From positions 62,001-126,000 of IMG/VR virus record IMGVR_UViG_3300017971_000194: a DNA stretch of 64,000 nucleotides. The stretch is one strand, 5' to 3'. The DNA comes from a virus. The notes under the pieces are model-generated. The model saw only the letters and a list, made by a program, of their open reading frames with translations, did no database searches and had not been told where the DNA came from. How positions within the stretch are numbered: position 1 is the stretch's first letter; each line of letters opens with the position of its first letter. Below are positions 1 through 64,000 of the stretch, piece after piece. Both the position numbers and the translations under genes were made by a program.

Positions 1-1910
1 CTGAAATATTGGTTAAAGTGCCAAAAAATTCCAATGCTCTTCCAGTAGGACCAGCACTACATACATTATTGGTTATAGCTAAAAGTGTAGTAGAAGCTAA
101 AAATGATATAGCTATACCACGAGCTGTACCACTCCCTGTTTCTGTAATTTGCACCTTATTACCAGAAACAATCATACCTACAGAACCAAAACTGATACCA
201 ATAGTGATACCATACCCATCACTTGCTGTAGATAATTGGGATATGAAATTATCAGTAATATGTGTAGTATCCCCTGTGGGAAAAACATTCAACCCATAAA
301 CAGACCCCCCACCCGTGGATGTTATTTTTGAAACATGATTAGAACTTACCACCCCACTATCAACATCAATACATCTAGTTTCACCAGTACCACTCATAGT
401 AAAATCATAAAGACGGTTCCTTTTCACTTCACATGTAAATTCTGTAAAATATGCTCGAATACCATATAGACTTCCACCACCACCAATATGAGATAAATTA
501 TGTACTTGGTTATCAGAAACTATCATTCTTTCTTGATACAAAATATCTAATCCTGCCACTAAGTCACCGGATGTTACTGAACCCACATTACTATGCACAT
601 TGTTACCGATCACAAAACCCTCAGCACTAGAATTTTCCCAGTATATACCTTTCTCTTTCCAACCAGACACCTCATTATCTTTAACAGAACCATATCTAAG
701 ACTACTCAAAAACATACCGTATCGATAATTACCAGCAACTACATTGTTTTCAATAATCATAGTTGTAGTAGCTGATGAACTCTCAGGTTTAATATAAATA
801 CCGGAACCACCAAAAGAACTCGTATTTGAAATAACAAATCGTATATCATTTCCTCGAATCACAGTATTATCAAAATCATACCCTATTTCTATACCATGAG
901 CATAATAATGTGTAGTCTGCACACGGTTACCTACTATGAAGAACTTGTCTCTGACCCCTGTACCACGAAGAGAGAGAGCACCAAAACTCCCATCCTGAGC
1001 ACTATATATGTCATTATCTAGAATAAAAACCTCTTGTGCTGAAGTTACAGAAGCACTGACATAAATATTGGAGGTGTCATACAAACCTCTTAAATCATTA
1101 CTTTTAATGTGTACTTTAGAAAGAGTACCACCCCAGAATGTAATAGTCACAAAAGAATTGTCACTAATGTTTACTCTGGTCAAATTAGCCTGTGAGAACA
1201 ATGTATTGATAGCCGTAGAAGATGCTGTATATTGACATCTATTACCAATTATATTCACATCACTACAAGTACCAGCTAATTCAACAAAACAGTCACTGAA
1301 ATCTGTATGAGCATGGTTGTGCAGCACATTAACCATAGTACAATTATAAATGAATATCCAGTCACCACCACTAGCATACTCTGCATCAATGTAACAATTA
1401 CGAACATCAACATTATTAGAGTTTTCTAAATAAATCCCCTGTTGACTTGGATTACCTGTACTATATGCAAAAGTGCAATTATCAATCATGACATTATTGC
1501 AATAATACACATAAATATCTCTGACATAACTTGAAGAATCAATAAACTTACAATCTCGAATAACTATGTTCCAAACACTAGAAAATTCCACATGACGACA
1601 AGCCCCAGTGATGGAAGTTACAGTTGTTTTGAAAACACAGTTTTCTATTATAGTGTCTCCAGAACATTGTAAAATTGAAACTATAGAAGTCAATGCATAA
1701 TTCAAATCGAAGGTTAGATTTTTAAATGATTGGTCACCTAGCCCTGTGAAACAAGAACCATTATAACCAATTTCTATAACACAATTGTTTGGATCAGATC
1801 CAATCAAATTTACACCATTGGGTAAATTGACATTACTACCAAAAGTATATGTCCCAGGAAAAACAAATATAGTCCCACCATTTGGGAGTTTTGTCACAGC
1901 ATCTGAAAAT
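1..1910 (-). other. Parallel beta-helix domain of the terminal tail spike
   Basis: The coding sequence from about 1910 leftwards encodes short repeating rungs with N/G-rich turns (for example NCTFAYSTGNPS, NVDVRNCYID, VIRGNDIRF, VKDNEVSGW), the pattern of a right-handed parallel beta-helix. It opens with GTIFVFPGTYTF, the usual pectate-lyase-like entry strand. At least 600 residues are in the window and the domain continues past the edge. Confidence 0.75.
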
Positions 1911-4702
1911 GGAGTTTCATCAGTACCATTGTAATGCCCAAATGTATTGGTACCATCTCCGATAGTTACAAACTCCCCTGACATAATTTTTGCTACATTC
2001 AATTTCAAAATATCAGTAGGGTCATTTGACTCTAATAAGTCTGTACTTATAACATCTGTATTTATAGAGCTGGAACGTAAATTATCGATAGTTGATAGAT
2101 ACGTCTCATCACCAATCAAAGAAACCACACCACCATTATCATCACCTTGCTCTAATGCTAAAGCATTACCAGTGTAATCAAAGAACTCTATCTGACGTGG
2201 AGTTGAGGAGAAATTAACTGGACGAGTCCTAAGGAATGTAGGTGTATCAGGATCTGACACATCATAGATAGACACTGTTGAATCTGAATTCAAAATGTAA
2301 ACAATAGAATTTGGCCCATCAATAGTAATATCTATTGGAGTCTCAATACCATCTGTAGTTGATCCCCTGGTTATAAAAGTGTATGTCTCATCATCAGGAA
2401 CATCAACGACACGTAATGCTGTAGATGAAACTACATACAAAACTCGGTCATAATAGCATTGAGCTATTACATTTGATATAGATTCAAAATCACGATACCC
2501 AACAATAAAATCTGTAGAATCAGGGAAATCTGTGGATGTATACCAATCAACACCATTATTTGTTATAGCATAGATATGGTCATTGTCTTCATGTGAATAA
2601 TCATTTGAAAGCCCATCTACAAATATATATTGTCCAACTGGATCAGTATCTGAAGTTAGGACAGCACCAAAGGTACGGAAAACAGTGGTTGGTATGTAAT
2701 CACCACCACCAACTTGAAGCTCAACACCACCAAAAGTAAGTTTATGATCCCCTGCATCATCTATAATAACAGAAACCAATACTCTATGAAATGATTCTCC
2801 AAAAGGATCTGGATCACTTGGAGGTCTAGGTGTCCCTTCATACTGAATATCTTTCACCTCAACAACTGTATATCCATAAGGTATTGTTGTATATGTGGTA
2901 ACATAACTAAACGTAGCTCCAGCATCATATATAGTTGGAAGAATATTATATCTAGCAATATCACCATTGCTTAAAGCAACATACAGTCTATAACCATTCC
3001 AATTCGCAAATACAAAACTCACTGCATTCGGAACTGTAATGGTATCCTTAAGAGTCACTGAATTTGTATCAAGGTCTGCGGCATGAAACAAACCAATTTC
3101 TGCTGTATAAGTACCTTTGTTTCTCAATGCTAAAATGCAATTACTGTTATAAATACGAATCATATCAGGATCAGCAAATGTATCCAAATTATCTGATCCC
3201 AATGTCTGTAGAGTGAATGCATCAAGAGATTTTTTCAATCTCAAATTACTTGTTAAAGACCATCTATCATCAGACTCATCATATCCAAAGTCACTTAACT
3301 TTGATCCATTTTGAAGAGCACCAATCCCAAGTTGTGATACACCATCTTCACCAGAACTTAGAAATAGAGTAATGTCCTCAGAAGCATCTAATGCTTTTGA
3401 TCTAACTTCCCACCTACCATTCACATGGTCTAACTTGAATCCAGGACTATTATCTTTTCCCCTACCCATTTCACCAATCTCAAAACCTTGGACTGGTTGG
3501 TCCTCAGAATTTGGGTCTAGATATTTAGATCCAGAAAATAGTGACCAGATTTTACGATTACGATCATATTGAAAATATGAAGGGTAATCATATAGACCTG
3601 ACTCAACATCAATTGCAGGATAATCTGTCAGACCTCTTGCTATATTACTATATCCAGACACATCACCATTTGAAAAATGAGTTGGATCTGGTGTGATAAC
3701 AGCATATACAGCCCAAAGCTTCAAAGATTGACCAGTGATAGAAGTTGGATTTATAGCATCTCCAGGTTGAGGGGGTACTGTAAACCGAACAGAACCATTA
3801 GCATGATCCACAATCATAGCCTGTTCATCTAGTGATTTCTCACTGTCTATAACAACAGGACCCTCTACAATAGGCTTTGTAAGATCAGGAGAACCTGATC
3901 CATCATCGGGAAATAGTACAATCTGGAAATCCCAATTCTCTTTTAAATCTTCACTTCCTAAAGCCTCATTGAAGATAGCATCAATTCGAACAGGCTTTCG
4001 ATATGGCATCAATGGTCGTAACCGATATTCTTCCAACTCGTGAGGATCTGAAGCATAATCTCCTGAATTAATGATTGGAGGACTATCAGGTCTCATCATG
4101 AAGTATGTCTGTTCTTGTCCAAGGATGCCAGGAACCGTATATAATTTTTCAGGCTGTAATGTAAGGATCAGGGCATCATAATATGTAGAAGCAACAAACC
4201 CACTATCACTAAGAGGAGTACCATCAAACTGAATTGTATCGGCAGCCACACTGAAGATACGATAAAACTTCCTATTCCATGGGAAGTAACAATAGTCTCC
4301 TGCCGTCACTCCTTGGTTTGAGAAATAACTTGCAGTGTCATGCACCAATCTATCAGGACCACTCAAGAATTGAGCTTTGCTAGCTCCATCCACATCTGAA
4401 GAACCTAGTTCTTCTATCCCAACTATGGTAGCAATTCGACCAATGGCATCTGAACCGGAGTTTTTCAAAAAGTTAAACAAATTCTTTTGTGGATTTTGAC
4501 CAGATGGTTTCCTAATACCTCTTGTGTAGCTAAGGTTCTCAAGACCTGTATTTTTAACATAATCATATGGTGTGATTTGATTATATGGGCGACGGATCTG
4601 TTCAAGTTCAGGAGAAAGATCTCCTGAAGTATGCTCACGACCCAAAACCTTCTTTGAGGTTAGGTCTAACAGATCTTTAAGATGTTCATTGAAATCTACC
4701 AT
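1..4702 (-). CDS. Giant tail spike with C-terminal beta-helix (3' end outside window)
   Basis: Open from the ATG at 4702 (start MVDFNEHLKDLL) to the left edge, giving 1567 codons with no stop; the C-terminus is missing. Residues 1 to about 430 are clearly paralogous to the start of the neighbouring gene at 4713-8342 (shared KVLGREHTS, RPYNQITP, GRIATI, LRPLMP, KIWSLFSG), so this is probably the virion-attachment part. About 470-860 is beta-rich with LVIVD-propeller-like strands such as VSIYDVSDPDTP. From about residue 930 (GGTIFVFPGTYTFGSNVNL) the protein becomes a regular right-handed parallel beta-helix of the pectate-lyase/NosD type, with recurring NNxVxGN turns. Such helices in phage spikes often bind or cleave surface polysaccharide; no catalytic residues can be assigned here. 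It is the last visible gene of the fibre block, 10 bp after its paralogue. Confidence 0.85.
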   Translation of the reverse strand, partial: MVDFNEHLKDLLDLTSKKVLGREHTSGDLSPELEQIRRPYNQITPYDYVKNTGLENLSYTRGIRKPSGQNPQKNLFNFLKNSGSDAIGRIATIVGIEELGSSDVDGASKAQFLSGPDRLVHDTASYFSNQGVTAGDYCYFPWNRKFYRIFSVAADTIQFDGTPLSDSGFVASTYYDALILTLQPEKLYTVPGILGQEQTYFMMRPDSPPIINSGDYASDPHELEEYRLRPLMPYRKPVRIDAIFNEALGSEDLKENWDFQIVLFPDDGSGSPDLTKPIVEGPVVIDSEKSLDEQAMIVDHANGSVRFTVPPQPGDAINPTSITGQSLKLWAVYAVITPDPTHFSNGDVSGYSNIARGLTDYPAIDVESGLYDYPSYFQYDRNRKIWSLFSGSKYLDPNSEDQPVQGFEIGEMGRGKDNSPGFKLDHVNGRWEVRSKALDASEDITLFLSSGEDGVSQLGIGALQNGSKLSDFGYDESDDRWSLTSNLRLKKSLDAFTLQTLGSDNLDTFADPDMIRIYNSNCILALRNKGTYTAEIGLFHAADLDTNSVTLKDTITVPNAVSFVFANWNGYRLYVALSNGDIARYNILPTIYDAGATFSYVTTYTTIPYGYTVVEVKDIQYEGTPRPPSDPDPFGESFHRVLVSVIIDDAGDHKLTFGGVELQVGGGDYIPTTVFRTFGAVLTSDTDPVGQYIFVDGLSNDYSHEDNDHIYAITNNGVDWYTSTDFPDSTDFIVGYRDFESISNVIAQCYYDRVLYVVSSTALRVVDVPDDETYTFITRGSTTDGIETPIDITIDGPNSIVYILNSDSTVSIYDVSDPDTPTFLRTRPVNFSSTPRQIEFFDYTGNALALEQGDDNGGVVSLIGDETYLSTIDNLRSSSINTDVISTDLLESNDPTDILKLNVAKIMSGEFVTIGDGTNTFGHYNGTDETPFSDAVTKLPNGGTIFVFPGTYTFGSNVNLPNGVNLIGSDPNNCVIEIGYNGSCFTGLGDQSFKNLTFDLNYALTSIVSILQCSGDTIIENCVFKTTVTSITGACRHVEFSSVWNIVIRDCKFIDSSSYVRDIYVYYCNNVMIDNCTFAYSTGNPSQQGIYLENSNNVDVRNCYIDAEYASGGDWIFIYNCTMVNVLHNHAHTDFSDCFVELAGTCSDVNIIGNRCQYTASSTAINTLFSQANLTRVNISDNSFVTITFWGGTLSKVHIKSNDLRGLYDTSNIYVSASVTSAQEVFILDNDIYSAQDGSFGALSLRGTGVRDKFFIVGNRVQTTHYYAHGIEIGYDFDNTVIRGNDIRFVISNTSSFGGSGIYIKPESSSATTTMIIENNVVAGNYRYGMFLSSLRYGSVKDNEVSGWKEKGIYWENSSAEGFVIGNNVHSNVGSVTSGDLVAGLDILYQERMIVSDNQVHNLSHIGGGGSLYGIRAYFTEFTCEVKRNRLYDFTMSGTGETRCIDVDSGVVSSNHVSKITSTGGGSVYGLNVFPTGDTTHITDNFISQLSTASDGYGITIGISFGSVGMIVSGNKVQITETGSGTARGIAISFLASTTLLAITNNVCSAGPTGRALEFFGTLTNIS

Positions 4703-4712
4703 AAATCTATTC

Positions 4713-7700
4713 CTATGTGACAGTGAACTGTCTCCAAGCACTATTCAGGTATATATGTACGGTGTTATCACTATCTCTAACTGCAATATCACCTTGCATT
4801 GCACTTGATGGTAAAGCACTCATACCTTCAACATGGATAGGTGCTCTGGTACTTGTCCCAAAAAAGTATCCACCATAACCATCTTCTGCCTCACCTAAAA
4901 TACCTGACACAACTAATGGTATTTTACTTACATTATCATTATATGTTGATGTCCAAACCAATAAATGGTCTCTCACACCAATACCACATGGAGTCAGATT
5001 CACACCTGATTTAATATATACAAGATTAGAACCATCTAAATTAGACATTCTAATACGATCAGAAACATACTCCGAAATAAATAATTTATTATGCCTAACA
5101 ACAAGATTACGAGCATCTATAGTTGTTAAAATATCTACAGGTGAAGAACCATCCAAATTGGCCTGCACTATCTTTGCAAGAGTTTCATCAGAATAATACA
5201 TCTTACCATTTGCTGGATCTACCGCTATCCCTTGTGGTTGCGAAAGACCTGAGACAAGAGTTTCAACAGAAGAACCATTAAGATTAGCTCTTCTCACTAC
5301 ATTCCCAGCAGATTCTGTCCAATACACCTTTCCCCCAACTAAATCAAGAGCTATATCACGAGGTTCATCTTGTCCTGTTATTATTTGTTCAGTATTTGAC
5401 CCATCAAGATCAGCTCTATGAATACCATTGGTAAACATATCAGACCAATAGACTTTTCCTCCAGGAACATCTAACTCTAAAGCATATGGTTGCTGCAAGC
5501 CACCAATTATTGTTTCAACATTCGTCCCATCTAGATTAGCTCTTTGAATGATATCTTGCCCAGAAGATCTACCATAACTGGCCCAATAGACTTTACCAGT
5601 AGTGTAATCGATATCAACACCCCAAGGAGCGAGCTGAGAACCTACTATCTGACTAGATGAATATGACCCAGTAGCACTTCCTTGGATTGGTATATTAGAA
5701 TCAGAACTCCGCACAATACCAGAATTGGTCACACCATTAGTTATTAGTGAACCTGTTATTTCAGTATTAGCATCTACAGACAATAAAGAACTGCCACCAT
5801 CAATAGTATTTGTCCTGACTATTGTTGCAGTCAAATCTTCAATGACTGCCGTTTCAGAATCAAGATAATCAGTATCAATTGAAGAAGATATTATTTGATG
5901 GAACTGTACTTGTGTATTTATTTCATTATAAATTTTCAGAATATCAGTAGTTGGACTACTTGTTAACACAGCTAATTTACTATTATTAAGATCTAGATCT
6001 AGTAATCCATTACCTGTTTGGATATATGAATTATCTAACACAATATTAAGAGGATTCACAGCACTAAATTTGAGAAGTGTCATATCACCACTATTAGCTA
6101 CCCAAACATATCCACGAGAAACAATCACATCAACAGGTGAATCCAAACCAGATGTTGTAGTATCTCTAACTTGTATGGAAGACGGATTGGAAATATCAAA
6201 CAACCTCAAAGTATCTATAGATTCATCAGGACATAACACTGCAACTATGTCTCTTTCAACATCAACTTCTGTTCCATCTGTAACAACAACGCTATCAAGA
6301 ACAGATACAGAATCTGGATCTGTGACATCAATTGTATACAAAACTTCTTTATACATCATAGTAGCTATTATAGAAACATCAGTTGTTGTCACTGACACAT
6401 AACCAGGACCAGGTGGATCATGTGGACCAAGAACATTAGCATCATCTCTATAAGTGAGTTCATCTGCCGTTGTCACATTAAAATCAAGAACCCATAGACT
6501 AGATCCCCAATTGAATAATTCTGTAAAGTATGATAGTACAACAACATAAACATAATCACCAATTACTTTTAATCTTTGGAAATACACATCTGAACCAGCA
6601 GGGTACCCATCTGTCAATGAGATACTATCTGGATTTGAAACATTGTAGACTTGAATTTCATTTGTTATAAGGACAAAAACATTGGTTCCAGATATATCTA
6701 TGTCTAGAAATTCACGACCTGCAACAACTTCAGAATCTCTCATAACAATAGCATTAGGATCTGATATATCATATACATAAAGGAACCCATCACCAGACAC
6801 ATTCCTGATAATATATGCAAAATTACCAGACACAGCCACTTTCACATTCGAACTATTAGGTAAAGAATCAGAACCTAATTCCTCAACAGCAGTAACCATG
6901 TATAGGTCTTTATCCAAACCCCATCTATCTTCACCACTGTTATAAAAGAAACCACCTGTATATCCTGGAGCGTCCACACTGATACCAGGATGAGTACCCC
7001 CAACTTCTCCTGAAGTGAGTCGTAACGGTATGAAATCAGAATCAGAAGGGATAGAACACACTTCCCAAGTTTCATTCTCTGGATTTAATCTGAAACCTGC
7101 TCTGTTGGTTTTCTCTACTCCTAGCTCACCAACCTCAAACCCTTGAGCTGGTTGATTTGCTGGATCTGTTTCTAGATATTTTTCTCCTGAAAATAACGAC
7201 CAAATCTTTCTATTCTGGTCATATCTGAAATATGAAGGGATGCTTGTTTTATCATCAACCAATACTGGGTTGAAATCACTGACACCTCGAACAAGACTAT
7301 TTGAATTTGTCTGAGATACACTAGTGCCCATTGTTATGGTAGCAAAGATAGCCCACAGTTTCAGGGGTGCTCCGGTCACAGCATTTGGATTGATTTCATC
7401 TCCTGGACGTGGAGGCACTGTAAAATGAACAGAACCATTCATATGGTCAATAATCATTTCCTGTTCATCAGAGATAGAGCTATCGATTATAGGTCTCGGT
7501 CCTATGATTGGTTTTGTGTAATCTGGATTTCCAGCACCATCATCTGGATAAAGAACCAGCATAAAATCCCAATCTGATTTGAGACCCAACACTCCTTTTG
7601 TGAAGATTGAATCAATCTTGGTACTCTTCCTATGAGGCATCAAGGGACGTAGACGTTTTGGAGATAGCAAATTTAAGTCAGCAAGATAAGGACTTGGGTT

Positions 7701-8342
7701 TTGAACCACATCAGGAGTAACCATAAAAAAGGTTTGTTCTCGACCTACTTCTACATTGGGTCCAGATACAGTGAAAAGTTGAACAGCATTTCTCTGAAGA
7801 ATCAGAACATCAATATCTGAACCAAATGTGAATGTAGGCTCTGAAAAAGTATCTACAGGAAATTGAAGTCCAGTATTAGGTGGATCTCCTGTAATAACTG
7901 CATCTGAGACGTAGAATCTACCTGTCAGAGGCACAAACATAACATCCCCAGCACTGACCCCCTGGTCAGGGAAATCAAACGTCCTGTGAATGAATCTGTA
8001 GTTATCAGCTACATACCCAACGTCACTACCATCAGTATCTGAATAGCTTACTTCTTTAATACCGTAAATAGTAGCAATACGTCCTTGAGCATTATCAGAA
8101 ATATTATCAGAAAAACTGAAAAGATTAACTTCTGGCTGAGTAGCGTTTGACTTCCTGATACCAGAAGTATACTTAAATTCACTAAGACCTGTATCTTCAA
8201 TCTTATCAAATGGAGTTATTTGATTGTAGGGACGATAGGCTCCTTCCAAGTCAATAGGAATATCAGAAGTGTGCTCCCGACCCAAAACTCTCTTGGCAAC
8301 AAGATTTAAGAGATCTTTGAAATGGTCGTTGAATGTTGCCAT
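4713..8342 (-). CDS. Tail spike/fibre with LVIVD and YWTD beta-propellers
   Basis: 1209 residues, ATG with upstream AAGGA. Residues 1 to about 430 match the N-terminal domain of the gene at 1-4702. About 482-807 holds seven LVIVD-type repeats with endings such as VYDISDPNA, VYNVSNPDS and LFDISNPSS, enough for a seven-bladed propeller. A short linker (about 810-890, VDANTEITGSLITNG) resembles trimeric fibre shafts. About 900-1142 has six YWTD repeats (VYWASY, VYWSDM, VYWTES, MYYSDE, LFISEY, LVWTST) with NLDGSN turns, one complete six-bladed propeller. The C-terminus ends GDIAVRDSDNTVHIYLNSAW, a common terminal motif of phage tail fibres. Predicted role: baseplate-attached adhesin. Propellers of these families mostly bind proteins or glycans; the ligand is unknown. 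Confidence 0.85.
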   Translation of the reverse strand: MATFNDHFKDLLNLVAKRVLGREHTSDIPIDLEGAYRPYNQITPFDKIEDTGLSEFKYTSGIRKSNATQPEVNLFSFSDNISDNAQGRIATIYGIKEVSYSDTDGSDVGYVADNYRFIHRTFDFPDQGVSAGDVMFVPLTGRFYVSDAVITGDPPNTGLQFPVDTFSEPTFTFGSDIDVLILQRNAVQLFTVSGPNVEVGREQTFFMVTPDVVQNPSPYLADLNLLSPKRLRPLMPHRKSTKIDSIFTKGVLGLKSDWDFMLVLYPDDGAGNPDYTKPIIGPRPIIDSSISDEQEMIIDHMNGSVHFTVPPRPGDEINPNAVTGAPLKLWAIFATITMGTSVSQTNSNSLVRGVSDFNPVLVDDKTSIPSYFRYDQNRKIWSLFSGEKYLETDPANQPAQGFEVGELGVEKTNRAGFRLNPENETWEVCSIPSDSDFIPLRLTSGEVGGTHPGISVDAPGYTGGFFYNSGEDRWGLDKDLYMVTAVEELGSDSLPNSSNVKVAVSGNFAYIIRNVSGDGFLYVYDISDPNAIVMRDSEVVAGREFLDIDISGTNVFVLITNEIQVYNVSNPDSISLTDGYPAGSDVYFQRLKVIGDYVYVVVLSYFTELFNWGSSLWVLDFNVTTADELTYRDDANVLGPHDPPGPGYVSVTTTDVSIIATMMYKEVLYTIDVTDPDSVSVLDSVVVTDGTEVDVERDIVAVLCPDESIDTLRLFDISNPSSIQVRDTTTSGLDSPVDVIVSRGYVWVANSGDMTLLKFSAVNPLNIVLDNSYIQTGNGLLDLDLNNSKLAVLTSSPTTDILKIYNEINTQVQFHQIISSSIDTDYLDSETAVIEDLTATIVRTNTIDGGSSLLSVDANTEITGSLITNGVTNSGIVRSSDSNIPIQGSATGSYSSSQIVGSQLAPWGVDIDYTTGKVYWASYGRSSGQDIIQRANLDGTNVETIIGGLQQPYALELDVPGGKVYWSDMFTNGIHRADLDGSNTEQIITGQDEPRDIALDLVGGKVYWTESAGNVVRRANLNGSSVETLVSGLSQPQGIAVDPANGKMYYSDETLAKIVQANLDGSSPVDILTTIDARNLVVRHNKLFISEYVSDRIRMSNLDGSNLVYIKSGVNLTPCGIGVRDHLLVWTSTYNDNVSKIPLVVSGILGEAEDGYGGYFFGTSTRAPIHVEGMSALPSSAMQGDIAVRDSDNTVHIYLNSAWRQFTVT
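4905..5640 (-). repeat. Six YWTD repeats (one beta-propeller)
   Basis: Six degenerate units of about 40 codons, each with a Y-W-(T/S)-D-like strand followed by a DLDGSN-like turn. The number matches the six blades of LDL-receptor-class YWTD propellers. They are repeats at protein level; the DNA copies are diverged. Confidence 0.85.
5915..6900 (-). repeat. Seven LVIVD-type propeller repeats
   Basis: Seven units of about 45 codons with the consensus hydrophobic strand, then (L/I)xVYDhSxPxxh. Seen directly in the translation at endings such as VYDISDPNA, TIDVTDPDS and LFDISNPSS; the third and last units are more diverged. Confidence 0.7.
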
Positions 8343-8354
8343 GCCTAAACATCC

Positions 8355-11300
8355 TTATGTATACGGTAGCCATTCGATAGTTACCACGTCATTCCAGTAA
8401 CCATAACCATCTTTTATTAAACCTATCCTAATAGCAATGGGATACTCTCCCAAACCGTTATCTTGAGTGTAATAATCTGTAGTGTAAGTATATATGCTCA
8501 TACCATCCATACTTGTCTTTTGTATCTTATGGTGATTATAATTGGTCCAGTATATCTTACGAGAATCCGTATCCAAAGCCAAACCTTTCCCTTTAGTCAA
8601 TCCTCTGGGTGTTATAGAATCTTCCCTATTAGAACCATCAAGGTCACATCTATTGATTTGACTCAGACCTTGCCAATAAATCTTCCCTTCTTCTAGATCA
8701 AGAGCTATTCCATTTGGACTCAAAGCATCTTCCACCACGATATCTACAAAAGAACCATCCAAATCAGCTCGTCTAATATAACTCTCTGCTGTATCAGACC
8801 AATACATATATCCAGCATCCACATCTAATGCTATACCATAAGGATTAGCACCAATATTTGATACAAGAGTTTCTACCATTGAGCCATCTAAATTTGCTCG
8901 ATAGATATGATTTGGAGGTCCAAAACTGATCCAATACATTTTACCAGCATTGATATCCAAAGCAATACTTGTAGGCAATCCTGACCCAGTATCTACTAAA
9001 TCTTCTACATTACTACCATCTAGGTCTGCTTTTCTAATCTTATTTGCGCCTGGACTAGTGAAGTACATTTTATCAGCATTAGTATCCAGAGCAATACCCC
9101 AAGCATCTGATGCTGTGTAAATATCTTCAACATTCGATCCATCAAGGTCAGATCGTTGTATTTTTGAAGTTACTGTGTCAGTCCAATACATCTTACTAGC
9201 ATTTATATCAAGAGCTATGGCATTTGAATCTGTAAGACCATCTACCAGATTCTCAATTTGGTTAGACTGAACCAGACATCCATAGTAATCTTTTGTCTTA
9301 TCAATGTTAGGATCACCATTACTACGACCTAGATCCAACCAACCTGTCACACCAGGTATTTTCACCAAAACAACTACACCACCCCCTACTGATCCACCCT
9401 CACCAGATATAGTGTCACCTTCATGATCTGTAGGTAAATCACCAGTGAAAGGCCCAGTCACTCCAAAATCTTTTTGATGTATACCTTTAATTCGGAATCT
9501 ACCTACATTAGTAGGTCCTCCAGTGTCAAAAAGTCTTGTATACCATCGAATTGTATCAGCAGGGTCCCCACCTGCTAAACCACTATAATCAAACTGACCA
9601 GCACTTGGTAAAGCCCAACCTGCGGTGTAATCATTTTCTGGCACTACTAATTGCCCAGATGCAACTTGAAGTTCTTTTTGTGTGAATGTTGAAAGATCTG
9701 CATCTGAATCAAATTGCACTGGAAATCTCCATTCCCGCATAACACCATCTACTGAAGGCCAATCGGGACTCACACTTATTTCAGTACCATTGACATAAGT
9801 AGCAGTATAACTCTCAAAAGAAGATTCCAACATCAGAGCCATATCCCTCACAGATTCGGACCCTGATGTCACTGAAATAATACTTTCAATATTAGAACCA
9901 TCCAAGTCACTCCATTTAATGACATTGGAAGTCACATCACTCCAATATAACTTACCACCATCAACATCAATTTCAATATTGTAAGCCATTACTGATGGTG
10001 TTATTGTGACATCATTTGAACCATCCAAATCACACCGCATAATTCTACCTGAAGGACCAATAACTGTAAAATAAATATATCCATGTATTAAGTCAAAAGC
10101 AAAATCAGGTATCCATTCAGGACTGGTTACAGTATACAAAACTTCAATACTAGAACCATCAGACATATTAGCTCTAGAGATGGTATTTAATCCTGGGCTT
10201 CCTGTAGTATAGTATATTTTACCTGCATCGATATCAAGAAACACACAATCGACATCATCATAATTAATAAGACTTTCTTTACTAGAACCATCTGACATAT
10301 TTGCTCGTTTTATCCAATGGTCTCCTCTGTCTGAGTAATAAATTTTACCAGCATCTACATCAAGTGCTATTTTATATACTTGCTGTCCCGACCATACTGT
10401 CTCAAAACCACTACCATCAAAATTCATTCTCTTTACTTCTTGGTAATTAAAATCAGCCCAGTAAATTTTACCATTAACAGTATCTAAAGCTATACCATTT
10501 GGATTCTGTCCCCATGAATACACGGTCTCGACAAATGCTCCATCAAGATTAGATCTTTGAATTTGGTCATCCTGACGGTCAGTCCAATATAATTTTGGCC
10601 TTTTAGCAATATTTATTATTCTACCAGTATCTGCTGAAGTAAAACTAGCTGTAGCTGAAGTAAAGGTATTTGACCCTGAAACAACACCATCATCCCCAAA
10701 ATTTGGAGCACTACGATCATAAGGAATTATTGGATACTTGATGAACTCTAAGAGATCTGTACCAAGATCATATCTATACTGCTCTGTGTAAAATTCTTCT
10801 TTCATTTTACTAGATATTTCTTGCCCATAAACGTCTACCAAAAGGATACCAACTGGATTTGAGCTGTAATCTTGCATTGTGGTGAAAGGAGAACGTACTA
10901 TATGTGATACTCTAGACAAATAGGAACTACCACCCTTTCTTACTACTAAAGATTCTTGACTTATGAATGTAGCTCGATGACTAGCAGAAGTATCTATTGC
11001 TGGTCCATCTCCTTTACTCAAACTAACAGAAGAAAGATCCAAATGGTAAGGTATGTCTTTTACAACAACTCCGAAATCACTAAAGTCATAACTCAGAGGT
11101 GACTTATCACTTAAATACTCCGAAGACACTTTTGGATCAGCCACATCACTGGTTAGGTATGAATTATTCCAAAAATCTGGAGTGGTGATAAAAGTCTGGT
11201 CTACATAAAAACCATTATCAGGACCATAATGTGCTATTCCTGAAAGACGTACTACATTAGCACCTTCTATCTGCACTTGTGGTGTCACTGTATCAGGCAA

Positions 11301-12518
11301 TGTGCCAGGGAAATTAGGGTATACCTTGACATTCGAGGCGTCTACCTCATTCAAAACTTGGTAAGTACCATTGTTCCCCTGACTAGAACCTGTAATGGTA
11401 AGTATCTTGCCACGGTCTGTAGAATCTCCAGCAAAGATTGCTGTACCAGCAGCCAGATTGTTCGGAGTTGTGAGGTCAGCATTTGCTACTACTGACGTTG
11501 TTTCTGTACCCAAAGGATATGCAGCATTGATTAATACCTCACCACCAGCTTCATTTAAAGTTGGAGCTGCTGGTGAAGTGTCAGAATAAATATCCAATTT
11601 CCCATGTGACCCATACAGATTTGAAGCACTGTAATTAGCTCCAGCCACATTTGTATATGACTTGAAATGGAACAATTTAAGAGATCCAAAATCTACATCA
11701 GTACCAATATCAAATGGAGTAGCCGTCAAATCCAATGTGGCTGTGTATCGAGCTAATTGGAACTGAAGATAATTGAAATCATATGTAGTATAAGGTACTC
11801 CAGCATCATATTCCTTTAGCATTGGAAGACGATACGTTAGTGAAAATATATCTGTGCCAGGGTCCCAATGATTTTCAGAAGCTGTGTAATCAAGTTGTTG
11901 GTATCCCACAGCAGGGTTTCGTCTACGAAGCTCATCAAAATTAGAAGCTAGATTCAGCTTTCCAACTTCTATTGTATCCCCACTATTATCAAACACACCC
12001 TTTGTAGCATACAATAGCACAAGGTATCCTCTATCAGCAGGGTACAGTGTACCTGTAATTACACAGCCTGTGACTGTATCAGGAATCAAACAATGAGTCT
12101 CTGCTATCCAATCCCCTGGGGTGCCTCCTTGATTCCCACCACCCCACGATGTATGACCATGATTTGCTGTATCACAAGTGAAACCACCTGTCTTAGAGTA
12201 TGTATCCAAATCACCCCAATCAGGCACTCCCGAATTTGGAACTGATCGACTTTCACCAATAGCATTAGGGTAATCTGGAACAAGATCAGAAATTTCATCA
12301 AACACGATTTCAGCATTCACACCATCATATTTTGCGTAAACATCCTGCACCGAAATAGCAGAAGCTGGATGAGCCCCATCAGGGTCATTGACGTGAGCTG
12401 ACAAAGCTGCTTGAAAATCAATCAAATGAGCAAAATCAAGAGAAGATACTGAAATACTATCTTGAGCAGCCTTACCACTACCTATGGCAAGAGTACCTGG
12501 ATCTACTTTAGTTGGCAT
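8355..12518 (-). CDS. Tail fibre adhesin with two YWTD propellers (paralogue A)
   Basis: 1387 residues, ATG with GAGGT upstream. The start (MPTKVDPGTLAIG, then FQAALSAHVNDP) is nearly the same as in the gene at 12531-16673, and the two align over most of their length. The first third is beta-rich. About residues 366-416 carry an uninterrupted GNNGTYQV module. A first set of six YWTD repeats (about 640-895) interrupts a second copy of that module: TFTSATASFTSADTGRIINI lies before it and YTATYVNGTEISVSPDWP after it. A second set of six (about 1090-1343) sits between DYYGCL and FTSDYYTQDNG-type sequence (YYTQDNGLGEYPIAIRIG). Blades carry NLDGSN-like turns. Probable distal receptor-binding fibre; no enzymatic motif was seen. 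Twelve bases separate it from the genes on each side. Confidence 0.85.
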   Translation of the reverse strand: MPTKVDPGTLAIGSGKAAQDSISVSSLDFAHLIDFQAALSAHVNDPDGAHPASAISVQDVYAKYDGVNAEIVFDEISDLVPDYPNAIGESRSVPNSGVPDWGDLDTYSKTGGFTCDTANHGHTSWGGGNQGGTPGDWIAETHCLIPDTVTGCVITGTLYPADRGYLVLLYATKGVFDNSGDTIEVGKLNLASNFDELRRRNPAVGYQQLDYTASENHWDPGTDIFSLTYRLPMLKEYDAGVPYTTYDFNYLQFQLARYTATLDLTATPFDIGTDVDFGSLKLFHFKSYTNVAGANYSASNLYGSHGKLDIYSDTSPAAPTLNEAGGEVLINAAYPLGTETTSVVANADLTTPNNLAAGTAIFAGDSTDRGKILTITGSSQGNNGTYQVLNEVDASNVKVYPNFPGTLPDTVTPQVQIEGANVVRLSGIAHYGPDNGFYVDQTFITTPDFWNNSYLTSDVADPKVSSEYLSDKSPLSYDFSDFGVVVKDIPYHLDLSSVSLSKGDGPAIDTSASHRATFISQESLVVRKGGSSYLSRVSHIVRSPFTTMQDYSSNPVGILLVDVYGQEISSKMKEEFYTEQYRYDLGTDLLEFIKYPIIPYDRSAPNFGDDGVVSGSNTFTSATASFTSADTGRIINIAKRPKLYWTDRQDDQIQRSNLDGAFVETVYSWGQNPNGIALDTVNGKIYWADFNYQEVKRMNFDGSGFETVWSGQQVYKIALDVDAGKIYYSDRGDHWIKRANMSDGSSKESLINYDDVDCVFLDIDAGKIYYTTGSPGLNTISRANMSDGSSIEVLYTVTSPEWIPDFAFDLIHGYIYFTVIGPSGRIMRCDLDGSNDVTITPSVMAYNIEIDVDGGKLYWSDVTSNVIKWSDLDGSNIESIISVTSGSESVRDMALMLESSFESYTATYVNGTEISVSPDWPSVDGVMREWRFPVQFDSDADLSTFTQKELQVASGQLVVPENDYTAGWALPSAGQFDYSGLAGGDPADTIRWYTRLFDTGGPTNVGRFRIKGIHQKDFGVTGPFTGDLPTDHEGDTISGEGGSVGGGVVVLVKIPGVTGWLDLGRSNGDPNIDKTKDYYGCLVQSNQIENLVDGLTDSNAIALDINASKMYWTDTVTSKIQRSDLDGSNVEDIYTASDAWGIALDTNADKMYFTSPGANKIRKADLDGSNVEDLVDTGSGLPTSIALDINAGKMYWISFGPPNHIYRANLDGSMVETLVSNIGANPYGIALDVDAGYMYWSDTAESYIRRADLDGSFVDIVVEDALSPNGIALDLEEGKIYWQGLSQINRCDLDGSNREDSITPRGLTKGKGLALDTDSRKIYWTNYNHHKIQKTSMDGMSIYTYTTDYYTQDNGLGEYPIAIRIGLIKDGYGYWNDVVTIEWLPYT
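8490..9250 (-). repeat. Six YWTD repeats, second propeller of paralogue A
   Basis: Six units with the strands MYWTD, MYFTS, MYWIS, MYWSD, IYWQG and IYWTN, each followed by a DLDGSN-like turn. Complete six-bladed set. Confidence 0.85.
9830..10598 (-). repeat. Six YWTD repeats, first propeller of paralogue A
   Basis: Six units with the strands LYWTD, IYWAD, IYYSD, IYYTT, IYFTV and LYWSD. Complete six-bladed set, apparently inserted in a loop of a small beta module. Confidence 0.85.
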
Positions 12519-12530
12519 CGAAATACCTCA

Positions 12531-15500
12531 TTATGGTAACCATTCAATGGATTCAACCTCATGGTTTTCACCCGTACCATCTTTGATGAAACCTATCCTA
12601 ATAGCAATAGGGCATCCCCCATCACCATTATCTTGAGTGTAGAATTCAGTGTTATAACTATAAATACCTGAACCATCCATGTTGGCTCTTCGGATCTTAC
12701 TACTGGAATCCTCTGCCCAATACATAATATTATCAGAAACATCTAAAACTATAGCAGTAGGGTTCTGACTCCCTAGACCTATAACATCTTCAATATCAGA
12801 ACCATCTAGGTTAGCACGTTTAACATAATCTGTGCCTGTAGTATCAACCCAATATATTTTCCCTCCAGCAGCATCAACAGCAATACCAGTAGGGTCAATC
12901 CCATAATCTACAAGAACCTCCACCGAACTACCATCAAGATTGGCTCGTAGGATTTTCTTTGTGCCAAGAATATCAAACCAATACACTTTCTCGGCATTTG
13001 TATCTAGAGACAACCCACCTACAGTCCCTATAATGATAATATCTTCAATATCAGAGCCATCCAGATTGGATCGTTTTATCCCACCATTACCCCCATAATA
13101 CAACTTACCTGCATCTATATCTAGAGCAAGACATCTGGGAAAAGACAACCCTGAGATTATTGTCTCAATATTTGATCCATCTATATTTGAACGATAGATG
13201 AAACCAGTGAAATCAACCCAATAGAGTTTTCCACCATTTGCATCAATGGCAATACCTCGAAGAGATCCAAGTCCTGTATGAATGGTTTCAATGTTACTAC
13301 CATCAAAATCAGATCGTTTAATATCCCCACTACTACTATCAGCCCAATATATCTTTTCAGAATCAGTATCAAGAGCTATACCATATGTGGTACCTACCCC
13401 TGTTTGTATATCCTGAGTGTAAAAAGCAAATGTTAAACAACCATAGTAATCTTGAGTCTTATCAGAATTTGGATCTCCATCATAACGACCCAAATCAAGC
13501 CACCCTGTCACACCAGGAACTTTCATCAAAACCACAGCCCCACCTGAATGGTCTGCTACCAAATCCCCTGTGTAAACACCAGCAGCAAAAGCAGAATCAG
13601 AAATACCTTTGATACGAATTTTACCACTATTTGCTGGAGATTGTGTGTCAATAAGTCGAGTATACCATCGAATTGTATTAGCAACATCAGCAGCAAACAA
13701 CGTAGCGTAATTTTGCTGACCATTACTAGGGTAATACCCAGCAGTGAAATTAGTCTGTGGGTAAACAAGTTTACCATCCAAAACTTGAAGCTCGTTCTGG
13801 ATATGTGATCCTAAAGCAAGATCAGAATCCCAGACTGTTGGGAAGTACCAAGACACAGAAGTTTCTATATGAGTAGGCCAATCAGGTTCCACTGTAATTT
13901 GAGTAGAACTAACATATGTAGCTTTGTAACTACCATCGTACACAGGATTATCATAATATGCTATATGAGGCATATTCGAAATCCCTGAATTCAAAGTCAA
14001 AAGGTAGCTACCATCGAAATCTGTTTGCCTTAAATTGTTGGTGCTCCCGTCAAACCAATAAATCTTCCTTTCTTCAACATTTATTGCCATACCTCTTGGC
14101 CATGACAATCCTGTAAGGACATTTACTGCACTTGAACCATCAAAATTCGCTTTCCGTATAGAGTTACCTGCTGTCTCAGTCCAGTACATCTTCCCTTCAG
14201 TATAATCAAAAGCAATATTATTAGGACCTGAAGCACCTGTGATAACATCTTCAACATCAGAACCATCAAAATTGGCTCGTTGTATTTTTGAAGTCCCTTG
14301 ATCAGACCAGTATACTTTTTGGAGATTGTGATTTAAAGCGAGGCTTTGAAGATTACCTACCCCCGTTAAAACAACATCTTCAACATCAGACCCATCTAAA
14401 TTAGATCGTTGTATTTTATCAGCATCCGAATCTGCCCAGTACATTTTCCCAACAGCTAAATCTAAAGCAACAGCAAACACCTTAGTGCCAAGACCAGTCA
14501 CCAAATCTTCAATGCTTGAACCATCAAAATTAGCTCGTTGTACTTTCTGATCCGTTGCATTGGCCCAATATATTTTCCCACCATTAATATCGAGTGCTAA
14601 ACCAGCAGCATCTCCAATACCAGTGACAACATCCTCAACACTCGAACCATCAATGTTGGACCTTTGTATTTTGTTTGCTGTACTATCAGACCAATAAAGT
14701 TTCACACTAGAAATCAATATTGTGCGCCCAGTATCACCACTGGTGAAATTTGCAGTAGCAGAAGTAAGTGTGTTGGTAGAAGAAACCACCCCATCATTAC
14801 CAATATTGGGAGTAGCTCTAGTATAAGGAACTAAAGGGTATCTCTCATGTTCAAACAAATCTGTGTTTTCATCTTGAGCCACATCAAAATGATACCTGAA
14901 TAACTCTGTAGTGAAATCTTCGATCTGTGATCTACCAGTTATAATCTGTTCATAAGCATTTGTCAGAATTTTATTACCAGTTTGAGTGATTGCATCGAGT
15001 TCTGTCAAAGCAAAAGGTGTGCGTATTGTATTTTTTACTTTTGCATCGTCACTCACACCACCACCTGATGATCCGCTGATGAGAACCCCTATGTATTCTG
15101 CATCATCACTCTGCCCTGGACCATTTCCCTTACTCAAATCCCACCCATCAGTAGGATTGATAGCATCATTATTATCTAACAAATGATATGGGATTTCTCT
15201 AGTCCCAGCACCAAAATCTGTAAGGTCATATTTCAAAGGAGATTTATCACTAAGATATCCAGAAGAAACCTTACTATCTGATTCTACCCCAGTAAGATAT
15301 GAGAGATTCCATAGTCCAGAAACTGCTCCTGCAATACTTGACTTCAACCAAAATCCATTATCAGAACCATAGTGATATATACCAGACAATCTGAAAATAT
15401 TTGGAGCAGAAATACTAAAATTCAATGTGGTTTCTGGAAGAGACCCCGGAAAATCAGGATATACCTTGACATGAGTAGTCGTATCTTCGACTAATATTTG

Positions 15501-16673
15501 GTAGTCCCCATTGTTACCATTCACTGATCCTGTGACTGTAAGTATCTTCCCTCTATCAGTAGCATCTCCTGCAAAGACTGCTGAAGCACTTGTGAAATCA
15601 TTTGGAGATGCCAAATCGCAGTTATAACTACCACCAGGAGGTGTTTCAGTACCAACTGGAAAAGTAGGTTCAACTATATAATCAGTCCCAGGAGTCCCAA
15701 TAACAGGCAGTCCAGGATCGACTTCACTATAGATATCATACTTACCATGAGACCCATACAGATTTGAAGCACTATAGTCTGCTGTAGCAACATTACTGTA
15801 GGTCTTGAAATGAAACAGTTTCAAAGAACCAAAATCTACATCAACCCCAATATTGAATGGTGATAATGTGAGATCAATAGATACACTGAAATAAGCCAAC
15901 TGAAATTGCAGATAATTGAAATCATATGGCTCATAAGGTGTTCCTGCACTGTACTCCTTAAGAGCTGGGAGTCGATATGTTAGTGTGAAAATATCAGGCC
16001 CAGAATCATGTGTATCTACACCCACATAATTAGGTTGTTGATAATTGGGAACACGTCTATAAGACTCACTGAAATTAGCTTCTAGATCAAGTTCCCCAAC
16101 TTCAATTGTATTCACAGTATTATCAAAGACACCATTCTTTGCATATAGCAATACTAAATACCCTCTGTCAGCAGGGTACAAAATACCAGAAAGATCAAAG
16201 GTAGTGATAGAACTTTGAAGTAAACAATGAGTCTCTACTAACCAATTACCAGGAGTACCCCCCTGATTCCCACCACTCCATGAAGCATGAGCATGATTTG
16301 CTGTAGTACAAGTAAAACCACCTGATTGAGTGGTTCCAATTCTATCGTAAGTATCTTCCAATGTACCCCAATAAGGCACACCACTATTTGGGACTCCCTC
16401 TTGCTCTTGTCCCAAAGTATTGATCAGATCTGGCATGAGATCTGATAATTCATTCAAAGACCCTTCGACATGGGTCCAATCGAATTTACCATAGGTATCC
16501 TGAGTTGAAATAGCTGTGGCTGGATGAGCACCTATTGGATCATTGAGATGCCCTGATAGAGCAGCCTGGAAATCCACTACATGAGCAAAGTCAAGGGAAG
16601 ATACAGACACAGAATCCTGTGCTGCTTTACCATTCCCAATGGCTAATGTGCCTGGGTCTACTTTAGTCGGCAT
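12531..16673 (-). CDS. Tail fibre adhesin with two YWTD propellers (paralogue B)
   Basis: 1380 residues, paralogue of 8355-12518 with the same domain order: N-terminal attachment region (MPTKVDPGTLAIGNGKAAQD), beta-rich region, uninterrupted GNNGDYQI module, first YWTD propeller (about 658-905) inside a second copy of that module, a spacer domain, second propeller (about 1090-1335) and a C-terminal segment ending near VESIEWLP. Twelve YWTD strands are present (for example LYWSD, IYWAN, MYWAD, VYWSD, MYWTE, IYWFD for the first set). Its ATG overlaps the stop of the upstream gene by one base (TAATG), so the two are translationally linked. Probable adhesin; carrying both paralogues may broaden the receptors recognised, which is inference. 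Confidence 0.85.
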   Translation of the reverse strand: MPTKVDPGTLAIGNGKAAQDSVSVSSLDFAHVVDFQAALSGHLNDPIGAHPATAISTQDTYGKFDWTHVEGSLNELSDLMPDLINTLGQEQEGVPNSGVPYWGTLEDTYDRIGTTQSGGFTCTTANHAHASWSGGNQGGTPGNWLVETHCLLQSSITTFDLSGILYPADRGYLVLLYAKNGVFDNTVNTIEVGELDLEANFSESYRRVPNYQQPNYVGVDTHDSGPDIFTLTYRLPALKEYSAGTPYEPYDFNYLQFQLAYFSVSIDLTLSPFNIGVDVDFGSLKLFHFKTYSNVATADYSASNLYGSHGKYDIYSEVDPGLPVIGTPGTDYIVEPTFPVGTETPPGGSYNCDLASPNDFTSASAVFAGDATDRGKILTVTGSVNGNNGDYQILVEDTTTHVKVYPDFPGSLPETTLNFSISAPNIFRLSGIYHYGSDNGFWLKSSIAGAVSGLWNLSYLTGVESDSKVSSGYLSDKSPLKYDLTDFGAGTREIPYHLLDNNDAINPTDGWDLSKGNGPGQSDDAEYIGVLISGSSGGGVSDDAKVKNTIRTPFALTELDAITQTGNKILTNAYEQIITGRSQIEDFTTELFRYHFDVAQDENTDLFEHERYPLVPYTRATPNIGNDGVVSSTNTLTSATANFTSGDTGRTILISSVKLYWSDSTANKIQRSNIDGSSVEDVVTGIGDAAGLALDINGGKIYWANATDQKVQRANFDGSSIEDLVTGLGTKVFAVALDLAVGKMYWADSDADKIQRSNLDGSDVEDVVLTGVGNLQSLALNHNLQKVYWSDQGTSKIQRANFDGSDVEDVITGASGPNNIAFDYTEGKMYWTETAGNSIRKANFDGSSAVNVLTGLSWPRGMAINVEERKIYWFDGSTNNLRQTDFDGSYLLTLNSGISNMPHIAYYDNPVYDGSYKATYVSSTQITVEPDWPTHIETSVSWYFPTVWDSDLALGSHIQNELQVLDGKLVYPQTNFTAGYYPSNGQQNYATLFAADVANTIRWYTRLIDTQSPANSGKIRIKGISDSAFAAGVYTGDLVADHSGGAVVLMKVPGVTGWLDLGRYDGDPNSDKTQDYYGCLTFAFYTQDIQTGVGTTYGIALDTDSEKIYWADSSSGDIKRSDFDGSNIETIHTGLGSLRGIAIDANGGKLYWVDFTGFIYRSNIDGSNIETIISGLSFPRCLALDIDAGKLYYGGNGGIKRSNLDGSDIEDIIIIGTVGGLSLDTNAEKVYWFDILGTKKILRANLDGSSVEVLVDYGIDPTGIAVDAAGGKIYWVDTTGTDYVKRANLDGSDIEDVIGLGSQNPTAIVLDVSDNIMYWAEDSSSKIRRANMDGSGIYSYNTEFYTQDNGDGGCPIAIRIGFIKDGTGENHEVESIEWLP
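12650..13415 (-). repeat. Six YWTD repeats, second propeller of paralogue B
   Basis: Six units with strands IYWAD, LYWVD, LYYGG, VYWFD, IYWVD and MYWAE. The peptide FYTQD occurs on both sides of the set. Confidence 0.85.
13950..14704 (-). repeat. Six YWTD repeats, first propeller of paralogue B
   Basis: Six units with strands LYWSD, IYWAN, MYWAD, VYWSD, MYWTE and IYWFD and turns such as NFDGSS and NLDGSD. Best-conserved set in the window. Confidence 0.85.
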
Positions 16674-19249
16674 TAGACACTCCGTCTATTCAGTAACAGA
16701 TTCCCCTTGAGTCGGTAAACAGCAGCACAACTAGTATCATCAGCAGGAGTATCTACGAATCTGACATTGTTCTCATTGTCATTTTCAGCCCATCGGATAA
16801 AGACAATCATTACCAATGTGCCTTTGTTACCGAAATCATAGTCATCTAAAAGTTCTGCTATAATTGGAAAGAACACTTTATGCCGCTGTGGGAAAGAAAG
16901 GTTCTTACCAAATGCTGCGGGTCGATATTCTGATGTTGGTACTTCTGGGTAAAAAGCCCGTTGTTCAGGATCAACATCAGTCACAGCAGTCCGTTGTAAT
17001 TCTGCTGAAGCCATCGGAACAAGAGGTATATTCTGAGAAACTCTTAAAAATCCCGAAGCAGCATCAAAGTCATCAGTAAAGGTGTCAAGAGGAGAGTCTA
17101 ATTCATGTTCCCCATTGAATACATATGGAGCTGCTCCATTGATATATACAGGGATGTGGACATGAGGAACTTCATATGGATAAGTAGCTCCAAATGATCC
17201 CGTCCCACCAGTCAAAGCGTATATATATGGGCTCACATACAAGGTACGATACAATAAACTATTCGGCAGCATACTATCTTTCACAGGCTGTAATGCTCTG
17301 GATTGATAAAAAACTGTTTGATAGTACCCTACTGTATTTGGAATAGGTCTAAGAGCTTTATAGACCACTCTGACTAAAGCATCTGGATCTGAAAGTGGAT
17401 CAACAGATGTTGAAATCTCCCTATCTGGATCATTTGCTGTAAAAGTAAATGAATGACCAACAGGTGTGCCCAATGGATCTTCTGTTACACTTGTCACAGA
17501 ACCAACACGATCTGGAAGGACTATAGTGTTCACATCCTTAGCATATACATCTAGTGTCTTATCTGTTGTCTCATACAAAACCTGAACTTCACGGTTATTT
17601 TTCACCACTTCAAGATTTACAAAGTCATTGAAGTCAGCGGGACGACTACCAGCGGGGTCATCTTCCAAAGTAAATGGTCCACCTGCACCAGAATTCCAAG
17701 TATCTCCAAAATCATTGGATGGAGTTGCAGTCAAACCATTCCCAGGTGGGTAGGATATTTCAACTTCGAGCCATAGATCAGGACTATTACCTGTCCACAC
17801 CCCATCCGCAAGAGTCAATGTGACAATATTTGAACCAATACCCTTTATCTCACTGAAAAATGCCTTGACCTTACCAGTAGTTGTATTTGGATGATCAAAA
17901 TAGGCAGATCGAATATCGGTAATGACCGTATTTGCAGGGCTCATTGATGCAAGGTCAAACCCTGAACCCTCATCAAATGGATATGGATTGAAGTTACCAA
18001 GATTGATTGTAACAACCTCGTCACTCACCCAGGTTGCTCCTGTAGGGGTTTTTATGACTATGGGATGCTCTACTATAGCTCTATCAGAGAAACGCCTTCT
18101 GACAGCATCCTGCTCCCCTATATTCATACCTCCCAAACCACCTGTACCAGCAGGACCAATCTCATCAGCATGTAGAACAGTAGTCCCTACCATCCCATAG
18201 GTGTAACCAGGAACACTATTAGTGTTCTGTTCTACCTGAGATAAAGTATTATCAAGCAAAGCTGAAAAGCTTGTTTCCAAGATTTCATCAAGGTCCCAAC
18301 CCACAAGAGATGTACCCTGTCTCATATCAAGGACATCACCATTTGAAATCTCATCAGAAAACAAATCATCTGGACGGTCACTTGTACCAGCACTTATCAG
18401 GACACCACCATTATGATTAGTAGACTGTGAGAAAGCAGTTGTATTCCGTCTAAACACAGCAGCAATGGGGATAGCATAACTATACCCATCCACAGTCCCA
18501 AGAGCTGTCTGAGACGCTGTATCACCAGCACCGGCTCTCCATAGACCATAATCACCAGCAGTAGCTCCCATGTTAGTAAAAGTATAGGTGCCTACAGGAG
18601 ATCCTTGTGTGCCCTGAGCCTCAACATTTGGATCGTTCATACCCATTGGGAAACTACTAATATTGATCCCATCTACAACTCTGATTCGATATTGAATCTG
18701 AACTCTCTTAGAAGTTTCAGCTCCAGGAGGAGTCTGCAAAATATCATCTGTAAAGTTCAAAGTAGCGTCATGAGCTGGATCAATACCTACATTACCATGT
18801 CTATAGACACGACCACCAGCAGATTTATTGGTTGTGTCTGGACTAGCACTCAACAAAGCCCTCCAGACCTCTAAAAACACGAAGTCTGTTCTCCAACCTG
18901 TAGCTGGAGGTGCTGACAATGAAAGTATATTTTCTTTTGCTGTATCAGTGCCAGTATACTCGACAACTACTTTCCAACCATTCACCAAAGCTACTGGTTT
19001 ATTGACCAACTTGAATTCATTAGCTGTAGAGCTACTGTATTCAAAATCAATATTCCCACCAAGGAAATCACCCTTTAACCAACCACTGGGAACTGATACC
19101 CTACGAAGAGCAGCTTCAAAATTTGCATCTTGAAGTAAGTTTTGCTCCACATCCAAGATTGGCTTTGAGCTTTGGTAAACTATTGTTTCCCAGGCTCTTT
19201 CTTCAGGATCTAGATAACCCGAAACAGAACCATCAAAATTCTTATCCAT
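16673..19249 (-). CDS. Large baseplate/fibre-attachment structural protein
   Basis: 858 residues, ATG with an AAGGA-like site. The N-terminus (ETIVYQSSKPILDVEQNLLQ) resembles the start of phage proteins that link fibres to the baseplate, in which a short segment of this kind precedes a long beta-rich body. The rest is beta-rich with no enzymatic motif. A CxxC or catalytic signature is not evident. It lies between a small structural gene and the two YWTD adhesins and overlaps the start of the second by one base, so it is a good candidate for the adaptor that holds them. This role is inferred from position and from the N-terminal pattern only; the family assignment is not secure. Confidence 0.6.
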   Translation of the reverse strand: MDKNFDGSVSGYLDPEERAWETIVYQSSKPILDVEQNLLQDANFEAALRRVSVPSGWLKGDFLGGNIDFEYSSSTANEFKLVNKPVALVNGWKVVVEYTGTDTAKENILSLSAPPATGWRTDFVFLEVWRALLSASPDTTNKSAGGRVYRHGNVGIDPAHDATLNFTDDILQTPPGAETSKRVQIQYRIRVVDGINISSFPMGMNDPNVEAQGTQGSPVGTYTFTNMGATAGDYGLWRAGAGDTASQTALGTVDGYSYAIPIAAVFRRNTTAFSQSTNHNGGVLISAGTSDRPDDLFSDEISNGDVLDMRQGTSLVGWDLDEILETSFSALLDNTLSQVEQNTNSVPGYTYGMVGTTVLHADEIGPAGTGGLGGMNIGEQDAVRRRFSDRAIVEHPIVIKTPTGATWVSDEVVTINLGNFNPYPFDEGSGFDLASMSPANTVITDIRSAYFDHPNTTTGKVKAFFSEIKGIGSNIVTLTLADGVWTGNSPDLWLEVEISYPPGNGLTATPSNDFGDTWNSGAGGPFTLEDDPAGSRPADFNDFVNLEVVKNNREVQVLYETTDKTLDVYAKDVNTIVLPDRVGSVTSVTEDPLGTPVGHSFTFTANDPDREISTSVDPLSDPDALVRVVYKALRPIPNTVGYYQTVFYQSRALQPVKDSMLPNSLLYRTLYVSPYIYALTGGTGSFGATYPYEVPHVHIPVYINGAAPYVFNGEHELDSPLDTFTDDFDAASGFLRVSQNIPLVPMASAELQRTAVTDVDPEQRAFYPEVPTSEYRPAAFGKNLSFPQRHKVFFPIIAELLDDYDFGNKGTLVMIVFIRWAENDNENNVRFVDTPADDTSCAAVYRLKGNLLLNRRSV

Positions 19250-19261
19250 GACGCATCCTTA

Positions 19262-19921
19262 TTAAAAAGTAAGCCTCCAAACCCAAGTCAACGTAGCTGT
19301 CGCAGGTTTGTTTATTACCGGAAATGTTAAATAATTTAACATGGTTTCGTAGCTAGTCAGGTCAACAGTATCATCATAAGCTCCAGCAGGAACAGGATTC
19401 TTGATAGACAAGTTAGTCGAAATGTTCCCACCAAGAAGACCCATTTCTACCAGAGGTCCTACAGCTTCTGATTCTGAAAATGTAGTGATAAAGTCTACAA
19501 TTTTTGTTGGATACGCTACTGGAGAACCACCAGAATCAATGAATTGAGTGTCAGCAAATGTCTTACGTTCAATCTCATTTTCTAGAGCCCTTTGCTCATC
19601 TGTAGCTGCTGGGGGGTTCATAGGGTCCCAACCAGTATCTCCAGTCCCTACAGCAAGGACATAGGCTCCCTGAGGTGGTTCCTGATTGTCCTTCACCAAA
19701 CGAGCCAAAAGAATTGACATGTCTTTGACAATAAGATTCCTCTTCTCGTATACCAACTTATGGTCAGGACTTTCTAGAAAATTCTTTAAAGAAGCATCAG
19801 CTCCTAAATCAGGACCCATAAACCCCCAGAAATCTCCTGTGGGGCCATTAGTCTGGTCATTGGTTTGAAGTCTCATTTTTGCACCCTCGATTGGTCCTCT
19901 ATAAAATTCTCTTACGATCAT
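19262..19921 (-). CDS. Unknown structural protein of the fibre block
   Basis: 219 residues from the ATG at 19921 (MIVREFYRGPIEGAKMRL), which has GGGGAT about 8 bases upstream. An in-frame TTG at 19951 would add ten residues but has no good ribosome site. The middle holds AYVLAVGTGDTGWDPMNPP, followed by a charged stretch, and the C-terminus is beta-rich (ATLTWVWRLTF). The sequence suggests a small virion protein or fibre connector. No family is recognised. It lies 12 bases upstream of the 858-residue structural gene and 37 bases downstream of the Nudix gene. Confidence 0.6.
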   Translation of the reverse strand: MIVREFYRGPIEGAKMRLQTNDQTNGPTGDFWGFMGPDLGADASLKNFLESPDHKLVYEKRNLIVKDMSILLARLVKDNQEPPQGAYVLAVGTGDTGWDPMNPPAATDEQRALENEIERKTFADTQFIDSGGSPVAYPTKIVDFITTFSESEAVGPLVEMGLLGGNISTNLSIKNPVPAGAYDDTVDLTSYETMLNYLTFPVINKPATATLTWVWRLTF

Positions 19922-19958
19922 ATCAGTATCCCCTATATACAAAAAGATCAATGAAGCA

Positions 19959-20516
19959 TCATCTTGGATATTCTATAAGATATTTCAAAAAAAGAAAGAA
20001 AAAATCAAAATTTCTACCTTCTTCTATGATGTGATTTACTTCCTCAGCAGTGACCCATGAAGTTTTGCTCTTCTTTTCATTTTCTGTACCATCACCAATA
20101 GCTTCTACAACCTTGAAAGATCCTGGTTCTAGATTTACTACAAAAGGATAGACTTGTGTGGAAGCAAATTTCACCATTGGAATAGAACCACTCAGAGCAA
20201 TTATCTGAGATTGTCCAGGTACAATTTGGATACCAGCCTCTTCTTCAATTTCTCTATAAAGAGCATCCTCTGCATCCTCTCCTTCTTCGATACCTCCAGT
20301 GATGAGGGTATAGTAAAGTTCTTCTGTTGCACTGTCAGGAGATTCTGAATCATAGAAATATGGTGGGCAATACTCTTCTCGAATCCCATATAAAACTTCT
20401 TCTGAATCCTTACGGATCAGAACAACTAACACGATTGAAGCTTCATCGACAAACTCATAGTTGTTCCAACTCACCAAATTAATCCACTCACCATTATATA
20501 ACTGCTTTGCTTCCAT
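19959..20516 (-). CDS. Nudix hydrolase
   Basis: 185 residues, ATG with AAAGGT upstream. A perfect Nudix box (G-x5-E-x7-REUxEExGU) spans residues 74-96: G74, E80, then REIEEEAGI at 88-96. The acidic residues of REIEEE coordinate the divalent metal in this superfamily, which hydrolyses nucleoside diphosphates linked to another group (nucleotide sugars, NAD-like compounds, oxidised NTPs, ADP-ribose, capped RNA ends). The preceding strand GIREEYCPPYFYD and the later WVTAEEV fit the ADP-ribose/NDP-sugar type of fold, but the substrate cannot be fixed from sequence. It is the only obvious enzyme in the tail region, co-directional and tightly packed between fibre genes, so it is probably expressed late with them. 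Confidence 0.88.
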   Translation of the reverse strand: MEAKQLYNGEWINLVSWNNYEFVDEASIVLVVLIRKDSEEVLYGIREEYCPPYFYDSESPDSATEELYYTLITGGIEEGEDAEDALYREIEEEAGIQIVPGQSQIIALSGSIPMVKFASTQVYPFVVNLEPGSFKVVEAIGDGTENEKKSKTSWVTAEEVNHIIEEGRNFDFFFLFLKYLIEYPR

Positions 20517-20525
20517 GACGTACCT

Positions 20526-21302
20526 TTAAGAGAATGAAGGGAATTGTATACGAACTCGATCAAATTGGATGTAATGACTCCCAGTATTGCTATATGAGCC
20601 ATAACGAATTGCACCAAAATACACATAAAACCCACTATTCAATAGATTTGCTACTGAATCATAGAACGAACTGAAATTAGAAAGAGAGAAATCAATATAC
20701 CCAAATCTTCTCCACACTTCCCAACCTGCACTACCAGGCTCTGTGATTGGGCCACCAGCAGCATCATTATACCGAAACAATACTTGTATTCCACCAACCT
20801 TACCATAAGCATTTGGATGGGCACTGAACAAAAACTGCCCTTGAAACCAACCATTATCAGTTGAATTGTAAGCCCACCGTTCTGTCCAAGCTATTGATGT
20901 AGATGATGGATAACAATTGTCAATGATATCCATCATCCATCTATTATCACTACCTGAATACCCCAAACCTGCCCAAATACCTTTTACATCAGCACGAGCC
21001 ACACTACCAGATAGAGCCTCATATGTGATTAAAAACCCAGGAAACACATGCTGACCCATCAAACCTTCTTTTCGGACAGCAAAATCACAAAGAGCTATAT
21101 GATGTCTACCACTTTCAGACCCATTATAACGATAACCATAAAATTGATTAGCACTTGCAGAAGCCAAGTCAGCATGGAATCTTAATGTATTAGCACCATA
21201 ATCTGTCCCACCACTATAGTTAGGAGGACTACTTGCAACAATACTTTGCTCAAAAGTACCGCTTGGTTCACAAGCTACCCATATCCAATCACTTTGAGAC
21301 AT
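20526..21302 (-). CDS. Probable receptor-binding/fibre protein, paralogue of next gene
   Basis: 258 residues, starts MSQSDWIWVACEPSGTF with GGAG upstream. Rich in aromatic residues, glycine and serine, like jelly-roll or LamG-type sugar-binding folds. Its C-terminal third (GSAGWEVWRRFGYIDFSL, then IQFDRVRIQF) matches the same region of the gene at 21308-22075 (EDAGWSSWNLVATD, then IRFDDVRIKI), so the two are probably diverged duplicates. No catalytic motif was seen. Position among fibre genes suggests an accessory tail adhesin or a small fibre tip. Confidence 0.6.
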   Translation of the reverse strand: MSQSDWIWVACEPSGTFEQSIVASSPPNYSGGTDYGANTLRFHADLASASANQFYGYRYNGSESGRHHIALCDFAVRKEGLMGQHVFPGFLITYEALSGSVARADVKGIWAGLGYSGSDNRWMMDIIDNCYPSSTSIAWTERWAYNSTDNGWFQGQFLFSAHPNAYGKVGGIQVLFRYNDAAGGPITEPGSAGWEVWRRFGYIDFSLSNFSSFYDSVANLLNSGFYVYFGAIRYGSYSNTGSHYIQFDRVRIQFPSFS

Positions 21303-21307
21303 TGCTA

Positions 21308-22075
21308 TTAATCTCCACCAATATCACCTAAATTATCAATCTTTATTCTAACATCATCAAACCTGATATTATCAAAATTCCGAGAGCTACTAGTCATTGA
21401 TCCAGTATGCATATACACTCCAAAACCCCAATAACCAGGATTTATCAACGCTCCTGGAGAAGTGTCAGTAGCAACCAAATTCCAAGACGACCATCCAGCA
21501 TCCTCTGGACCTAAAACACCTGTATTTGTATTATTATTTCGTTGGTAAAATTCAACATTACCCCCATTATTTTTCAATGCAAACTCTGTTTGGATGTAAT
21601 ATGTAGTACCATCATCAATGGTAGAAACAGCTAAAGCATCGGCAACAAGTGTTGCCGACGAGCTACCAACTAGCTTGTAAATTGCTGTTGCTGTTGTGCT
21701 ACGGAAGACAGTCTGAGCCATTTTGGTTCCAACAATATACCCCAACACTTGATCTGTCCCAGAGTATTGCCCAGAATAAAGACCTTGGAATCTACACAAT
21801 CCACCAATAATGCTTGTACCTACTATATAGTCACTTTCACCATTACGGACAGCAAAACTGATAATACCATCCTGAACTGGGAATTTTGATATTGTAGGTC
21901 CATCATATAGAAAACCAGCTATTGCTGGGGAGGCTCCTTTACCAGTTGAAAAAGCTATATTAGAAGACCCTGCTCCAGGTGCTATAAGATTGGTTCTACC
22001 TGCAAAAGTATAGTTTTGAGAACCAGTACCTATAAATCCGGGGGTCCAAAAATGAGACCAATCTGCCTTTGCCAT
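21308..22075 (-). CDS. Probable receptor-binding/fibre protein with LamG-like fold
   Basis: 255 residues from the ATG at 22075 (MAKADWSHFWTPGFIGTG), preceded by TTGGAG about 8 bases upstream; a longer reading from 22114 would overlap the upstream gene and has no ribosome site. The body is beta-rich with Gly/Ser/Thr/Asn and ends FDNIRFDDVRIKI, a pattern typical of concanavalin/LamG-like sandwiches that report a narrow binding site. It is a paralogue of 20526-21302. Its start overlaps the last codons region of the upstream LamG fibre by 2 bases of spacing, suggesting translational coupling. Confidence 0.6.
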   Translation of the reverse strand: MAKADWSHFWTPGFIGTGSQNYTFAGRTNLIAPGAGSSNIAFSTGKGASPAIAGFLYDGPTISKFPVQDGIISFAVRNGESDYIVGTSIIGGLCRFQGLYSGQYSGTDQVLGYIVGTKMAQTVFRSTTATAIYKLVGSSSATLVADALAVSTIDDGTTYYIQTEFALKNNGGNVEFYQRNNNTNTGVLGPEDAGWSSWNLVATDTSPGALINPGYWGFGVYMHTGSMTSSSRNFDNIRFDDVRIKIDNLGDIGGD

Positions 22076-22076
22076 A

Positions 22077-25000
22077 TTACAAACTCCAACCAGTCTCAAA
22101 GTCTTCAACATCACCCTGAGTCACTGTAGCAAAATCCCAAGCTCCAGGCGGGTCATCGCTGGTATATAGTCCAGGAATCCGTAGATAAGGACAATACCAA
22201 GCATCACCAGTATCATCTGCTGTTTCTTCAAAGGATTCTAGCTCACCTCCAGTGTCATTATATGAAGCACTGAATTCCACATATTCAGGGAGAAGGATAT
22301 CAATATTCCAAGTAACGATATTACTATCAGAATAATCAACACCATCACCCGCTGTGATAGCCTTTAAGACGTAACTTTCACCTGGGTTATAGTCACCAGG
22401 CAAATCAATAGGTGTTGTGTATTGAATACCATTGGTAGTAGGAACAGGATCACTACCATCAAGAGTGTACCAAATATCTACTCCAGGAGTTGTAGTTGAT
22501 AAGGTGACACTTTGAGCTGAGTCATACGATCCACTGGAGACATCTGAAGTTGGATCAGCAGCGGGAACAATCCTTGATTTCAATACTTCAACATTACTCT
22601 CATAACTACCAATGATAACTTTCACATCAGTAGATCCAATATTAATCCCTGGAACCAATGAATTTGGTATGTAAATCTGAGTGTCTGTCCATGTACCACC
22701 ACCAGATATGATATCTGGGCCAGTCAAGGTCCGAGCCCCATCTCCAGTGATGATTACACTATGAGTCCCATGATCACCATTGGGAGAACCATATATCAAA
22801 CCAGATCCATCAATTGTTATAGAATCAAACCAAACATCATCAATCAAAGGATTTAAAACAAGAGGATATTCAGAATACCCTGGTGTAGCATCATTCAACA
22901 AGAACCCAGTAACCATATCTAATTCCATAGTGCTATCTGGGTCATTCATACGGTTGCCACCAAAGGGATATGTCAAAACGACTTCATCTTGAACCACAAA
23001 GTCATCAATAGCATCATAAATCTCTTCTATCTGACCATCAATACTAGTCGATGGAAAAGCCTCACTGAATTTAGAACCTGGGTACATAATTGAATCAGTA
23101 GAATTCATGAGACTCTTAGCCAAGACAGTATATCCAGAACCACCTGAATATGTGAAATCATCATAGGCATTGAGATAAAAGAATCGTGGATCTATAGGAA
23201 CTGGTATTTCATAACTATCATTTCTAGCCACACAGAAATTGATATAGTCAATCTCAATTTCTGAAAGATTCAGATTTGCAACATCTACTTTTGGTGTAAA
23301 TCTCAAAGAAGTAGTGTCTGTAATGCTTGATGGGAACTCTTCTAGCCTTGAAAATGGTATGTCCATATAAGATCTTTCACCATTATCAATAAAGATCTTT
23401 ATCATTTCATAATAAGGATTAATGTGAAGTTTGAAGATATGAGCACTACCATCATCCCAATTGAAACTAATATTACCGATGATAGATTCCTCTTCACTTG
23501 GAAGAGACACACTAAACAGTTTTACAAGTTTCTCTCCTAATGGAGATGTTGCCAAACCAAATCGAATCGGAAACACATCGTTTCGCAGCTCAAATCTAAT
23601 CAGAGTGTCCCCAGCTCCAGAAGAAATATCTTGTGTAACCTTTAATGAAAATTCAAGGTCAACTGGGAACCTAGCTCCAAATATAGGGTTGTAATTTACG
23701 TAACTCTTTGTTCCAGAACCCCAACTTGAAAATGTCAATTTACCATCAGAAGCATATGATTGGTAGTCACTAGTCCCTTCTAACCCCCAATCTGGAACTC
23801 CACTTGGATAAACTGTATCTTCAGGTACAACAGTACCATCATACTCAAAACAAAGAGTGCCAGTGAAATCAATTTCCATCTCTCCCAAACCCTTGTCAAA
23901 AGCTGGGTAGATATGGTCGTCAATATTTCCTGTAGTCTTTGACCTAAGATCAAGAGCATTGTAAAGCCCTCGTTCGTTGACTTGCAGTTCAACTGATTTA
24001 GAAGCATCATTGATTAAGAACTTAAAGTCATTAAGTACAAACAATGGGTCATTAAGAACTACAATAAAAGACTCAACTTTTGTAAGAAACGCCTCTTCTG
24101 TCAATGGCACAGGAGGTGTGTCTTGATTCAACTGAGTGTAAGCATCAATCACTTCTTTTTTATCATAATAATCTTCTATAGGAGTGGGGATACCAGTAGA
24201 AGAAGACAAGAAATTGGTATGGCTATGATCTGCCACATCACCATAAATATGATCTGGACTTGCAATGACATTCTGTTGATTCAAGATTTCATGGTGAGGT
24301 GCTATGACATCAAATCCCTTAGCACCAGCAATAGTGAATCTGAGATAATCCCACTCACTTAAAACAAGAGCTGACTCGTCAAAAGAACCCCAATACACCC
24401 CAGATCCAGCCCCACCTTCAATATCAAAGAATGTGCCATAAGCATCCGGCAAATCCAGATAAGAAAATGAAATAGCTAAAGCCCCATCAATGAAAAGACT
24501 AACTGAGCCATTAGGATCTCTGACTACTCTATATTCATGATAAGAAGAGAAATCTACAGATACTTTCTCATAATTATCTATATCGGTGACATCACCACCC
24601 TTGTAAATACCAACATATTCATTACTCGAACTTCTTATGGGATATGAATTGAAATAATCCCAATCAACATTAGAAATGGACTCATCAGATGAAGGACCAG
24701 AAGATCCAAACTCAAAATAAGCAGTATCACCAGCACTCTCAGTGAAAGAAGTATAGGCCAATGTTCCCTTTGAAAGACCGTCAACCATAAGCATTACTAG
24801 GTCACTATCTTGATTGACAATGACTCGATAGGTATGAAATTCACTATCGTTCCAAGTAAAAGCTATAGAAGATAAAACAGTGCCTTCAGAAGCGAATGAA
24901 ATTACCTTGGTCCCACCACCTTCTTCTCTCAACATCACTTGTATGTTACGACCAGGATACCCCCCTAACATATTTGCTCGAACACCAGTTCCTGTCTCAG

Positions 25001-27053
25001 GAATTGTACCTGGGAATGAAGGTGATACCTGAACCTGATCTGCTGAAATATAACTTACAATTTGATAAGTACCATTATTACCTTGAGTCGAATTGGTGAC
25101 TGTAACATATTTATCTACATCATCAGGACTAAACAGCCCTGTAACTGTCAAACTATCTGATACAGGAAGATCTGTGAGACTAGCAATCAAAGGACCAGAG
25201 TCAGTACCAGGCACACCATCAAAAATTTCAGTCAAGACACCTATAAACCCAGAAGGATCTGCTGAATATGAATTTACCTTTGCTCTGAATTCATAGATAT
25301 AATTCTGATCATGCCCCAGAATATTATTAGCTACATCTTCTCTGCCATATAAGATACCTCCAGTATCAGAACTATCATCTATATTGAGGATATTATCTAC
25401 CACCTCAATTGTAGCTGTTCCAGTTGGTGTCCAAGGAGTTTCTGGATCAGTATCAGGAGTAACTTGCCCATTATATGATAACAATGGTAATTCAACATCT
25501 GAGAAGAATGATATAGCTAATAGCCTATCATAATCATTTGCAAATACACCTAGAGATCTCTCAGAAACACCATGAGTCCAACTATACCCTCTCACTTTCC
25601 AGTCTAAAGCGAGCACAGATTGAGATGAGAGGAATGGTTCGGGTCGATGATACCCAAACACTTCCCCCGAAATTAAACCTCCCTCAGAAGAATATGGCTC
25701 TTCAGAAGCTGATATCTTGTTCAACAAAAGAGTTTCGATACCAAGTAATCTCTCAGTTCCAAATGCCCCTATCTTAAACCAAGGTGAACCTGCCTCAGTA
25801 GGAAGAGAATTTGCCTCATACAAGACATTAACATAATGAGCCGACTCACTTGGAGAGATAGGAGTAATCAGATATCTTAGATAATCCCATTCAGAAACAT
25901 TGACTGAATTCCGGCTCATACTCCCAAAAAATGTTCCCGTTATAAAGTCAATCTGGAGTTCTAATTCATTGGGATCAGCTAAGTCAGAAGTGGAAACAGT
26001 AAGTATTGGTGCAGCACCACCATCTACATAAAGACGCACCTGATCAATGGTACGATATAGTCTGAAGATATGATACTCACTCCAATCCAACTCATAACTT
26101 TCATAAGATGAAAATATTGTTTCATCGCCACCTTTTTTCAGTATGCCAATATATTTTGTACCAGAATCTTCTATACATGCTATGAGACAAAGATTCCTAC
26201 CATCAATGAACCCAGAAGCCACCCCTGAAAAACAACCTGTCAAAGTATAAGATGTCACTTTTGAACGATATGAAAACGACATTGTATACTGAAATGAAAG
26301 GTCTTCTGGACGATAGTAATAGTAACCTTTCCCTGTGGGAAAAGCTCCACTACTGTTATCTTCAATGGTCAAACGACCATCTACAGAAGATATCCCTGAA
26401 CCAGCAGAATCCCATGGATAAGTGACATGATTCTCTGGAAGAACATTACCATCATAGCTCACCAAAGTCTCGTAAAGACCTCTCGAAAATGGAGGATATG
26501 CGATACGATGGTGTGGTGAATTCAACAACAACAGATTTGGGTCATTCAGAGCTATGGAATATGCTCTTTCATAGGCTCGATAGAAGTATCCAAAAAGCTC
26601 TGGATCAGTACCTACAGCACCTCCTTGGAAACCAAGAGGATTGTCAATAGAAGGATCTATCAACACATTCTCATAAAGATATCGCTGATAACCCCAAGCT
26701 CTATTACCATCTGCATTTAAGACAAACTCAACTGAATTCAAACGCCTAAACTCAACTCGTGGACGACTTAAATGATCATACCAAATCTTTACTGTATCAG
26801 TTGGTAATGGTGCATCCTCCAAAACCACAATACCGATAAGACCTAGTACAGCCTTTACAGTAGCTGGGGTACTATTCACCAGGACAGTCACATCTGAAGG
26901 ATCATCTGCAATCTTCCCCTCGCCATCACCCTTAACAATAGGTCCAAACCTAGTGCGAATGAATCGGTCTATGAAAGTAGAGGGGTTCCCATCTAAAAAT
27001 TCTTCTACCCCAGCAGGTAAAATAGGGTTCCCAGTTGTGTCATAAGTAGTCAT
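22077..27053 (-). CDS. Giant modular fibre with LamG-like and CHB_HEX_C-like domains
   Basis: 1658 residues, ATG with a GAGTGAG site. An N-terminal region (about 1-130) contains a beta module DPSDVTVLVNSTPATV also found in the sheath. At least three concanavalin/LamG-like sandwiches follow, each opened by a PE/PD-x-TPW-like segment (VLPENHVTYPW, VTPDTDPETPW, VVPEDTVYPSG) and showing strands such as HIFRLYRTIDQVRLYVDG and WDYLRY. The second sandwich is interrupted by a complete GNNGTYQI module. The C-terminal part has an IPT/TIG-like segment and a chitobiase C-terminal-like domain (SSGSYDSAQSVTLSTTTPG, then IWYTLDGSDP). Predicted surface-carbohydrate-binding fibre following the gpI-like wedge gene, the usual place for a fibre. 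Confidence 0.75.
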   Translation of the reverse strand: MTTYDTTGNPILPAGVEEFLDGNPSTFIDRFIRTRFGPIVKGDGEGKIADDPSDVTVLVNSTPATVKAVLGLIGIVVLEDAPLPTDTVKIWYDHLSRPRVEFRRLNSVEFVLNADGNRAWGYQRYLYENVLIDPSIDNPLGFQGGAVGTDPELFGYFYRAYERAYSIALNDPNLLLLNSPHHRIAYPPFSRGLYETLVSYDGNVLPENHVTYPWDSAGSGISSVDGRLTIEDNSSGAFPTGKGYYYYRPEDLSFQYTMSFSYRSKVTSYTLTGCFSGVASGFIDGRNLCLIACIEDSGTKYIGILKKGGDETIFSSYESYELDWSEYHIFRLYRTIDQVRLYVDGGAAPILTVSTSDLADPNELELQIDFITGTFFGSMSRNSVNVSEWDYLRYLITPISPSESAHYVNVLYEANSLPTEAGSPWFKIGAFGTERLLGIETLLLNKISASEEPYSSEGGLISGEVFGYHRPEPFLSSQSVLALDWKVRGYSWTHGVSERSLGVFANDYDRLLAISFFSDVELPLLSYNGQVTPDTDPETPWTPTGTATIEVVDNILNIDDSSDTGGILYGREDVANNILGHDQNYIYEFRAKVNSYSADPSGFIGVLTEIFDGVPGTDSGPLIASLTDLPVSDSLTVTGLFSPDDVDKYVTVTNSTQGNNGTYQIVSYISADQVQVSPSFPGTIPETGTGVRANMLGGYPGRNIQVMLREEGGGTKVISFASEGTVLSSIAFTWNDSEFHTYRVIVNQDSDLVMLMVDGLSKGTLAYTSFTESAGDTAYFEFGSSGPSSDESISNVDWDYFNSYPIRSSSNEYVGIYKGGDVTDIDNYEKVSVDFSSYHEYRVVRDPNGSVSLFIDGALAISFSYLDLPDAYGTFFDIEGGAGSGVYWGSFDESALVLSEWDYLRFTIAGAKGFDVIAPHHEILNQQNVIASPDHIYGDVADHSHTNFLSSSTGIPTPIEDYYDKKEVIDAYTQLNQDTPPVPLTEEAFLTKVESFIVVLNDPLFVLNDFKFLINDASKSVELQVNERGLYNALDLRSKTTGNIDDHIYPAFDKGLGEMEIDFTGTLCFEYDGTVVPEDTVYPSGVPDWGLEGTSDYQSYASDGKLTFSSWGSGTKSYVNYNPIFGARFPVDLEFSLKVTQDISSGAGDTLIRFELRNDVFPIRFGLATSPLGEKLVKLFSVSLPSEEESIIGNISFNWDDGSAHIFKLHINPYYEMIKIFIDNGERSYMDIPFSRLEEFPSSITDTTSLRFTPKVDVANLNLSEIEIDYINFCVARNDSYEIPVPIDPRFFYLNAYDDFTYSGGSGYTVLAKSLMNSTDSIMYPGSKFSEAFPSTSIDGQIEEIYDAIDDFVVQDEVVLTYPFGGNRMNDPDSTMELDMVTGFLLNDATPGYSEYPLVLNPLIDDVWFDSITIDGSGLIYGSPNGDHGTHSVIITGDGARTLTGPDIISGGGTWTDTQIYIPNSLVPGINIGSTDVKVIIGSYESNVEVLKSRIVPAADPTSDVSSGSYDSAQSVTLSTTTPGVDIWYTLDGSDPVPTTNGIQYTTPIDLPGDYNPGESYVLKAITAGDGVDYSDSNIVTWNIDILLPEYVEFSASYNDTGGELESFEETADDTGDAWYCPYLRIPGLYTSDDPPGAWDFATVTQGDVEDFETGWSL

Positions 27054-27063
27054 ATCTCACTCA

Positions 27064-27864
27064 TTAAAATTGGTACGAAACATCTTCCCCAATCACACTC
27101 TCTTCTTCCTTTGCTCCTAGTCGGTCTTTATCTTTGAGACCAAACCAGTTCTTCCTTACATCATCATAATGATAATCGCTCAATTCAAACCGATACTCAT
27201 CAGAGACCCCATCAACGGGATCTGTAGTGTCAAAATCATCAGAAAATATATATCTGATCCGAAACAGTGTGTGTGCAGGTTTTATGATCCTAAGTATCAA
27301 GTTAATATTTGCATCAAGAGTCACAAAGTCTTGAGGGATCTCTTCACCCTCTATTTCAAAATTCACACCAAACGTGAACTGGTCACTGATATCATATCCT
27401 TCAGCACCAGCTTCCACTTCTAAGTAATTCTCCACAATAGTCACAACACGATCAGTAAATAACTGGATACCATCTTGAATAGATTGAGTGGTAGAACCTT
27501 GAAAATAGATCTTGATGATAGCTAATAGAAACTCTTTGAATTCATGGTCATTAAATTCAGTAGTGGGAAGTTGACCATTCAAGAAAATCAAGTACCCAAT
27601 GATTTGATATAGAAACTCTGAACGTGTATTTATAAAATTACCATCTGTTGAAATGTCATCCAATGTAATTTTGATTTTCGCTAGCTCTATTGCAAAAGCT
27701 CGAAGTTCCAAAGCATAATTTGTAGATGGAGTCTCCGACATGTAATATGAAGGAAGCATAGCTAACAGATTTGATAAAATCTGGTCTGCCTCAGCTTTCA
27801 ATCTGGTACGATACTGCTTCCCATCATCTACCAATGGATATGGACTTTGGAGCATATTTGTCAT
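27064..27864 (-). CDS. Baseplate wedge protein, gpI/gp7-like
   Basis: 266 residues; the ATG overlaps the stop of the J-like gene by one base (TAATG). The N-terminal half is helical (LLAMLPSYY, then ELRAFAIELAKIKITLDD), continues into GYLIFLNGQLPTTEF and EFLLAIIKIYFQGSTT, and the C-terminal half contains IIKPAHTLFRIRYIF. This order, a short wedge protein directly after baseplate J and directly before the first fibre, is that of P2 gpI and its many relatives. In those systems it links wedge to fibre at the baseplate periphery. The match is by pattern and position. Confidence 0.65.
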   Translation of the reverse strand: MTNMLQSPYPLVDDGKQYRTRLKAEADQILSNLLAMLPSYYMSETPSTNYALELRAFAIELAKIKITLDDISTDGNFINTRSEFLYQIIGYLIFLNGQLPTTEFNDHEFKEFLLAIIKIYFQGSTTQSIQDGIQLFTDRVVTIVENYLEVEAGAEGYDISDQFTFGVNFEIEGEEIPQDFVTLDANINLILRIIKPAHTLFRIRYIFSDDFDTTDPVDGVSDEYRFELSDYHYDDVRKNWFGLKDKDRLGAKEEESVIGEDVSYQF

Positions 27865-30800
27865 TATAATGATTCCTCACTGTAGATAATATTGAAGTTA
27901 CCTACCGTAATAGATTCCAGCTTATTGGCTGTCAAATCTCTTGCTCCAGAGTCACCACTCACAACATATGAGCAAGTGTATGTATGGTCTGTTGGTAAGT
28001 CATCTTCAGGTATGGAGGTCAAAGAAACAACCACTCTATTACCTGTTCGGTTCTTTCTTTCTTCCTCAATCTCATCTGCATCAGTATACCCTTCACTGAT
28101 AAGAGTGGCATCGTCTGAATACCCTGTGATTGAAGCCCCATCCTTACCAATTATAAAGGATTGATCGGGAGAAGTTGTCACATTAGCTAAAGTAGTCACC
28201 AACTCCATTGGCTGATCATCTTGGAAAACACCTCTATGCCGTGAAGTTGCTCCACCACCATCTGTTGTTGATGCATTCAGAGCTGTGATAAGAATATAAG
28301 CTTTATTTGTACCAGCATGCAGGGAAGAAAGTTCTACATAGTTACTCAGCAATGGATTCCTGAGAATCTGAGAACCGTCAGCCCAAACCATTTGAGAAAA
28401 TGGAACGATCACATAATCAACTCCTGAAACAGCCTCCTCAACATGGATCACATCACTTTGCCTGATACCACCACCAATTGGACGACTATTAATTTCTTGA
28501 GCAACCCTGGTTCTTATCTTTGAATCTGTTTGTGGTCGATCCACACCGTACTCAAGAATAACTGTGTTTTCAATATTGATGGAATTCTCTATAGCCTGTT
28601 TTACCAAAGCATCTGCTGTAGTATGTTTCTTCACAGATATGTTTTCTTGCACCTGACGAATCAGGTCATTCACTACATAACGAACCTCAAAATTCTCGTC
28701 ATGTTGATAGTCAACACTTACTTCCTGACCATTAGCAATAGTTCCAGAAGACACCCTCACAATAGTTGTTGGCTCAGTTGAAGACCCTGGTGAAATCAAA
28801 TAATCTGGACTCGAAGATTCAGGACCATCATACTCAATAGTTCTGGCTACGTTGAATACCCGAATAGATGTGATGTCCACACCAATTGAATCTAACGGCT
28901 CATGTCTAGTACCAACCAAGATATGAGATTCATCATTCACTGAAATAACAGCACCTGATGGAAGTCCACCATATGGGATAACCTTAACATAATCATTTGC
29001 CTTGGTACTCTCACCATAAAGAAGAGGGTCATCTAACTTATACAATTCATACCCATTTGTAGCATCCAAAGTCCCTGATACCTCACCCACAACACTCACA
29101 ATTCTTCTCACAGGTTGTCGAGTCGGTGTGAAGGTATTTGTAGACTGGAATCGATAATCACCAACAATCACATCATCTACATCGAATGTTGGTTGGCTGA
29201 TACCATTATCCAATTGGATGGTTCTATAATCCTGGATGGTTACTCCAGCCAAATCAAAGTCAGTCCCTTTAGTGATATTTCTGAAACCCCATCCTTTTGA
29301 AGGGTCATCAAGCATTTCAGATATTGGATTATCTTCAGACAAATTGCTATCAGTAGATCTGAAAACAAGGTTCACAGCATCAATAATATCAAAAGCCTGA
29401 TTCTCTTTTATATCAAACAGGAATGCAAATGTATCTGTAACTTCCTGTTCATTTAGACCTTTGATCCAAATATCAACCTTGCCACCAATATGCTTGTCTC
29501 TAACATCATCCCAATCACGCATCATCAGATCATTGTCAGCTTCGATTATCAAAGCCTCTTGCACACCAGGAGTTTTGTTAGCAGTAGCCAAATAACCACC
29601 TGTTGTACCAGAGTCCACAGACACAAGAGCTAACATAGATCGTTCTGCAAGAGAACTATTACTCTCAATATCAGAACCCCATTGGGTCGGCTCAAGGTTG
29701 ATCACAGAGAAGCCAGAAGCTCCTGATACTACCTTGTTGATCTGGTTAGCGGGACGGTTGCCATCTGAACCTGAATCTAGAGCCCTGATATTAGCAACAA
29801 TTTCCCAGCGTCTTCTTGAAGCATTATAATAGGAATCTACATTATCAATAGCCATAGTGACTTGACTTGTCACTTCATATGAGAAAGCTGGGATACCTAA
29901 TTCCTCATCAGGAGTAGTTGCTATAATAGCACCACGTTCAACCACCAGGTCTCTAGTGGGTTTAGTGGTAAGGTAAAAAACAGCCTGTCCTATAGATCTA
30001 ATAGCCCCTTGTCTAGTGACGTAATAGTCACCAGCTTTTTTATCAAATGCATCATCAATGATGATCTGAACATCCTCATCACGATCCAAAAGAAGAGCAC
30101 TCTTCAAAGCTCTCTTATATGGTGAGACACTCACATCATCACTGATACCATCCCCATCAGCATCATCAAGAGCCATCAATGTTAAGAAGCTCTGTGACCT
30201 ATGAATGAAGTCTGCTATGAAACTCACACGTTCTATCTCAGTAGCAGGTGGATCTAAGTGTATATCTCTAGTAGATGAACCAGGTATCAAGCTAACAGAA
30301 GGATCATGCTTCTGGATTTGCTCTATCTCAGAAAGGATAATGTCCTGACTTGTCCTGGGGGTCATATCCTTGATAGTAGTGTCAATGATCAGAGGTAACC
30401 CTACCAATTCAGAACTATACTTACTCTCTACATACTCACGATATCTCGAATCATAACCAACTGCCGTAATAACATAATACAGAGGTTGATCATCAGGGAT
30501 ATCGAGGAACTGATCATTATTTATTGTGCCATCTGCTTCTTCAGCCAACCGGTCATGGTCAAAATAGAAATGCTGGGCAGATTTCTTACCAGTGAGGTCA
30601 AGAGAAAGAATCTGGTCTGGAATAGCATCTGCCATATCAACAACAGAATCTGAAATTTCTCGTACCAAGACACCATCTTCATCTTCTTCTTGCACCGTTA
30701 TCCTGAGGAAATTATTTTCATGTGTGAAGGAAATTTCCTCATCATGAGTATCTACATCCTCAGTCTCAAGATAACTATCTGTGACTAACTCATCATTAAG

Positions 30801-31292
30801 TTTGAAATAACCTGTAACAGTACCACCACTCTCCCTAGAAGCATAAAAGTTATACCCTACCACTTCTGATTCTGGGTTCTGAGTAGTAGCTAATGTGACC
30901 TTATCTTTGTGTCGGAATACAGTGATACCCGTAGGAGCTGTGACTTGAAGAGAAAGTTCTTTATCAGTAACATACGTGACAAGAATTGAAGACACAGAAC
31001 TAGTATTACCACCAACATCAATAGCTCGAATATCAATACGATTTTCACCAGGTAGTAAAGAAAGACCATCTGGATAACTAGCAGGATTTGGGATTGTAAA
31101 ATTAGGAAGATCCAAATAGACTAAAGTAGGATCAGAAACAAAACCACCACCTCTTATCTGCACCTGAACATCAATTGTGTTGGGATCAACAAAACCTTCA
31201 AAAAAATGCTCTCTCACATTAGAAGAAAATACAATATAGGTCGAGGTTTCTGACCCATCTGGTAAATATATCTCTGGAGCACTTATAGCCAT
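27864..31292 (-). CDS. Baseplate wedge protein, gpJ/T4 gp6-like
   Basis: 1142 residues, ATG with AGAGG. Residues 1 to about 300 are beta-rich extensions, including a fibronectin-III-like unit (VTAPTGITVFRHKDKVTL). The J core runs from about 400: VERGAIIATTPDEELG at 450, then VVSGASGFSVINLEPTQWG, GTTGGYLATANKTPGVQEA and the GGKVDIWIKG strand at about 607, all typical of the baseplate J / gp47 family. Members assemble as heteromeric wedges around the hub and transmit the contraction signal to the sheath. This copy is about three times the length of P2 gpJ. It lies directly downstream of the gp25-like gene, as in P2, Mu and contractile injection systems. Confidence 0.88.
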   Translation of the reverse strand: MAISAPEIYLPDGSETSTYIVFSSNVREHFFEGFVDPNTIDVQVQIRGGGFVSDPTLVYLDLPNFTIPNPASYPDGLSLLPGENRIDIRAIDVGGNTSSVSSILVTYVTDKELSLQVTAPTGITVFRHKDKVTLATTQNPESEVVGYNFYASRESGGTVTGYFKLNDELVTDSYLETEDVDTHDEEISFTHENNFLRITVQEEDEDGVLVREISDSVVDMADAIPDQILSLDLTGKKSAQHFYFDHDRLAEEADGTINNDQFLDIPDDQPLYYVITAVGYDSRYREYVESKYSSELVGLPLIIDTTIKDMTPRTSQDIILSEIEQIQKHDPSVSLIPGSSTRDIHLDPPATEIERVSFIADFIHRSQSFLTLMALDDADGDGISDDVSVSPYKRALKSALLLDRDEDVQIIIDDAFDKKAGDYYVTRQGAIRSIGQAVFYLTTKPTRDLVVERGAIIATTPDEELGIPAFSYEVTSQVTMAIDNVDSYYNASRRRWEIVANIRALDSGSDGNRPANQINKVVSGASGFSVINLEPTQWGSDIESNSSLAERSMLALVSVDSGTTGGYLATANKTPGVQEALIIEADNDLMMRDWDDVRDKHIGGKVDIWIKGLNEQEVTDTFAFLFDIKENQAFDIIDAVNLVFRSTDSNLSEDNPISEMLDDPSKGWGFRNITKGTDFDLAGVTIQDYRTIQLDNGISQPTFDVDDVIVGDYRFQSTNTFTPTRQPVRRIVSVVGEVSGTLDATNGYELYKLDDPLLYGESTKANDYVKVIPYGGLPSGAVISVNDESHILVGTRHEPLDSIGVDITSIRVFNVARTIEYDGPESSSPDYLISPGSSTEPTTIVRVSSGTIANGQEVSVDYQHDENFEVRYVVNDLIRQVQENISVKKHTTADALVKQAIENSINIENTVILEYGVDRPQTDSKIRTRVAQEINSRPIGGGIRQSDVIHVEEAVSGVDYVIVPFSQMVWADGSQILRNPLLSNYVELSSLHAGTNKAYILITALNASTTDGGGATSRHRGVFQDDQPMELVTTLANVTTSPDQSFIIGKDGASITGYSDDATLISEGYTDADEIEEERKNRTGNRVVVSLTSIPEDDLPTDHTYTCSYVVSGDSGARDLTANKLESITVGNFNIIYSEESL

Positions 31293-31294
31293 AT

Positions 31295-32368
31295 CTAACC
31301 TCTTCTAGAAAAACCTTGAGGTAATTGATTAATCACTTCAGGTTTGGGTAGTCGTATCAACTGATTGATTGTTACTTTCCTTCCCTGCCTACTCAAAACA
31401 TCTATTTCTAGATCTAGTATTGTAGGGTCATTATCAGGCTGTGAAAACTTTGTCACAGATAACGATTCTGGAAATTCCCCAGGAGTCACTTCTTGCAACC
31501 GAGCCTGCTGCAACTTTATATCTCGCATATTATCCAAAGCACTTTTTACTTCAGATAGAATCTCAGATTTTATAAAATCAATATACTTAGATCCAGGCAA
31601 AGAACTCAATCTTGTTCCGTACCAAGGATGGAAAAGATTTGATTTTTTGATGGTAAGAAGAATCTTGTTTATTTCTTGTTGTAGTAGATTCTCATCTCTG
31701 ACCTTAATTTTTCTTCCCAGAGTATCAAACCTGAAGTCATTTTCAATTTTCAAACCCTGGCATCGACGACAATATTGAGATGAAGTGAAATATGTCATCT
31801 CAATGATATTATCTGAACTCATGAAAGGACTATTGAATGACACCATTCGTAACCCTACAGAGTTCTCATCAACAACTAAGTCCCATCCAGGATACAATTC
31901 TTTACCTGTATAAATTCTATCAACAGGCACACCCAAAGTTGAATGTGCTGTTCCATCCCCCCATATAAGTTTTGACCCTGAACCATATGTTTTTGAAGTA
32001 ATACTCAAATAACCTTTACTCACCTCTATATCTACATTACTAACTTTGTTTTTCAAATCTTGAGCTATTTGTTCTATTGTCAACACCCCAGATTCAAGAA
32101 TAATTGTTTGCTCAGACCCAGAATCTACAGCCAATTTGATTACATCATTAGTGCCAGACACAATAGATGAAAATCCGGTATGGGTGAAAAATGAATGTGC
32201 CCTAGAATGGAGACCTTCTTTAGGCACTTCCATTTCATTTACAAACACCTTTACTTTCGATGTAGATATAGGACTAATAGGATGAAGATACTGATAGTCC
32301 ACAAGACCAAGTTCCTCAAACACAACCTGGTGTGGGCAAATAGCATCTAATCTGAAATCATAACTCAT
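31295..32368 (-). CDS. Baseplate wedge protein with gp25-like domain
   Basis: 357 residues; its ATG overlaps the upstream stop by one base (TAATG). The C-terminal half (from about residue 205) matches the gp25/gpW-like baseplate pattern: LGRKIKVRDENLLQQEINKI, WYGTRLSSLPGS, a helix EVKSALDNMRD and the strand LDLEIDVLSRQGR. This domain seeds sheath polymerisation in T4 and related machines. The N-terminal half is an extension: residues about 69-145 form a flagellin/hook-like module (VSGTNDVIKLAVDSG, then IWGDGTAHSTLG) that also occurs in the sheath of this phage. A CRRC pair at about 203 could bind metal but is unproven. Sits immediately upstream of gpJ, the normal wedge order. Confidence 0.75.
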   Translation of the reverse strand: MSYDFRLDAICPHQVVFEELGLVDYQYLHPISPISTSKVKVFVNEMEVPKEGLHSRAHSFFTHTGFSSIVSGTNDVIKLAVDSGSEQTIILESGVLTIEQIAQDLKNKVSNVDIEVSKGYLSITSKTYGSGSKLIWGDGTAHSTLGVPVDRIYTGKELYPGWDLVVDENSVGLRMVSFNSPFMSSDNIIEMTYFTSSQYCRRCQGLKIENDFRFDTLGRKIKVRDENLLQQEINKILLTIKKSNLFHPWYGTRLSSLPGSKYIDFIKSEILSEVKSALDNMRDIKLQQARLQEVTPGEFPESLSVTKFSQPDNDPTILDLEIDVLSRQGRKVTINQLIRLPKPEVINQLPQGFSRRG

Positions 32369-33192
32369 TATGCACCTACTATTGGGATATCATCCTCTAC
32401 ATCCTTATCAGATTCCATGGTCTTCCTAATCTTACCAGCCGTCAACCCAAATACATCACCATCTTCTATCGTTACACTACCATGGTCTCCAGAATAAACT
32501 TCTGTATTGGCCTCTTCTATCATTGCAGTCAAGGATGACAGAACCACCATTTTCTTCATTGGATCTTCTGATTCAGCCTGAGCTATCTGAGCATATTTCT
32601 CCATATAATAATCCTGGGCTCCATCTGGAACCTTCTTATCTATTTCTTCCTCACTCTGCTCTTCTACCTTGATATCTCCAACAACACCTAATGTGATCGC
32701 TTCAAATGCACACTGATCTGACCAATCCATTAACTTCTTCATTTTGAACTCTAAATCTTCTCTTTTGAACTTTATGCTCTCCAATACCCATTCCTTTAAA
32801 GAATGAATAATTAAAGACATATAAGAATCATATCTATATGATTCTCGAATCTGTCTCTTATTACTGAATTCTGTTGGCATTGCCTGAGCAGATCCCTGTG
32901 GTAAATATATAGGATCATTAAAAGATCGTATTGGTAGTTCTTTTTCAGGCTCACCTCCCTGAAGAATGTAAGCTGAAAACAATTTCCCTATGAGACTCTT
33001 GTCAGGACTAGCTTCTATAGATTCTATATATCCAGTGTTGATATCAAAAGTAACCACTAAGACACCTGTGCGACGAATTTCACCTTGAAGATAATTTATG
33101 CGACCTTGTATGTCTCCTTGTTGAAGTTCAAGGAATTCCTCTAGTCGCATATATTGACCAGATGTAAATGTACCTAGAAAATCAAAAGCCAT
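32368..33192 (-). CDS. Unknown baseplate-region protein
   Basis: 274 residues from the ATG at 33192 (MAFDFLGTFTSGQYMRLEEF), which has a strong AAGGAGGGG site; a longer in-frame start at 33261 lies inside the upstream gene and is less likely. The first 60 residues (EEFLELQQGDIQGRINYLQG) are helical, followed by a short beta segment, then helical and acidic sequence with KKLMDWSDQCAFEAITLG. The C-terminal 60 residues are acidic. No family recognised. Its place between the 619-residue protein and the gp25-like wedge suggests a baseplate component or assembly factor. Confidence 0.6.
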   Translation of the reverse strand: MAFDFLGTFTSGQYMRLEEFLELQQGDIQGRINYLQGEIRRTGVLVVTFDINTGYIESIEASPDKSLIGKLFSAYILQGGEPEKELPIRSFNDPIYLPQGSAQAMPTEFSNKRQIRESYRYDSYMSLIIHSLKEWVLESIKFKREDLEFKMKKLMDWSDQCAFEAITLGVVGDIKVEEQSEEEIDKKVPDGAQDYYMEKYAQIAQAESEDPMKKMVVLSSLTAMIEEANTEVYSGDHGSVTIEDGDVFGLTAGKIRKTMESDKDVEDDIPIVGA

Positions 33193-33193
33193 A

Positions 33194-35053
33194 TCAATCC
33201 CCTCCTTGCAATAATTCAAAAAGAGGTGCAAGACCTGGAATTGCAAACAACAGCACAGCACCTACGGTATAATTATCATCGTTAGGTTCTGGCCCACCCG
33301 TTGCTGCAAGATACTCATTTAACATACCACCAAGACCTGAACCATGAACCAAAACTGTACTCGCAGAAGGGAATGTTAAGTTCTTCAGAACTTCAATTAT
33401 CTCTTCAACAAAGCCTATAAGGTCATTCAATGCTACAATCCTAGCCTCTAACAGTTCTATGAAAGAAATGATATCCTTCACAATACCTTCATAAGCTTCG
33501 AGAAGACCTCGAATCTCAGCCTCTATCTTACGAATTACACCAAATACAGGGGCAGGAATCAGATTGGACACTCTGAATGCTATCCAGTTGGGTGGGTCTC
33601 CTCTGGTAGCTAGGGCTCCCATGAATGAAATGATTATAGCATAGACATCATTCTGTAATGTATCTAATGAAGAAGCTTCAGATAAATAAGGATGAGAAAC
33701 AGTGGAACCCTGATAATTTAGGACTGTCTTCACAGAACCTTTTTTATCTTGGTATGTATCCCAAAAACTCTGAAACATTTCTTTTGATCTGGTGATTGAC
33801 ATTGCAATCACATCAGCCAACTTTATAGCATAGAGTAGACGAAGTTCATAAAAGTACATACCAACAGGTGCTGACAGATATTGATATACCCATGGATAGG
33901 ACTTATACAAACTACCATGACCAGGAAATGCTGGAGTCCCTTTATATGGGACATGGAATCCCAATATAAGAGCAGCATAAATGGTATCACTTAAAGCAGC
34001 TACTGGATCATCAGTAGCTCCCATACCATCTGCTTTCTTTGGCACGTAAACCTCAACAGGGGAACAAGGAGTCCCAAGAAGACCCTTTGTAGTCAGAACA
34101 CCATCCTTAACATCACTTTCACTAACCGTAGTGGGAGGGTCCCCAATCATTGACCTGATACGATAAAACCAAGTTTCCCCTGGATTTACTGTTTTGTCTT
34201 TGTAGGTATAAGACCCAGCAAATACACCACCCCAGAACGTAGCATCACTAGCTGTGATATCTTCTACATGCTCCCAAATATATACGGGACGACCAAAGGT
34301 ATCAAAGACATGTTTCTTTATAGTGGTCTTCTCTCCAGCCGCATTGTAAACCTCCTCATCAATCAGAAAAGGTTCTCCAGCCCTAGTCTTAGACCGTTCA
34401 ATCCTCCATTTTGAAGGTACAAACGAATCAGCTATATTTGTACCCCCAGCACCACCAAGAGTCCAATCAATCTGGACTCCAACAGCCTCTCGTTTCATTA
34501 CTGATAGGTTACTCACTAATAACCCATCATCCTTGTCAATAGGGGTAGCTCGAACATTGTCTGGGGGTGGGAGGTTTTGAGTGATACTCTCCCCAATCGC
34601 TATTATCAACTTAACAAACTGCTCAACAATACCAGCAAGATTACCAGAATCTAGAACTATAACGAAAGAATGCACCTCAGAGGTATCTGTGAATTGTGGT
34701 CGGTTACCATCTGCTGAATCATAAAGAGCTGCTGCAAACTTCTGATTGAAATTGGCTATACCACCTTTGATATCAAGAAATTTTTGACCTTGAATAACAG
34801 GTCCTACCAACAATATATAGATACCAACACTCTGATTCAAATCATTCAAAATACCAACAATAAACTCCACAATACCTTCCAGAATGACCTTTAAAGGATT
34901 TCCAAGGTCAATAAGGAACATCTTGGCAGTCTCTAATATTGTCAGAATGATATTGAGCACGGTTCTAAATTTCTTCAGAACCTTTGATACTTGATCTGCC
35001 GATTCGAGCACAACCTCGGGCATCAAGTTTAATGTGCTTTTCCACTCAGCCAT
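33194..35053 (-). CDS. Unknown large baseplate-region protein with FN3-like domain
   Basis: 619 residues. Its ATG lies inside the last codons of the preceding small gene (8 bases overlap), so translation is coupled. Amphipathic and hydrophobic helices occupy residues about 20-100 (VLKKFRTVLNIILTILETAK) and about 480-560 (IEAEIRGLLEAYEGIVKDII); they look like helices for packing in a large assembly more than true membrane spans. About 190-310 is a fibronectin-III-like sandwich (WRIERSKTRAG ... TWFYRIRSMIGDPP). No enzymatic motif. Probably a virion component of the baseplate; the family is not recognised. Confidence 0.6.
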   Translation of the reverse strand: MAEWKSTLNLMPEVVLESADQVSKVLKKFRTVLNIILTILETAKMFLIDLGNPLKVILEGIVEFIVGILNDLNQSVGIYILLVGPVIQGQKFLDIKGGIANFNQKFAAALYDSADGNRPQFTDTSEVHSFVIVLDSGNLAGIVEQFVKLIIAIGESITQNLPPPDNVRATPIDKDDGLLVSNLSVMKREAVGVQIDWTLGGAGGTNIADSFVPSKWRIERSKTRAGEPFLIDEEVYNAAGEKTTIKKHVFDTFGRPVYIWEHVEDITASDATFWGGVFAGSYTYKDKTVNPGETWFYRIRSMIGDPPTTVSESDVKDGVLTTKGLLGTPCSPVEVYVPKKADGMGATDDPVAALSDTIYAALILGFHVPYKGTPAFPGHGSLYKSYPWVYQYLSAPVGMYFYELRLLYAIKLADVIAMSITRSKEMFQSFWDTYQDKKGSVKTVLNYQGSTVSHPYLSEASSLDTLQNDVYAIIISFMGALATRGDPPNWIAFRVSNLIPAPVFGVIRKIEAEIRGLLEAYEGIVKDIISFIELLEARIVALNDLIGFVEEIIEVLKNLTFPSASTVLVHGSGLGGMLNEYLAATGGPEPNDDNYTVGAVLLFAIPGLAPLFELLQGGD

Positions 35054-35252
35054 TTAAATTACGCTTCCTGCATTCGTTACGATTCTTTACTAGCTTGTTT
35101 CTTTCCTCTACCAAAGCATCTTTGAGCATTCCCAAAGGACCTATGAACTTACTAGCCATATTCTGCATAATGTCATTGTTATGCTTCCACTTGAAAGGCT
35201 CCTTCTTTGGTTCTTCTACCTCTTCAGCAATGTTCTCTTCCTGTTCATTCAT
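35046..35252 (-). CDS. Small charged protein of the baseplate cluster
   Basis: 68 residues, ATG with AGAGGT 5 bases upstream. An acidic N-terminus (EQEENIAEEVEEPKKEP) is followed by a helical basic tail (VEERNKLVKNRNECRKR). It overlaps the following gene by 8 bases and follows the 2115-residue protein by 12, so it is a true member of the operon. Possible assembly factor or small structural protein; function unknown. Confidence 0.6.
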   Translation of the reverse strand: MNEQEENIAEEVEEPKKEPFKWKHNNDIMQNMASKFIGPLGMLKDALVEERNKLVKNRNECRKRNLNG

Positions 35253-35264
35253 GAATCACCTCTA

Positions 35265-38200
35265 CTACCCCTGGACCATTAATAATTTCTTAATTAAATC
35301 CCGTTCATTCTTCTCTTTTTCATTCAATAACCGTTCTTTGGTGGGTAAAGTCCCTTGTTCTAGATTTACTCTATAATCAATCCAAGAAAATCTCTTGTCA
35401 TACAATTTATCTATATATTGTAAAGCTGTCTCAAATCTCTCTGGGAATTCAGCAAGTTCTGTTCTGAAATCTTGGACATCATCCTGACGATTACCTAAAA
35501 ACGTGTCTGTGGGATCTCCATAATCAGGGTTGGTATCGATTTGAGAGTATGGCAGAGTAGCAGTGATGTCATTAAGAGCCCCATTGATAAGGTTCAAAAA
35601 GTCCATAAGAGTTCTACGCATATCCTCTGAAAATCGAGTATTTCCTTGCCAGACATCATACGATAGACCAGTATCTGTACTTGGAAAAGCATCTGTACTT
35701 GGAATAGTAATGGTATCTCCACTGACTTCTTCTACCCACCACATACCAGCATTTACACCTGAAGATATTTCTAGAATATCTCCCTTCACTACACCTAGAA
35801 CTTCAAAATCTTTTGAAGTGTCTTGGAAAGTTTGAGCCCCAGTCACCGCACCGGAAGTCCCAGAAACAAAGGCTGATGTATCATATAGAGTATCAAAAAG
35901 GTCATCCAAAATACCTTGGAAAGTAACATCTTGAAGTTCAGACTGTTCTTCTAGAAGTTTTGTTCTCCAATCTGCTATATATTGAGATTCACGTCTCACA
36001 TCATCAACTTTGTAATCAACGCATAGAGCCCAATTCCCTGTATCAGGGAGGGTCCCTGGGAAACTTCCACTAATTGTGATACTGTTGCTATCAATAAAAG
36101 ATAGAATAGTATATGTCCCATCATTTCCGTTAGAAGTACCTGTGATGGTTATTTTACGACCCACATCACTACTTTGAAATACTGTGCCAGAAACATCAAG
36201 ACGATCATTTGCCCCTGTGTCAGTTAGACTACCACCTGTCCCATCCTCAGCAACTCGGACAGCATCCTGAAGAGTCATTTGAGTTTCACTATCAATACTA
36301 TTGATTCTCCAGTTCCCCCGATTCTTCCCTTCAGGGATTACCAGAGTATCTCCCTTCACCAATTCATCTGTTTCCCATGTAGCATTAGGATCAATGAAAA
36401 CCGTAGTGGTGTCAAAATACCCTGTATCACCAGAAGCCCGACCAGTAGTGCTTGTACCTCGTTTGATATCGAATGAAACACCAGTCTCTGAGGTACTAAA
36501 GGCTCGCACCGAAACTGTGGTAGTAGCAACCGTCTGTATCCAATATGTCCCGTTATTGTAGTACCCAGAAGTTGAATTAACGATAAGTTTATCCCCAACA
36601 ATAACTCCAGCTACGGGGAAATTTTTACCCGTGTCTTGAAGTGTCAGAAGGTCAGTTTGGATATTAGCTGTAGTCCCACTGGTCCTAAGAGTTGTTTCAG
36701 TAGAATCCCAGATCTCATAATCAACAGTACCATCTTGACGATGTTTAAATGCTGCTACCTTAGCTTGCACAGAAGTTGGAAAAGATGTGATAAGATAACG
36801 ACCTGTATTTGAACCTGTAAGAAGAATCAGCTCATCATTAACTTCAAGATTGTATCCAGCAATATCTCCCTCAAAAGTCTGACGATCTGACAAAATATCA
36901 CCATCAGTATCTCGAACACCCTCAAGAGTATTTGCCGTAATAGCATCTATAAGATCTTCTTCACCCTCAAATACAAAATCAAAGTTTGCTGTTGCATTGA
37001 TCTTGAATGGAATTTCTCTGTCATTCCAATCATTGTATACTTGCCCATCCAAAGCTGGGAATCGGTATGGTTCTGTAAGGGCATTGCCGTAACTAATCTT
37101 ACCTTCTAGGTAAGACAATGGTTGAATTGGAGTCTGACCTGGAAGTGGGAATGGGAACCCCATATTGATAAGATTCCCAGCTTTCATATCCACTGCAAAA
37201 TCAAGCCCTGTCTTATATGTTTGGAAATGACCAATTGGGTTCCCGCCACCATCATCTTCCCACCAAAATGGATTATGATATACCGTGTCATTAGGTAAAA
37301 GAGCAGGGCATGTAGTACCACTGGGGGGTGGTAATGTGGGGGTAAGGCTATATGAAACGAAATCAACAGTGATTGTATTCGGAGTGGACCCTGTATCTAC
37401 TGCTGTAACTATCCCAGCCACAAGATATGGATTTGAGGTACGTCCTATCATCACCTCATCATCAACAGCAAACCCAGGAACCATGAATTCCTCACCATCT
37501 TCAGAAGCACTCTCTACTTCTAATGTAGCTGAACTTTCTCCTGAAGCTATTGAATTGAGAAGTTTGGTTCGAGCTGGACGGTCTTTCACACCTGAAATAC
37601 TTGCTAAATTCTCACGACCAATTTCATAAATCTCTTTCAAAAATTCATCAGGGAATGAATAACCAGGACCAGCCCCTTCTGTAGGAGAGCTAGCACCAAA
37701 GAATTTACCATATTCAGGATATAGACGACTATATCTTGAACCCTTCCACATTGCCTGTGAACGACGTGGTGGGAATCCAGGTGGGAAAGGAGGGGATGGG
37801 AATGCAGGCCAAGCTGGTGAAATATAGATAATGCTATCGATATGATTCACAGCAGCACTTGGTTCAACAGGAGTTGTGTAAAGACTGTCTGTAAAAAGGA
37901 ACTTCCCGTGAATATCCCCCACAACTCTACCATCAAAATATGCCAAAAGGTCTTCTATCAAATTGCAGACATCATTGTAATATAACAAATACCTTCTTGC
38001 CACGGCATCACTGTCTACAGTATCACCATAATCCCAGTAGAAAGTGCTCTTCCCTTTCTCATTTAGAGCTGGTGGTGGGGGTGGTGGGCCAGGAGGACCT
38101 GAAGAAGGTGCTTGAGAAGCCGCAGCTTCCCCCAGGGCAGATGAAACTTCAAGAGCAATGGTATTGAAAGGCTCTACCCTGAAATACAGTGTATCTGGGT

Positions 38201-41200
38201 TATAGACGGTATAAGAGGCAATAATAGAAGCCCCCAAGAACTGATTTGAATCATCAGGCACATATCTGTAAATATACTCTCCTGAGAATTCATGGTCTTC
38301 ATCATACGTTTCTCTACCAGCGTAATTGAATTCAAGAATATCATTGGAACCTAATGCCTTGGTTAGTAGTAAAAGGGCACCTGATTCAGATACACTCAAA
38401 TCAGTATCCAAAACTAGTTCCTCAACAGTACCGGCATTTTTATTCCTGAGACGAAGAGTAAATGGCTCTGTGGTAACCAATGGGAGACTTGTCACAAATT
38501 CTGTTGTCTGATCTGGAAACACAGGTCGGATAGATCGCTCCAAAGCTCCTGGTGTGTAGTAATATTCTGAAGGGAACTTGGAACCAACTTGAACTACAGT
38601 ACGGTTATCTTCAATAGCTACACCCAAAACCAAATAGTCATCGCCACCCAGAGTCAGGATAGTACCAACACTGATACCAGTCACAATAGTTTTGAAATTT
38701 AGAGCATAGCTTCCTTTCTGAGTTTTCTCAAAACGCTCAGTTACAGGCTCAAAGTAATTTGAATCCAGGGGTTGGCTTGATACCAAAAATGTTGGTACTT
38801 TGTATGTTTTACGAAGATAAGAAGCCAAAGTCACTGTGGTCTTACCTGATGCATATGATGAGCTTGAAACTCTATAAATGTCGTTCCCACCCAGAAACAC
38901 AAACTGATCTGCTACAAAAACTGAAGACACATCTCCCCAGGCTATGAATTCATTTGTACCTACCTCGAAATCATAGCTTGGGAAAAATATTGGGTAGGTA
39001 GATAAAGTGAATGACTTTTCACCCCCAACAGGATCAATGATATAGTATTCTACAGTGACTTCATCATCTCCTGCCAAAGGATCTATGAATGTTAGGGTAT
39101 TCGTATCCCAATCAACAGATACTTTTTCACTGGTTTCAGTATCAGATAACTTGTAGAATCTCCCAACACCACTGGTAACATCACCTCGGTACACCAAAAT
39201 GCCAAAACTGGAATCTGTTTCTCGATCATCAGGATTAAATGGCACATCCACAGAACCAGGGGTGATCACACAAATCTCATCCCAAATACGAACTACAAGG
39301 TGTTCCTCTTGTAAATCGCCACCCTCTTCTGTGTAGTAAAAAGCCTTCAGTCTTTCCCAATTCAATAGAGGTGTGTTGAGATATATACCTCCATTACCAG
39401 AATTTACCATGTAATCTGAAGGATATAACCACCATGAGATCCATACTGTCTGACCACTATAAGTAGTGAGGTCTGCTGCTGAGAAATTTACATCCCCAGT
39501 TTCTTTTGAGACTTCAGCAGTACCAGCACTGGGAGTTCCAAAATCACCATTTGTTTCAACCCAGGAAATATCAATAGTATCAGCATCTAGCTGAAATTCA
39601 ACACGAGCTGAAATGTCTACAATAGGAATTGTTCTTCTAGGACTATTTGATATTGTGCCAATAGGAAAAAGTTTCTTCAACTTGAAATAATCTTCAGGCA
39701 ATTGAAGCTCTTCCCAGACTCTATCTCCCAATATCTCTGGTTCATCCCATATCTCATAAGCGATACGAGTACCTGTAGAAGGAAATGGAATACTACTTTC
39801 GATTTCTAATTCAACACTACTAGTAATTGAATCAATAAGGTAGGAAGCCTTATTTGGACCTGATAAGATCACTAATTGTTTCCCAGCAAACCCTGTGAAA
39901 TCAGCCGTAGTATCTCTAAATGTTGTTGCCGATGTGACTTGACCCTTTGTTCCAGTGTCAAGAGTCTTACCAAATCGATTGATAAAGAATATTGCTCCAC
40001 CATTAGATTCTAAGAGATAATCATCTCCTTCTGACATGTCCGTATTTGGACCAGCCTCAGGACCATCTCTTAACACAAAACCGTACTGAACAATCCCAAC
40101 ATCCTCAAAGTTGTAAAATGAAGCATCTGTGTCAAGACTGATATCAAACTTCCTCCTGTAAGCAAGAGTCAATTCTTTTGTCTCATAATCAAGCAAAAAA
40201 CCCACACCAGCACTAGAACTAGTTTTGAGGTCCTGTAATGTTGTGATCCCCTTTCCCTCAATTCTAAATGAAGGGTTTTTGTATGGAGCTGAAAGAGGTG
40301 GTTCTATAGGGGATACTGGCAATGCTTGAATAGGAGATGCAATAAGACCTGAAATCAGAGTCTGATCTTCTACAGTGACTAGACAATTAAGATCTGTAAC
40401 ATCAGAATCAGAACCATCCTTATTGACTAAACTACGGAAATACCGCACCCCAACATCTTCACTACTCAAATCATAATCACAGACCACAGCATAAACATTC
40501 CAGGATAAAGGAATCTTATATCGTCTTGCCTCAGCATAATTGAACTTGATAGTACCATCAGTTTTGAGTTCTACTTCTCCATATTTCACCGTAGTAGAAA
40601 AACTTGACACAATATTAGTCTCTGTGACTCGACGATAAGCTGTGGCAAAAGTGAAATAAATTATGACATCTCCACCACTGGAAGGCACAGCACTAGGAGG
40701 CATAGAACCAGTAGTAGTAGGATTAGCGGGATTTGAAATGTCAATAGTACCAAGACTATACGTTTTAGCACTCAATCCAGGTGATCCAGGACTATCAAAA
40801 GAATCATAAGCCCCCCAGTAATACACCATATCACCTTCGTAATTAGTGATATCTGTAGAACTAAAATTCAAAGTTCCCTTGTCTTTTGCCCATTGCACAG
40901 TACCAGCACTAGGACTAGTAAAATTAGCCTCTGTGTTCACAGCTACAGGGGTAAGAGGAAGTCTATTTCCAATTCTAATGATTGGAAACTGTGTAGGGGA
41001 AGGAATGGGATTAAGAGCAAGACGATAAGCGTCTAGAGGGTCTTCTAAAGCCCCTAAACGGTATTTACTCTCATCCCCATAGTTCACAAATCCTTCAGTC
41101 TGATAATAAACTGCATCCCCTTCAAAATCATCTACATCATCCTGAGAAAAATTCAACTCACCTGAAGTATCATGGATCTCAACAGTCCCTGCTGCAAGAG

Positions 41201-41612
41201 AAGCTGGAGATGTGAAAGAGGAAACTACATTGAAAGTAGTCAAATCTGAACTGCTAGGATCTGAAATGTAAAATCGATACGGATAAGTATCAGTAGGGAT
41301 AGGAGCTGCAACCAACCTTTCAGTATTTGACAATGATCCCAACGAAAGAGGGGAACGTCCAGGTAAAGGTGTCCATCTCTGATCTGCATCAGAAAAACCA
41401 AACTGACCACGGTCCTTGTTTGCTACCCAAGCAAACTCTATTTCATGCATCCAGCCATTGTTAAGAGCTGCTACCATATAATCAGCTCGTTCCGTAGGAC
41501 TGAACCCTGAAAGTTCCTGTGTATCAGGTGCAGAGGTATTTGGAGAATTCGATTCTGCCACCTTGGGTTTTCTTAGCACCCATCCTGAAAGATTTAATTC
41601 AATAGCACTCAT
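35265..41612 (-). CDS. Giant modular baseplate-associated protein (2115 residues)
   Basis: The start is ATG at 41612 in an ATGA overlap with the three-repeat gene. The N-terminal quarter holds four copies of a beta module with the pattern F-x-SP-x-AGTVE ... LNFS-x-xD ... GD-x-VYY (around 41080-41240, 40800-40950, 40480-40640 and 39430-39580). The centre has a proline-rich linker, PPGPPPPPP, near 38080. The C-terminal part has copies of another module, pattern TF-x-DT-x-x-(D/N)F ... G-x-x-L-x-I ... GxY-x-I, near 39740-39970 and five times between 35650 and 36920; the copy near 36030-36190 has the GNDGTYTI sequence shared with the fibres. The end is helical (DTLYDKRFSWIDYRVNLEQG-like). Predicted to be an extended baseplate or wedge arm; no known family is recognised. 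Confidence 0.65.
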   Translation of the reverse strand: MSAIELNLSGWVLRKPKVAESNSPNTSAPDTQELSGFSPTERADYMVAALNNGWMHEIEFAWVANKDRGQFGFSDADQRWTPLPGRSPLSLGSLSNTERLVAAPIPTDTYPYRFYISDPSSSDLTTFNVVSSFTSPASLAAGTVEIHDTSGELNFSQDDVDDFEGDAVYYQTEGFVNYGDESKYRLGALEDPLDAYRLALNPIPSPTQFPIIRIGNRLPLTPVAVNTEANFTSPSAGTVQWAKDKGTLNFSSTDITNYEGDMVYYWGAYDSFDSPGSPGLSAKTYSLGTIDISNPANPTTTGSMPPSAVPSSGGDVIIYFTFATAYRRVTETNIVSSFSTTVKYGEVELKTDGTIKFNYAEARRYKIPLSWNVYAVVCDYDLSSEDVGVRYFRSLVNKDGSDSDVTDLNCLVTVEDQTLISGLIASPIQALPVSPIEPPLSAPYKNPSFRIEGKGITTLQDLKTSSSAGVGFLLDYETKELTLAYRRKFDISLDTDASFYNFEDVGIVQYGFVLRDGPEAGPNTDMSEGDDYLLESNGGAIFFINRFGKTLDTGTKGQVTSATTFRDTTADFTGFAGKQLVILSGPNKASYLIDSITSSVELEIESSIPFPSTGTRIAYEIWDEPEILGDRVWEELQLPEDYFKLKKLFPIGTISNSPRRTIPIVDISARVEFQLDADTIDISWVETNGDFGTPSAGTAEVSKETGDVNFSAADLTTYSGQTVWISWWLYPSDYMVNSGNGGIYLNTPLLNWERLKAFYYTEEGGDLQEEHLVVRIWDEICVITPGSVDVPFNPDDRETDSSFGILVYRGDVTSGVGRFYKLSDTETSEKVSVDWDTNTLTFIDPLAGDDEVTVEYYIIDPVGGEKSFTLSTYPIFFPSYDFEVGTNEFIAWGDVSSVFVADQFVFLGGNDIYRVSSSSYASGKTTVTLASYLRKTYKVPTFLVSSQPLDSNYFEPVTERFEKTQKGSYALNFKTIVTGISVGTILTLGGDDYLVLGVAIEDNRTVVQVGSKFPSEYYYTPGALERSIRPVFPDQTTEFVTSLPLVTTEPFTLRLRNKNAGTVEELVLDTDLSVSESGALLLLTKALGSNDILEFNYAGRETYDEDHEFSGEYIYRYVPDDSNQFLGASIIASYTVYNPDTLYFRVEPFNTIALEVSSALGEAAASQAPSSGPPGPPPPPPALNEKGKSTFYWDYGDTVDSDAVARRYLLYYNDVCNLIEDLLAYFDGRVVGDIHGKFLFTDSLYTTPVEPSAAVNHIDSIIYISPAWPAFPSPPFPPGFPPRRSQAMWKGSRYSRLYPEYGKFFGASSPTEGAGPGYSFPDEFLKEIYEIGRENLASISGVKDRPARTKLLNSIASGESSATLEVESASEDGEEFMVPGFAVDDEVMIGRTSNPYLVAGIVTAVDTGSTPNTITVDFVSYSLTPTLPPPSGTTCPALLPNDTVYHNPFWWEDDGGGNPIGHFQTYKTGLDFAVDMKAGNLINMGFPFPLPGQTPIQPLSYLEGKISYGNALTEPYRFPALDGQVYNDWNDREIPFKINATANFDFVFEGEEDLIDAITANTLEGVRDTDGDILSDRQTFEGDIAGYNLEVNDELILLTGSNTGRYLITSFPTSVQAKVAAFKHRQDGTVDYEIWDSTETTLRTSGTTANIQTDLLTLQDTGKNFPVAGVIVGDKLIVNSTSGYYNNGTYWIQTVATTTVSVRAFSTSETGVSFDIKRGTSTTGRASGDTGYFDTTTVFIDPNATWETDELVKGDTLVIPEGKNRGNWRINSIDSETQMTLQDAVRVAEDGTGGSLTDTGANDRLDVSGTVFQSSDVGRKITITGTSNGNDGTYTILSFIDSNSITISGSFPGTLPDTGNWALCVDYKVDDVRRESQYIADWRTKLLEEQSELQDVTFQGILDDLFDTLYDTSAFVSGTSGAVTGAQTFQDTSKDFEVLGVVKGDILEISSGVNAGMWWVEEVSGDTITIPSTDAFPSTDTGLSYDVWQGNTRFSEDMRRTLMDFLNLINGALNDITATLPYSQIDTNPDYGDPTDTFLGNRQDDVQDFRTELAEFPERFETALQYIDKLYDKRFSWIDYRVNLEQGTLPTKERLLNEKEKNERDLIKKLLMVQG

Positions 41613-42202
41613 AACATTTTCCCAATTCCAACTCCAGATGATGGTACTGGTGGAGGTACAACTGGAGATCCAGCAATCACCTGAATTATCTGAGCAGTAG
41701 CTAACCCTTGTGTCAATCCTTGAGCCACGGCAGTTGCAAAAGAGGGTGTAGATTGTCCCGCAAAACCCCCTGCTGAAAGCATACCCATTAGCTGCCCCTG
41801 TAAAGGGGCTGGTCCTCCTATAATCAATAACTGCCCTATCCCTGACCCCACAGCTACAGTAGGATGTTGTGTCTGCACAATAGCCATTGAAGCTATGAAA
41901 GAAGCCACAGCATTCCCGATAGCTGTCATGAGCCCAGGAGTTGATGTACCCTTCAAATTGTTTGCTGTAGCAGCACCAAGAAGGGGACCCACAAGTTGAG
42001 GTGGAGTGATTATCACTTTCCCTGTACCAACACCAGTCCCAAAAGTACCAACATCAGTTGTTTTCACTTGAAGAGATAGAAGATAAGTTGTGACAGCATT
42101 GGAAATAGCCAATGCCATAGGTTGAGCCATTGTGCCAGCAAACCCAGCACCACTCATAAGAGGGGACAATAGCCCCATAAGTCCTGGAGGAGTCAGGGGC
42201 AT
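41609..42202 (-). CDS. Three-repeat hydrophobic protein next to the spike
   Basis: 197 residues with three tandem repeats of about 62: residues 3-62 (LTPPGLMGLLSPLMSGAGF ... GVGTGKV), 65-125 (ITPPQLVGPLLGA ... GSGIGQLLI) and 129-197 (GPAPLQGQLMGMLSAGGF ... GVGIGKML). Each unit has a Pro/Gly/Leu-rich start, a hydrophobic Ala-rich helix (ALAISNAVTTYLLSL, GLMTAIGNAVASFIASM, ATAVAQGLTQGLATA) and a Gly-rich end. No signal peptide. It lies 1 base downstream of the spike gene and overlaps the next start, so it is probably a partner of spike or hub. Three internal copies could fit one chain to a three-fold axis; that is inference. Family not recognised with certainty. Confidence 0.7.
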   Translation of the reverse strand: MPLTPPGLMGLLSPLMSGAGFAGTMAQPMALAISNAVTTYLLSLQVKTTDVGTFGTGVGTGKVIITPPQLVGPLLGAATANNLKGTSTPGLMTAIGNAVASFIASMAIVQTQHPTVAVGSGIGQLLIIGGPAPLQGQLMGMLSAGGFAGQSTPSFATAVAQGLTQGLATAQIIQVIAGSPVVPPPVPSSGVGIGKML

Positions 42203-42203
42203 A

Positions 42204-44273
42204 TCACACCTTTACAGTTGGGGAGCCCATAAGTGGCATACCCGTCATATAATCAAGATGACCTCCTGGGTTGGGTGGGCCTGTACCAGAAACCACACCA
42301 CCTGCTAATACCTTACCAATATCGACCAGTGGGGCATCTATCACTACTTTTACTTTTCCTACCACATTCACTTGTAAACCATCCAATGTCACATTACCAG
42401 CTAATGTCTTGATATCTATATTACCTGAAGTGACATTAATAGCAACACTTCCTGTTGTGACACTTACTTTCCAATTACCAGCTACAATTTCTGTGACTCG
42501 ATCCCCAGCAGTCAAAGTCTCTTTAAGGTTCCCTAAGGTGAGGAGTGCTATTTGGTCTCCAGCGACTAGGGTTAATTTTGAATTCCCAATCAGATTTTCT
42601 CGTTCAAAATCTCCTTCTATTATAGTTTCCTTTATGCCTTCAGCATATGTAGCTTCCACATTACCTTTAACAGTAACACTTTTCTTTTCACCCACAAAAG
42701 TTGAATGCTCACCTATCACTTTTTGGGTTATTTTATTGTAACGCTCATCTTTCGTACCACTGACTTCTTCCTTGAAGTTCCCAAACACAGTGGAAAACTT
42801 CCCACCTCTCAAACTTTCAACGCAGGTACCTTCACAGACAAATCGGTACCCGTTACCATCATTGTCCTTACCTCGAATCTCAATATTTGCTGATCCAGTC
42901 AGGGTTTGATTGAAACTATACCCAGCAGCATCTTTACCAAGATTCAGGTCAATTGACCCACCTGTAGTTATATCAAGGCTCTTTGCACCCTCACCATCCT
43001 TGCCTATGACAGCCTTCACATTACCATGAGTGTTAAAAGAAACAGACTTTCCCTCACCTAATGGATGAGCACTTGTGGTTGCAGGATAGTGATAGAAGGC
43101 ATGCCCACCCTTATCATGAGCAATAAAGATTTCACCTCTTTGGTCAGGACGAATAAGACGATATACGAATGCTGCTGCTAGTCTCTCATCTTCATTATCT
43201 GTACCTCTTGCACATGGCACAAGAGAAGGAGTGATATCACCAGGAACAGAATCTTTACCACCAAACAGAATTGGTCTTAGGACCTTTCCATAATTGACTC
43301 GATCTTTATCTGTATAGATACTGTTCCCTACATATGTACCATATACTCTTTCGATGAGAGGATAATCGTAGTCAACTTCTATACCATCTACCCCTTCTGA
43401 AACTTGGAGTATTCCGTCAGAAGTATGATTTATTTCAAGACGATCTTCCACATAAGAAAAAGTCTGTTTGTCATAAGGTGAATTGTAGTCTGTAGACGCT
43501 GGAACCACATAGTACCGTTTACCATTTGGAAGAACACAGGTGGGGAATTCTTTGAAATTCACCTCTGGAAGAAGATTGTAATCATCATCAAACCAATCCC
43601 AATCATCTAGTATATCAAATGCAGGATGTGATGTATTTACCATACCATCTTCATCAAATATATCAGCAGGAAGTAATAACTTACTACGAGAAATAAGCCC
43701 ACTATATCTTCTACCTGATGCTAAAGCTTCATTGAAATTAAGAGTATTAACATGGAATGTGTGATCATCAGCTCGAAGAAATACCTCATCACCAGCAGCA
43801 GAATAAAGCCTCACATTCCGATCTAGCACAAGGTCAGATCCTTGACTGGAACTAGCTAGTATGTTTCCAGGATATATTTTCCTGAGTTTATATCTAGTAG
43901 TACCAAACAATGCTGGAAAGTCTTCTAGGGGAGCTTCGTTAGGATTGGCTACAGCCACAGGATCATAATTCAATTGTGACAAGTACCCCTTAGGTAAATA
44001 CCCAAGTATCATAGGAGTACCATGACCACTTACGAATCGTTTAAATCCAACTACTACAATACTCCCTACTTCGGGGATACCACCCAAGAAAGAACGGGCT
44101 CCAGCCATAGGTTGAGACAATGGCACTTCAGAACGAGTACCAGAGGCATCTACAAATTCAATGTCAGCCAGTAATGTCTCATAATCTACTCTAACGATCT
44201 GACCAATACGTAAGAACTCATATTTGGATCTTGCATCGGTAAGAAATTTAGAAGATCGTGGCTGAACACTCAT
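42204..44273 (-). CDS. Central spike / puncturing protein, gp5-gpV/VgrG-like
   Basis: 689 residues; ATG in an ATGA overlap with the hub gene. The N-terminal domain (about 25-125) is an OB-fold of the gp5/gpV type: IGQIVRVDYETLLADIEFVD, VPLSQPM, GGIPEVGSIVVVGF and GTPMILGYL. The C-terminal 250 residues form short repeating strands (GNLKETLTAG, GNWKVSVTTG, GNIDIKTLAG, GNVTLDGLQ), the triple-stranded beta-helix needle of such spikes. The tail PPNPGGHLDYMTGMPLMG resembles the end that carries a PAAR-type tip. No lysozyme domain was seen, unlike T4 gp5. It follows the gp27-like hub, as expected for a hub-spike pair. Confidence 0.85.
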   Translation of the reverse strand: MSVQPRSSKFLTDARSKYEFLRIGQIVRVDYETLLADIEFVDASGTRSEVPLSQPMAGARSFLGGIPEVGSIVVVGFKRFVSGHGTPMILGYLPKGYLSQLNYDPVAVANPNEAPLEDFPALFGTTRYKLRKIYPGNILASSSQGSDLVLDRNVRLYSAAGDEVFLRADDHTFHVNTLNFNEALASGRRYSGLISRSKLLLPADIFDEDGMVNTSHPAFDILDDWDWFDDDYNLLPEVNFKEFPTCVLPNGKRYYVVPASTDYNSPYDKQTFSYVEDRLEINHTSDGILQVSEGVDGIEVDYDYPLIERVYGTYVGNSIYTDKDRVNYGKVLRPILFGGKDSVPGDITPSLVPCARGTDNEDERLAAAFVYRLIRPDQRGEIFIAHDKGGHAFYHYPATTSAHPLGEGKSVSFNTHGNVKAVIGKDGEGAKSLDITTGGSIDLNLGKDAAGYSFNQTLTGSANIEIRGKDNDGNGYRFVCEGTCVESLRGGKFSTVFGNFKEEVSGTKDERYNKITQKVIGEHSTFVGEKKSVTVKGNVEATYAEGIKETIIEGDFERENLIGNSKLTLVAGDQIALLTLGNLKETLTAGDRVTEIVAGNWKVSVTTGSVAINVTSGNIDIKTLAGNVTLDGLQVNVVGKVKVVIDAPLVDIGKVLAGGVVSGTGPPNPGGHLDYMTGMPLMGSPTVKV

Positions 44274-46879
44274 TTATCACTACTCCGTATATCTTTTTCG
44301 TACTTAGCATGCTCATCCCAATGAGCATCATCTTCTGCAAAAATGTCTCTTAATAATTCGGACATACCTCTTTTAGTAGAAGCTCTTCCACGTACTTTTT
44401 GCCAATCCCCCTCTCCTTCACGATTTGATAGAAGAGATATGAAATCAAGTTCCATTCTACTTAAGGTGCAATCACAAAGAGTTTCTTTTTCTTGTATTGG
44501 ATTCAAATTGGTATATGCCACACCCTTAGACACAGAATCCACTTCAACAGTGAGTGGATCATCAATAGTATAAGTAGACACACCCTGAGTCCCAACATCT
44601 CTCCTTGAAGCTTGTTTACTTTCCAAATCAGTATCACTACTAGGGGACATAGTGAGAAAATTCTCAAGCCCCCTTGAATTGATGACATCAGAAAATCTTG
44701 ACAGATCTGGTGTTTCTGTTTGCCCCAAAGAAATACCTCCAGAAGGCTCTCGTATCCCACCACCACTCAAAGTCAATCCTCTTCCATAGGAGTAATTACC
44801 AATATGTTCATACCCATAATTATCTGACACAGGAAATACAAGTCGAACAGCTTTCTTTCTTGCCGGAAGTTCATTCTTAGCTTTCACATTTTTACGTGGC
44901 TTCCCATCTGTTTCACGACCATCAAGAGCCAAATCAATATTCACAGTACCAGCTTGTTTTGCTAAATCAGACTTTACCTGAGCATAAACATATTGTCCTA
45001 AACCTGGATTACCCCAGGAATGCAAAAACTCCATAGCATCTTCTTTAGACATATCTTCTAAGCTAAGGTTGTATATTGCTTTTGCATGCTTAGCAAATAC
45101 CGATGATGATACTTTCTTTCCTTTTTTTGTTTTAGTCTGGCCTCCTAGCATAGCCTCAAATTCTTTATCTGGAATTTCATGAGCACCTTTATGATATACC
45201 ATCACAATGTTTTTATGCCCTTCAATACGACCAGTCTTTGAATCTCTAGGAGTATCAGAACTTCTATTTTGATAAGTAGTGGTCTTTGCTTTCTCAAGTT
45301 CTGGAACACTAGTAGCAAAATCTTTTGGAGCTATGAATTTACCTCTTTTTTGCATAAGAGACAATGTAGTTGTAGCTCTACCACCAAATGATATGGTGTG
45401 AGAAATACCAGATACGTACCAAAACTCATCTCGTGACTCAATATAGATAGGGAACCCCATTCGCAGCTCAGGTCTAAGTGGGATTGTAACAGAACCAGTA
45501 CACCTTCTTGCATTGGCATGATCTAAAACATCTAAGCCATGAAAGAATAATGCTTTTGGACTTGTGATCCATTCTGAAGTGTAATCATGTGCCCTTAAAC
45601 CATATTTGGATAGTAACTTATAATCAGTCACAGTACACGAAGGACAAATCTCTGAAGCAATACCATATTCTGATCTGGAACTATAAGACCCTTTCATAGT
45701 TAGCATTGTATATACTTCAGATTCAGACGAAGTAAAATCCCAATCAATCACGTCAATATCTTGAATCCAACTTATAGGGTAATTTCCTCGAACATCAAGA
45801 TTCCAAAAAGGTGGCTTGAATACGATATCTCCAGTAGTATCCATAAAGAATTCATAGTTTATCACATCTTTGATATGATTTGCTATTTCTAACTTACTCA
45901 TATATTCAGATTCCCACAGGTTCACTTGCCCAGCCTGTGTGAACATATTTTTCCAACCAACTATTTCAGGACTAGTAGGGTCCAAGAAATTTTTGTTGGT
46001 ATCTTCGTTTTTCAACTTATGTAATGCATCACTAGCTAATCTACGATATTCTTTACTGAGTTTTGATCTCAACCTTTTATTCTTAGTCGTAGCCATCTTT
46101 TGTTCTAACTTGTCAGCAGCTTCATATAAAGCTGAAGGTCTCAAATTAGCACCATTAATACCATATAAAACAAGAGATTTCTTAAACCGAGCAAACCTTT
46201 CTCTCCAATACTTCATAATAGAAGCTACTGCCATTTGACCTTTCTGAGAGAAAGCATCAATAGGACCAGATTGCAATGACCTTTGACCTAAAAACAAATC
46301 CCCAGTCACATTTCGAGACAATGAAAAAATGATATCATATGGATTAGCACCAGCAAAGATATTACCAAGCAATGGTATGTACCCTGCTCTAGTCATACCA
46401 GCTTCAAAAAGATGAGGAGTCACATTCAACCTTGTCTTTTCCCACCATTTCAAAATATCTGCACAAGACAAACTAATAGAATGTTCACCAGAACTGTAAC
46501 TTTCAGATACCTGAGTGATAAGACCCCAAAAAACAGGGTAGTATTGAGGCACCCCATATACGTTGAAGTATCCTTTCATAAAAATTTCAACTTCCATCAT
46601 TTCTGTAATCAAGAAATGACCATCACCGTAGAAATTATTAATGTCATGCCTTGGTATAGAAAGGGATATCGAAGCACTACCTGGAACTGAATCAATATTG
46701 AGATCAATAGAAATACTATTCACATATGGATTTATATCAAAGCTACGTTCACATTTGACACATTGAGCAAGATCTATTTTACCATTGATGCGTACAAAAG
46801 CATCTGGAGCTACCCTAACTATCTTCTTTGATCTATATGTCCCCTTAAATAAAGGGGGTCTTTCCCATCCTACACCCAT
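44270..46879 (-). CDS. Baseplate hub protein, gp27/gpD-like
   Basis: 869 residues, start in a TAATG overlap with the upstream gene. The N-terminal part (VNSISIDLNIDSVPGSASIS, LSIPRHDINNFYGDG, VFWGLITQVSESYSSG) has the tube-like beta-barrel pattern of gp27, gpD and XkdQ-type hubs. The region FPIYIESRDEFWYVSGISHT matches the usual second hub barrel. A long C-terminal extension (about 530-869) is charged and low in recognisable motifs. Cysteine pairs CVKC (about 40), CPSC (about 415) and LCDC near the end could bind metal. Position directly before the spike gene supports the assignment. It probably forms the trimeric adapter between the tube and the spike. Confidence 0.8.
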   Translation of the reverse strand: MGVGWERPPLFKGTYRSKKIVRVAPDAFVRINGKIDLAQCVKCERSFDINPYVNSISIDLNIDSVPGSASISLSIPRHDINNFYGDGHFLITEMMEVEIFMKGYFNVYGVPQYYPVFWGLITQVSESYSSGEHSISLSCADILKWWEKTRLNVTPHLFEAGMTRAGYIPLLGNIFAGANPYDIIFSLSRNVTGDLFLGQRSLQSGPIDAFSQKGQMAVASIMKYWRERFARFKKSLVLYGINGANLRPSALYEAADKLEQKMATTKNKRLRSKLSKEYRRLASDALHKLKNEDTNKNFLDPTSPEIVGWKNMFTQAGQVNLWESEYMSKLEIANHIKDVINYEFFMDTTGDIVFKPPFWNLDVRGNYPISWIQDIDVIDWDFTSSESEVYTMLTMKGSYSSRSEYGIASEICPSCTVTDYKLLSKYGLRAHDYTSEWITSPKALFFHGLDVLDHANARRCTGSVTIPLRPELRMGFPIYIESRDEFWYVSGISHTISFGGRATTTLSLMQKRGKFIAPKDFATSVPELEKAKTTTYQNRSSDTPRDSKTGRIEGHKNIVMVYHKGAHEIPDKEFEAMLGGQTKTKKGKKVSSSVFAKHAKAIYNLSLEDMSKEDAMEFLHSWGNPGLGQYVYAQVKSDLAKQAGTVNIDLALDGRETDGKPRKNVKAKNELPARKKAVRLVFPVSDNYGYEHIGNYSYGRGLTLSGGGIREPSGGISLGQTETPDLSRFSDVINSRGLENFLTMSPSSDTDLESKQASRRDVGTQGVSTYTIDDPLTVEVDSVSKGVAYTNLNPIQEKETLCDCTLSRMELDFISLLSNREGEGDWQKVRGRASTKRGMSELLRDIFAEDDAHWDEHAKYEKDIRSSDK

Positions 46880-47709
46880 TAGTTACCTCGCCCATAAGCG
46901 TCAATTATTGAACTCACAGCAAATTCAAACGAGTATGGAGTATTATATGGATTTTCTTCACGATCAGAAACAGTAAAATTATTGAAATTCCCAATATACA
47001 CATTCCCATCCCAAAACATCATAACAGAACCAACCAAAACAACCCTCCTACGGTCGTAAAGGTCAGAATACACTCGACCATTATTCTCGTATATCATAAT
47101 TAGAGACATTAAATTCTGAAATGAAAGTGATGCTTTCTTATGTGAACGAGTAATCATTACTTGATGCTTAAGGTTCCCCCCTTGCATTTGAATACCATAA
47201 AAACCACCTATTGTACCATCACAACTCACAGTATCAAGATTCTCCCCCCAATGCTCACGAACATACCCTGACCGTGTAAAAGACCCATCTATAATCAACT
47301 TAGACATATCATGACTAAAAGTAGATGGGTTTATCAACAATACAAGAGGAGGTACTTCACTCATTTTTTTTGTGATCTTATCAATATTATCTCTACTTGA
47401 TCTCAAATTTTTCAATGACTCTTCAGCATTACTTTTCACTTCATCTATCTCAAACTGTGTACGTCTTTTATCCTGATCTGCTTTGCTATCTTTCACCCAG
47501 TTTTCAATATTTGATGGTGGTTTAGTTGAAGGTATATCTGGTGGGACCAAAGCAAAAACCATAGGAGCTATAGATGGAACACTACCTTTAAGTGGATATA
47601 TAGACTCATCCTCTACAACAATGAAATTACCATAGTTGTTCATAGGCTTGGGGAGCAACTCCTCAAGACTTTTAAGTATAGATGGATTAAAGTCTCGTTT
47701 ATTAGCCAC
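46879..47709 (-). CDS. Tail-end/baseplate protein, paralogue of the upstream gene
   Basis: 276 residues; a GTG start at 47709 overlaps the previous TAG by one base, with AGGAG about 9 bases upstream. Residues 1 to about 120 form a charged, partly coiled-coil extension. The C-terminal part has the pattern NPSTF-x17-YVREHWGENLDTVS-x-DGTIGGF, followed by MIYENNGRVYSD and IGNFNNFTVSD. The upstream 187-residue protein shows the same pattern (VNPTTL, VEQHWGREMDEIS, TGAFM, LYRNNGSFYD, FINFNVSED). Proteins of this kind between tape measure and hub are baseplate or tube-initiator components in other myoviruses; the exact family is unknown. Confidence 0.65.
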   Translation of the reverse strand: MANKRDFNPSILKSLEELLPKPMNNYGNFIVVEDESIYPLKGSVPSIAPMVFALVPPDIPSTKPPSNIENWVKDSKADQDKRRTQFEIDEVKSNAEESLKNLRSSRDNIDKITKKMSEVPPLVLLINPSTFSHDMSKLIIDGSFTRSGYVREHWGENLDTVSCDGTIGGFYGIQMQGGNLKHQVMITRSHKKASLSFQNLMSLIMIYENNGRVYSDLYDRRRVVLVGSVMMFWDGNVYIGNFNNFTVSDREENPYNTPYSFEFAVSSIIDAYGRGN

Positions 47710-48272
47710 TATTTCAACTCCTGATAACCAACACTTCTTTCACTTTTTTCCACTTTGAAAGACCATGAAAGTTCAAATGCCCATGGTTTAGTAGCATCTT
47801 CACTCACATTGAAGTTAATGAAATACCCTTCAAATCTTTTCTCAGCCCTTTCAGCACTAGAGTAATTAATAATGACACGTCCTTGAAAAAGGATTTGCCC
47901 ATTAGCATCATAAAAACTACCATTATTTCTATATAATTCAAGCAAATCTTTAAATTTATCATAAGCTATAGCATTACGTCGATAAAGACTTTCACCTGTC
48001 AATCCATAATTGACATCCATGAAAGCTCCTGTACTTTGAGATGCTGATATTTCATCCATCTCACGACCCCAATGCTGTTCTACCCAACCCCCTTTTGTCT
48101 GTATCCTTTCAATTTTTTGGACCATCCTCTCTTCAAGAGTAGTTGGATTAACATGAGAAATCAAAAAGAAACTCGTCAAAGGATCACCGGTAGGTAACAT
48201 AATCCCAAAGATCACAGGTATCCTGTCAATACGTCGTTCATTTTTTGTAAAAGCTCCTGGGATATTTGTCAT
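47709..48272 (-). CDS. Tail-end/baseplate protein
   Basis: 187 residues, ATG with AAGAGGT. Compact form of the fold also present in the next gene: VNPTTLEERMV, GGWVEQHWGREMDE, STGAFMDVNYG, LLELYRNNGSFYDANG, GRVIINYSS and a final WAFELSWSFKVE. No extra N-terminal extension. It follows the tape measure gene by 2 bases and overlaps its paralogue. Position suggests the distal end of the tube, where LysM-like or gp48/gp53-like proteins usually lie. Confidence 0.65.
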   Translation of the reverse strand: MTNIPGAFTKNERRIDRIPVIFGIMLPTGDPLTSFFLISHVNPTTLEERMVQKIERIQTKGGWVEQHWGREMDEISASQSTGAFMDVNYGLTGESLYRRNAIAYDKFKDLLELYRNNGSFYDANGQILFQGRVIINYSSAERAEKRFEGYFINFNVSEDATKPWAFELSWSFKVEKSERSVGYQELK

Positions 48273-48275
48273 CTA

Positions 48276-51200
48276 TCAACCTCTTCCCAACTCAGCTTCT
48301 CGACGTTTATCTTCAGCCAAAGCATCCATTACTACCTTCTTCACCTTTGCAGGATCTCCTTGTATATTGAAAGTGTTACTTTGATTCCTAGTGATACTTA
48401 CTGGCTTACCACCCCCAACACCACCCCCAGCAGTAGCTAATCTAGCCATGGCTTTACCTGCCAAAGCTCCTGCTGGTGCTCTCATACCACGAGCAGCTTC
48501 TGAAGGATTGAATGCTATATCACCAGCAGATAACTTGACATACCCTGTTTTTGAAACCAACATGTCATGAGTAGCAGGTTCCCCAGACATTGCCGAAGCT
48601 GGACCTTTCATAGTCCACTTCAACATCTTTTCAGTAGAACCTAAACGTTCTTTCAGGTTAGTGACATCATCAAAACCAGCACCTAATTGTTTCAAAAGAC
48701 CATAAGCCATCAAAGCCCTGAAAGAACCATCAAACACTGCATCTGCAAACGATTTCTTATCTTTAGAAACTAATTTGATCCCATCAGTAGCCATCTTTTT
48801 CAATGTCTTTGATTGTGTCTGAGCATTCCTATATGTATTCTTTGCTACAGTTACAGGATCTTGAGCAGGTGATTTTGTTACAACAGGTTCTTTCTTTTCA
48901 ATAGGAGCTGGTGTCAATTTTTTTGAAGGCTTTGTTTCCTCTTTAACTTTTGGCATAACTACTTTTGGTGCTCTTTGTATACCAGTATCCCCTCTACCCA
49001 TATAAATTTTACCATGAGTTGCTTCAAACTGAGCTTTGTATTTATCCTGCATCTTTTTAGCTTCTTTTTTACTGCGCTCAGGTTCTTCTTTCATACTCTT
49101 TAGAAGCTTAGATTCTTTTCTGGCTGCACTTAATGCAAATGTGAAATCTTTCAAATCAGATTCGGTCATATCACCTAAAGATTTAGCAAACTCATCTTTG
49201 GCTTTTTCAGCTTCAATTCCACCTTTCTTCATAGTTTCAAACAACCGATCAAATGCTCCTACATCTATATCTTCTTCATCCCAACCTCTAGCTGTAAGTA
49301 CATCAACTAATTTTTGAGGGGAGAACTCCGCACCTTTTAAAGCCTCTGAGACACCTTTGGTGATCATATCAGAATCGGTAGCATCTGCTCCAGATGTCAT
49401 TAGACCCTTTTTGAGATCTTTAACCACACCTTGATCTGCAAAACCTCCCATTTTTTCATCAAAAATCTTACCCACATCTTTGATCTTCTGTTGAGCTTTC
49501 ATGTAAGGTGTAGTCACACCAGCAAGATCCAAAATCGGAGGTAAAAGGTCTCTCAAAATAATTGAGATCATATGTCCTAAAGACCTTAGGACATTTTTGA
49601 AACCTTCTTTCATTACCTCCGACATGCTAATAGTAGCTTGTGCAGCTTTTTCAGCCACAGTCTGCTGAGTATCCATATTAGCGACTTGTTTTTTTAGTTT
49701 ATCAGACATGAAATCAGTCTTCTTAGCTTGCCTCCAAGTCCCATCAGCAGTTTGCTTATAAAGGGTGTTACCTATTTTCAGATATTCATTCCTAATACCT
49801 GTCTCTTTTTGAAGTTGTGCTAAAGAACCACCATATTTAACTGCTTCTTTTGTTTGTTTTTCCATAGCACTACGCATACCAGCATCAAGTCCCTTAATTG
49901 CCTTCCACTGTTCCAATGAAAGACCTAATTGTTGACGAGCAACCATAGCTTGAATACCAGATGCCTGAGCAATAGGCCCTGTAAAACGCTCAATAGCCGA
50001 GAATTGGACTTCTACCTGTGCCTGAAGGTCAGCACTAGCAATACCTGTAGCAGCCCCCACAAGACCTGCCTTGGCCTCTCTAGCAACTTCTGCAAAGGTT
50101 GACAATCTTCTGGCTACCTCATCCATACCTTTTGTGCCAGCAGCTTTCTTTTGAAGTTCTTCTATAGCACCAACATTCCCTTGCAAAGCCTTATTATATA
50201 AGTCTTGGTTACCAGCACTGGCAAAGAAAGCACCATTTTGATCCTTTAATGACTTCAAACCTCTCATTTGAGATCCACGTAAAGCATCTAACGTTTTCTT
50301 ATGACCAGCTAGAGCAACAATACGGATACGGTCTTGCTCACCCATATTTTTCATCTGACCAACGAGCCCACCTATCATCTCAGCAGCTTTTTTTGGGCCA
50401 ACAGATTTACCGAGAAGTTCCAGCATACCAGAAACTTCATGGGCTCGAACACCAAACAAAACAAAATCAGAAGACACATTTTTCACGGTATTGAAAAATT
50501 TACCAACATCCATATTAGCTTCAAGAGCATCCTGTTGTATCTGAGCAAATGTCATAGCAATTGCTTCAGTAGACATCCCAAGATTTTTTCTCCAATCACC
50601 GATTGTCTCAGCTCCTTCAGTAAGACCAATACCAAAATTCTTACTTGCCACATTAGCTAAATTCACAGCATCTTGTAAGTTTTTAGCATCATCTCCAGCC
50701 TGGCCTGTAACATCTGCAAATGTCCAACCAGCTTTTGACATAGCACCTAAAGCTGCTGCAAATTCTTCATGCTTAATCCCAGTTCTTAAAAAGAAACCAA
50801 AATCGTTACCTGCTTTATAAAGAGTATCTAACCCATCGTGAAAAGCACTGGCTGCATCTTTACCCTCCAAAAATGTAGCTGCCATCAAATTACCAGCACC
50901 AACATTACTTAACATAGACTTGTTAAAATCTTTGATAGCAGAATCAGCTTCTAACAAGAGCTTCACTAGGGCTCCAATAGCTGCCACTGCTGCTAATGCA
51001 GCACCTGCAACCATGGCTACTTTACCAAGACCAGATAAAGCTGCACCTCCAGCACCACCACCACCTGCTGCGGCTCCTGCACCCTTACCAGCAGCTTTTT
51101 TTGCTCCTTTACCTAACAAACCACCTTTCTTGTCAAGAGAACGAGACCATTTTTCAAGTCCAGCAGGAACTTTCTTCTGTAAAAATTCACCAGCTTTACC

Positions 51201-52073
51201 AATACCTTGGAAAAAAGCTTCTGGACTTTCTAAGGCATGGAAGGCATCATATATGAAATCAGAACCACCCTTCATAATCTTAGGCACTTCATCTTTCAAA
51301 TCCTTAGTGGTTCCTTCAGAACCCTTTTCGAATGATTTTTGAATGCCTTTTACAGTATCCCTAAAAGATCTCTGTAAGCCAACTAGGTTCTTATCATTAA
51401 CAGTTGCATTCTTCATATCTTCGATAAGGTCTTCACCTCTTTGAAAAGCATCCTCTAAATTTTCTTGGAATTCCTTTCCTCCAGTAGCTGCCATATCCTT
51501 AAAAACTTCAAACTGCTCAATCATCGTAGCAGTCTCTATATCTGGTTGCACTTCAATAGAAGGAAGACCCATAGCTTTAGGGTCAAACTCAGGCTTTATA
51601 GTAGGAGCATGTTTTAAGAGAGTCTCAAGAGCCTTACTTATAGAAGCAGCACTATCATCAACACCTTCTTTTAAACCTTTTTCTGTAGCATCTTGAATAG
51701 CAGCTTGAACAGCAGGGCTTATTTTCCCCACTGATTTTCCTGAAAAAGCTTCACCCCAAAACGAACTTGCTGCTTTAGCTTCTTTTGCTATATCCTTACG
51801 TAACCCACGAAAACCTTCAGCGAAATCTTTCTTGATAGTACCTGCAATATTTTTCGGAATCTGTTGCAATGACTTGGAAATGCCATCAACACTAGCTTTA
51901 GCTTTCTTTGCTTCTGATATGAGAGTTTTGAAACCTAATGGTTTAAAAGCTACATCTTCAGCAATACCCAAAACTGCCTTATGAATATCACCAAGATTAT
52001 TGAGAACCTTATCATGACCTTCAGTAGACAGCTTATATATCTGTTCATAAATCTCTTTTTCAACCGCAGGCAT
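48276..52073 (-). CDS. Tape measure protein
   Basis: 1265 residues; start in a TAATG overlap. Mostly helical, with a Gly/Ala-rich stretch around 325-350 and a hydrophobic segment VAMVAGAALAAVAAIGALV at about 355-375, followed by long alternating helices (AAALGAMSKAGWTFADVTG). The last part has ASAMSGEPATHDMLVSKTG and IAFNPSEAARGM, then a Gly-rich tail and TFNIQGDPAKVKKVV. These are the usual features of tape measures. Position after two chaperone-like genes and before the baseplate-end proteins agrees. It sets tail length and is ejected through the tube. No peptidase or lysozyme motif was seen. Confidence 0.88.
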   Translation of the reverse strand: MPAVEKEIYEQIYKLSTEGHDKVLNNLGDIHKAVLGIAEDVAFKPLGFKTLISEAKKAKASVDGISKSLQQIPKNIAGTIKKDFAEGFRGLRKDIAKEAKAASSFWGEAFSGKSVGKISPAVQAAIQDATEKGLKEGVDDSAASISKALETLLKHAPTIKPEFDPKAMGLPSIEVQPDIETATMIEQFEVFKDMAATGGKEFQENLEDAFQRGEDLIEDMKNATVNDKNLVGLQRSFRDTVKGIQKSFEKGSEGTTKDLKDEVPKIMKGGSDFIYDAFHALESPEAFFQGIGKAGEFLQKKVPAGLEKWSRSLDKKGGLLGKGAKKAAGKGAGAAAGGGGAGGAALSGLGKVAMVAGAALAAVAAIGALVKLLLEADSAIKDFNKSMLSNVGAGNLMAATFLEGKDAASAFHDGLDTLYKAGNDFGFFLRTGIKHEEFAAALGAMSKAGWTFADVTGQAGDDAKNLQDAVNLANVASKNFGIGLTEGAETIGDWRKNLGMSTEAIAMTFAQIQQDALEANMDVGKFFNTVKNVSSDFVLFGVRAHEVSGMLELLGKSVGPKKAAEMIGGLVGQMKNMGEQDRIRIVALAGHKKTLDALRGSQMRGLKSLKDQNGAFFASAGNQDLYNKALQGNVGAIEELQKKAAGTKGMDEVARRLSTFAEVAREAKAGLVGAATGIASADLQAQVEVQFSAIERFTGPIAQASGIQAMVARQQLGLSLEQWKAIKGLDAGMRSAMEKQTKEAVKYGGSLAQLQKETGIRNEYLKIGNTLYKQTADGTWRQAKKTDFMSDKLKKQVANMDTQQTVAEKAAQATISMSEVMKEGFKNVLRSLGHMISIILRDLLPPILDLAGVTTPYMKAQQKIKDVGKIFDEKMGGFADQGVVKDLKKGLMTSGADATDSDMITKGVSEALKGAEFSPQKLVDVLTARGWDEEDIDVGAFDRLFETMKKGGIEAEKAKDEFAKSLGDMTESDLKDFTFALSAARKESKLLKSMKEEPERSKKEAKKMQDKYKAQFEATHGKIYMGRGDTGIQRAPKVVMPKVKEETKPSKKLTPAPIEKKEPVVTKSPAQDPVTVAKNTYRNAQTQSKTLKKMATDGIKLVSKDKKSFADAVFDGSFRALMAYGLLKQLGAGFDDVTNLKERLGSTEKMLKWTMKGPASAMSGEPATHDMLVSKTGYVKLSAGDIAFNPSEAARGMRAPAGALAGKAMARLATAGGGVGGGKPVSITRNQSNTFNIQGDPAKVKKVVMDALAEDKRREAELGRG

Positions 52074-53257
52074 TATTTTCTCCCTATGTTCGGGGTCTCT
52101 ACCTCAAAACCCTCTACAATATCTGAATTTATAGAAGGATTAAGACGGTTGATGTATTTGGAAGATCTCGACATTTCATACATCCGTTGCATAGCAGGAG
52201 AATTGATAACCCCTTGACGCCTCTTCTCAAGAGATTCCTTAGCTTGATCTAGAGAAAACACTCTTTTACCAGGATTCTCATCTTGAAGATTTTGCAATTC
52301 TTCTAGAGATAGAGGGGATTCTTCCATTATTTCAAGATAACTTTCTTTTTGTTTTCTATAATCTTCTGTTGTTTTCCTTTCGTATTCTTCTATAACTTTG
52401 TCATGCCAATCTTTCTCACCCTTCAGACTACGTTCCAACTCATCCATCAATTCTTCAACAGTATTGGCTTGTATTTTAATAGTGTCATCTTCAACAACAC
52501 CTTTACGGATCATTTCTCTTTCTTCACGTTCTCTAGCTCGACGACCTTTATCATGAGCCTCTATGTTTCTAACTCCTTTGGGATTAAAACAAGATCCTAC
52601 AAACTTAGCATAATCCCAATCAACTTCACGAGCTATCTTGATGTCTTCCAAATTATTCAAAGAAACCCATAATTTCTGGTAGGTATTCAACCCAATATAC
52701 TGAGTACCTTCGACACCTGAAACCATAGGATCATTCAATTTGTAGCCTTTCAAAGACATCCAATTCTGCCGTGATACATCCTCATAACAATAGGCTTCAA
52801 TAAGAGGCCCACTTTTCACAGATAAATTATTAAGATCAGTCAACAATGTAACCATACGTGTTAAGTATGATACAGGCAAGGTTTGCAAAGATTTTATGAT
52901 ATATGGTAATGACTCAGATCTGCTCTGAAGAACATTCACATCATTTACCATAAGTATGGAATGAGCTATAAAATACAATTGGTGTATAATATGATCTGAT
53001 TGACGAAGACCTAGATACAAACGTGCTTTTTCAAACTCTACAGTATTGATTGTCTTTAAAACAAATCGTGTATCTTGGATGCAAACAGGAAGAGTCAAAA
53101 AACCCTGGAAGATAAGTTGTTCCAGATTCTTATATCGAAGCAGCCACTTTTCTTCTCGTTGTTTTTCCTTTTCTCTTTGAGACCTGTAGCGTTCTACACT
53201 TAGATCAGGATTATGTTGATCCCTATCCAATAGGGCTGTACGAGTATCTGAGACCAC
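52073..53257 (-). CDS. Second tail assembly chaperone-like protein
   Basis: 394 residues with a GTG start (AAGGTG upstream). The segment DTRFVLKTINTVEFEKARLY followed by FIAHSILMVNDVNV parallels GLKIVLRSLKAEDDILIARK and MVAYSIAQLNDMDL in the gene just upstream, so both may share a chaperone fold. The C-terminal half is charged and helical (IEEYERKTTEDYRKQKE, SLEKRRQGVINSPAM). It lies directly before the tape measure, where myoviruses carry tail assembly chaperones. Unlike the common arrangement, it is a separate gene 11 bases downstream, not a frameshifted extension. The function is inferred from this context. Confidence 0.55.
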   Translation of the reverse strand: MVSDTRTALLDRDQHNPDLSVERYRSQREKEKQREEKWLLRYKNLEQLIFQGFLTLPVCIQDTRFVLKTINTVEFEKARLYLGLRQSDHIIHQLYFIAHSILMVNDVNVLQSRSESLPYIIKSLQTLPVSYLTRMVTLLTDLNNLSVKSGPLIEAYCYEDVSRQNWMSLKGYKLNDPMVSGVEGTQYIGLNTYQKLWVSLNNLEDIKIAREVDWDYAKFVGSCFNPKGVRNIEAHDKGRRAREREEREMIRKGVVEDDTIKIQANTVEELMDELERSLKGEKDWHDKVIEEYERKTTEDYRKQKESYLEIMEESPLSLEELQNLQDENPGKRVFSLDQAKESLEKRRQGVINSPAMQRMYEMSRSSKYINRLNPSINSDIVEGFEVETPNIGRK

Positions 53258-53268
53258 ATCAAAGCACC

Positions 53269-53916
53269 TTATGGATTAGATGGAGATTCAGCATTTGAAT
53301 CGTTATCTACTTCAGGAGGTGATGTATCTGTAGAAGGTTCCTCCTTAGACAATTTTGCTTCAGCCTCCAACTTTTCATTCTCAAACAAATTACTCTCTAT
53401 ATCAGAAGCTTCACTAGAAGGAGTCTCTTTCTGAGATTTCAAAGATTCTATTTTGTCCTGCAACCTCTTAATCTCAGCATCAACATCAAAGACTTCGTAT
53501 TCAACCCCTTCTTCAGCACTATTCTCAGTCTTAACCAGAAGTTCACCATACTTCTTAAAGCATACAGAAACCACTGATCGTGACCATGTAGAAAGCAACT
53601 CGAACAAATACTCTTCCTTAGTCTTCGTCTTTGGTTTATCACCTTCTTTTTCTGGTTTTAGGGGTATAGCTTTGATACCTCTCAAGTCCATGTCATTGAG
53701 CTGTGCAATAGAATAAGCTACCATCCACATCTTATAGGTCTGGACATACTCTAGCCCCTCAGAATCGAGTTCTGCCATCTTACGGGCTATTAAGATATCA
53801 TCTTCTGCTTTAAGGGAACGAAGTACAATTTTGAGACCAGAAACCTCAAAAGATATTTCTAGAAGACCAACATCTTTTAGTTGCTCTAGTCCATCAAGTA
53901 GGAATGCTGAAGGCAT
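53269..53916 (-). CDS. Probable tail assembly chaperone
   Basis: 215 residues, ATG with TGGAG. N-terminal half shows the compact pattern of tail assembly chaperones (FEVSGLKIVLRSLKAEDDIL, KMWMVAYSIAQLNDMDL). The C-terminal 80 residues are a low-complexity acidic tail with a coiled-coil segment (DAEIKRLQDKIESLKSQ) and an end rich in E, S, D and P. Located between tube and tape measure, the standard place for these proteins, which bind the tape measure during tail assembly. No frameshift signal was found at its end. Confidence 0.65.
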   Translation of the reverse strand: MPSAFLLDGLEQLKDVGLLEISFEVSGLKIVLRSLKAEDDILIARKMAELDSEGLEYVQTYKMWMVAYSIAQLNDMDLRGIKAIPLKPEKEGDKPKTKTKEEYLFELLSTWSRSVVSVCFKKYGELLVKTENSAEEGVEYEVFDVDAEIKRLQDKIESLKSQKETPSSEASDIESNLFENEKLEAEAKLSKEEPSTDTSPPEVDNDSNAESPSNP

Positions 53917-53956
53917 GATTTACTCCACATAACATAACATAAAGGGATAAGATGGA

Positions 53957-54610
53957 TTACGCAAATCTTACAGAGCGTTTGATATCTCCACCTGAATCCA
54001 AGCTAGAATATGTATTATCCAAAGTCAACCTAGCATACTGGCTTTGATTTGGAGTCACATTATCTAGAACATCTGAGACAGTAATATCGAGGTCTTCATT
54101 CACAATAGCTGAATCTGCTGGGTAAGAAGCTGAATAGCTATTGATCCAACATGCCTCGAAATATGTGACAATGGCCCGTGAACTGTCTTCAACAGCAGGT
54201 GTAACCCTAGTCCATTTCAACTCTTGATTCACAAGATGTGACAAGACAAGTTCCTGCTTTATATCAAAAGGCCATCTATGATGTTTAAGGGAGCGTACAA
54301 GACCTTCTGCACCACCATAGTATCCCAGGGCCTGATAGAAGTTCTGGAGATACAACATAGCCCTAGAAGCACTGATGCTCATAGGGTCAGTGACTGAAGG
54401 AACGAGTTCTGCTACTTGATCACCATACCCAATACCCCGAACCGGATCAATGGTTCTGCTCTCTGAAAGATCAAATGAAGCAACATTTCCGATCTGAGTC
54501 AGATTGCTATCTCCACCTGTTGCAAAAGCAAAGATCCTATTCTTCTGACTGATAGCAGTCCGAGTATTAGGGGTGGCTCCCTTACGGTAAATATAATTGT
54601 CGTTTGACAT
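53957..54610 (-). CDS. Probable tail tube protein
   Basis: 217 residues, ATG with GAGGTAGG. The sequence begins with a short N-terminal arm, then FATGGDSNLTQIGNVASFDL, a tube-like strand pattern, then IDPVRGIGYGDQVAELVPS, which resembles the gp19-like loop of contractile-tail tubes, and ends with paired strands (EACWINSYSASYP, EDLDITVSDVLDNV). Length is close to usual for tube proteins (140-220). It lies upstream of the chaperone and tape measure genes, as expected. The sheath gene is separated from it by the regulatory island, a less common arrangement. Confidence 0.7.
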   Translation of the reverse strand: MSNDNYIYRKGATPNTRTAISQKNRIFAFATGGDSNLTQIGNVASFDLSESRTIDPVRGIGYGDQVAELVPSVTDPMSISASRAMLYLQNFYQALGYYGGAEGLVRSLKHHRWPFDIKQELVLSHLVNQELKWTRVTPAVEDSSRAIVTYFEACWINSYSASYPADSAIVNEDLDITVSDVLDNVTPNQSQYARLTLDNTYSSLDSGGDIKRSVRFA

Positions 54611-54674
54611 TGCCTACCTCAATCTATGACATCTACAGGTCAAGTCCCATAGATATTGTATGCTCAAACAGCAA

Positions 54675-55058
54675 TTACCGAGGGAACAGTTCCAGATCCC
54701 TTTCAATTGCTTTTAGCTCACGGATCGCTACTGGATCAAAAGGAGCCTTATTTTCAGTGAGGTCAGCAAGCCTGGTGATGATACCAGCAAGATCCTTACG
54801 AGCAGCCCTTGTATCACGAGTCACTCTTTCCTGCTCAGCAGCTTCCAAGCAATCCAAACAATCTGCTGCGGTATTCAAGATATTTGCTAATCTGATACGA
54901 GCAGTTCTAGATGCTGCCTCTCTGGTCATACGGGGTCTTTTAGACCTTGCACTTCTACGACTAGGACGTTCGACATTGGTAGCTCTCGAAGCGGACTTTC
55001 TCCGACGAACCCTTCTCTCTAGTCTGCTAATTGCTGATTCTGCATTTTGGCGTCTCAT
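54675..55058 (-). CDS. Small Arg-rich protein
   Basis: 127 residues, ATG with AGGAGGT. The first 55 residues are very rich in Arg and Ser (RRVRRRKSASRA, SRRSARSKRPRM), followed by helices with Cys pair CLDC near 68-71. The opposite strand has a longer open frame, but it lacks a good ribosome site and is not compatible with the operon; the minus-strand gene fits the spacing on both sides. Possibly binds nucleic acid or acidic partner proteins; no family recognised. Confidence 0.65.
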   Translation of the reverse strand: MRRQNAESAISRLERRVRRRKSASRATNVERPSRRSARSKRPRMTREAASRTARIRLANILNTAADCLDCLEAAEQERVTRDTRAARKDLAGIITRLADLTENKAPFDPVAIRELKAIERDLELFPR

Positions 55059-55088
55059 TCGATTACCTCCTAGTGGTTTACACTATAA

Positions 55089-55892
55089 CTAACCAAAAAA
55101 CCTACGGCATAAAGAAATTACAAAACTTCTTTCTCTCTTAATAGAGATTATTAAAAAATTATCCAATTTTCTGTAGTCACCCATCTTGGATGCGATCTTC
55201 TCCATAGGAACTTCTATAAATATAGACTTTTTGAACAACACTGCCTCATCACCCATAAAGCATAAACCATACTCTATACCCTTACGATATAGAGAGTCAA
55301 TGTCTTTTAGGTCTTCAATTTCAGCTATCACATAAGACCCTCTCTGTTCTAGAATATTAGGTTCTGACAATTGAGATCTATGTGTGTTAGGTACGATGTT
55401 ATTTGAGAGATACCAATGGAAAGTATCGATAGCTACACGTAGTATTTCACCCAAACTATCTTCTGAAAGATTCTCTTCATGTTCCTTATCAGGCAGTAAT
55501 GAAAATATACTGTATAGTAGAGCATCTATTCTAGGTGGTATATTGATAAAACCAACGCTTCCCCAACGCTCAATACGATCCACAACTGATACCAATTCAG
55601 GTGCTCTCTCTGAATAAATATCAAGATCATATAGAAAAAAGCATGGAGCCAAAGCATTTGAATAATGACGAATATGATTCATAACCATTGTATTAGGCAA
55701 TGATCGACCAAGCAATAGACTCTCATAGAATAAATGCAAAGATGATGGGAAAAACGGAGAATAACCATCACCATGATGATTAAATGTGTTACATTCTAAA
55801 GTAGAGACTTGATCTGGGGAAGCCCCCGTTTCAAAGGTCACTACTTCAGGAGAAACACCAGCACAAGTTTTTTGAATCAATATCTTCTTCAT
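55089..55892 (-). CDS. Unknown protein with NHHGDG motif
   Basis: 267 residues, ATG with a weak GAAG site. Near residue 38 the motif TFNHHGDGYSP is followed by LFYESLLLGRSLPN, then MNHIRHYSNALAPCFFLYDLD. The clustered His and Asp residues could form a metal site, as in DHH-type phosphoesterases, but the assignment is weak. The C-terminal part (SYVIAEIEDLKDIDS, ISLCRRFFG) shows no known motif. Located 34 bases downstream of the zinc-knuckle gene and co-directional with the tail genes. Function unknown; not obviously structural. Confidence 0.55.
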   Translation of the reverse strand: MKKILIQKTCAGVSPEVVTFETGASPDQVSTLECNTFNHHGDGYSPFFPSSLHLFYESLLLGRSLPNTMVMNHIRHYSNALAPCFFLYDLDIYSERAPELVSVVDRIERWGSVGFINIPPRIDALLYSIFSLLPDKEHEENLSEDSLGEILRVAIDTFHWYLSNNIVPNTHRSQLSEPNILEQRGSYVIAEIEDLKDIDSLYRKGIEYGLCFMGDEAVLFKKSIFIEVPMEKIASKMGDYRKLDNFLIISIKRERSFVISLCRRFFG

Positions 55893-55926
55893 AACTTCTA
55901 GAGTATATCGAAGATATTGATGAAGA

Positions 55927-57483
55927 TCAATCTTTCTCTAGAGCCGATTCAATCTGGGAAGAACTAATTTCCCGCAACTTATCATGTGCTCCAACAGGAA
56001 TTACCCCGTTGAAAAGAAGCTCGAACCACTTCTCAATCTTATCAGCTCCTGCAAAGGCACAGATGTTCTTAGTAGCATTGTTCCATTCTTCCCACAAAGG
56101 ATCATCCTCTGATGGGGCATCAAAGCATGGAGGCTTCACTAGCCATGCATACACAGCATCAATCACGGAACCATCGATCCTGAAGCTGTGGATATAAAAC
56201 AAGTCACCTACCTCCCAGAACACATCTGGACGATCCATACGAAGCTTTGCCCTCAGTAAAAACCTCCCATCAGATTCTTCTGGCAGAGCATAATAATTCC
56301 TGAAATTCGAGGTCAGAACCTTCAAATCATCATCTATCCTGATATACCTGACCTGGAATTTATCAGCCAAACTCACGATGAGTTCTCGTTCCCACACTTG
56401 ACCTTCCCAAGCCATATCCTTTTTGGAAAAGAAGAGAAGGCTATTCTTTTCTAGATCTAGAAGAACACGTCCATCACTACGAACACCATTTAAACTGTCC
56501 CTCCAGACCCAGTATTCAAGCTCAGGGAACTTCCTATCCAAACTTGAGTCAAGCTCTTTAGTGATCTCTGAAATGGACACAGAGGTCAATTTCAGCTCTT
56601 TCACCTCCTTGTAAGATTTCTTATCTTCAAGAACCCTACTCATATCGACATTGGGAGTTGGATCTACATCTTCTTTTGTACGCCTCCCTTTCTTCCCTCT
56701 TGGGAGAACTTCAATGTCATGCTCATCAAAGAACTCTGACTCCCCACCTTTCTTTGTAGCTTCTCGATACTGCTGATAATGAGCTGAACAAAGCCCTCTT
56801 GAATGAGCTTTCCTACCACAATCATTTATGAGGCAGATATCTGCACTGGGAGACACCGCTGCCTCAGATGTCTCCCTACGTGCTTTTGGGTAGTTTCCCT
56901 CCCCTTTTTCTTGACCTCCTGTGTCAGCACTCTTAGCTTCATTCTTTGCTGGGGTTTTCACAGCAGACTTACGTGACCCCCTTTTCCTTCGAGCTTTACC
57001 CTTCTCAATATCCTCAGAAGTGACCTTATACTTCTTGAGCCACCTTTGCTCAGACTCAGGGCTCTTTTTCTGGGCTAATCGATGTGATTGGTAGTGCCTT
57101 ATACATAAACCTTTTGAATAGAAAGGCTCTGAACAGTCTGGCACAATACATTGTTCCTCATCATGGTCATGGTCATGGTCATGGTCATGTTGAGGTTCTG
57201 AACATGAAACCTCAGCAGATGCTGACTTTGGCTTTAGGGCTTTTGGTTTGGACTTAGGTTTTGGTTTTCTCTCCGGTGTTTCGACACTCTGCAACTCTTT
57301 AAGTTCAGGTCGAACACCAGAACCACCCAAAGCATTAGCCACAGATTTCAGATTTTCCTGGAGAATCTTCTGATTCTCTAGACCAACCCTTTGATTCTCC
57401 AGGATTTGACGATTCATTTCTAGAGACTCATATACAGCCTCTATAATGCCATCAAGCTCTGGAATATTGAATTTAAAGTTCAT
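55927..57483 (-). CDS. Putative nucleic-acid-binding protein with two zinc-knuckle-like motifs
   Basis: 518 residues from the ATG at 57483; GGAGG lies 7 bases upstream, and a GTG two codons earlier falls in the ribosome site. N-terminal coiled coil at about 15-50 (LEMNRQILENQRVGLENQK). Two copies of C-x4-C-x9-C-x2-H: C112, C117, C127, H130 (ending SKGLCIRHYQ) and C217, C222, C232, H235 (ending SRGLCSAHYQ). The motif GLCxxHYxxxR occurs in phage HNH-associated and DNA-binding zinc modules. Between coil and first motif lies an HD repeat (HDHDHDHDHD). Basic linkers surround the motifs. The C-terminal 220 residues are a separate domain (YWVWRDSLNGVRSDGRVLL) of unknown family. First gene of the minus-strand unit leaving the divergent promoter region. 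Confidence 0.65.
   Translation of the reverse strand: MNFKFNIPELDGIIEAVYESLEMNRQILENQRVGLENQKILQENLKSVANALGGSGVRPELKELQSVETPERKPKPKSKPKALKPKSASAEVSCSEPQHDHDHDHDHDEEQCIVPDCSEPFYSKGLCIRHYQSHRLAQKKSPESEQRWLKKYKVTSEDIEKGKARRKRGSRKSAVKTPAKNEAKSADTGGQEKGEGNYPKARRETSEAAVSPSADICLINDCGRKAHSRGLCSAHYQQYREATKKGGESEFFDEHDIEVLPRGKKGRRTKEDVDPTPNVDMSRVLEDKKSYKEVKELKLTSVSISEITKELDSSLDRKFPELEYWVWRDSLNGVRSDGRVLLDLEKNSLLFFSKKDMAWEGQVWERELIVSLADKFQVRYIRIDDDLKVLTSNFRNYYALPEESDGRFLLRAKLRMDRPDVFWEVGDLFYIHSFRIDGSVIDAVYAWLVKPPCFDAPSEDDPLWEEWNNATKNICAFAGADKIEKWFELLFNGVIPVGAHDKLREISSSQIESALEKD
57161..57189. repeat. Hexanucleotide tandem repeat (TCATGG)
   Basis: Four full copies of TCATGG plus a partial fifth. On the minus strand it encodes the HD dipeptide repeat of the zinc-knuckle protein. 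Six-base units keep the frame, so length change would alter only the number of His-Asp pairs, which may bind divalent metal. Confidence 0.85.
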
Positions 57484-57627
57484 AGCCACCTCCTGTTACG
57501 AGCATAGATTATCCATGCCCTATAGTTCTATACTACAATTCTCTAAATTTTTATAGTGAAAATTTCTATAATTTTTTTATTTATCTTCTTAGTGAGAGTT
57601 ATCTACTGATAGAGACAGGAGAACTAA
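57484..57627. promoter_or_regulatory. Divergent intergenic region with candidate promoters
   Basis: 144 bases between divergent genes, very AT-rich. It contains the inverted repeat TTATAG (57551-57556) / CTATAA (57566-57571) and a second pair CTATAG / CTATA around 57520-57532. AT-rich TATA-like boxes are available in both directions; no convincing -35 box was found. The plus-strand gene has AGGAG at 57617-57621 and the minus-strand gene has GGAGG near 57490. This is the likely switch between the sigma-like gene and the large minus-strand transcription unit. Promoter positions are inferred. Confidence 0.45.
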
Positions 57628-58428
57628 ATGACACGCATAGCGACCCGACAGCTTAGAGCATTACGTAAAAAGGTATTTTCTGCTCTCAGCTTCCCAGAAC
57701 AATTTATTGTTGTATTACGAAGAGTTATCGCAAGTTACTCTGAGACATGGGTTCTATATCTCATGCAAATGTTTGAGAAAATAGGTAAACCAATTGACAA
57801 GGCTGAAGCCTTGAAGATCAAGAACTATATGTTCAACAAGGTAAAAAGCTTCTTCCCAAACCCTGCCGATGCAAATGATGCTATGGAAGATGTGATTGAG
57901 TTTTTGATTCGAAATAACTGGTTCGAAAAACTAGATGAAGATAAGACGGTCACAGATATCACAAAACTGCTAGTAAATAAGACGGTTCAAGAATTATCTG
58001 TTCTAAAGAAAAAGAAGTGGATCAGAGATAAAGGCCAAGAATACTATGGCCCAGCAGGAACTGATGTTATAGACACTTTGGAAGAACGTCTTCAAGGGTC
58101 ACCTGAATCTACAATGCGATTATTTGAACAAGAAATGAATGACCTTGAGTGGCAGATCATCTTCAAAGATTTCGTGAAATTCCTTGAAGATGATTCCAAA
58201 ACTCAGCGTTCAAAGTTTCCTCTTGCCGATATGTTCAGAAAATATTATCTTGAACAGTATAGTCTAACTGAACTGGCTGAAGAAGTTGGAGAACAATTAG
58301 GAAGCCCTGTAGAGCCAGCTTCAATAAAATTCCAACTCGTAGGGCTATCAAAAGATTTCATTAGATTCCTTAGCGGATACCAAAAGGTTAAGGTTGTCAA
58401 AGAAATCGTAGAAAATCTGGTTATGTGA
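57628..58428 (+). CDS. Sigma-70-family-like transcription factor (putative)
   Basis: 266 residues, ATG with AGGAG. Helical throughout. Residues about 70-130 (FPNPADANDAMEDVIEFL, then LLVNKTVQELSVLKKKKW) resemble sigma region 2 with its conserved helix and basic stretch. Residues about 170-250 (FVKFLEDD, ADMFRKYYLEQYSLTELAEE, then SIKFQLVGLSKDFIRFL) resemble sigma region 4 with a helix-turn-helix. Divergent phage sigma-like proteins direct host RNA polymerase to late promoters. The gene is transcribed away from the tail operon and overlaps a small DNA-binding gene. The assignment rests on weak pattern similarity; a different helical DNA-binding protein is possible. Confidence 0.5.
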   Translation: MTRIATRQLRALRKKVFSALSFPEQFIVVLRRVIASYSETWVLYLMQMFEKIGKPIDKAEALKIKNYMFNKVKSFFPNPADANDAMEDVIEFLIRNNWFEKLDEDKTVTDITKLLVNKTVQELSVLKKKKWIRDKGQEYYGPAGTDVIDTLEERLQGSPESTMRLFEQEMNDLEWQIIFKDFVKFLEDDSKTQRSKFPLADMFRKYYLEQYSLTELAEEVGEQLGSPVEPASIKFQLVGLSKDFIRFLSGYQKVKVVKEIVENLVM

Positions 58429-58676
58429 TGGAAGAAAAGTATTTTTGCACCGATGATGCTTGTCAGTATCTTGGATTGAAGAAAAAGTCATTCTATAACT
58501 GCCTAAGCCGTAGAGAGATTTCCCCTGTCAACCCCTCAGAAAAACCTTATATGTTCTCAAAATCAGAACTGGATCGGTGGGCAGCTCAAAGAGATCGTAA
58601 GAAATCATTACGTCAAAGATATGGGGTCACGGAAGGTAAAGTGATTCTTCCCTCGAAAATCATTCCTTTGGGTTAG
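58428..58676 (+). CDS. Small helix-turn-helix (excisionase/MerR-like) protein
   Basis: 82 residues from the ATG at 58428, which overlaps the upstream TGA (TGATG); a GTG one codon earlier is also possible. Residues about 4-50 (FCTDDACQYLGLKKKSFY, then PYMFSKSELDRWAAQR) match the winged HTH_17 domain of excisionases and phage DNA-binding regulators. The C-terminus is basic. Co-transcribed with the sigma-like gene and probably part of the same regulatory unit. Its 3' end overlaps the convergent gene 58660-58935 by 17 bases. Confidence 0.7.
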   Translation: MEEKYFCTDDACQYLGLKKKSFYNCLSRREISPVNPSEKPYMFSKSELDRWAAQRDRKKSLRQRYGVTEGKVILPSKIIPLG

Positions 58677-58935
58677 GATATTGATAAGTCACTTTGGTAT
58701 TTCTATACTTTTCTAGAACTTTTACAGACTTTCTTATAGAACTGATAGCTTCCTGGATAATCCTCACTTGACGCTTCAACTTTGAAGCTTTCCCAGGATC
58801 ATTCTCTTCATATTCTTTAATTTCATCTGATTTCAAACCAGATGCTTCCTCTAAAACAGACACAGATTCCTTCAACACACTGATTTGCTTCAAAACCTGG
58901 TTTCGAATCTGACCTTTTTGGATCGAATATCTCAT
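58660..58935 (-). CDS. Small coiled-coil protein
   Basis: 91 residues; the ATG overlaps the preceding TGA by 4 bases (ATGA), so it is translationally coupled to it. Almost entirely helical, heptad-like and charged (LKQISVLKESVSVLEEASGL, AISSIRKSVKVLEKYRN). Possible structural or regulatory small protein; no family recognised. Confidence 0.65.
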   Translation of the reverse strand: MRYSIQKGQIRNQVLKQISVLKESVSVLEEASGLKSDEIKEYEENDPGKASKLKRQVRIIQEAISSIRKSVKVLEKYRNTKVTYQYPNPKE

Positions 58936-59285
58936 TCAACGGCCCAAAGTCGAATCGAAGTATTGTCCACAGAAACATCAACAGAAATCGAAGTGATATC
59001 AGAAGCCCCACCAGCCAAAATGAAGTAACCATTTGCTACAATGTTGAATCCAGTAACTGCTCCATTGATATAAACCACAATATCCTGATCTGAACTCATA
59101 TAAAGAGCTTTTGCAGAAGCTACAGACCCCAAATCAAGGTCTTGCCCAACACCAGTATCCAACAGATAGGTAGAGTCTACTTTCTCAGTGAAACTACTTA
59201 TTGTGACAGACTTGGGTATTTGAACTGGGCTTACACCACTTTCTGGAGGATATTGTAAGGTACTCTGAATAGTTGCATCAGACAT
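58932..59285 (-). CDS. Small beta-rich, probably virion-associated protein
   Basis: 117 residues, ATG with AAGGAG. N-terminal extended segment (TIQSTLQYPPESGVSPVQIP) and a C-terminal beta sandwich-like region (ALYMSSDQDIVVYING, YFILAGG, SVDVSVDNTSIRLWAVE). This resembles small phage decoration or head/tail accessory proteins in composition, but no family is certain. Coupled to the coiled-coil gene that follows. Confidence 0.6.
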   Translation of the reverse strand: MSDATIQSTLQYPPESGVSPVQIPKSVTISSFTEKVDSTYLLDTGVGQDLDLGSVASAKALYMSSDQDIVVYINGAVTGFNIVANGYFILAGGASDITSISVDVSVDNTSIRLWAVE

Positions 59286-59379
59286 GATTTTCTCTCCTTA
59301 TCATTGAGATATAGCTAATCTCATAATCCTACTTTAAAAATAGAAAATTAACCAGTATATAAGGTTAGGAGGTGTTGTC
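59286..59379. promoter_or_regulatory. Second divergent intergenic region with inverted repeat
   Basis: 94 bases between divergent genes. A perfect inverted repeat TGAGAT (59305-59310) / ATCTCA (59318-59323) with a 7-base spacer lies near the minus-strand start. A TATATA box precedes the plus-strand gene, which has a strong GGAGGT ribosome site. Candidate promoter/operator; no experimental support. Confidence 0.35.
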
Positions 59380-59565
59380 ATGGATGAAGCAAGAGTCCTA
59401 ATTGAAGTATTGGCTTACCTAAAAAGAGGGAATGTAGAGAAAGCCATCAAAAACATCAATTATCTTCTAGATCAAATGCCTGAGTCTAAAAAGACTCAGA
59501 GCACAGTGAAGATTTTTGAAGATTTCAGAACAAAGCGTATGAAGGATAAATATCGACTAAATTAG
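59380..59565 (+). CDS. Small plus-strand protein
   Basis: 61 residues, ATG with GGAGGT at a good distance. Helical: EARVLIEVLAYLKRGNVEKA, then KNINYLLDQMPES, and a basic end (FRTKRMKDKYRLN). The stop TAG overlaps the convergent TAA of the sheath gene (TTAG on the plus strand). It is a believable small gene because of the ribosome site and codon use. Function unknown. Confidence 0.6.
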   Translation: MDEARVLIEVLAYLKRGNVEKAIKNINYLLDQMPESKKTQSTVKIFEDFRTKRMKDKYRLN

Positions 59566-62500
59566 ATGCGAATCCTTACATGCTGTGTCACAAGAATGTA
59601 GAGGTTCGGGAAGATTGGAGCATAATATGCTTCAACCAAGATCAATGTTGGATCATCAGGATGTGCCGTAGCAACCGCAGGCTCATAATCTGCTATTAGA
59701 TTAGCTTCCTTCATTGCTCTCAACACACCATTGGCCTCAGACTGAACCTCAGCAGGAAGTGAAGGTAAGAACTTCACACCAGTAAACTTCTTCAGACGCT
59801 TAGTCATGTTGACATGCATCTGGTCATCAATCTGAGTAATGGTCGGAATCTGAGTGAGCAGATCAGACATATCAGTAGTGAAGCCCTGCATAACTTCAAT
59901 TGCAGTAGCAGTATCCTGGAGAACATTGATACCTGAAATAGCTGTCTGACTCTGTTCAACAGTATTGATCTGACGACCAAGACGTTTAAATCCTTGCAGA
60001 GTCCTATTGGTATAAGGCTGAGCAAAGTCATTGATAGGATTGAGACAAGAAGCTGCCAGAGCTACTGCCAAGTAAGTACCATCAACAATCTGTTCAGTCT
60101 CTTCCCCAATCTCGTTCTCGATTCCAACGATAGCTGAATCAGGATATACTGTCCTCATACGATGAGAACCAATAGCCTTAGCTGTAGCCTGAGCATCTGT
60201 AGGCTTAGTACCACTTGCAAAGCCGAAGAAACCAATCCTTCTGTTACCATATCGTGGACTGGACTGGATAGCACAATGCTGCTCAAGATAGCTAATAACT
60301 TCAGCTTCTGTCGTCAATGGAACGATAACGTAAGGCTTCACATCCCCTGGGAGAGGCTGCTCAAGTTCTTTGATAGCTTCAATGAAACTAGATACAGAAG
60401 CCTGACTTGAATCTTCAACCTTTGGAACCTGCTTCAAGCCAAGATATGGGATACCATTCTTGAAGGCAATGTCGGCAGCCAGAGACAATCTGTTTTCGAC
60501 TGAGACTTCACCATATAGGGACTTAATGACAGGCATCTCATCAGAAGTGAACAGTTCTGTGTCCCAACTATCTTTGGTATAACTATAACTGATGTAATAG
60601 AAGTCACCGATAGATGGTTCATTACCGGACTTATCGAAAGTACGGACAATAGAAGTATCACCAACACTGACATTTACAGTATTTGCTACTGTCATTTCAA
60701 CACCAGGGATAGTCCTGACAGGAGTATTTGCATTAGTTGGGATCTCATCAACTACAGACATCCCGAAAGATTCCCCATCAGTATATGATCCTGTTGTAGA
60801 TTCTAGAACTGTAAATCTAAGACCCGTGACCTCATCTGTATAGGTTTGTCCCGGATAACCAATGTTGCTTGTACCAGTACCAGAACCTTCTGAATGTGAA
60901 GAAGTCACATCAAAGTAAGATCCAGCACCTTCACCAACATCTCCAGATGTCCCTGGTACAATCCCAAGTCCAGTATCATTGAAGGCACTGTCAGTACCTG
61001 TACCAAAAGCGATAGATGATGTAGTACCAATGGTCAGAGACTCAATCCTCAAGAACACTCCAACACCAGCTTGAGTTACGGTGCTTGCTCTAGCCCGAGT
61101 CTTAAATGTAGTATCATCATTCAAGACCACTGAAATTTCTTCAGCTCCAGGCAGTCTTTGATCCCCAGTCTGATTACTAGTGAACCCAAGAGTAGTATTT
61201 GCAGTACCATCACCAATGATGATCTTACTATCTGGACTAGAGATATTGGAATAAAGCCTGAGATAATTGCTAGCACCTACGGTCACAGATCCAGCATTGG
61301 AAGCACCTGTTTCCGTATTGATGTCTGTAGCAATCTGGGCAGCAGTACGAGTACCGGCTGTGAGGCTGACCTCATAAGGAACACCATCAATGGTGAGACG
61401 GAAAATATCGTTCACACCAGCAGTGATAGCATAACTTTCAGCATTAGAGCTGAGTAAAGTAGCTGGCAATGCCACAGCACCTTCAATACCAGTGCTCTCG
61501 TCACCTTCTGTGAGAAGAAGAGGTGTGTTTGCGGTGCCAGATTCTACAACTACAGTAGAAACATCATCTGGACCAGTAGGAGCAGTGGGGGAGAAGATCC
61601 GAAGTCTGGTAAGAGCCCCCGTACCAATGGTCTCAGCAATATCTGCACTAAGAGCTGTACCATTTGAAGCTAAGTTAATAGCTGTCACGATATCAGCAAT
61701 TGCTTCAGTAGCTGATGTTCCGAGAGTAACTGGTACCGACACACCATCAACTGTAAATTCAACGAGATTATTCCCACCACTACAATCAATAGTAGTCCCA
61801 CAAGCACCACTTACTATTGAAGCTGCACCACTATTGCTTAGGTCTACATTGGTCATCCCAATATTGTCTACATTATAATAGAACAAGTCGGAAGCACCAT
61901 CGTAGCAAGAATATGGTCCAGGTTCAGTGTTTGTGAAAATTGCAGGGGTTCCAGTAGAATCATGGAACGTAACTGTAACAATCTCTAAAACAGGGTCACC
62001 ACCAACATGAATTGCATCTGGTACAGTCTCAACACCTGAAGGCCATTGAACTGTCTCAGCCAACCCACCACTCTTCCCAGCAAAGAGAACAGCATACTGA
62101 TTAGTACCTGTCAAAGATGACAAGACACTATACTTACCAGTACCTGAAACACCTTCATTCAGACATTCAAGAGTGAAAGTGTCATCTGTGATACGATTGT
62201 ACCAGAACGTACAGAATACCAAGTCCCCAGGAGGTACCGTTCCACCTAACTTGACTCTACGAGTAGAAGAGTCAACTTCTAGAACATCTATAGGACCATT
62301 ATTGAGAGCATCTACAACATCACGTCCACGATATGCAATGACAAGATCGGGACGATTTGTAGGGAGATCAATACGACCTTCTGAAACAGTCTCATATAGA
62401 CTTGAACCTAATGGAGAATTCCTACCATTGCCCGTTGTTGGAGGCATTGGAAGAACAAACTCATTATCAGAAACCACTGAAGGAGTGACTGATGTATCAA

Positions 62501-63785
62501 CATATCGTTCACATTCAGCCATGTAGATACGATTATCAATCAACAGAGTTGAAATCTGAGTATCATCAAATGGCTCTGCTCCAGCAGAACGGTCACCACC
62601 TGTAACAGATACAGAAGTACCCCAATAAATCTTCCCATCACTGACCACAAAATCAGAAAGATTTAAGTAATCCCTACGTCCTGGAGCATACCCACAATTA
62701 CCCACTTCAGTAATGTCATCATTTGGTAGATAATCGAAAGTATCTTGATATGTATTGAAATAGTATGTGACTGCAACAGTAGCTCCTACTGGAGGTGGTA
62801 CTGATAACGTCACCCAACCATTCGTACCATCAATTGACACTGGAGTTTGGTCTGTACCATTAACTGCCACTGTCACATCGGTAGGATCTGTTGATGTGAT
62901 ACCACCATTAGATCCATCTACGATTGGTCTCTGGAATGTTCTGAAAGATTTATTCCTCCCAGAAGTCTGACCTGCTGCAAATCCCAAGAGAGCATTAGCA
63001 TTACCATTTCCAATCTCAATCTCACTAGCAGCTTTCAGTTCGATTCTGTTTTGACCTTGTTCATCAAGATCCACTGAAACTGTCAGACCTGTTACTTGAG
63101 CTGCATTGATATCAGCAATGATCTGAAGAGCTGTTCTACCAGCCCCTGCCGTTAAAGTGACAGTCTTCTCTGAACCACCATTCACAGACAACTTGAAGGT
63201 GTCATTGATACCTTCAGTAACTTCAAATGTCTCTGGGCTAGAATACAACAGGGCATATTCTTCACTAACCTGATCAGACACATCTTCAGTGACCTGAGTA
63301 TCGGTGCGATTATAGTAGTAGGTACAAAGAACTGTAGATCCTTCTGCTGGAATGGACTGAAGAGTAACCTCACCCTTAGTACCATTCACTTGAGCTACTG
63401 CTACTAGAGTACCGTCTACAGTAACCTCCACATGGGTAGGACTAGTAGAGGTTTCACCTCTACCTTCTCCAGTCACGATAGGAAGGTTACGTACCTTGAA
63501 CTTAGAATGCACCCCATCAGCAGCACCAAGGACAGGATTATCAGGATTTGTTTCATCCAAAACAAATCTTTCACTCACATCCTCATTGACGATACGCTGA
63601 TCTACAGTAGCAGACGAACCTCGAACCAGTTCCAAATCGGTTACTTCAAGGTATTCCTGTCCTACACCTATGATTACTAAGGGTCTGATGCCCGCAGGAG
63701 GTCCACCACCTCGTTCACGGACAGTTCTAGTATAGACCCCAGGGAAAACGTGTGACTCGAAAGGTCCCATACCTAATGGTGTCAT
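59562..63785 (-). CDS. Tail sheath protein, unusually large
   Basis: 1407 residues, ATG with AGGAGG. The last 350 residues are the conserved sheath domain: LAADIAFKNGIPYLGLKQV, PYVIVPLTTEAEVISYLEQH, RIGFFGFASGTKPTD, EIVDGTYLAVALAASCLN, then the C-terminal EAYYAPIFPNLYILVTQHV. The N-terminal start ESHVFPGVYTRTVRERGGG is also typical. Between them lies about 1000 residues of inserted beta modules: three flagellin/hook-like units (about 187-272, 665-752, 787-873) and three units with the pattern V-x-V-x-x-V-N-G-T ... G-x-T-V-x-x-T-Y-Y-Y-N. Usual sheaths have 350-700 residues. The extra modules probably decorate the outside of the sheath. Contraction drives the tube through the cell envelope. Confidence 0.9.
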   Translation of the reverse strand: MTPLGMGPFESHVFPGVYTRTVRERGGGPPAGIRPLVIIGVGQEYLEVTDLELVRGSSATVDQRIVNEDVSERFVLDETNPDNPVLGAADGVHSKFKVRNLPIVTGEGRGETSTSPTHVEVTVDGTLVAVAQVNGTKGEVTLQSIPAEGSTVLCTYYYNRTDTQVTEDVSDQVSEEYALLYSSPETFEVTEGINDTFKLSVNGGSEKTVTLTAGAGRTALQIIADINAAQVTGLTVSVDLDEQGQNRIELKAASEIEIGNGNANALLGFAAGQTSGRNKSFRTFQRPIVDGSNGGITSTDPTDVTVAVNGTDQTPVSIDGTNGWVTLSVPPPVGATVAVTYYFNTYQDTFDYLPNDDITEVGNCGYAPGRRDYLNLSDFVVSDGKIYWGTSVSVTGGDRSAGAEPFDDTQISTLLIDNRIYMAECERYVDTSVTPSVVSDNEFVLPMPPTTGNGRNSPLGSSLYETVSEGRIDLPTNRPDLVIAYRGRDVVDALNNGPIDVLEVDSSTRRVKLGGTVPPGDLVFCTFWYNRITDDTFTLECLNEGVSGTGKYSVLSSLTGTNQYAVLFAGKSGGLAETVQWPSGVETVPDAIHVGGDPVLEIVTVTFHDSTGTPAIFTNTEPGPYSCYDGASDLFYYNVDNIGMTNVDLSNSGAASIVSGACGTTIDCSGGNNLVEFTVDGVSVPVTLGTSATEAIADIVTAINLASNGTALSADIAETIGTGALTRLRIFSPTAPTGPDDVSTVVVESGTANTPLLLTEGDESTGIEGAVALPATLLSSNAESYAITAGVNDIFRLTIDGVPYEVSLTAGTRTAAQIATDINTETGASNAGSVTVGASNYLRLYSNISSPDSKIIIGDGTANTTLGFTSNQTGDQRLPGAEEISVVLNDDTTFKTRARASTVTQAGVGVFLRIESLTIGTTSSIAFGTGTDSAFNDTGLGIVPGTSGDVGEGAGSYFDVTSSHSEGSGTGTSNIGYPGQTYTDEVTGLRFTVLESTTGSYTDGESFGMSVVDEIPTNANTPVRTIPGVEMTVANTVNVSVGDTSIVRTFDKSGNEPSIGDFYYISYSYTKDSWDTELFTSDEMPVIKSLYGEVSVENRLSLAADIAFKNGIPYLGLKQVPKVEDSSQASVSSFIEAIKELEQPLPGDVKPYVIVPLTTEAEVISYLEQHCAIQSSPRYGNRRIGFFGFASGTKPTDAQATAKAIGSHRMRTVYPDSAIVGIENEIGEETEQIVDGTYLAVALAASCLNPINDFAQPYTNRTLQGFKRLGRQINTVEQSQTAISGINVLQDTATAIEVMQGFTTDMSDLLTQIPTITQIDDQMHVNMTKRLKKFTGVKFLPSLPAEVQSEANGVLRAMKEANLIADYEPAVATAHPDDPTLILVEAYYAPIFPNLYILVTQHVRIRI

Positions 63786-63832
63786 TTTATCCTCCTAAAA
63801 AAAGCCTAACTAACTTTTCTAATAAAAGATAA

Positions 63833-64000
63833 TTAATTTCCAACCAAAGCCTCATGTAATTCTTTGGCTGCTTCACGACGTACCTCAAGTCTTTCTTGAG
63901 GTACTCGATAATATCCGTCAGTATGATCCCCAATAGGCACTTTGCCTAGATAGGGACTATCATAATCGCTCCTAGCATGGTCTTCAGCTTTACGACGCTC
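63833..64000 (-). CDS. C-terminal end of an unknown protein (5' end outside window)
   Basis: The last 55 codons of an ORF running in from the right edge, ending TAA at 63833-63835. Sequence is charged and helical (SPYLGKVPIGDHTDGYYRV, then LEVRREAAKELHEALVGN). It lies 47 bases upstream of the sheath gene, in the same direction. Too short to identify. Confidence 0.65.
   Translation of the reverse strand, partial: ERRKAEDHARSDYDSPYLGKVPIGDHTDGYYRVPQERLEVRREAAKELHEALVGN

Follow-up and report, generated by a model that had tools for sequence, protein, structure and literature searches.

YWTD propellers as putative receptor-binding modules in three neighbouring fibre-type genes of a jumbo-sized phage

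The human LDL receptor is the best-known bearer of propellers of the YWTD type. The LDL-receptor-type propeller is a classic platform for binding proteins and peptides, and in other proteins YWTD propellers pack against neighbouring modules. Among phages, the 356-kb jumbo myophage vB_PcaM_CBB encodes Kelch-propeller proteins under the near-neighbouring gene numbers CBB_550, 552 and 554, and CBB_552 has been detected in its virion (PMC5259590, in the part drawn on here). The sections of PMC4901313 that we used describe propellers that belong to phage adhesins or lie at the edge of the baseplate, namely PhiKZ gp131C, phi11 Gp45 and PRD1 P2, as well as a propeller fold in phage endosialidases. 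Propellers in phage adhesins are already known, and the YWTD type that we describe here adds a variant.

The window, the whole stretch of DNA that we analysed, comprises 64,000 nucleotides of an uncultured virus, and all features given below by their position in it are on its minus strand. Three genes carry YWTD repeats: that of a 1209-aa protein (4713-8342), in which a shared N-terminal region is followed by LVIVD-like repeats, a single YWTD propeller and a short C-terminal part; that of a 1387-aa protein (8355-12518); and that of its tandem paralogue, a 1380-aa protein with two YWTD propellers in a fibre scaffold (12531-16673). The 1380-aa gene is adjoined by the gene of an 858-aa protein (16673..19249), and a fibre-type protein of 1580 aa containing a right-handed beta helix (PF13229) is encoded at 2..4741, open at the window edge. 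A first-pass annotation of the sequence had read the three genes as neighbouring phage fibre genes, and their surroundings agree with this: they are placed after a baseplate wedge gene (27864..31292; phrog_6, E 3.3e-21) and another baseplate gene with a weak match (phrog_43/2669, E 0.0014), so that the fibre-type genes follow a baseplate module. The 1209-, 1387- and 1380-aa proteins themselves matched no PHROG profile at E 0.01.

Searches for close relatives with the 1380-aa protein and with an alignment of the two paralogues had a 358-kb contig as their sole find. This contig contains the same three YWTD genes and, about 133 kb distant from the cluster, a sixth YWTD gene, which makes the phage jumbo-sized. 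The two assemblies differ at 2 of 19,127 bases, neither of them in a propeller, and thus reveal no rapid propeller change. We also considered whether a diversity-generating retroelement might vary the propellers and rejected this, as neither contig of the phage contains a reverse transcriptase (PF00078) by a search that was positive in 3 of 14 control genomes, both contigs possibly being fragments.

The YWTD family named in the first-pass annotation is borne out by Pfam. Against a cut-off of 21 bits, PF00058 scores 65.7 in the 1209-aa protein, 104 in the 1387-aa protein and 141.3 in the 1380-aa protein (whole-protein E-values 5.3e-18, 5.7e-30 and 1.2e-41), and it is the top-scoring propeller family in all three, although SGL, Vgb_lyase and DUF5050 are also listed, some of them exceeding their cut-offs in the two larger proteins. 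The same scan at E 0.1 found no EGF-like, Ldl_recept_a or Kelch family in the three proteins. Sequence matches in the PDB are to LRP2 (1.4e-114), LRP6 (4.8e-53), LDLR and nidogen.

The repeats number 30 and fall into five sets of six, one in the 1209-aa protein and two in each paralogue, as had been claimed. The propeller of the 1209-aa protein (4875..5627, residues 906-1156) has repeats starting at residues 917, 963, 1005, 1047, 1088 and 1130. In the 1387-aa protein, propeller A (9834..10610, residues 637-895) has starts at 642, 684, 725, 767, 814 and 856, and propeller B (8493..9254, residues 1089-1342) at 1109, 1150, 1193, 1237, 1279 and 1321; the corresponding starts in the 1380-aa protein are 658, 700, 743, 786, 828 and 870 for propeller A (13959..14720, residues 652-905) and 1107, 1149, 1190, 1231, 1272 and 1316 for propeller B (12618..13418, residues 1086-1352). 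A simple motif scan caught 26 of these units, and four degenerate ones, two in the 1380-aa protein (870 and 1231) and two in the 1209-aa protein (1088 and 1130), were placed by eye; a further motif match at 1159 of the 1209-aa protein was excluded as not being a repeat. When each unit was scored against 200 shuffles with a profile built without its own propeller, 29 of the 30 units outscored every shuffle, as did all six units of the distant sixth gene. The exception is unit 1130, equalled by 51 of 200 shuffles, so that the sixth blade of the 1209-aa propeller is assigned by position only.

Upstream of its propeller, the 1209-aa protein has further features. Its N-terminal region (6912..8324, residues 7-477) is homologous to a 698-aa protein encoded downstream (L014:605-2701; 35.3% identity over 496 columns, E 1.9e-75), and the 698-aa protein, for its part, matches the N-terminal end of the 1580-aa beta-helix protein (35.6% over 477 columns, E 3.7e-64), giving a set of fibre-type proteins with a common N-terminus and differing C-termini. 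Between this region and the YWTD propeller lie LVIVD-like repeats (5883..6839, residues about 502-820), which, like the distant sixth YWTD gene and the signs of propeller insertion described below, go beyond the first-pass annotation. Pfam LVIVD (PF08309) scores 15.4 bits here, under its 20.2 cut-off; four of seven candidate units outscored all 200 shuffles, the remaining three being equalled by 17, 37 and 177; and matches to the PDB are weak, the best (E 0.0013) being to designed Pizza propellers. Judged from sequence, these repeats possibly form one further propeller.

Structure prediction, which had been suggested as a check, gave a divided answer. For the 1380-aa protein, AlphaFold2 predicts two propellers with confidence, as two 24-strand regions with block pLDDT mostly 74-93. 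The propeller A model aligns in order to LRP/LDLR propellers, with LRP4 (3v64_C) at Z 37.1 and rmsd 1.5 over 253 aligned residues. The propeller B model matches 7b96_A (Z 30.4, rmsd 2.2, 247 aligned); its ring closure is unlike that of A, and among the matches listed its single-domain ones are NHL and Pizza propellers. In contrast, a single-sequence model of the last 740 residues of the 1209-aa protein had a mean pLDDT of 31.8 and gave no usable fold for either the YWTD or the LVIVD-like part. The six-bladed YWTD fold is therefore predicted by the models for propellers A and B of the 1380-aa protein alone. Even there, the scaffold between the propellers has pLDDT below 50, and the model gives no structural support for propeller exposure or insertion geometry.

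Comparison of the paralogues separates propellers from scaffold. The 1387- and 1380-aa proteins are 47.8% identical over 1426 columns, and the propellers show the lowest identity among the six regions compared (36.9% and 41.1%, against 55-71% for the scaffold), a difference that may reflect plain relaxed constraint. Mean blade identity of propeller A of the 1380-aa protein is 0.39 to propeller B of the 1387-aa protein and 0.33 to its positional counterpart A, values compared without a significance test; blade-by-blade orthology was set aside for lack of a clear register signal, and this cross-identity is not taken as proof of exchange.

A related 485-kb phage, LR745208.1, has homologues of the wedge, 858-aa and 1380-aa proteins on one strand and in conserved order, with the 858-aa homologue (30.2% over 825 columns, E 1.3e-80) adjoining that of the 1380-aa protein. 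The latter is a 1156-aa protein in which no Pfam family, PF00058 included, is matched at E 0.01; it aligns with the paralogues at its N-terminus (35.5-36.7% over 109-110 columns) and in its C-terminal scaffold (27-29% over 185-194 columns). For the 1380-aa protein, the C-terminal match scores 45.8 bits over 194 columns with the propellers in place and 53.5 bits over 240 columns once they are removed in silico; the extended match spans slot B only, beginning just past slot A, and the score of the 1387-aa protein was nearly unchanged (43.5 to 44.3 bits). At slot A, the joined propeller flanks resemble an intact small domain such that only 2 of 500 shuffles for the 1380-aa protein and 1 of 500 for the 1387-aa protein were as good or better; plain blastp gave E 0.007 for the former and no corresponding match for the latter (E 4.8). 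These sequence comparisons show signs that the propellers were inserted within other domains.

The YWTD family is rare in viruses, as the first-pass annotation had supposed: a strict YWTD motif matched 14 of 2.9 million viral contigs, and three tblastn queries matched 0 of 50,697 phage records. Its further statement that no well-described phage system of this build was known is not supported in view of the Kelch genes of CBB and the other phage-adhesin propellers, as far as the source parts cited above describe them, and of uncultured viral contigs with adjacent or nearby YWTD genes. Six uncultured viral contigs (G003, G004, G006, G008, G011 and G014) encode, like this phage, large proteins with YWTD units (4 to 13 detected); G003 and G008 have two YWTD genes close together, as here, while G011 carries a portal and G006 a tail sheath and tube. 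They have 3-10 PF00058 matches per contig against 18 in this phage. Among the openly licensed PMC papers listed, judged by title and the start of the abstract, we found none on YWTD propellers in phage fibres, a scope that does not establish absence from print. A structure search of viral predictions returned 125 matches at E 0.001, and the best 50 include propeller-like proteins at 6-18% identity; those of Caulobacter phage Percy, Agrobacterium phage Atu_ph07, Pseudomonas phage Noxifer and Pectobacterium phage CBB are named as tail fibre, adhesin, virion or structural proteins. Propellers in general are thus not rare among phage virion proteins, the likeness being one of fold and not of YWTD family. 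Tunturiibacter phage Tunturi_5, with two neighbouring ‘regulator of chromosome condensation’ proteins by its baseplate genes, was considered as a further case and rejected: at E 0.01 Pfam finds in them no RCC1, only Ig-like He_PIG and two matches below their cut-offs.

The best sequence matches in the compared set are bacterial YWTD propellers from Poribacteria, Gemmatimonadota, Latescibacterota, Planctomycetota and others, which, unlike those of the phage, are outside phage fibre genes. This set was picked by motif (80 loci out of at least 114 stretches); 72 segments were counted as bacterial, possibly including one from a viral-collection contig (L038), and 42 of them have six detected units. 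The three top bacterial matches of each phage propeller are 38-51% identical, and each of the six propellers, including that of the distant gene, is closer to some bacterial propeller than to its siblings. One Poribacteria sequence is the best match for four of the six, and the two remaining winners recur too. Separate acquisition of each propeller was considered and not adopted, since such recurrence looks like consensus-like sequences acting as hubs, and since the bacterial segments were themselves chosen by motif. In a tree of 50 six-unit segments (the phage's own six and the 44 of 84 others with exactly six detected units and no X), 5 of 47 inner branches are starred, and none of five groupings of the phage's own propellers was rejected (p 0.54-0.72).

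We propose, with a probability of roughly two-thirds (0.68), that the three genes encode long baseplate-attached fibres or adhesins whose outward six-bladed YWTD propellers, carried as insertions, most likely bind the host surface. The conserved N-terminal parts would anchor the fibres to the tail baseplate, as gene order and the shared N-termini suggest. The propellers, modules of a family common in bacteria, would have been inserted within the fibre scaffold: A appears to interrupt the small beta domain, which also occurs as an intact copy earlier in the same protein, and B appears to occupy a loop near the C-terminus. Presented outward, their faces would most likely bind a host-surface peptide or glycan, several weak contacts summing. 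The data fit modular, baseplate-anchored fibres; from these we infer virion location, surface exposure, receptor binding and a role in host range for the propellers.

Host contact is the point on which other explanations differ. Propellers that served as structural spacers, or as rings for protein-protein docking within the fibre network, would touch no host at all, and both their apparent position within scaffold domains, away from a free tip, and the packing habits generally known for YWTD propellers would suit such a role; we nevertheless consider it unlikely, because the homologue in LR745208.1 has no PF00058 matches and because it is the propellers that have diverged most between the paralogues. 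That they bind habitat particles, mucus or extracellular polymer instead of a specific host receptor strikes us as quite improbable. With its several acidic propellers (pI 4.2-4.6), each fibre set could hold on to abundant polymers by avidity, yet this acidity is not special: the fibre scaffolds have pI 4.3-4.6, and bacterial YWTD segments have a median of -5.7 charges per 100 residues against -4.6 to -7.3 for the phage's own, so that an acidic surface was discarded as a ligand clue. We give least credence to gluconolactonase- or lyase-like enzymes cutting host polysaccharide, which the propeller fold of phage endosialidases (PMC4901313, in part) and the SGL, Vgb_lyase and DUF5050 matches might suggest; these families look like cross-matches among propellers, PF00058 scoring above them in all three proteins, and propeller A has receptor or matrix propellers as its best structural neighbours.

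More tentatively, and as a possibility that we rather doubt, the propellers could be plug-in cassettes: the conserved scaffolds would offer slots in surface loops, where bacterial-type six-bladed propellers are inserted and replaced independently of them. Separate insertion events would fit the closure, in the 1380-aa protein, of A like that of LRP/LDLR and of B like that of NHL propellers. The first-pass annotation had called the propellers interchangeable receptor-binding domains; the PF00058-free homologue, the conserved scaffolds with less conserved propellers, and the common N-terminus with differing C-termini are in keeping with this, but the propellers are identical in the two available assemblies, and receptor binding is putative. 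If the cassette reading is true, host recognition would be exchangeable without altering virion attachment. Related scaffolds with and without propellers provide a natural comparison for the contribution of propellers to host binding, and protein or peptide ligands become worth testing besides sugars.

With LRP4, LRP6, LDLR and nidogen, the phage proteins have in common the PF00058 family and the predicted fold, including in-order alignment with propeller A of the 1380-aa protein. LDL-receptor family proteins place EGF-like and LDL-A modules beside the propeller, whereas in the Pfam scan the phage proteins are without both; the phage propellers sit instead in fibre-type scaffolds, and the ring of propeller B of the 1380-aa protein is closed another way. 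Phage CBB also has several propeller genes in a jumbo genome, Kelch there and YWTD here, and the insertion into a scaffold with empty sites suggested by our data has no mention for CBB in the part of PMC5259590 drawn on. PhiKZ gp131C is seven-bladed and phi11 Gp45 and PRD1 P2 are five-bladed (PMC4901313, in part), in contrast to the six-unit YWTD sets of this phage, with which the LDL-receptor-type propeller joins the domains that phages seem to carry on their tails.

Three consecutive genes on the minus strand of the window encode fibre-type proteins of 1209 (4713-8342), 1387 (8355-12518) and 1380 residues (12531-16673), and the assignment of their repeats to the YWTD family in the first-pass annotation is upheld by Pfam, in which all three score far over the cut-off for PF00058 (Ldl_recept_b). 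The five sets of six units described there can also be recovered: a motif scan finds 26 units and, with one stray hit removed and four degenerate units added by eye, the resulting 30 group as 6 + 6 + 6 + 6 + 6. Tested against profiles built without the propeller to which the unit belongs, 29 of the 30 score above 200 of 200 shuffles, and the final unit of the 1209-residue protein is equalled by 51 of 200. That observation was correct and somewhat understated. The same region lies on a 358,038-base viral contig (IMGVR_UViG_3300017963_000188), differing at 2 of 19,127 bases, both within the N-terminal portions of the 1209- and 1387-residue proteins; the record containing the window has 186,349 bases, and the longer contig therefore makes this a jumbo-size phage genome. 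A further YWTD gene on that contig (726 residues, six units; locus L012:7985-10165), ~133 kb away, brings the phage's YWTD propellers to six. Directly ahead of its YWTD propeller, the 1209-residue protein carries LVIVD-like repeats (window 5883-6839), perhaps a seventh propeller of a different family.

The proposed six-bladed fold is supported for the 1380-residue protein. An AlphaFold2 model of its residues 600-1380, aligned with its 1387-residue paralogue (two sequences), contains two confident regions, in blocks mostly of pLDDT 74-93 and, by our count from the strand list, with 24 strands each. The scaffold falls below pLDDT 50, and the model as a whole has a mean pLDDT of 62.9 and a pTM of 0.41. 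Confident folding is limited to these two propellers, A and B; the 1209-residue model has a mean pLDDT of 31.8. Predicted propeller A matches LRP4 (3v64_C; Z 37.1, rmsd 1.5 Å over 253 aligned residues), LRP6 (3sob_B; Z 36.2), nidogen (1npe_A; Z 34.9) and LDLR (1ijq_A; Z 32.7), while for propeller B the single-domain entries in the match list are propellers of the NHL type or the designed Pizza type (7b96_A; Z 30.4). As we read the strand order, the opening three strands of a blade in A appear to be completed by its last strand, and the opening single strand in B by its last three; this difference in ring closure would explain why an order-keeping aligner ranks different targets first for A and B. 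Sequence comparison by itself gives PDB matches as strong as LRP2 (E 1.4e-114, nine stretches) and LRP6 (E 4.8e-53).

The rarity of YWTD propellers in viruses is borne out. A strict DNA motif for one repeat hits 14 viral contigs out of 2.9 million, in 17 stretches altogether, a count that may omit the record containing the window. It is a lower bound, since the motif recovers 10 of the 36 units in this phage. PF00058 matches 13 of the 14 contigs at E 0.001 and exceeds its cut-off in 12. A tblastn search of 50,697 phage records with three propeller queries returned zero matches at E 0.01; as a positive control, one of the three matches 20 plasmid records. PHROGs holds no family matching any of the three proteins at E 0.01. 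Other kinds of propeller, judged by fold, are not rare among predicted viral proteins. At least two contig groups besides this phage encode long YWTD proteins with virion genes nearby: G003, G004, G008 and G011 have a gene block in common, with a portal protein in G011, and in G006 and G014 the YWTD gene shortly follows the tail tube. To us, G009 looks more like bacterial sequence than phage. The motif is common in bacteria (at least 114 stretches), and the 80 loci listed among these (L044-L123; not a census) often belong to Poribacteria, Planctomycetota, Gemmatimonadota and Latescibacterota. According to PMC7449369, the source metagenome of this phage and 3300018080, the source of G003, are both credited to David Valentine. 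One distinct group of YWTD contigs is represented in 3300017963, the metagenome of the 358-kb contig (G011, locus L037), and in 3300018080 (G003, locus L033), so that this rare domain is present in two lineages from related data sets.

Upstream of the fibre-type genes, one gene encodes a wedge protein of the baseplate (phrog_6, E 3.3e-21). Two others there have weak matches, one to a baseplate family (phrog_43/2669, E 0.0014) and one to a hub/lysozyme family (phrog_430, E 4.9e-4); together they suggest a contractile tail. Homologues of the wedge protein are encoded by LR745208.1, an uncultured phage of 485 kb (34.3% over 98%), by Tunturiibacter phage Tunturi_5 (25.2% over 72%) and by Bacillus phage G (23.4% over 27%). 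Between the baseplate and fibre-type genes is a NUDIX hydrolase-like gene (window 19959-20516; phrog_1198, E 7.4e-8), and one of the genes close to the tail genes of Tunturi_5 is likewise annotated as NUDIX. A 1658-residue protein encoded between the wedge and fibre-type genes (window 22077-27053) carries a domain of the chitobiase/beta-hexosaminidase C-terminal type (PF13290, E 2.3e-11). Outside the window, the stretch next to the distant YWTD gene (L012:10165-14761, ~154-159 kb on the long contig) encodes a pair of radical SAM proteins (PF04055, E 5.4e-21 and 2.8e-14; SPASM matches just below cut-off). Together with an asparagine-synthase-like protein (PF00733, E 4.3e-38), they are interleaved with genes that we consider fibre-like, and their role might be to modify the fibres or to produce a small peptide.

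Comparison with LR745208.1 bears on how the propellers may be mounted. In that phage, homologues of the 858-residue neighbour (30.2% over 825 columns) and of the 1380-residue protein adjoin each other; the latter, of 1156 residues, resembles its counterpart over the opening 100 residues and again along a C-terminal segment, and gives zero Pfam matches at E 0.01. Removing both propellers from the 1380-residue protein in silico lengthens the C-terminal match, otherwise 194 columns at 45.8 bits, to 240 columns at 53.5 bits and extends it across the site of propeller B; for the 1387-residue protein the score is nearly unchanged (43.5 to 44.3 bits). The limits of the empty sites can be placed only roughly, because slot A, the site of propeller A, lies just outside the matches and the middle of the global alignment is poor. 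When joined, the flanks of propeller A are similar to a small beta domain that occurs intact further towards the N-terminus, a similarity equalled by 2 of 500 shuffles in the 1380-residue protein and 1 of 500 in the 1387-residue protein; plain blastp gives E 0.007 for the former and did not find the corresponding match in the latter. This is moderate evidence, at the level of sequence, for another copy of this domain that is split by propeller A. The paralogues are least alike in their propellers, with 36.9% and 41.1% identity, compared with 57.8% in the N-terminal region, 55.2% across the linker, 65.0% C-terminally and 71.0% over the 31 residues that precede propeller A. The 1209-residue protein is built differently. 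A 698-residue protein encoded downstream matches its N-terminal 477 residues and likewise the N-terminus of a 1580-residue beta-helix protein, so that one N-terminal part has three different continuations, namely LVIVD-like repeats with a YWTD propeller, a beta helix, or a part without a Pfam match.

We propose that the three proteins are most likely baseplate-anchored receptor-binding fibres, a reading to which we give a probability of about two in three. It is based on the proximity of baseplate genes, shared N-termini with exchanged C-termini, a homologue without a PF00058 match, and known precedents; virion location, exposure, binding and the nature of the ligand are all inferred. Exchange of the propellers as cassettes would be a reasonable extension of this reading but is unproven, and we hold it to be rather unlikely, since a tree leaves their origins unresolved and the two assemblies show no differences within the propellers. 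The precedents include phi11 Gp45, PRD1 P2 and PhiKZ gp131C (PMC4901313). The claim that no comparable phage system is known does not stand, as propellers of other families have been described in proteins of jumbo phages. According to PMC5259590, jumbo phage CBB likewise has several propeller proteins (CBB_550, 552 and 554), of which CBB_552 is present in the virion; those of CBB are of the Kelch type, whereas those described here are YWTD propellers.
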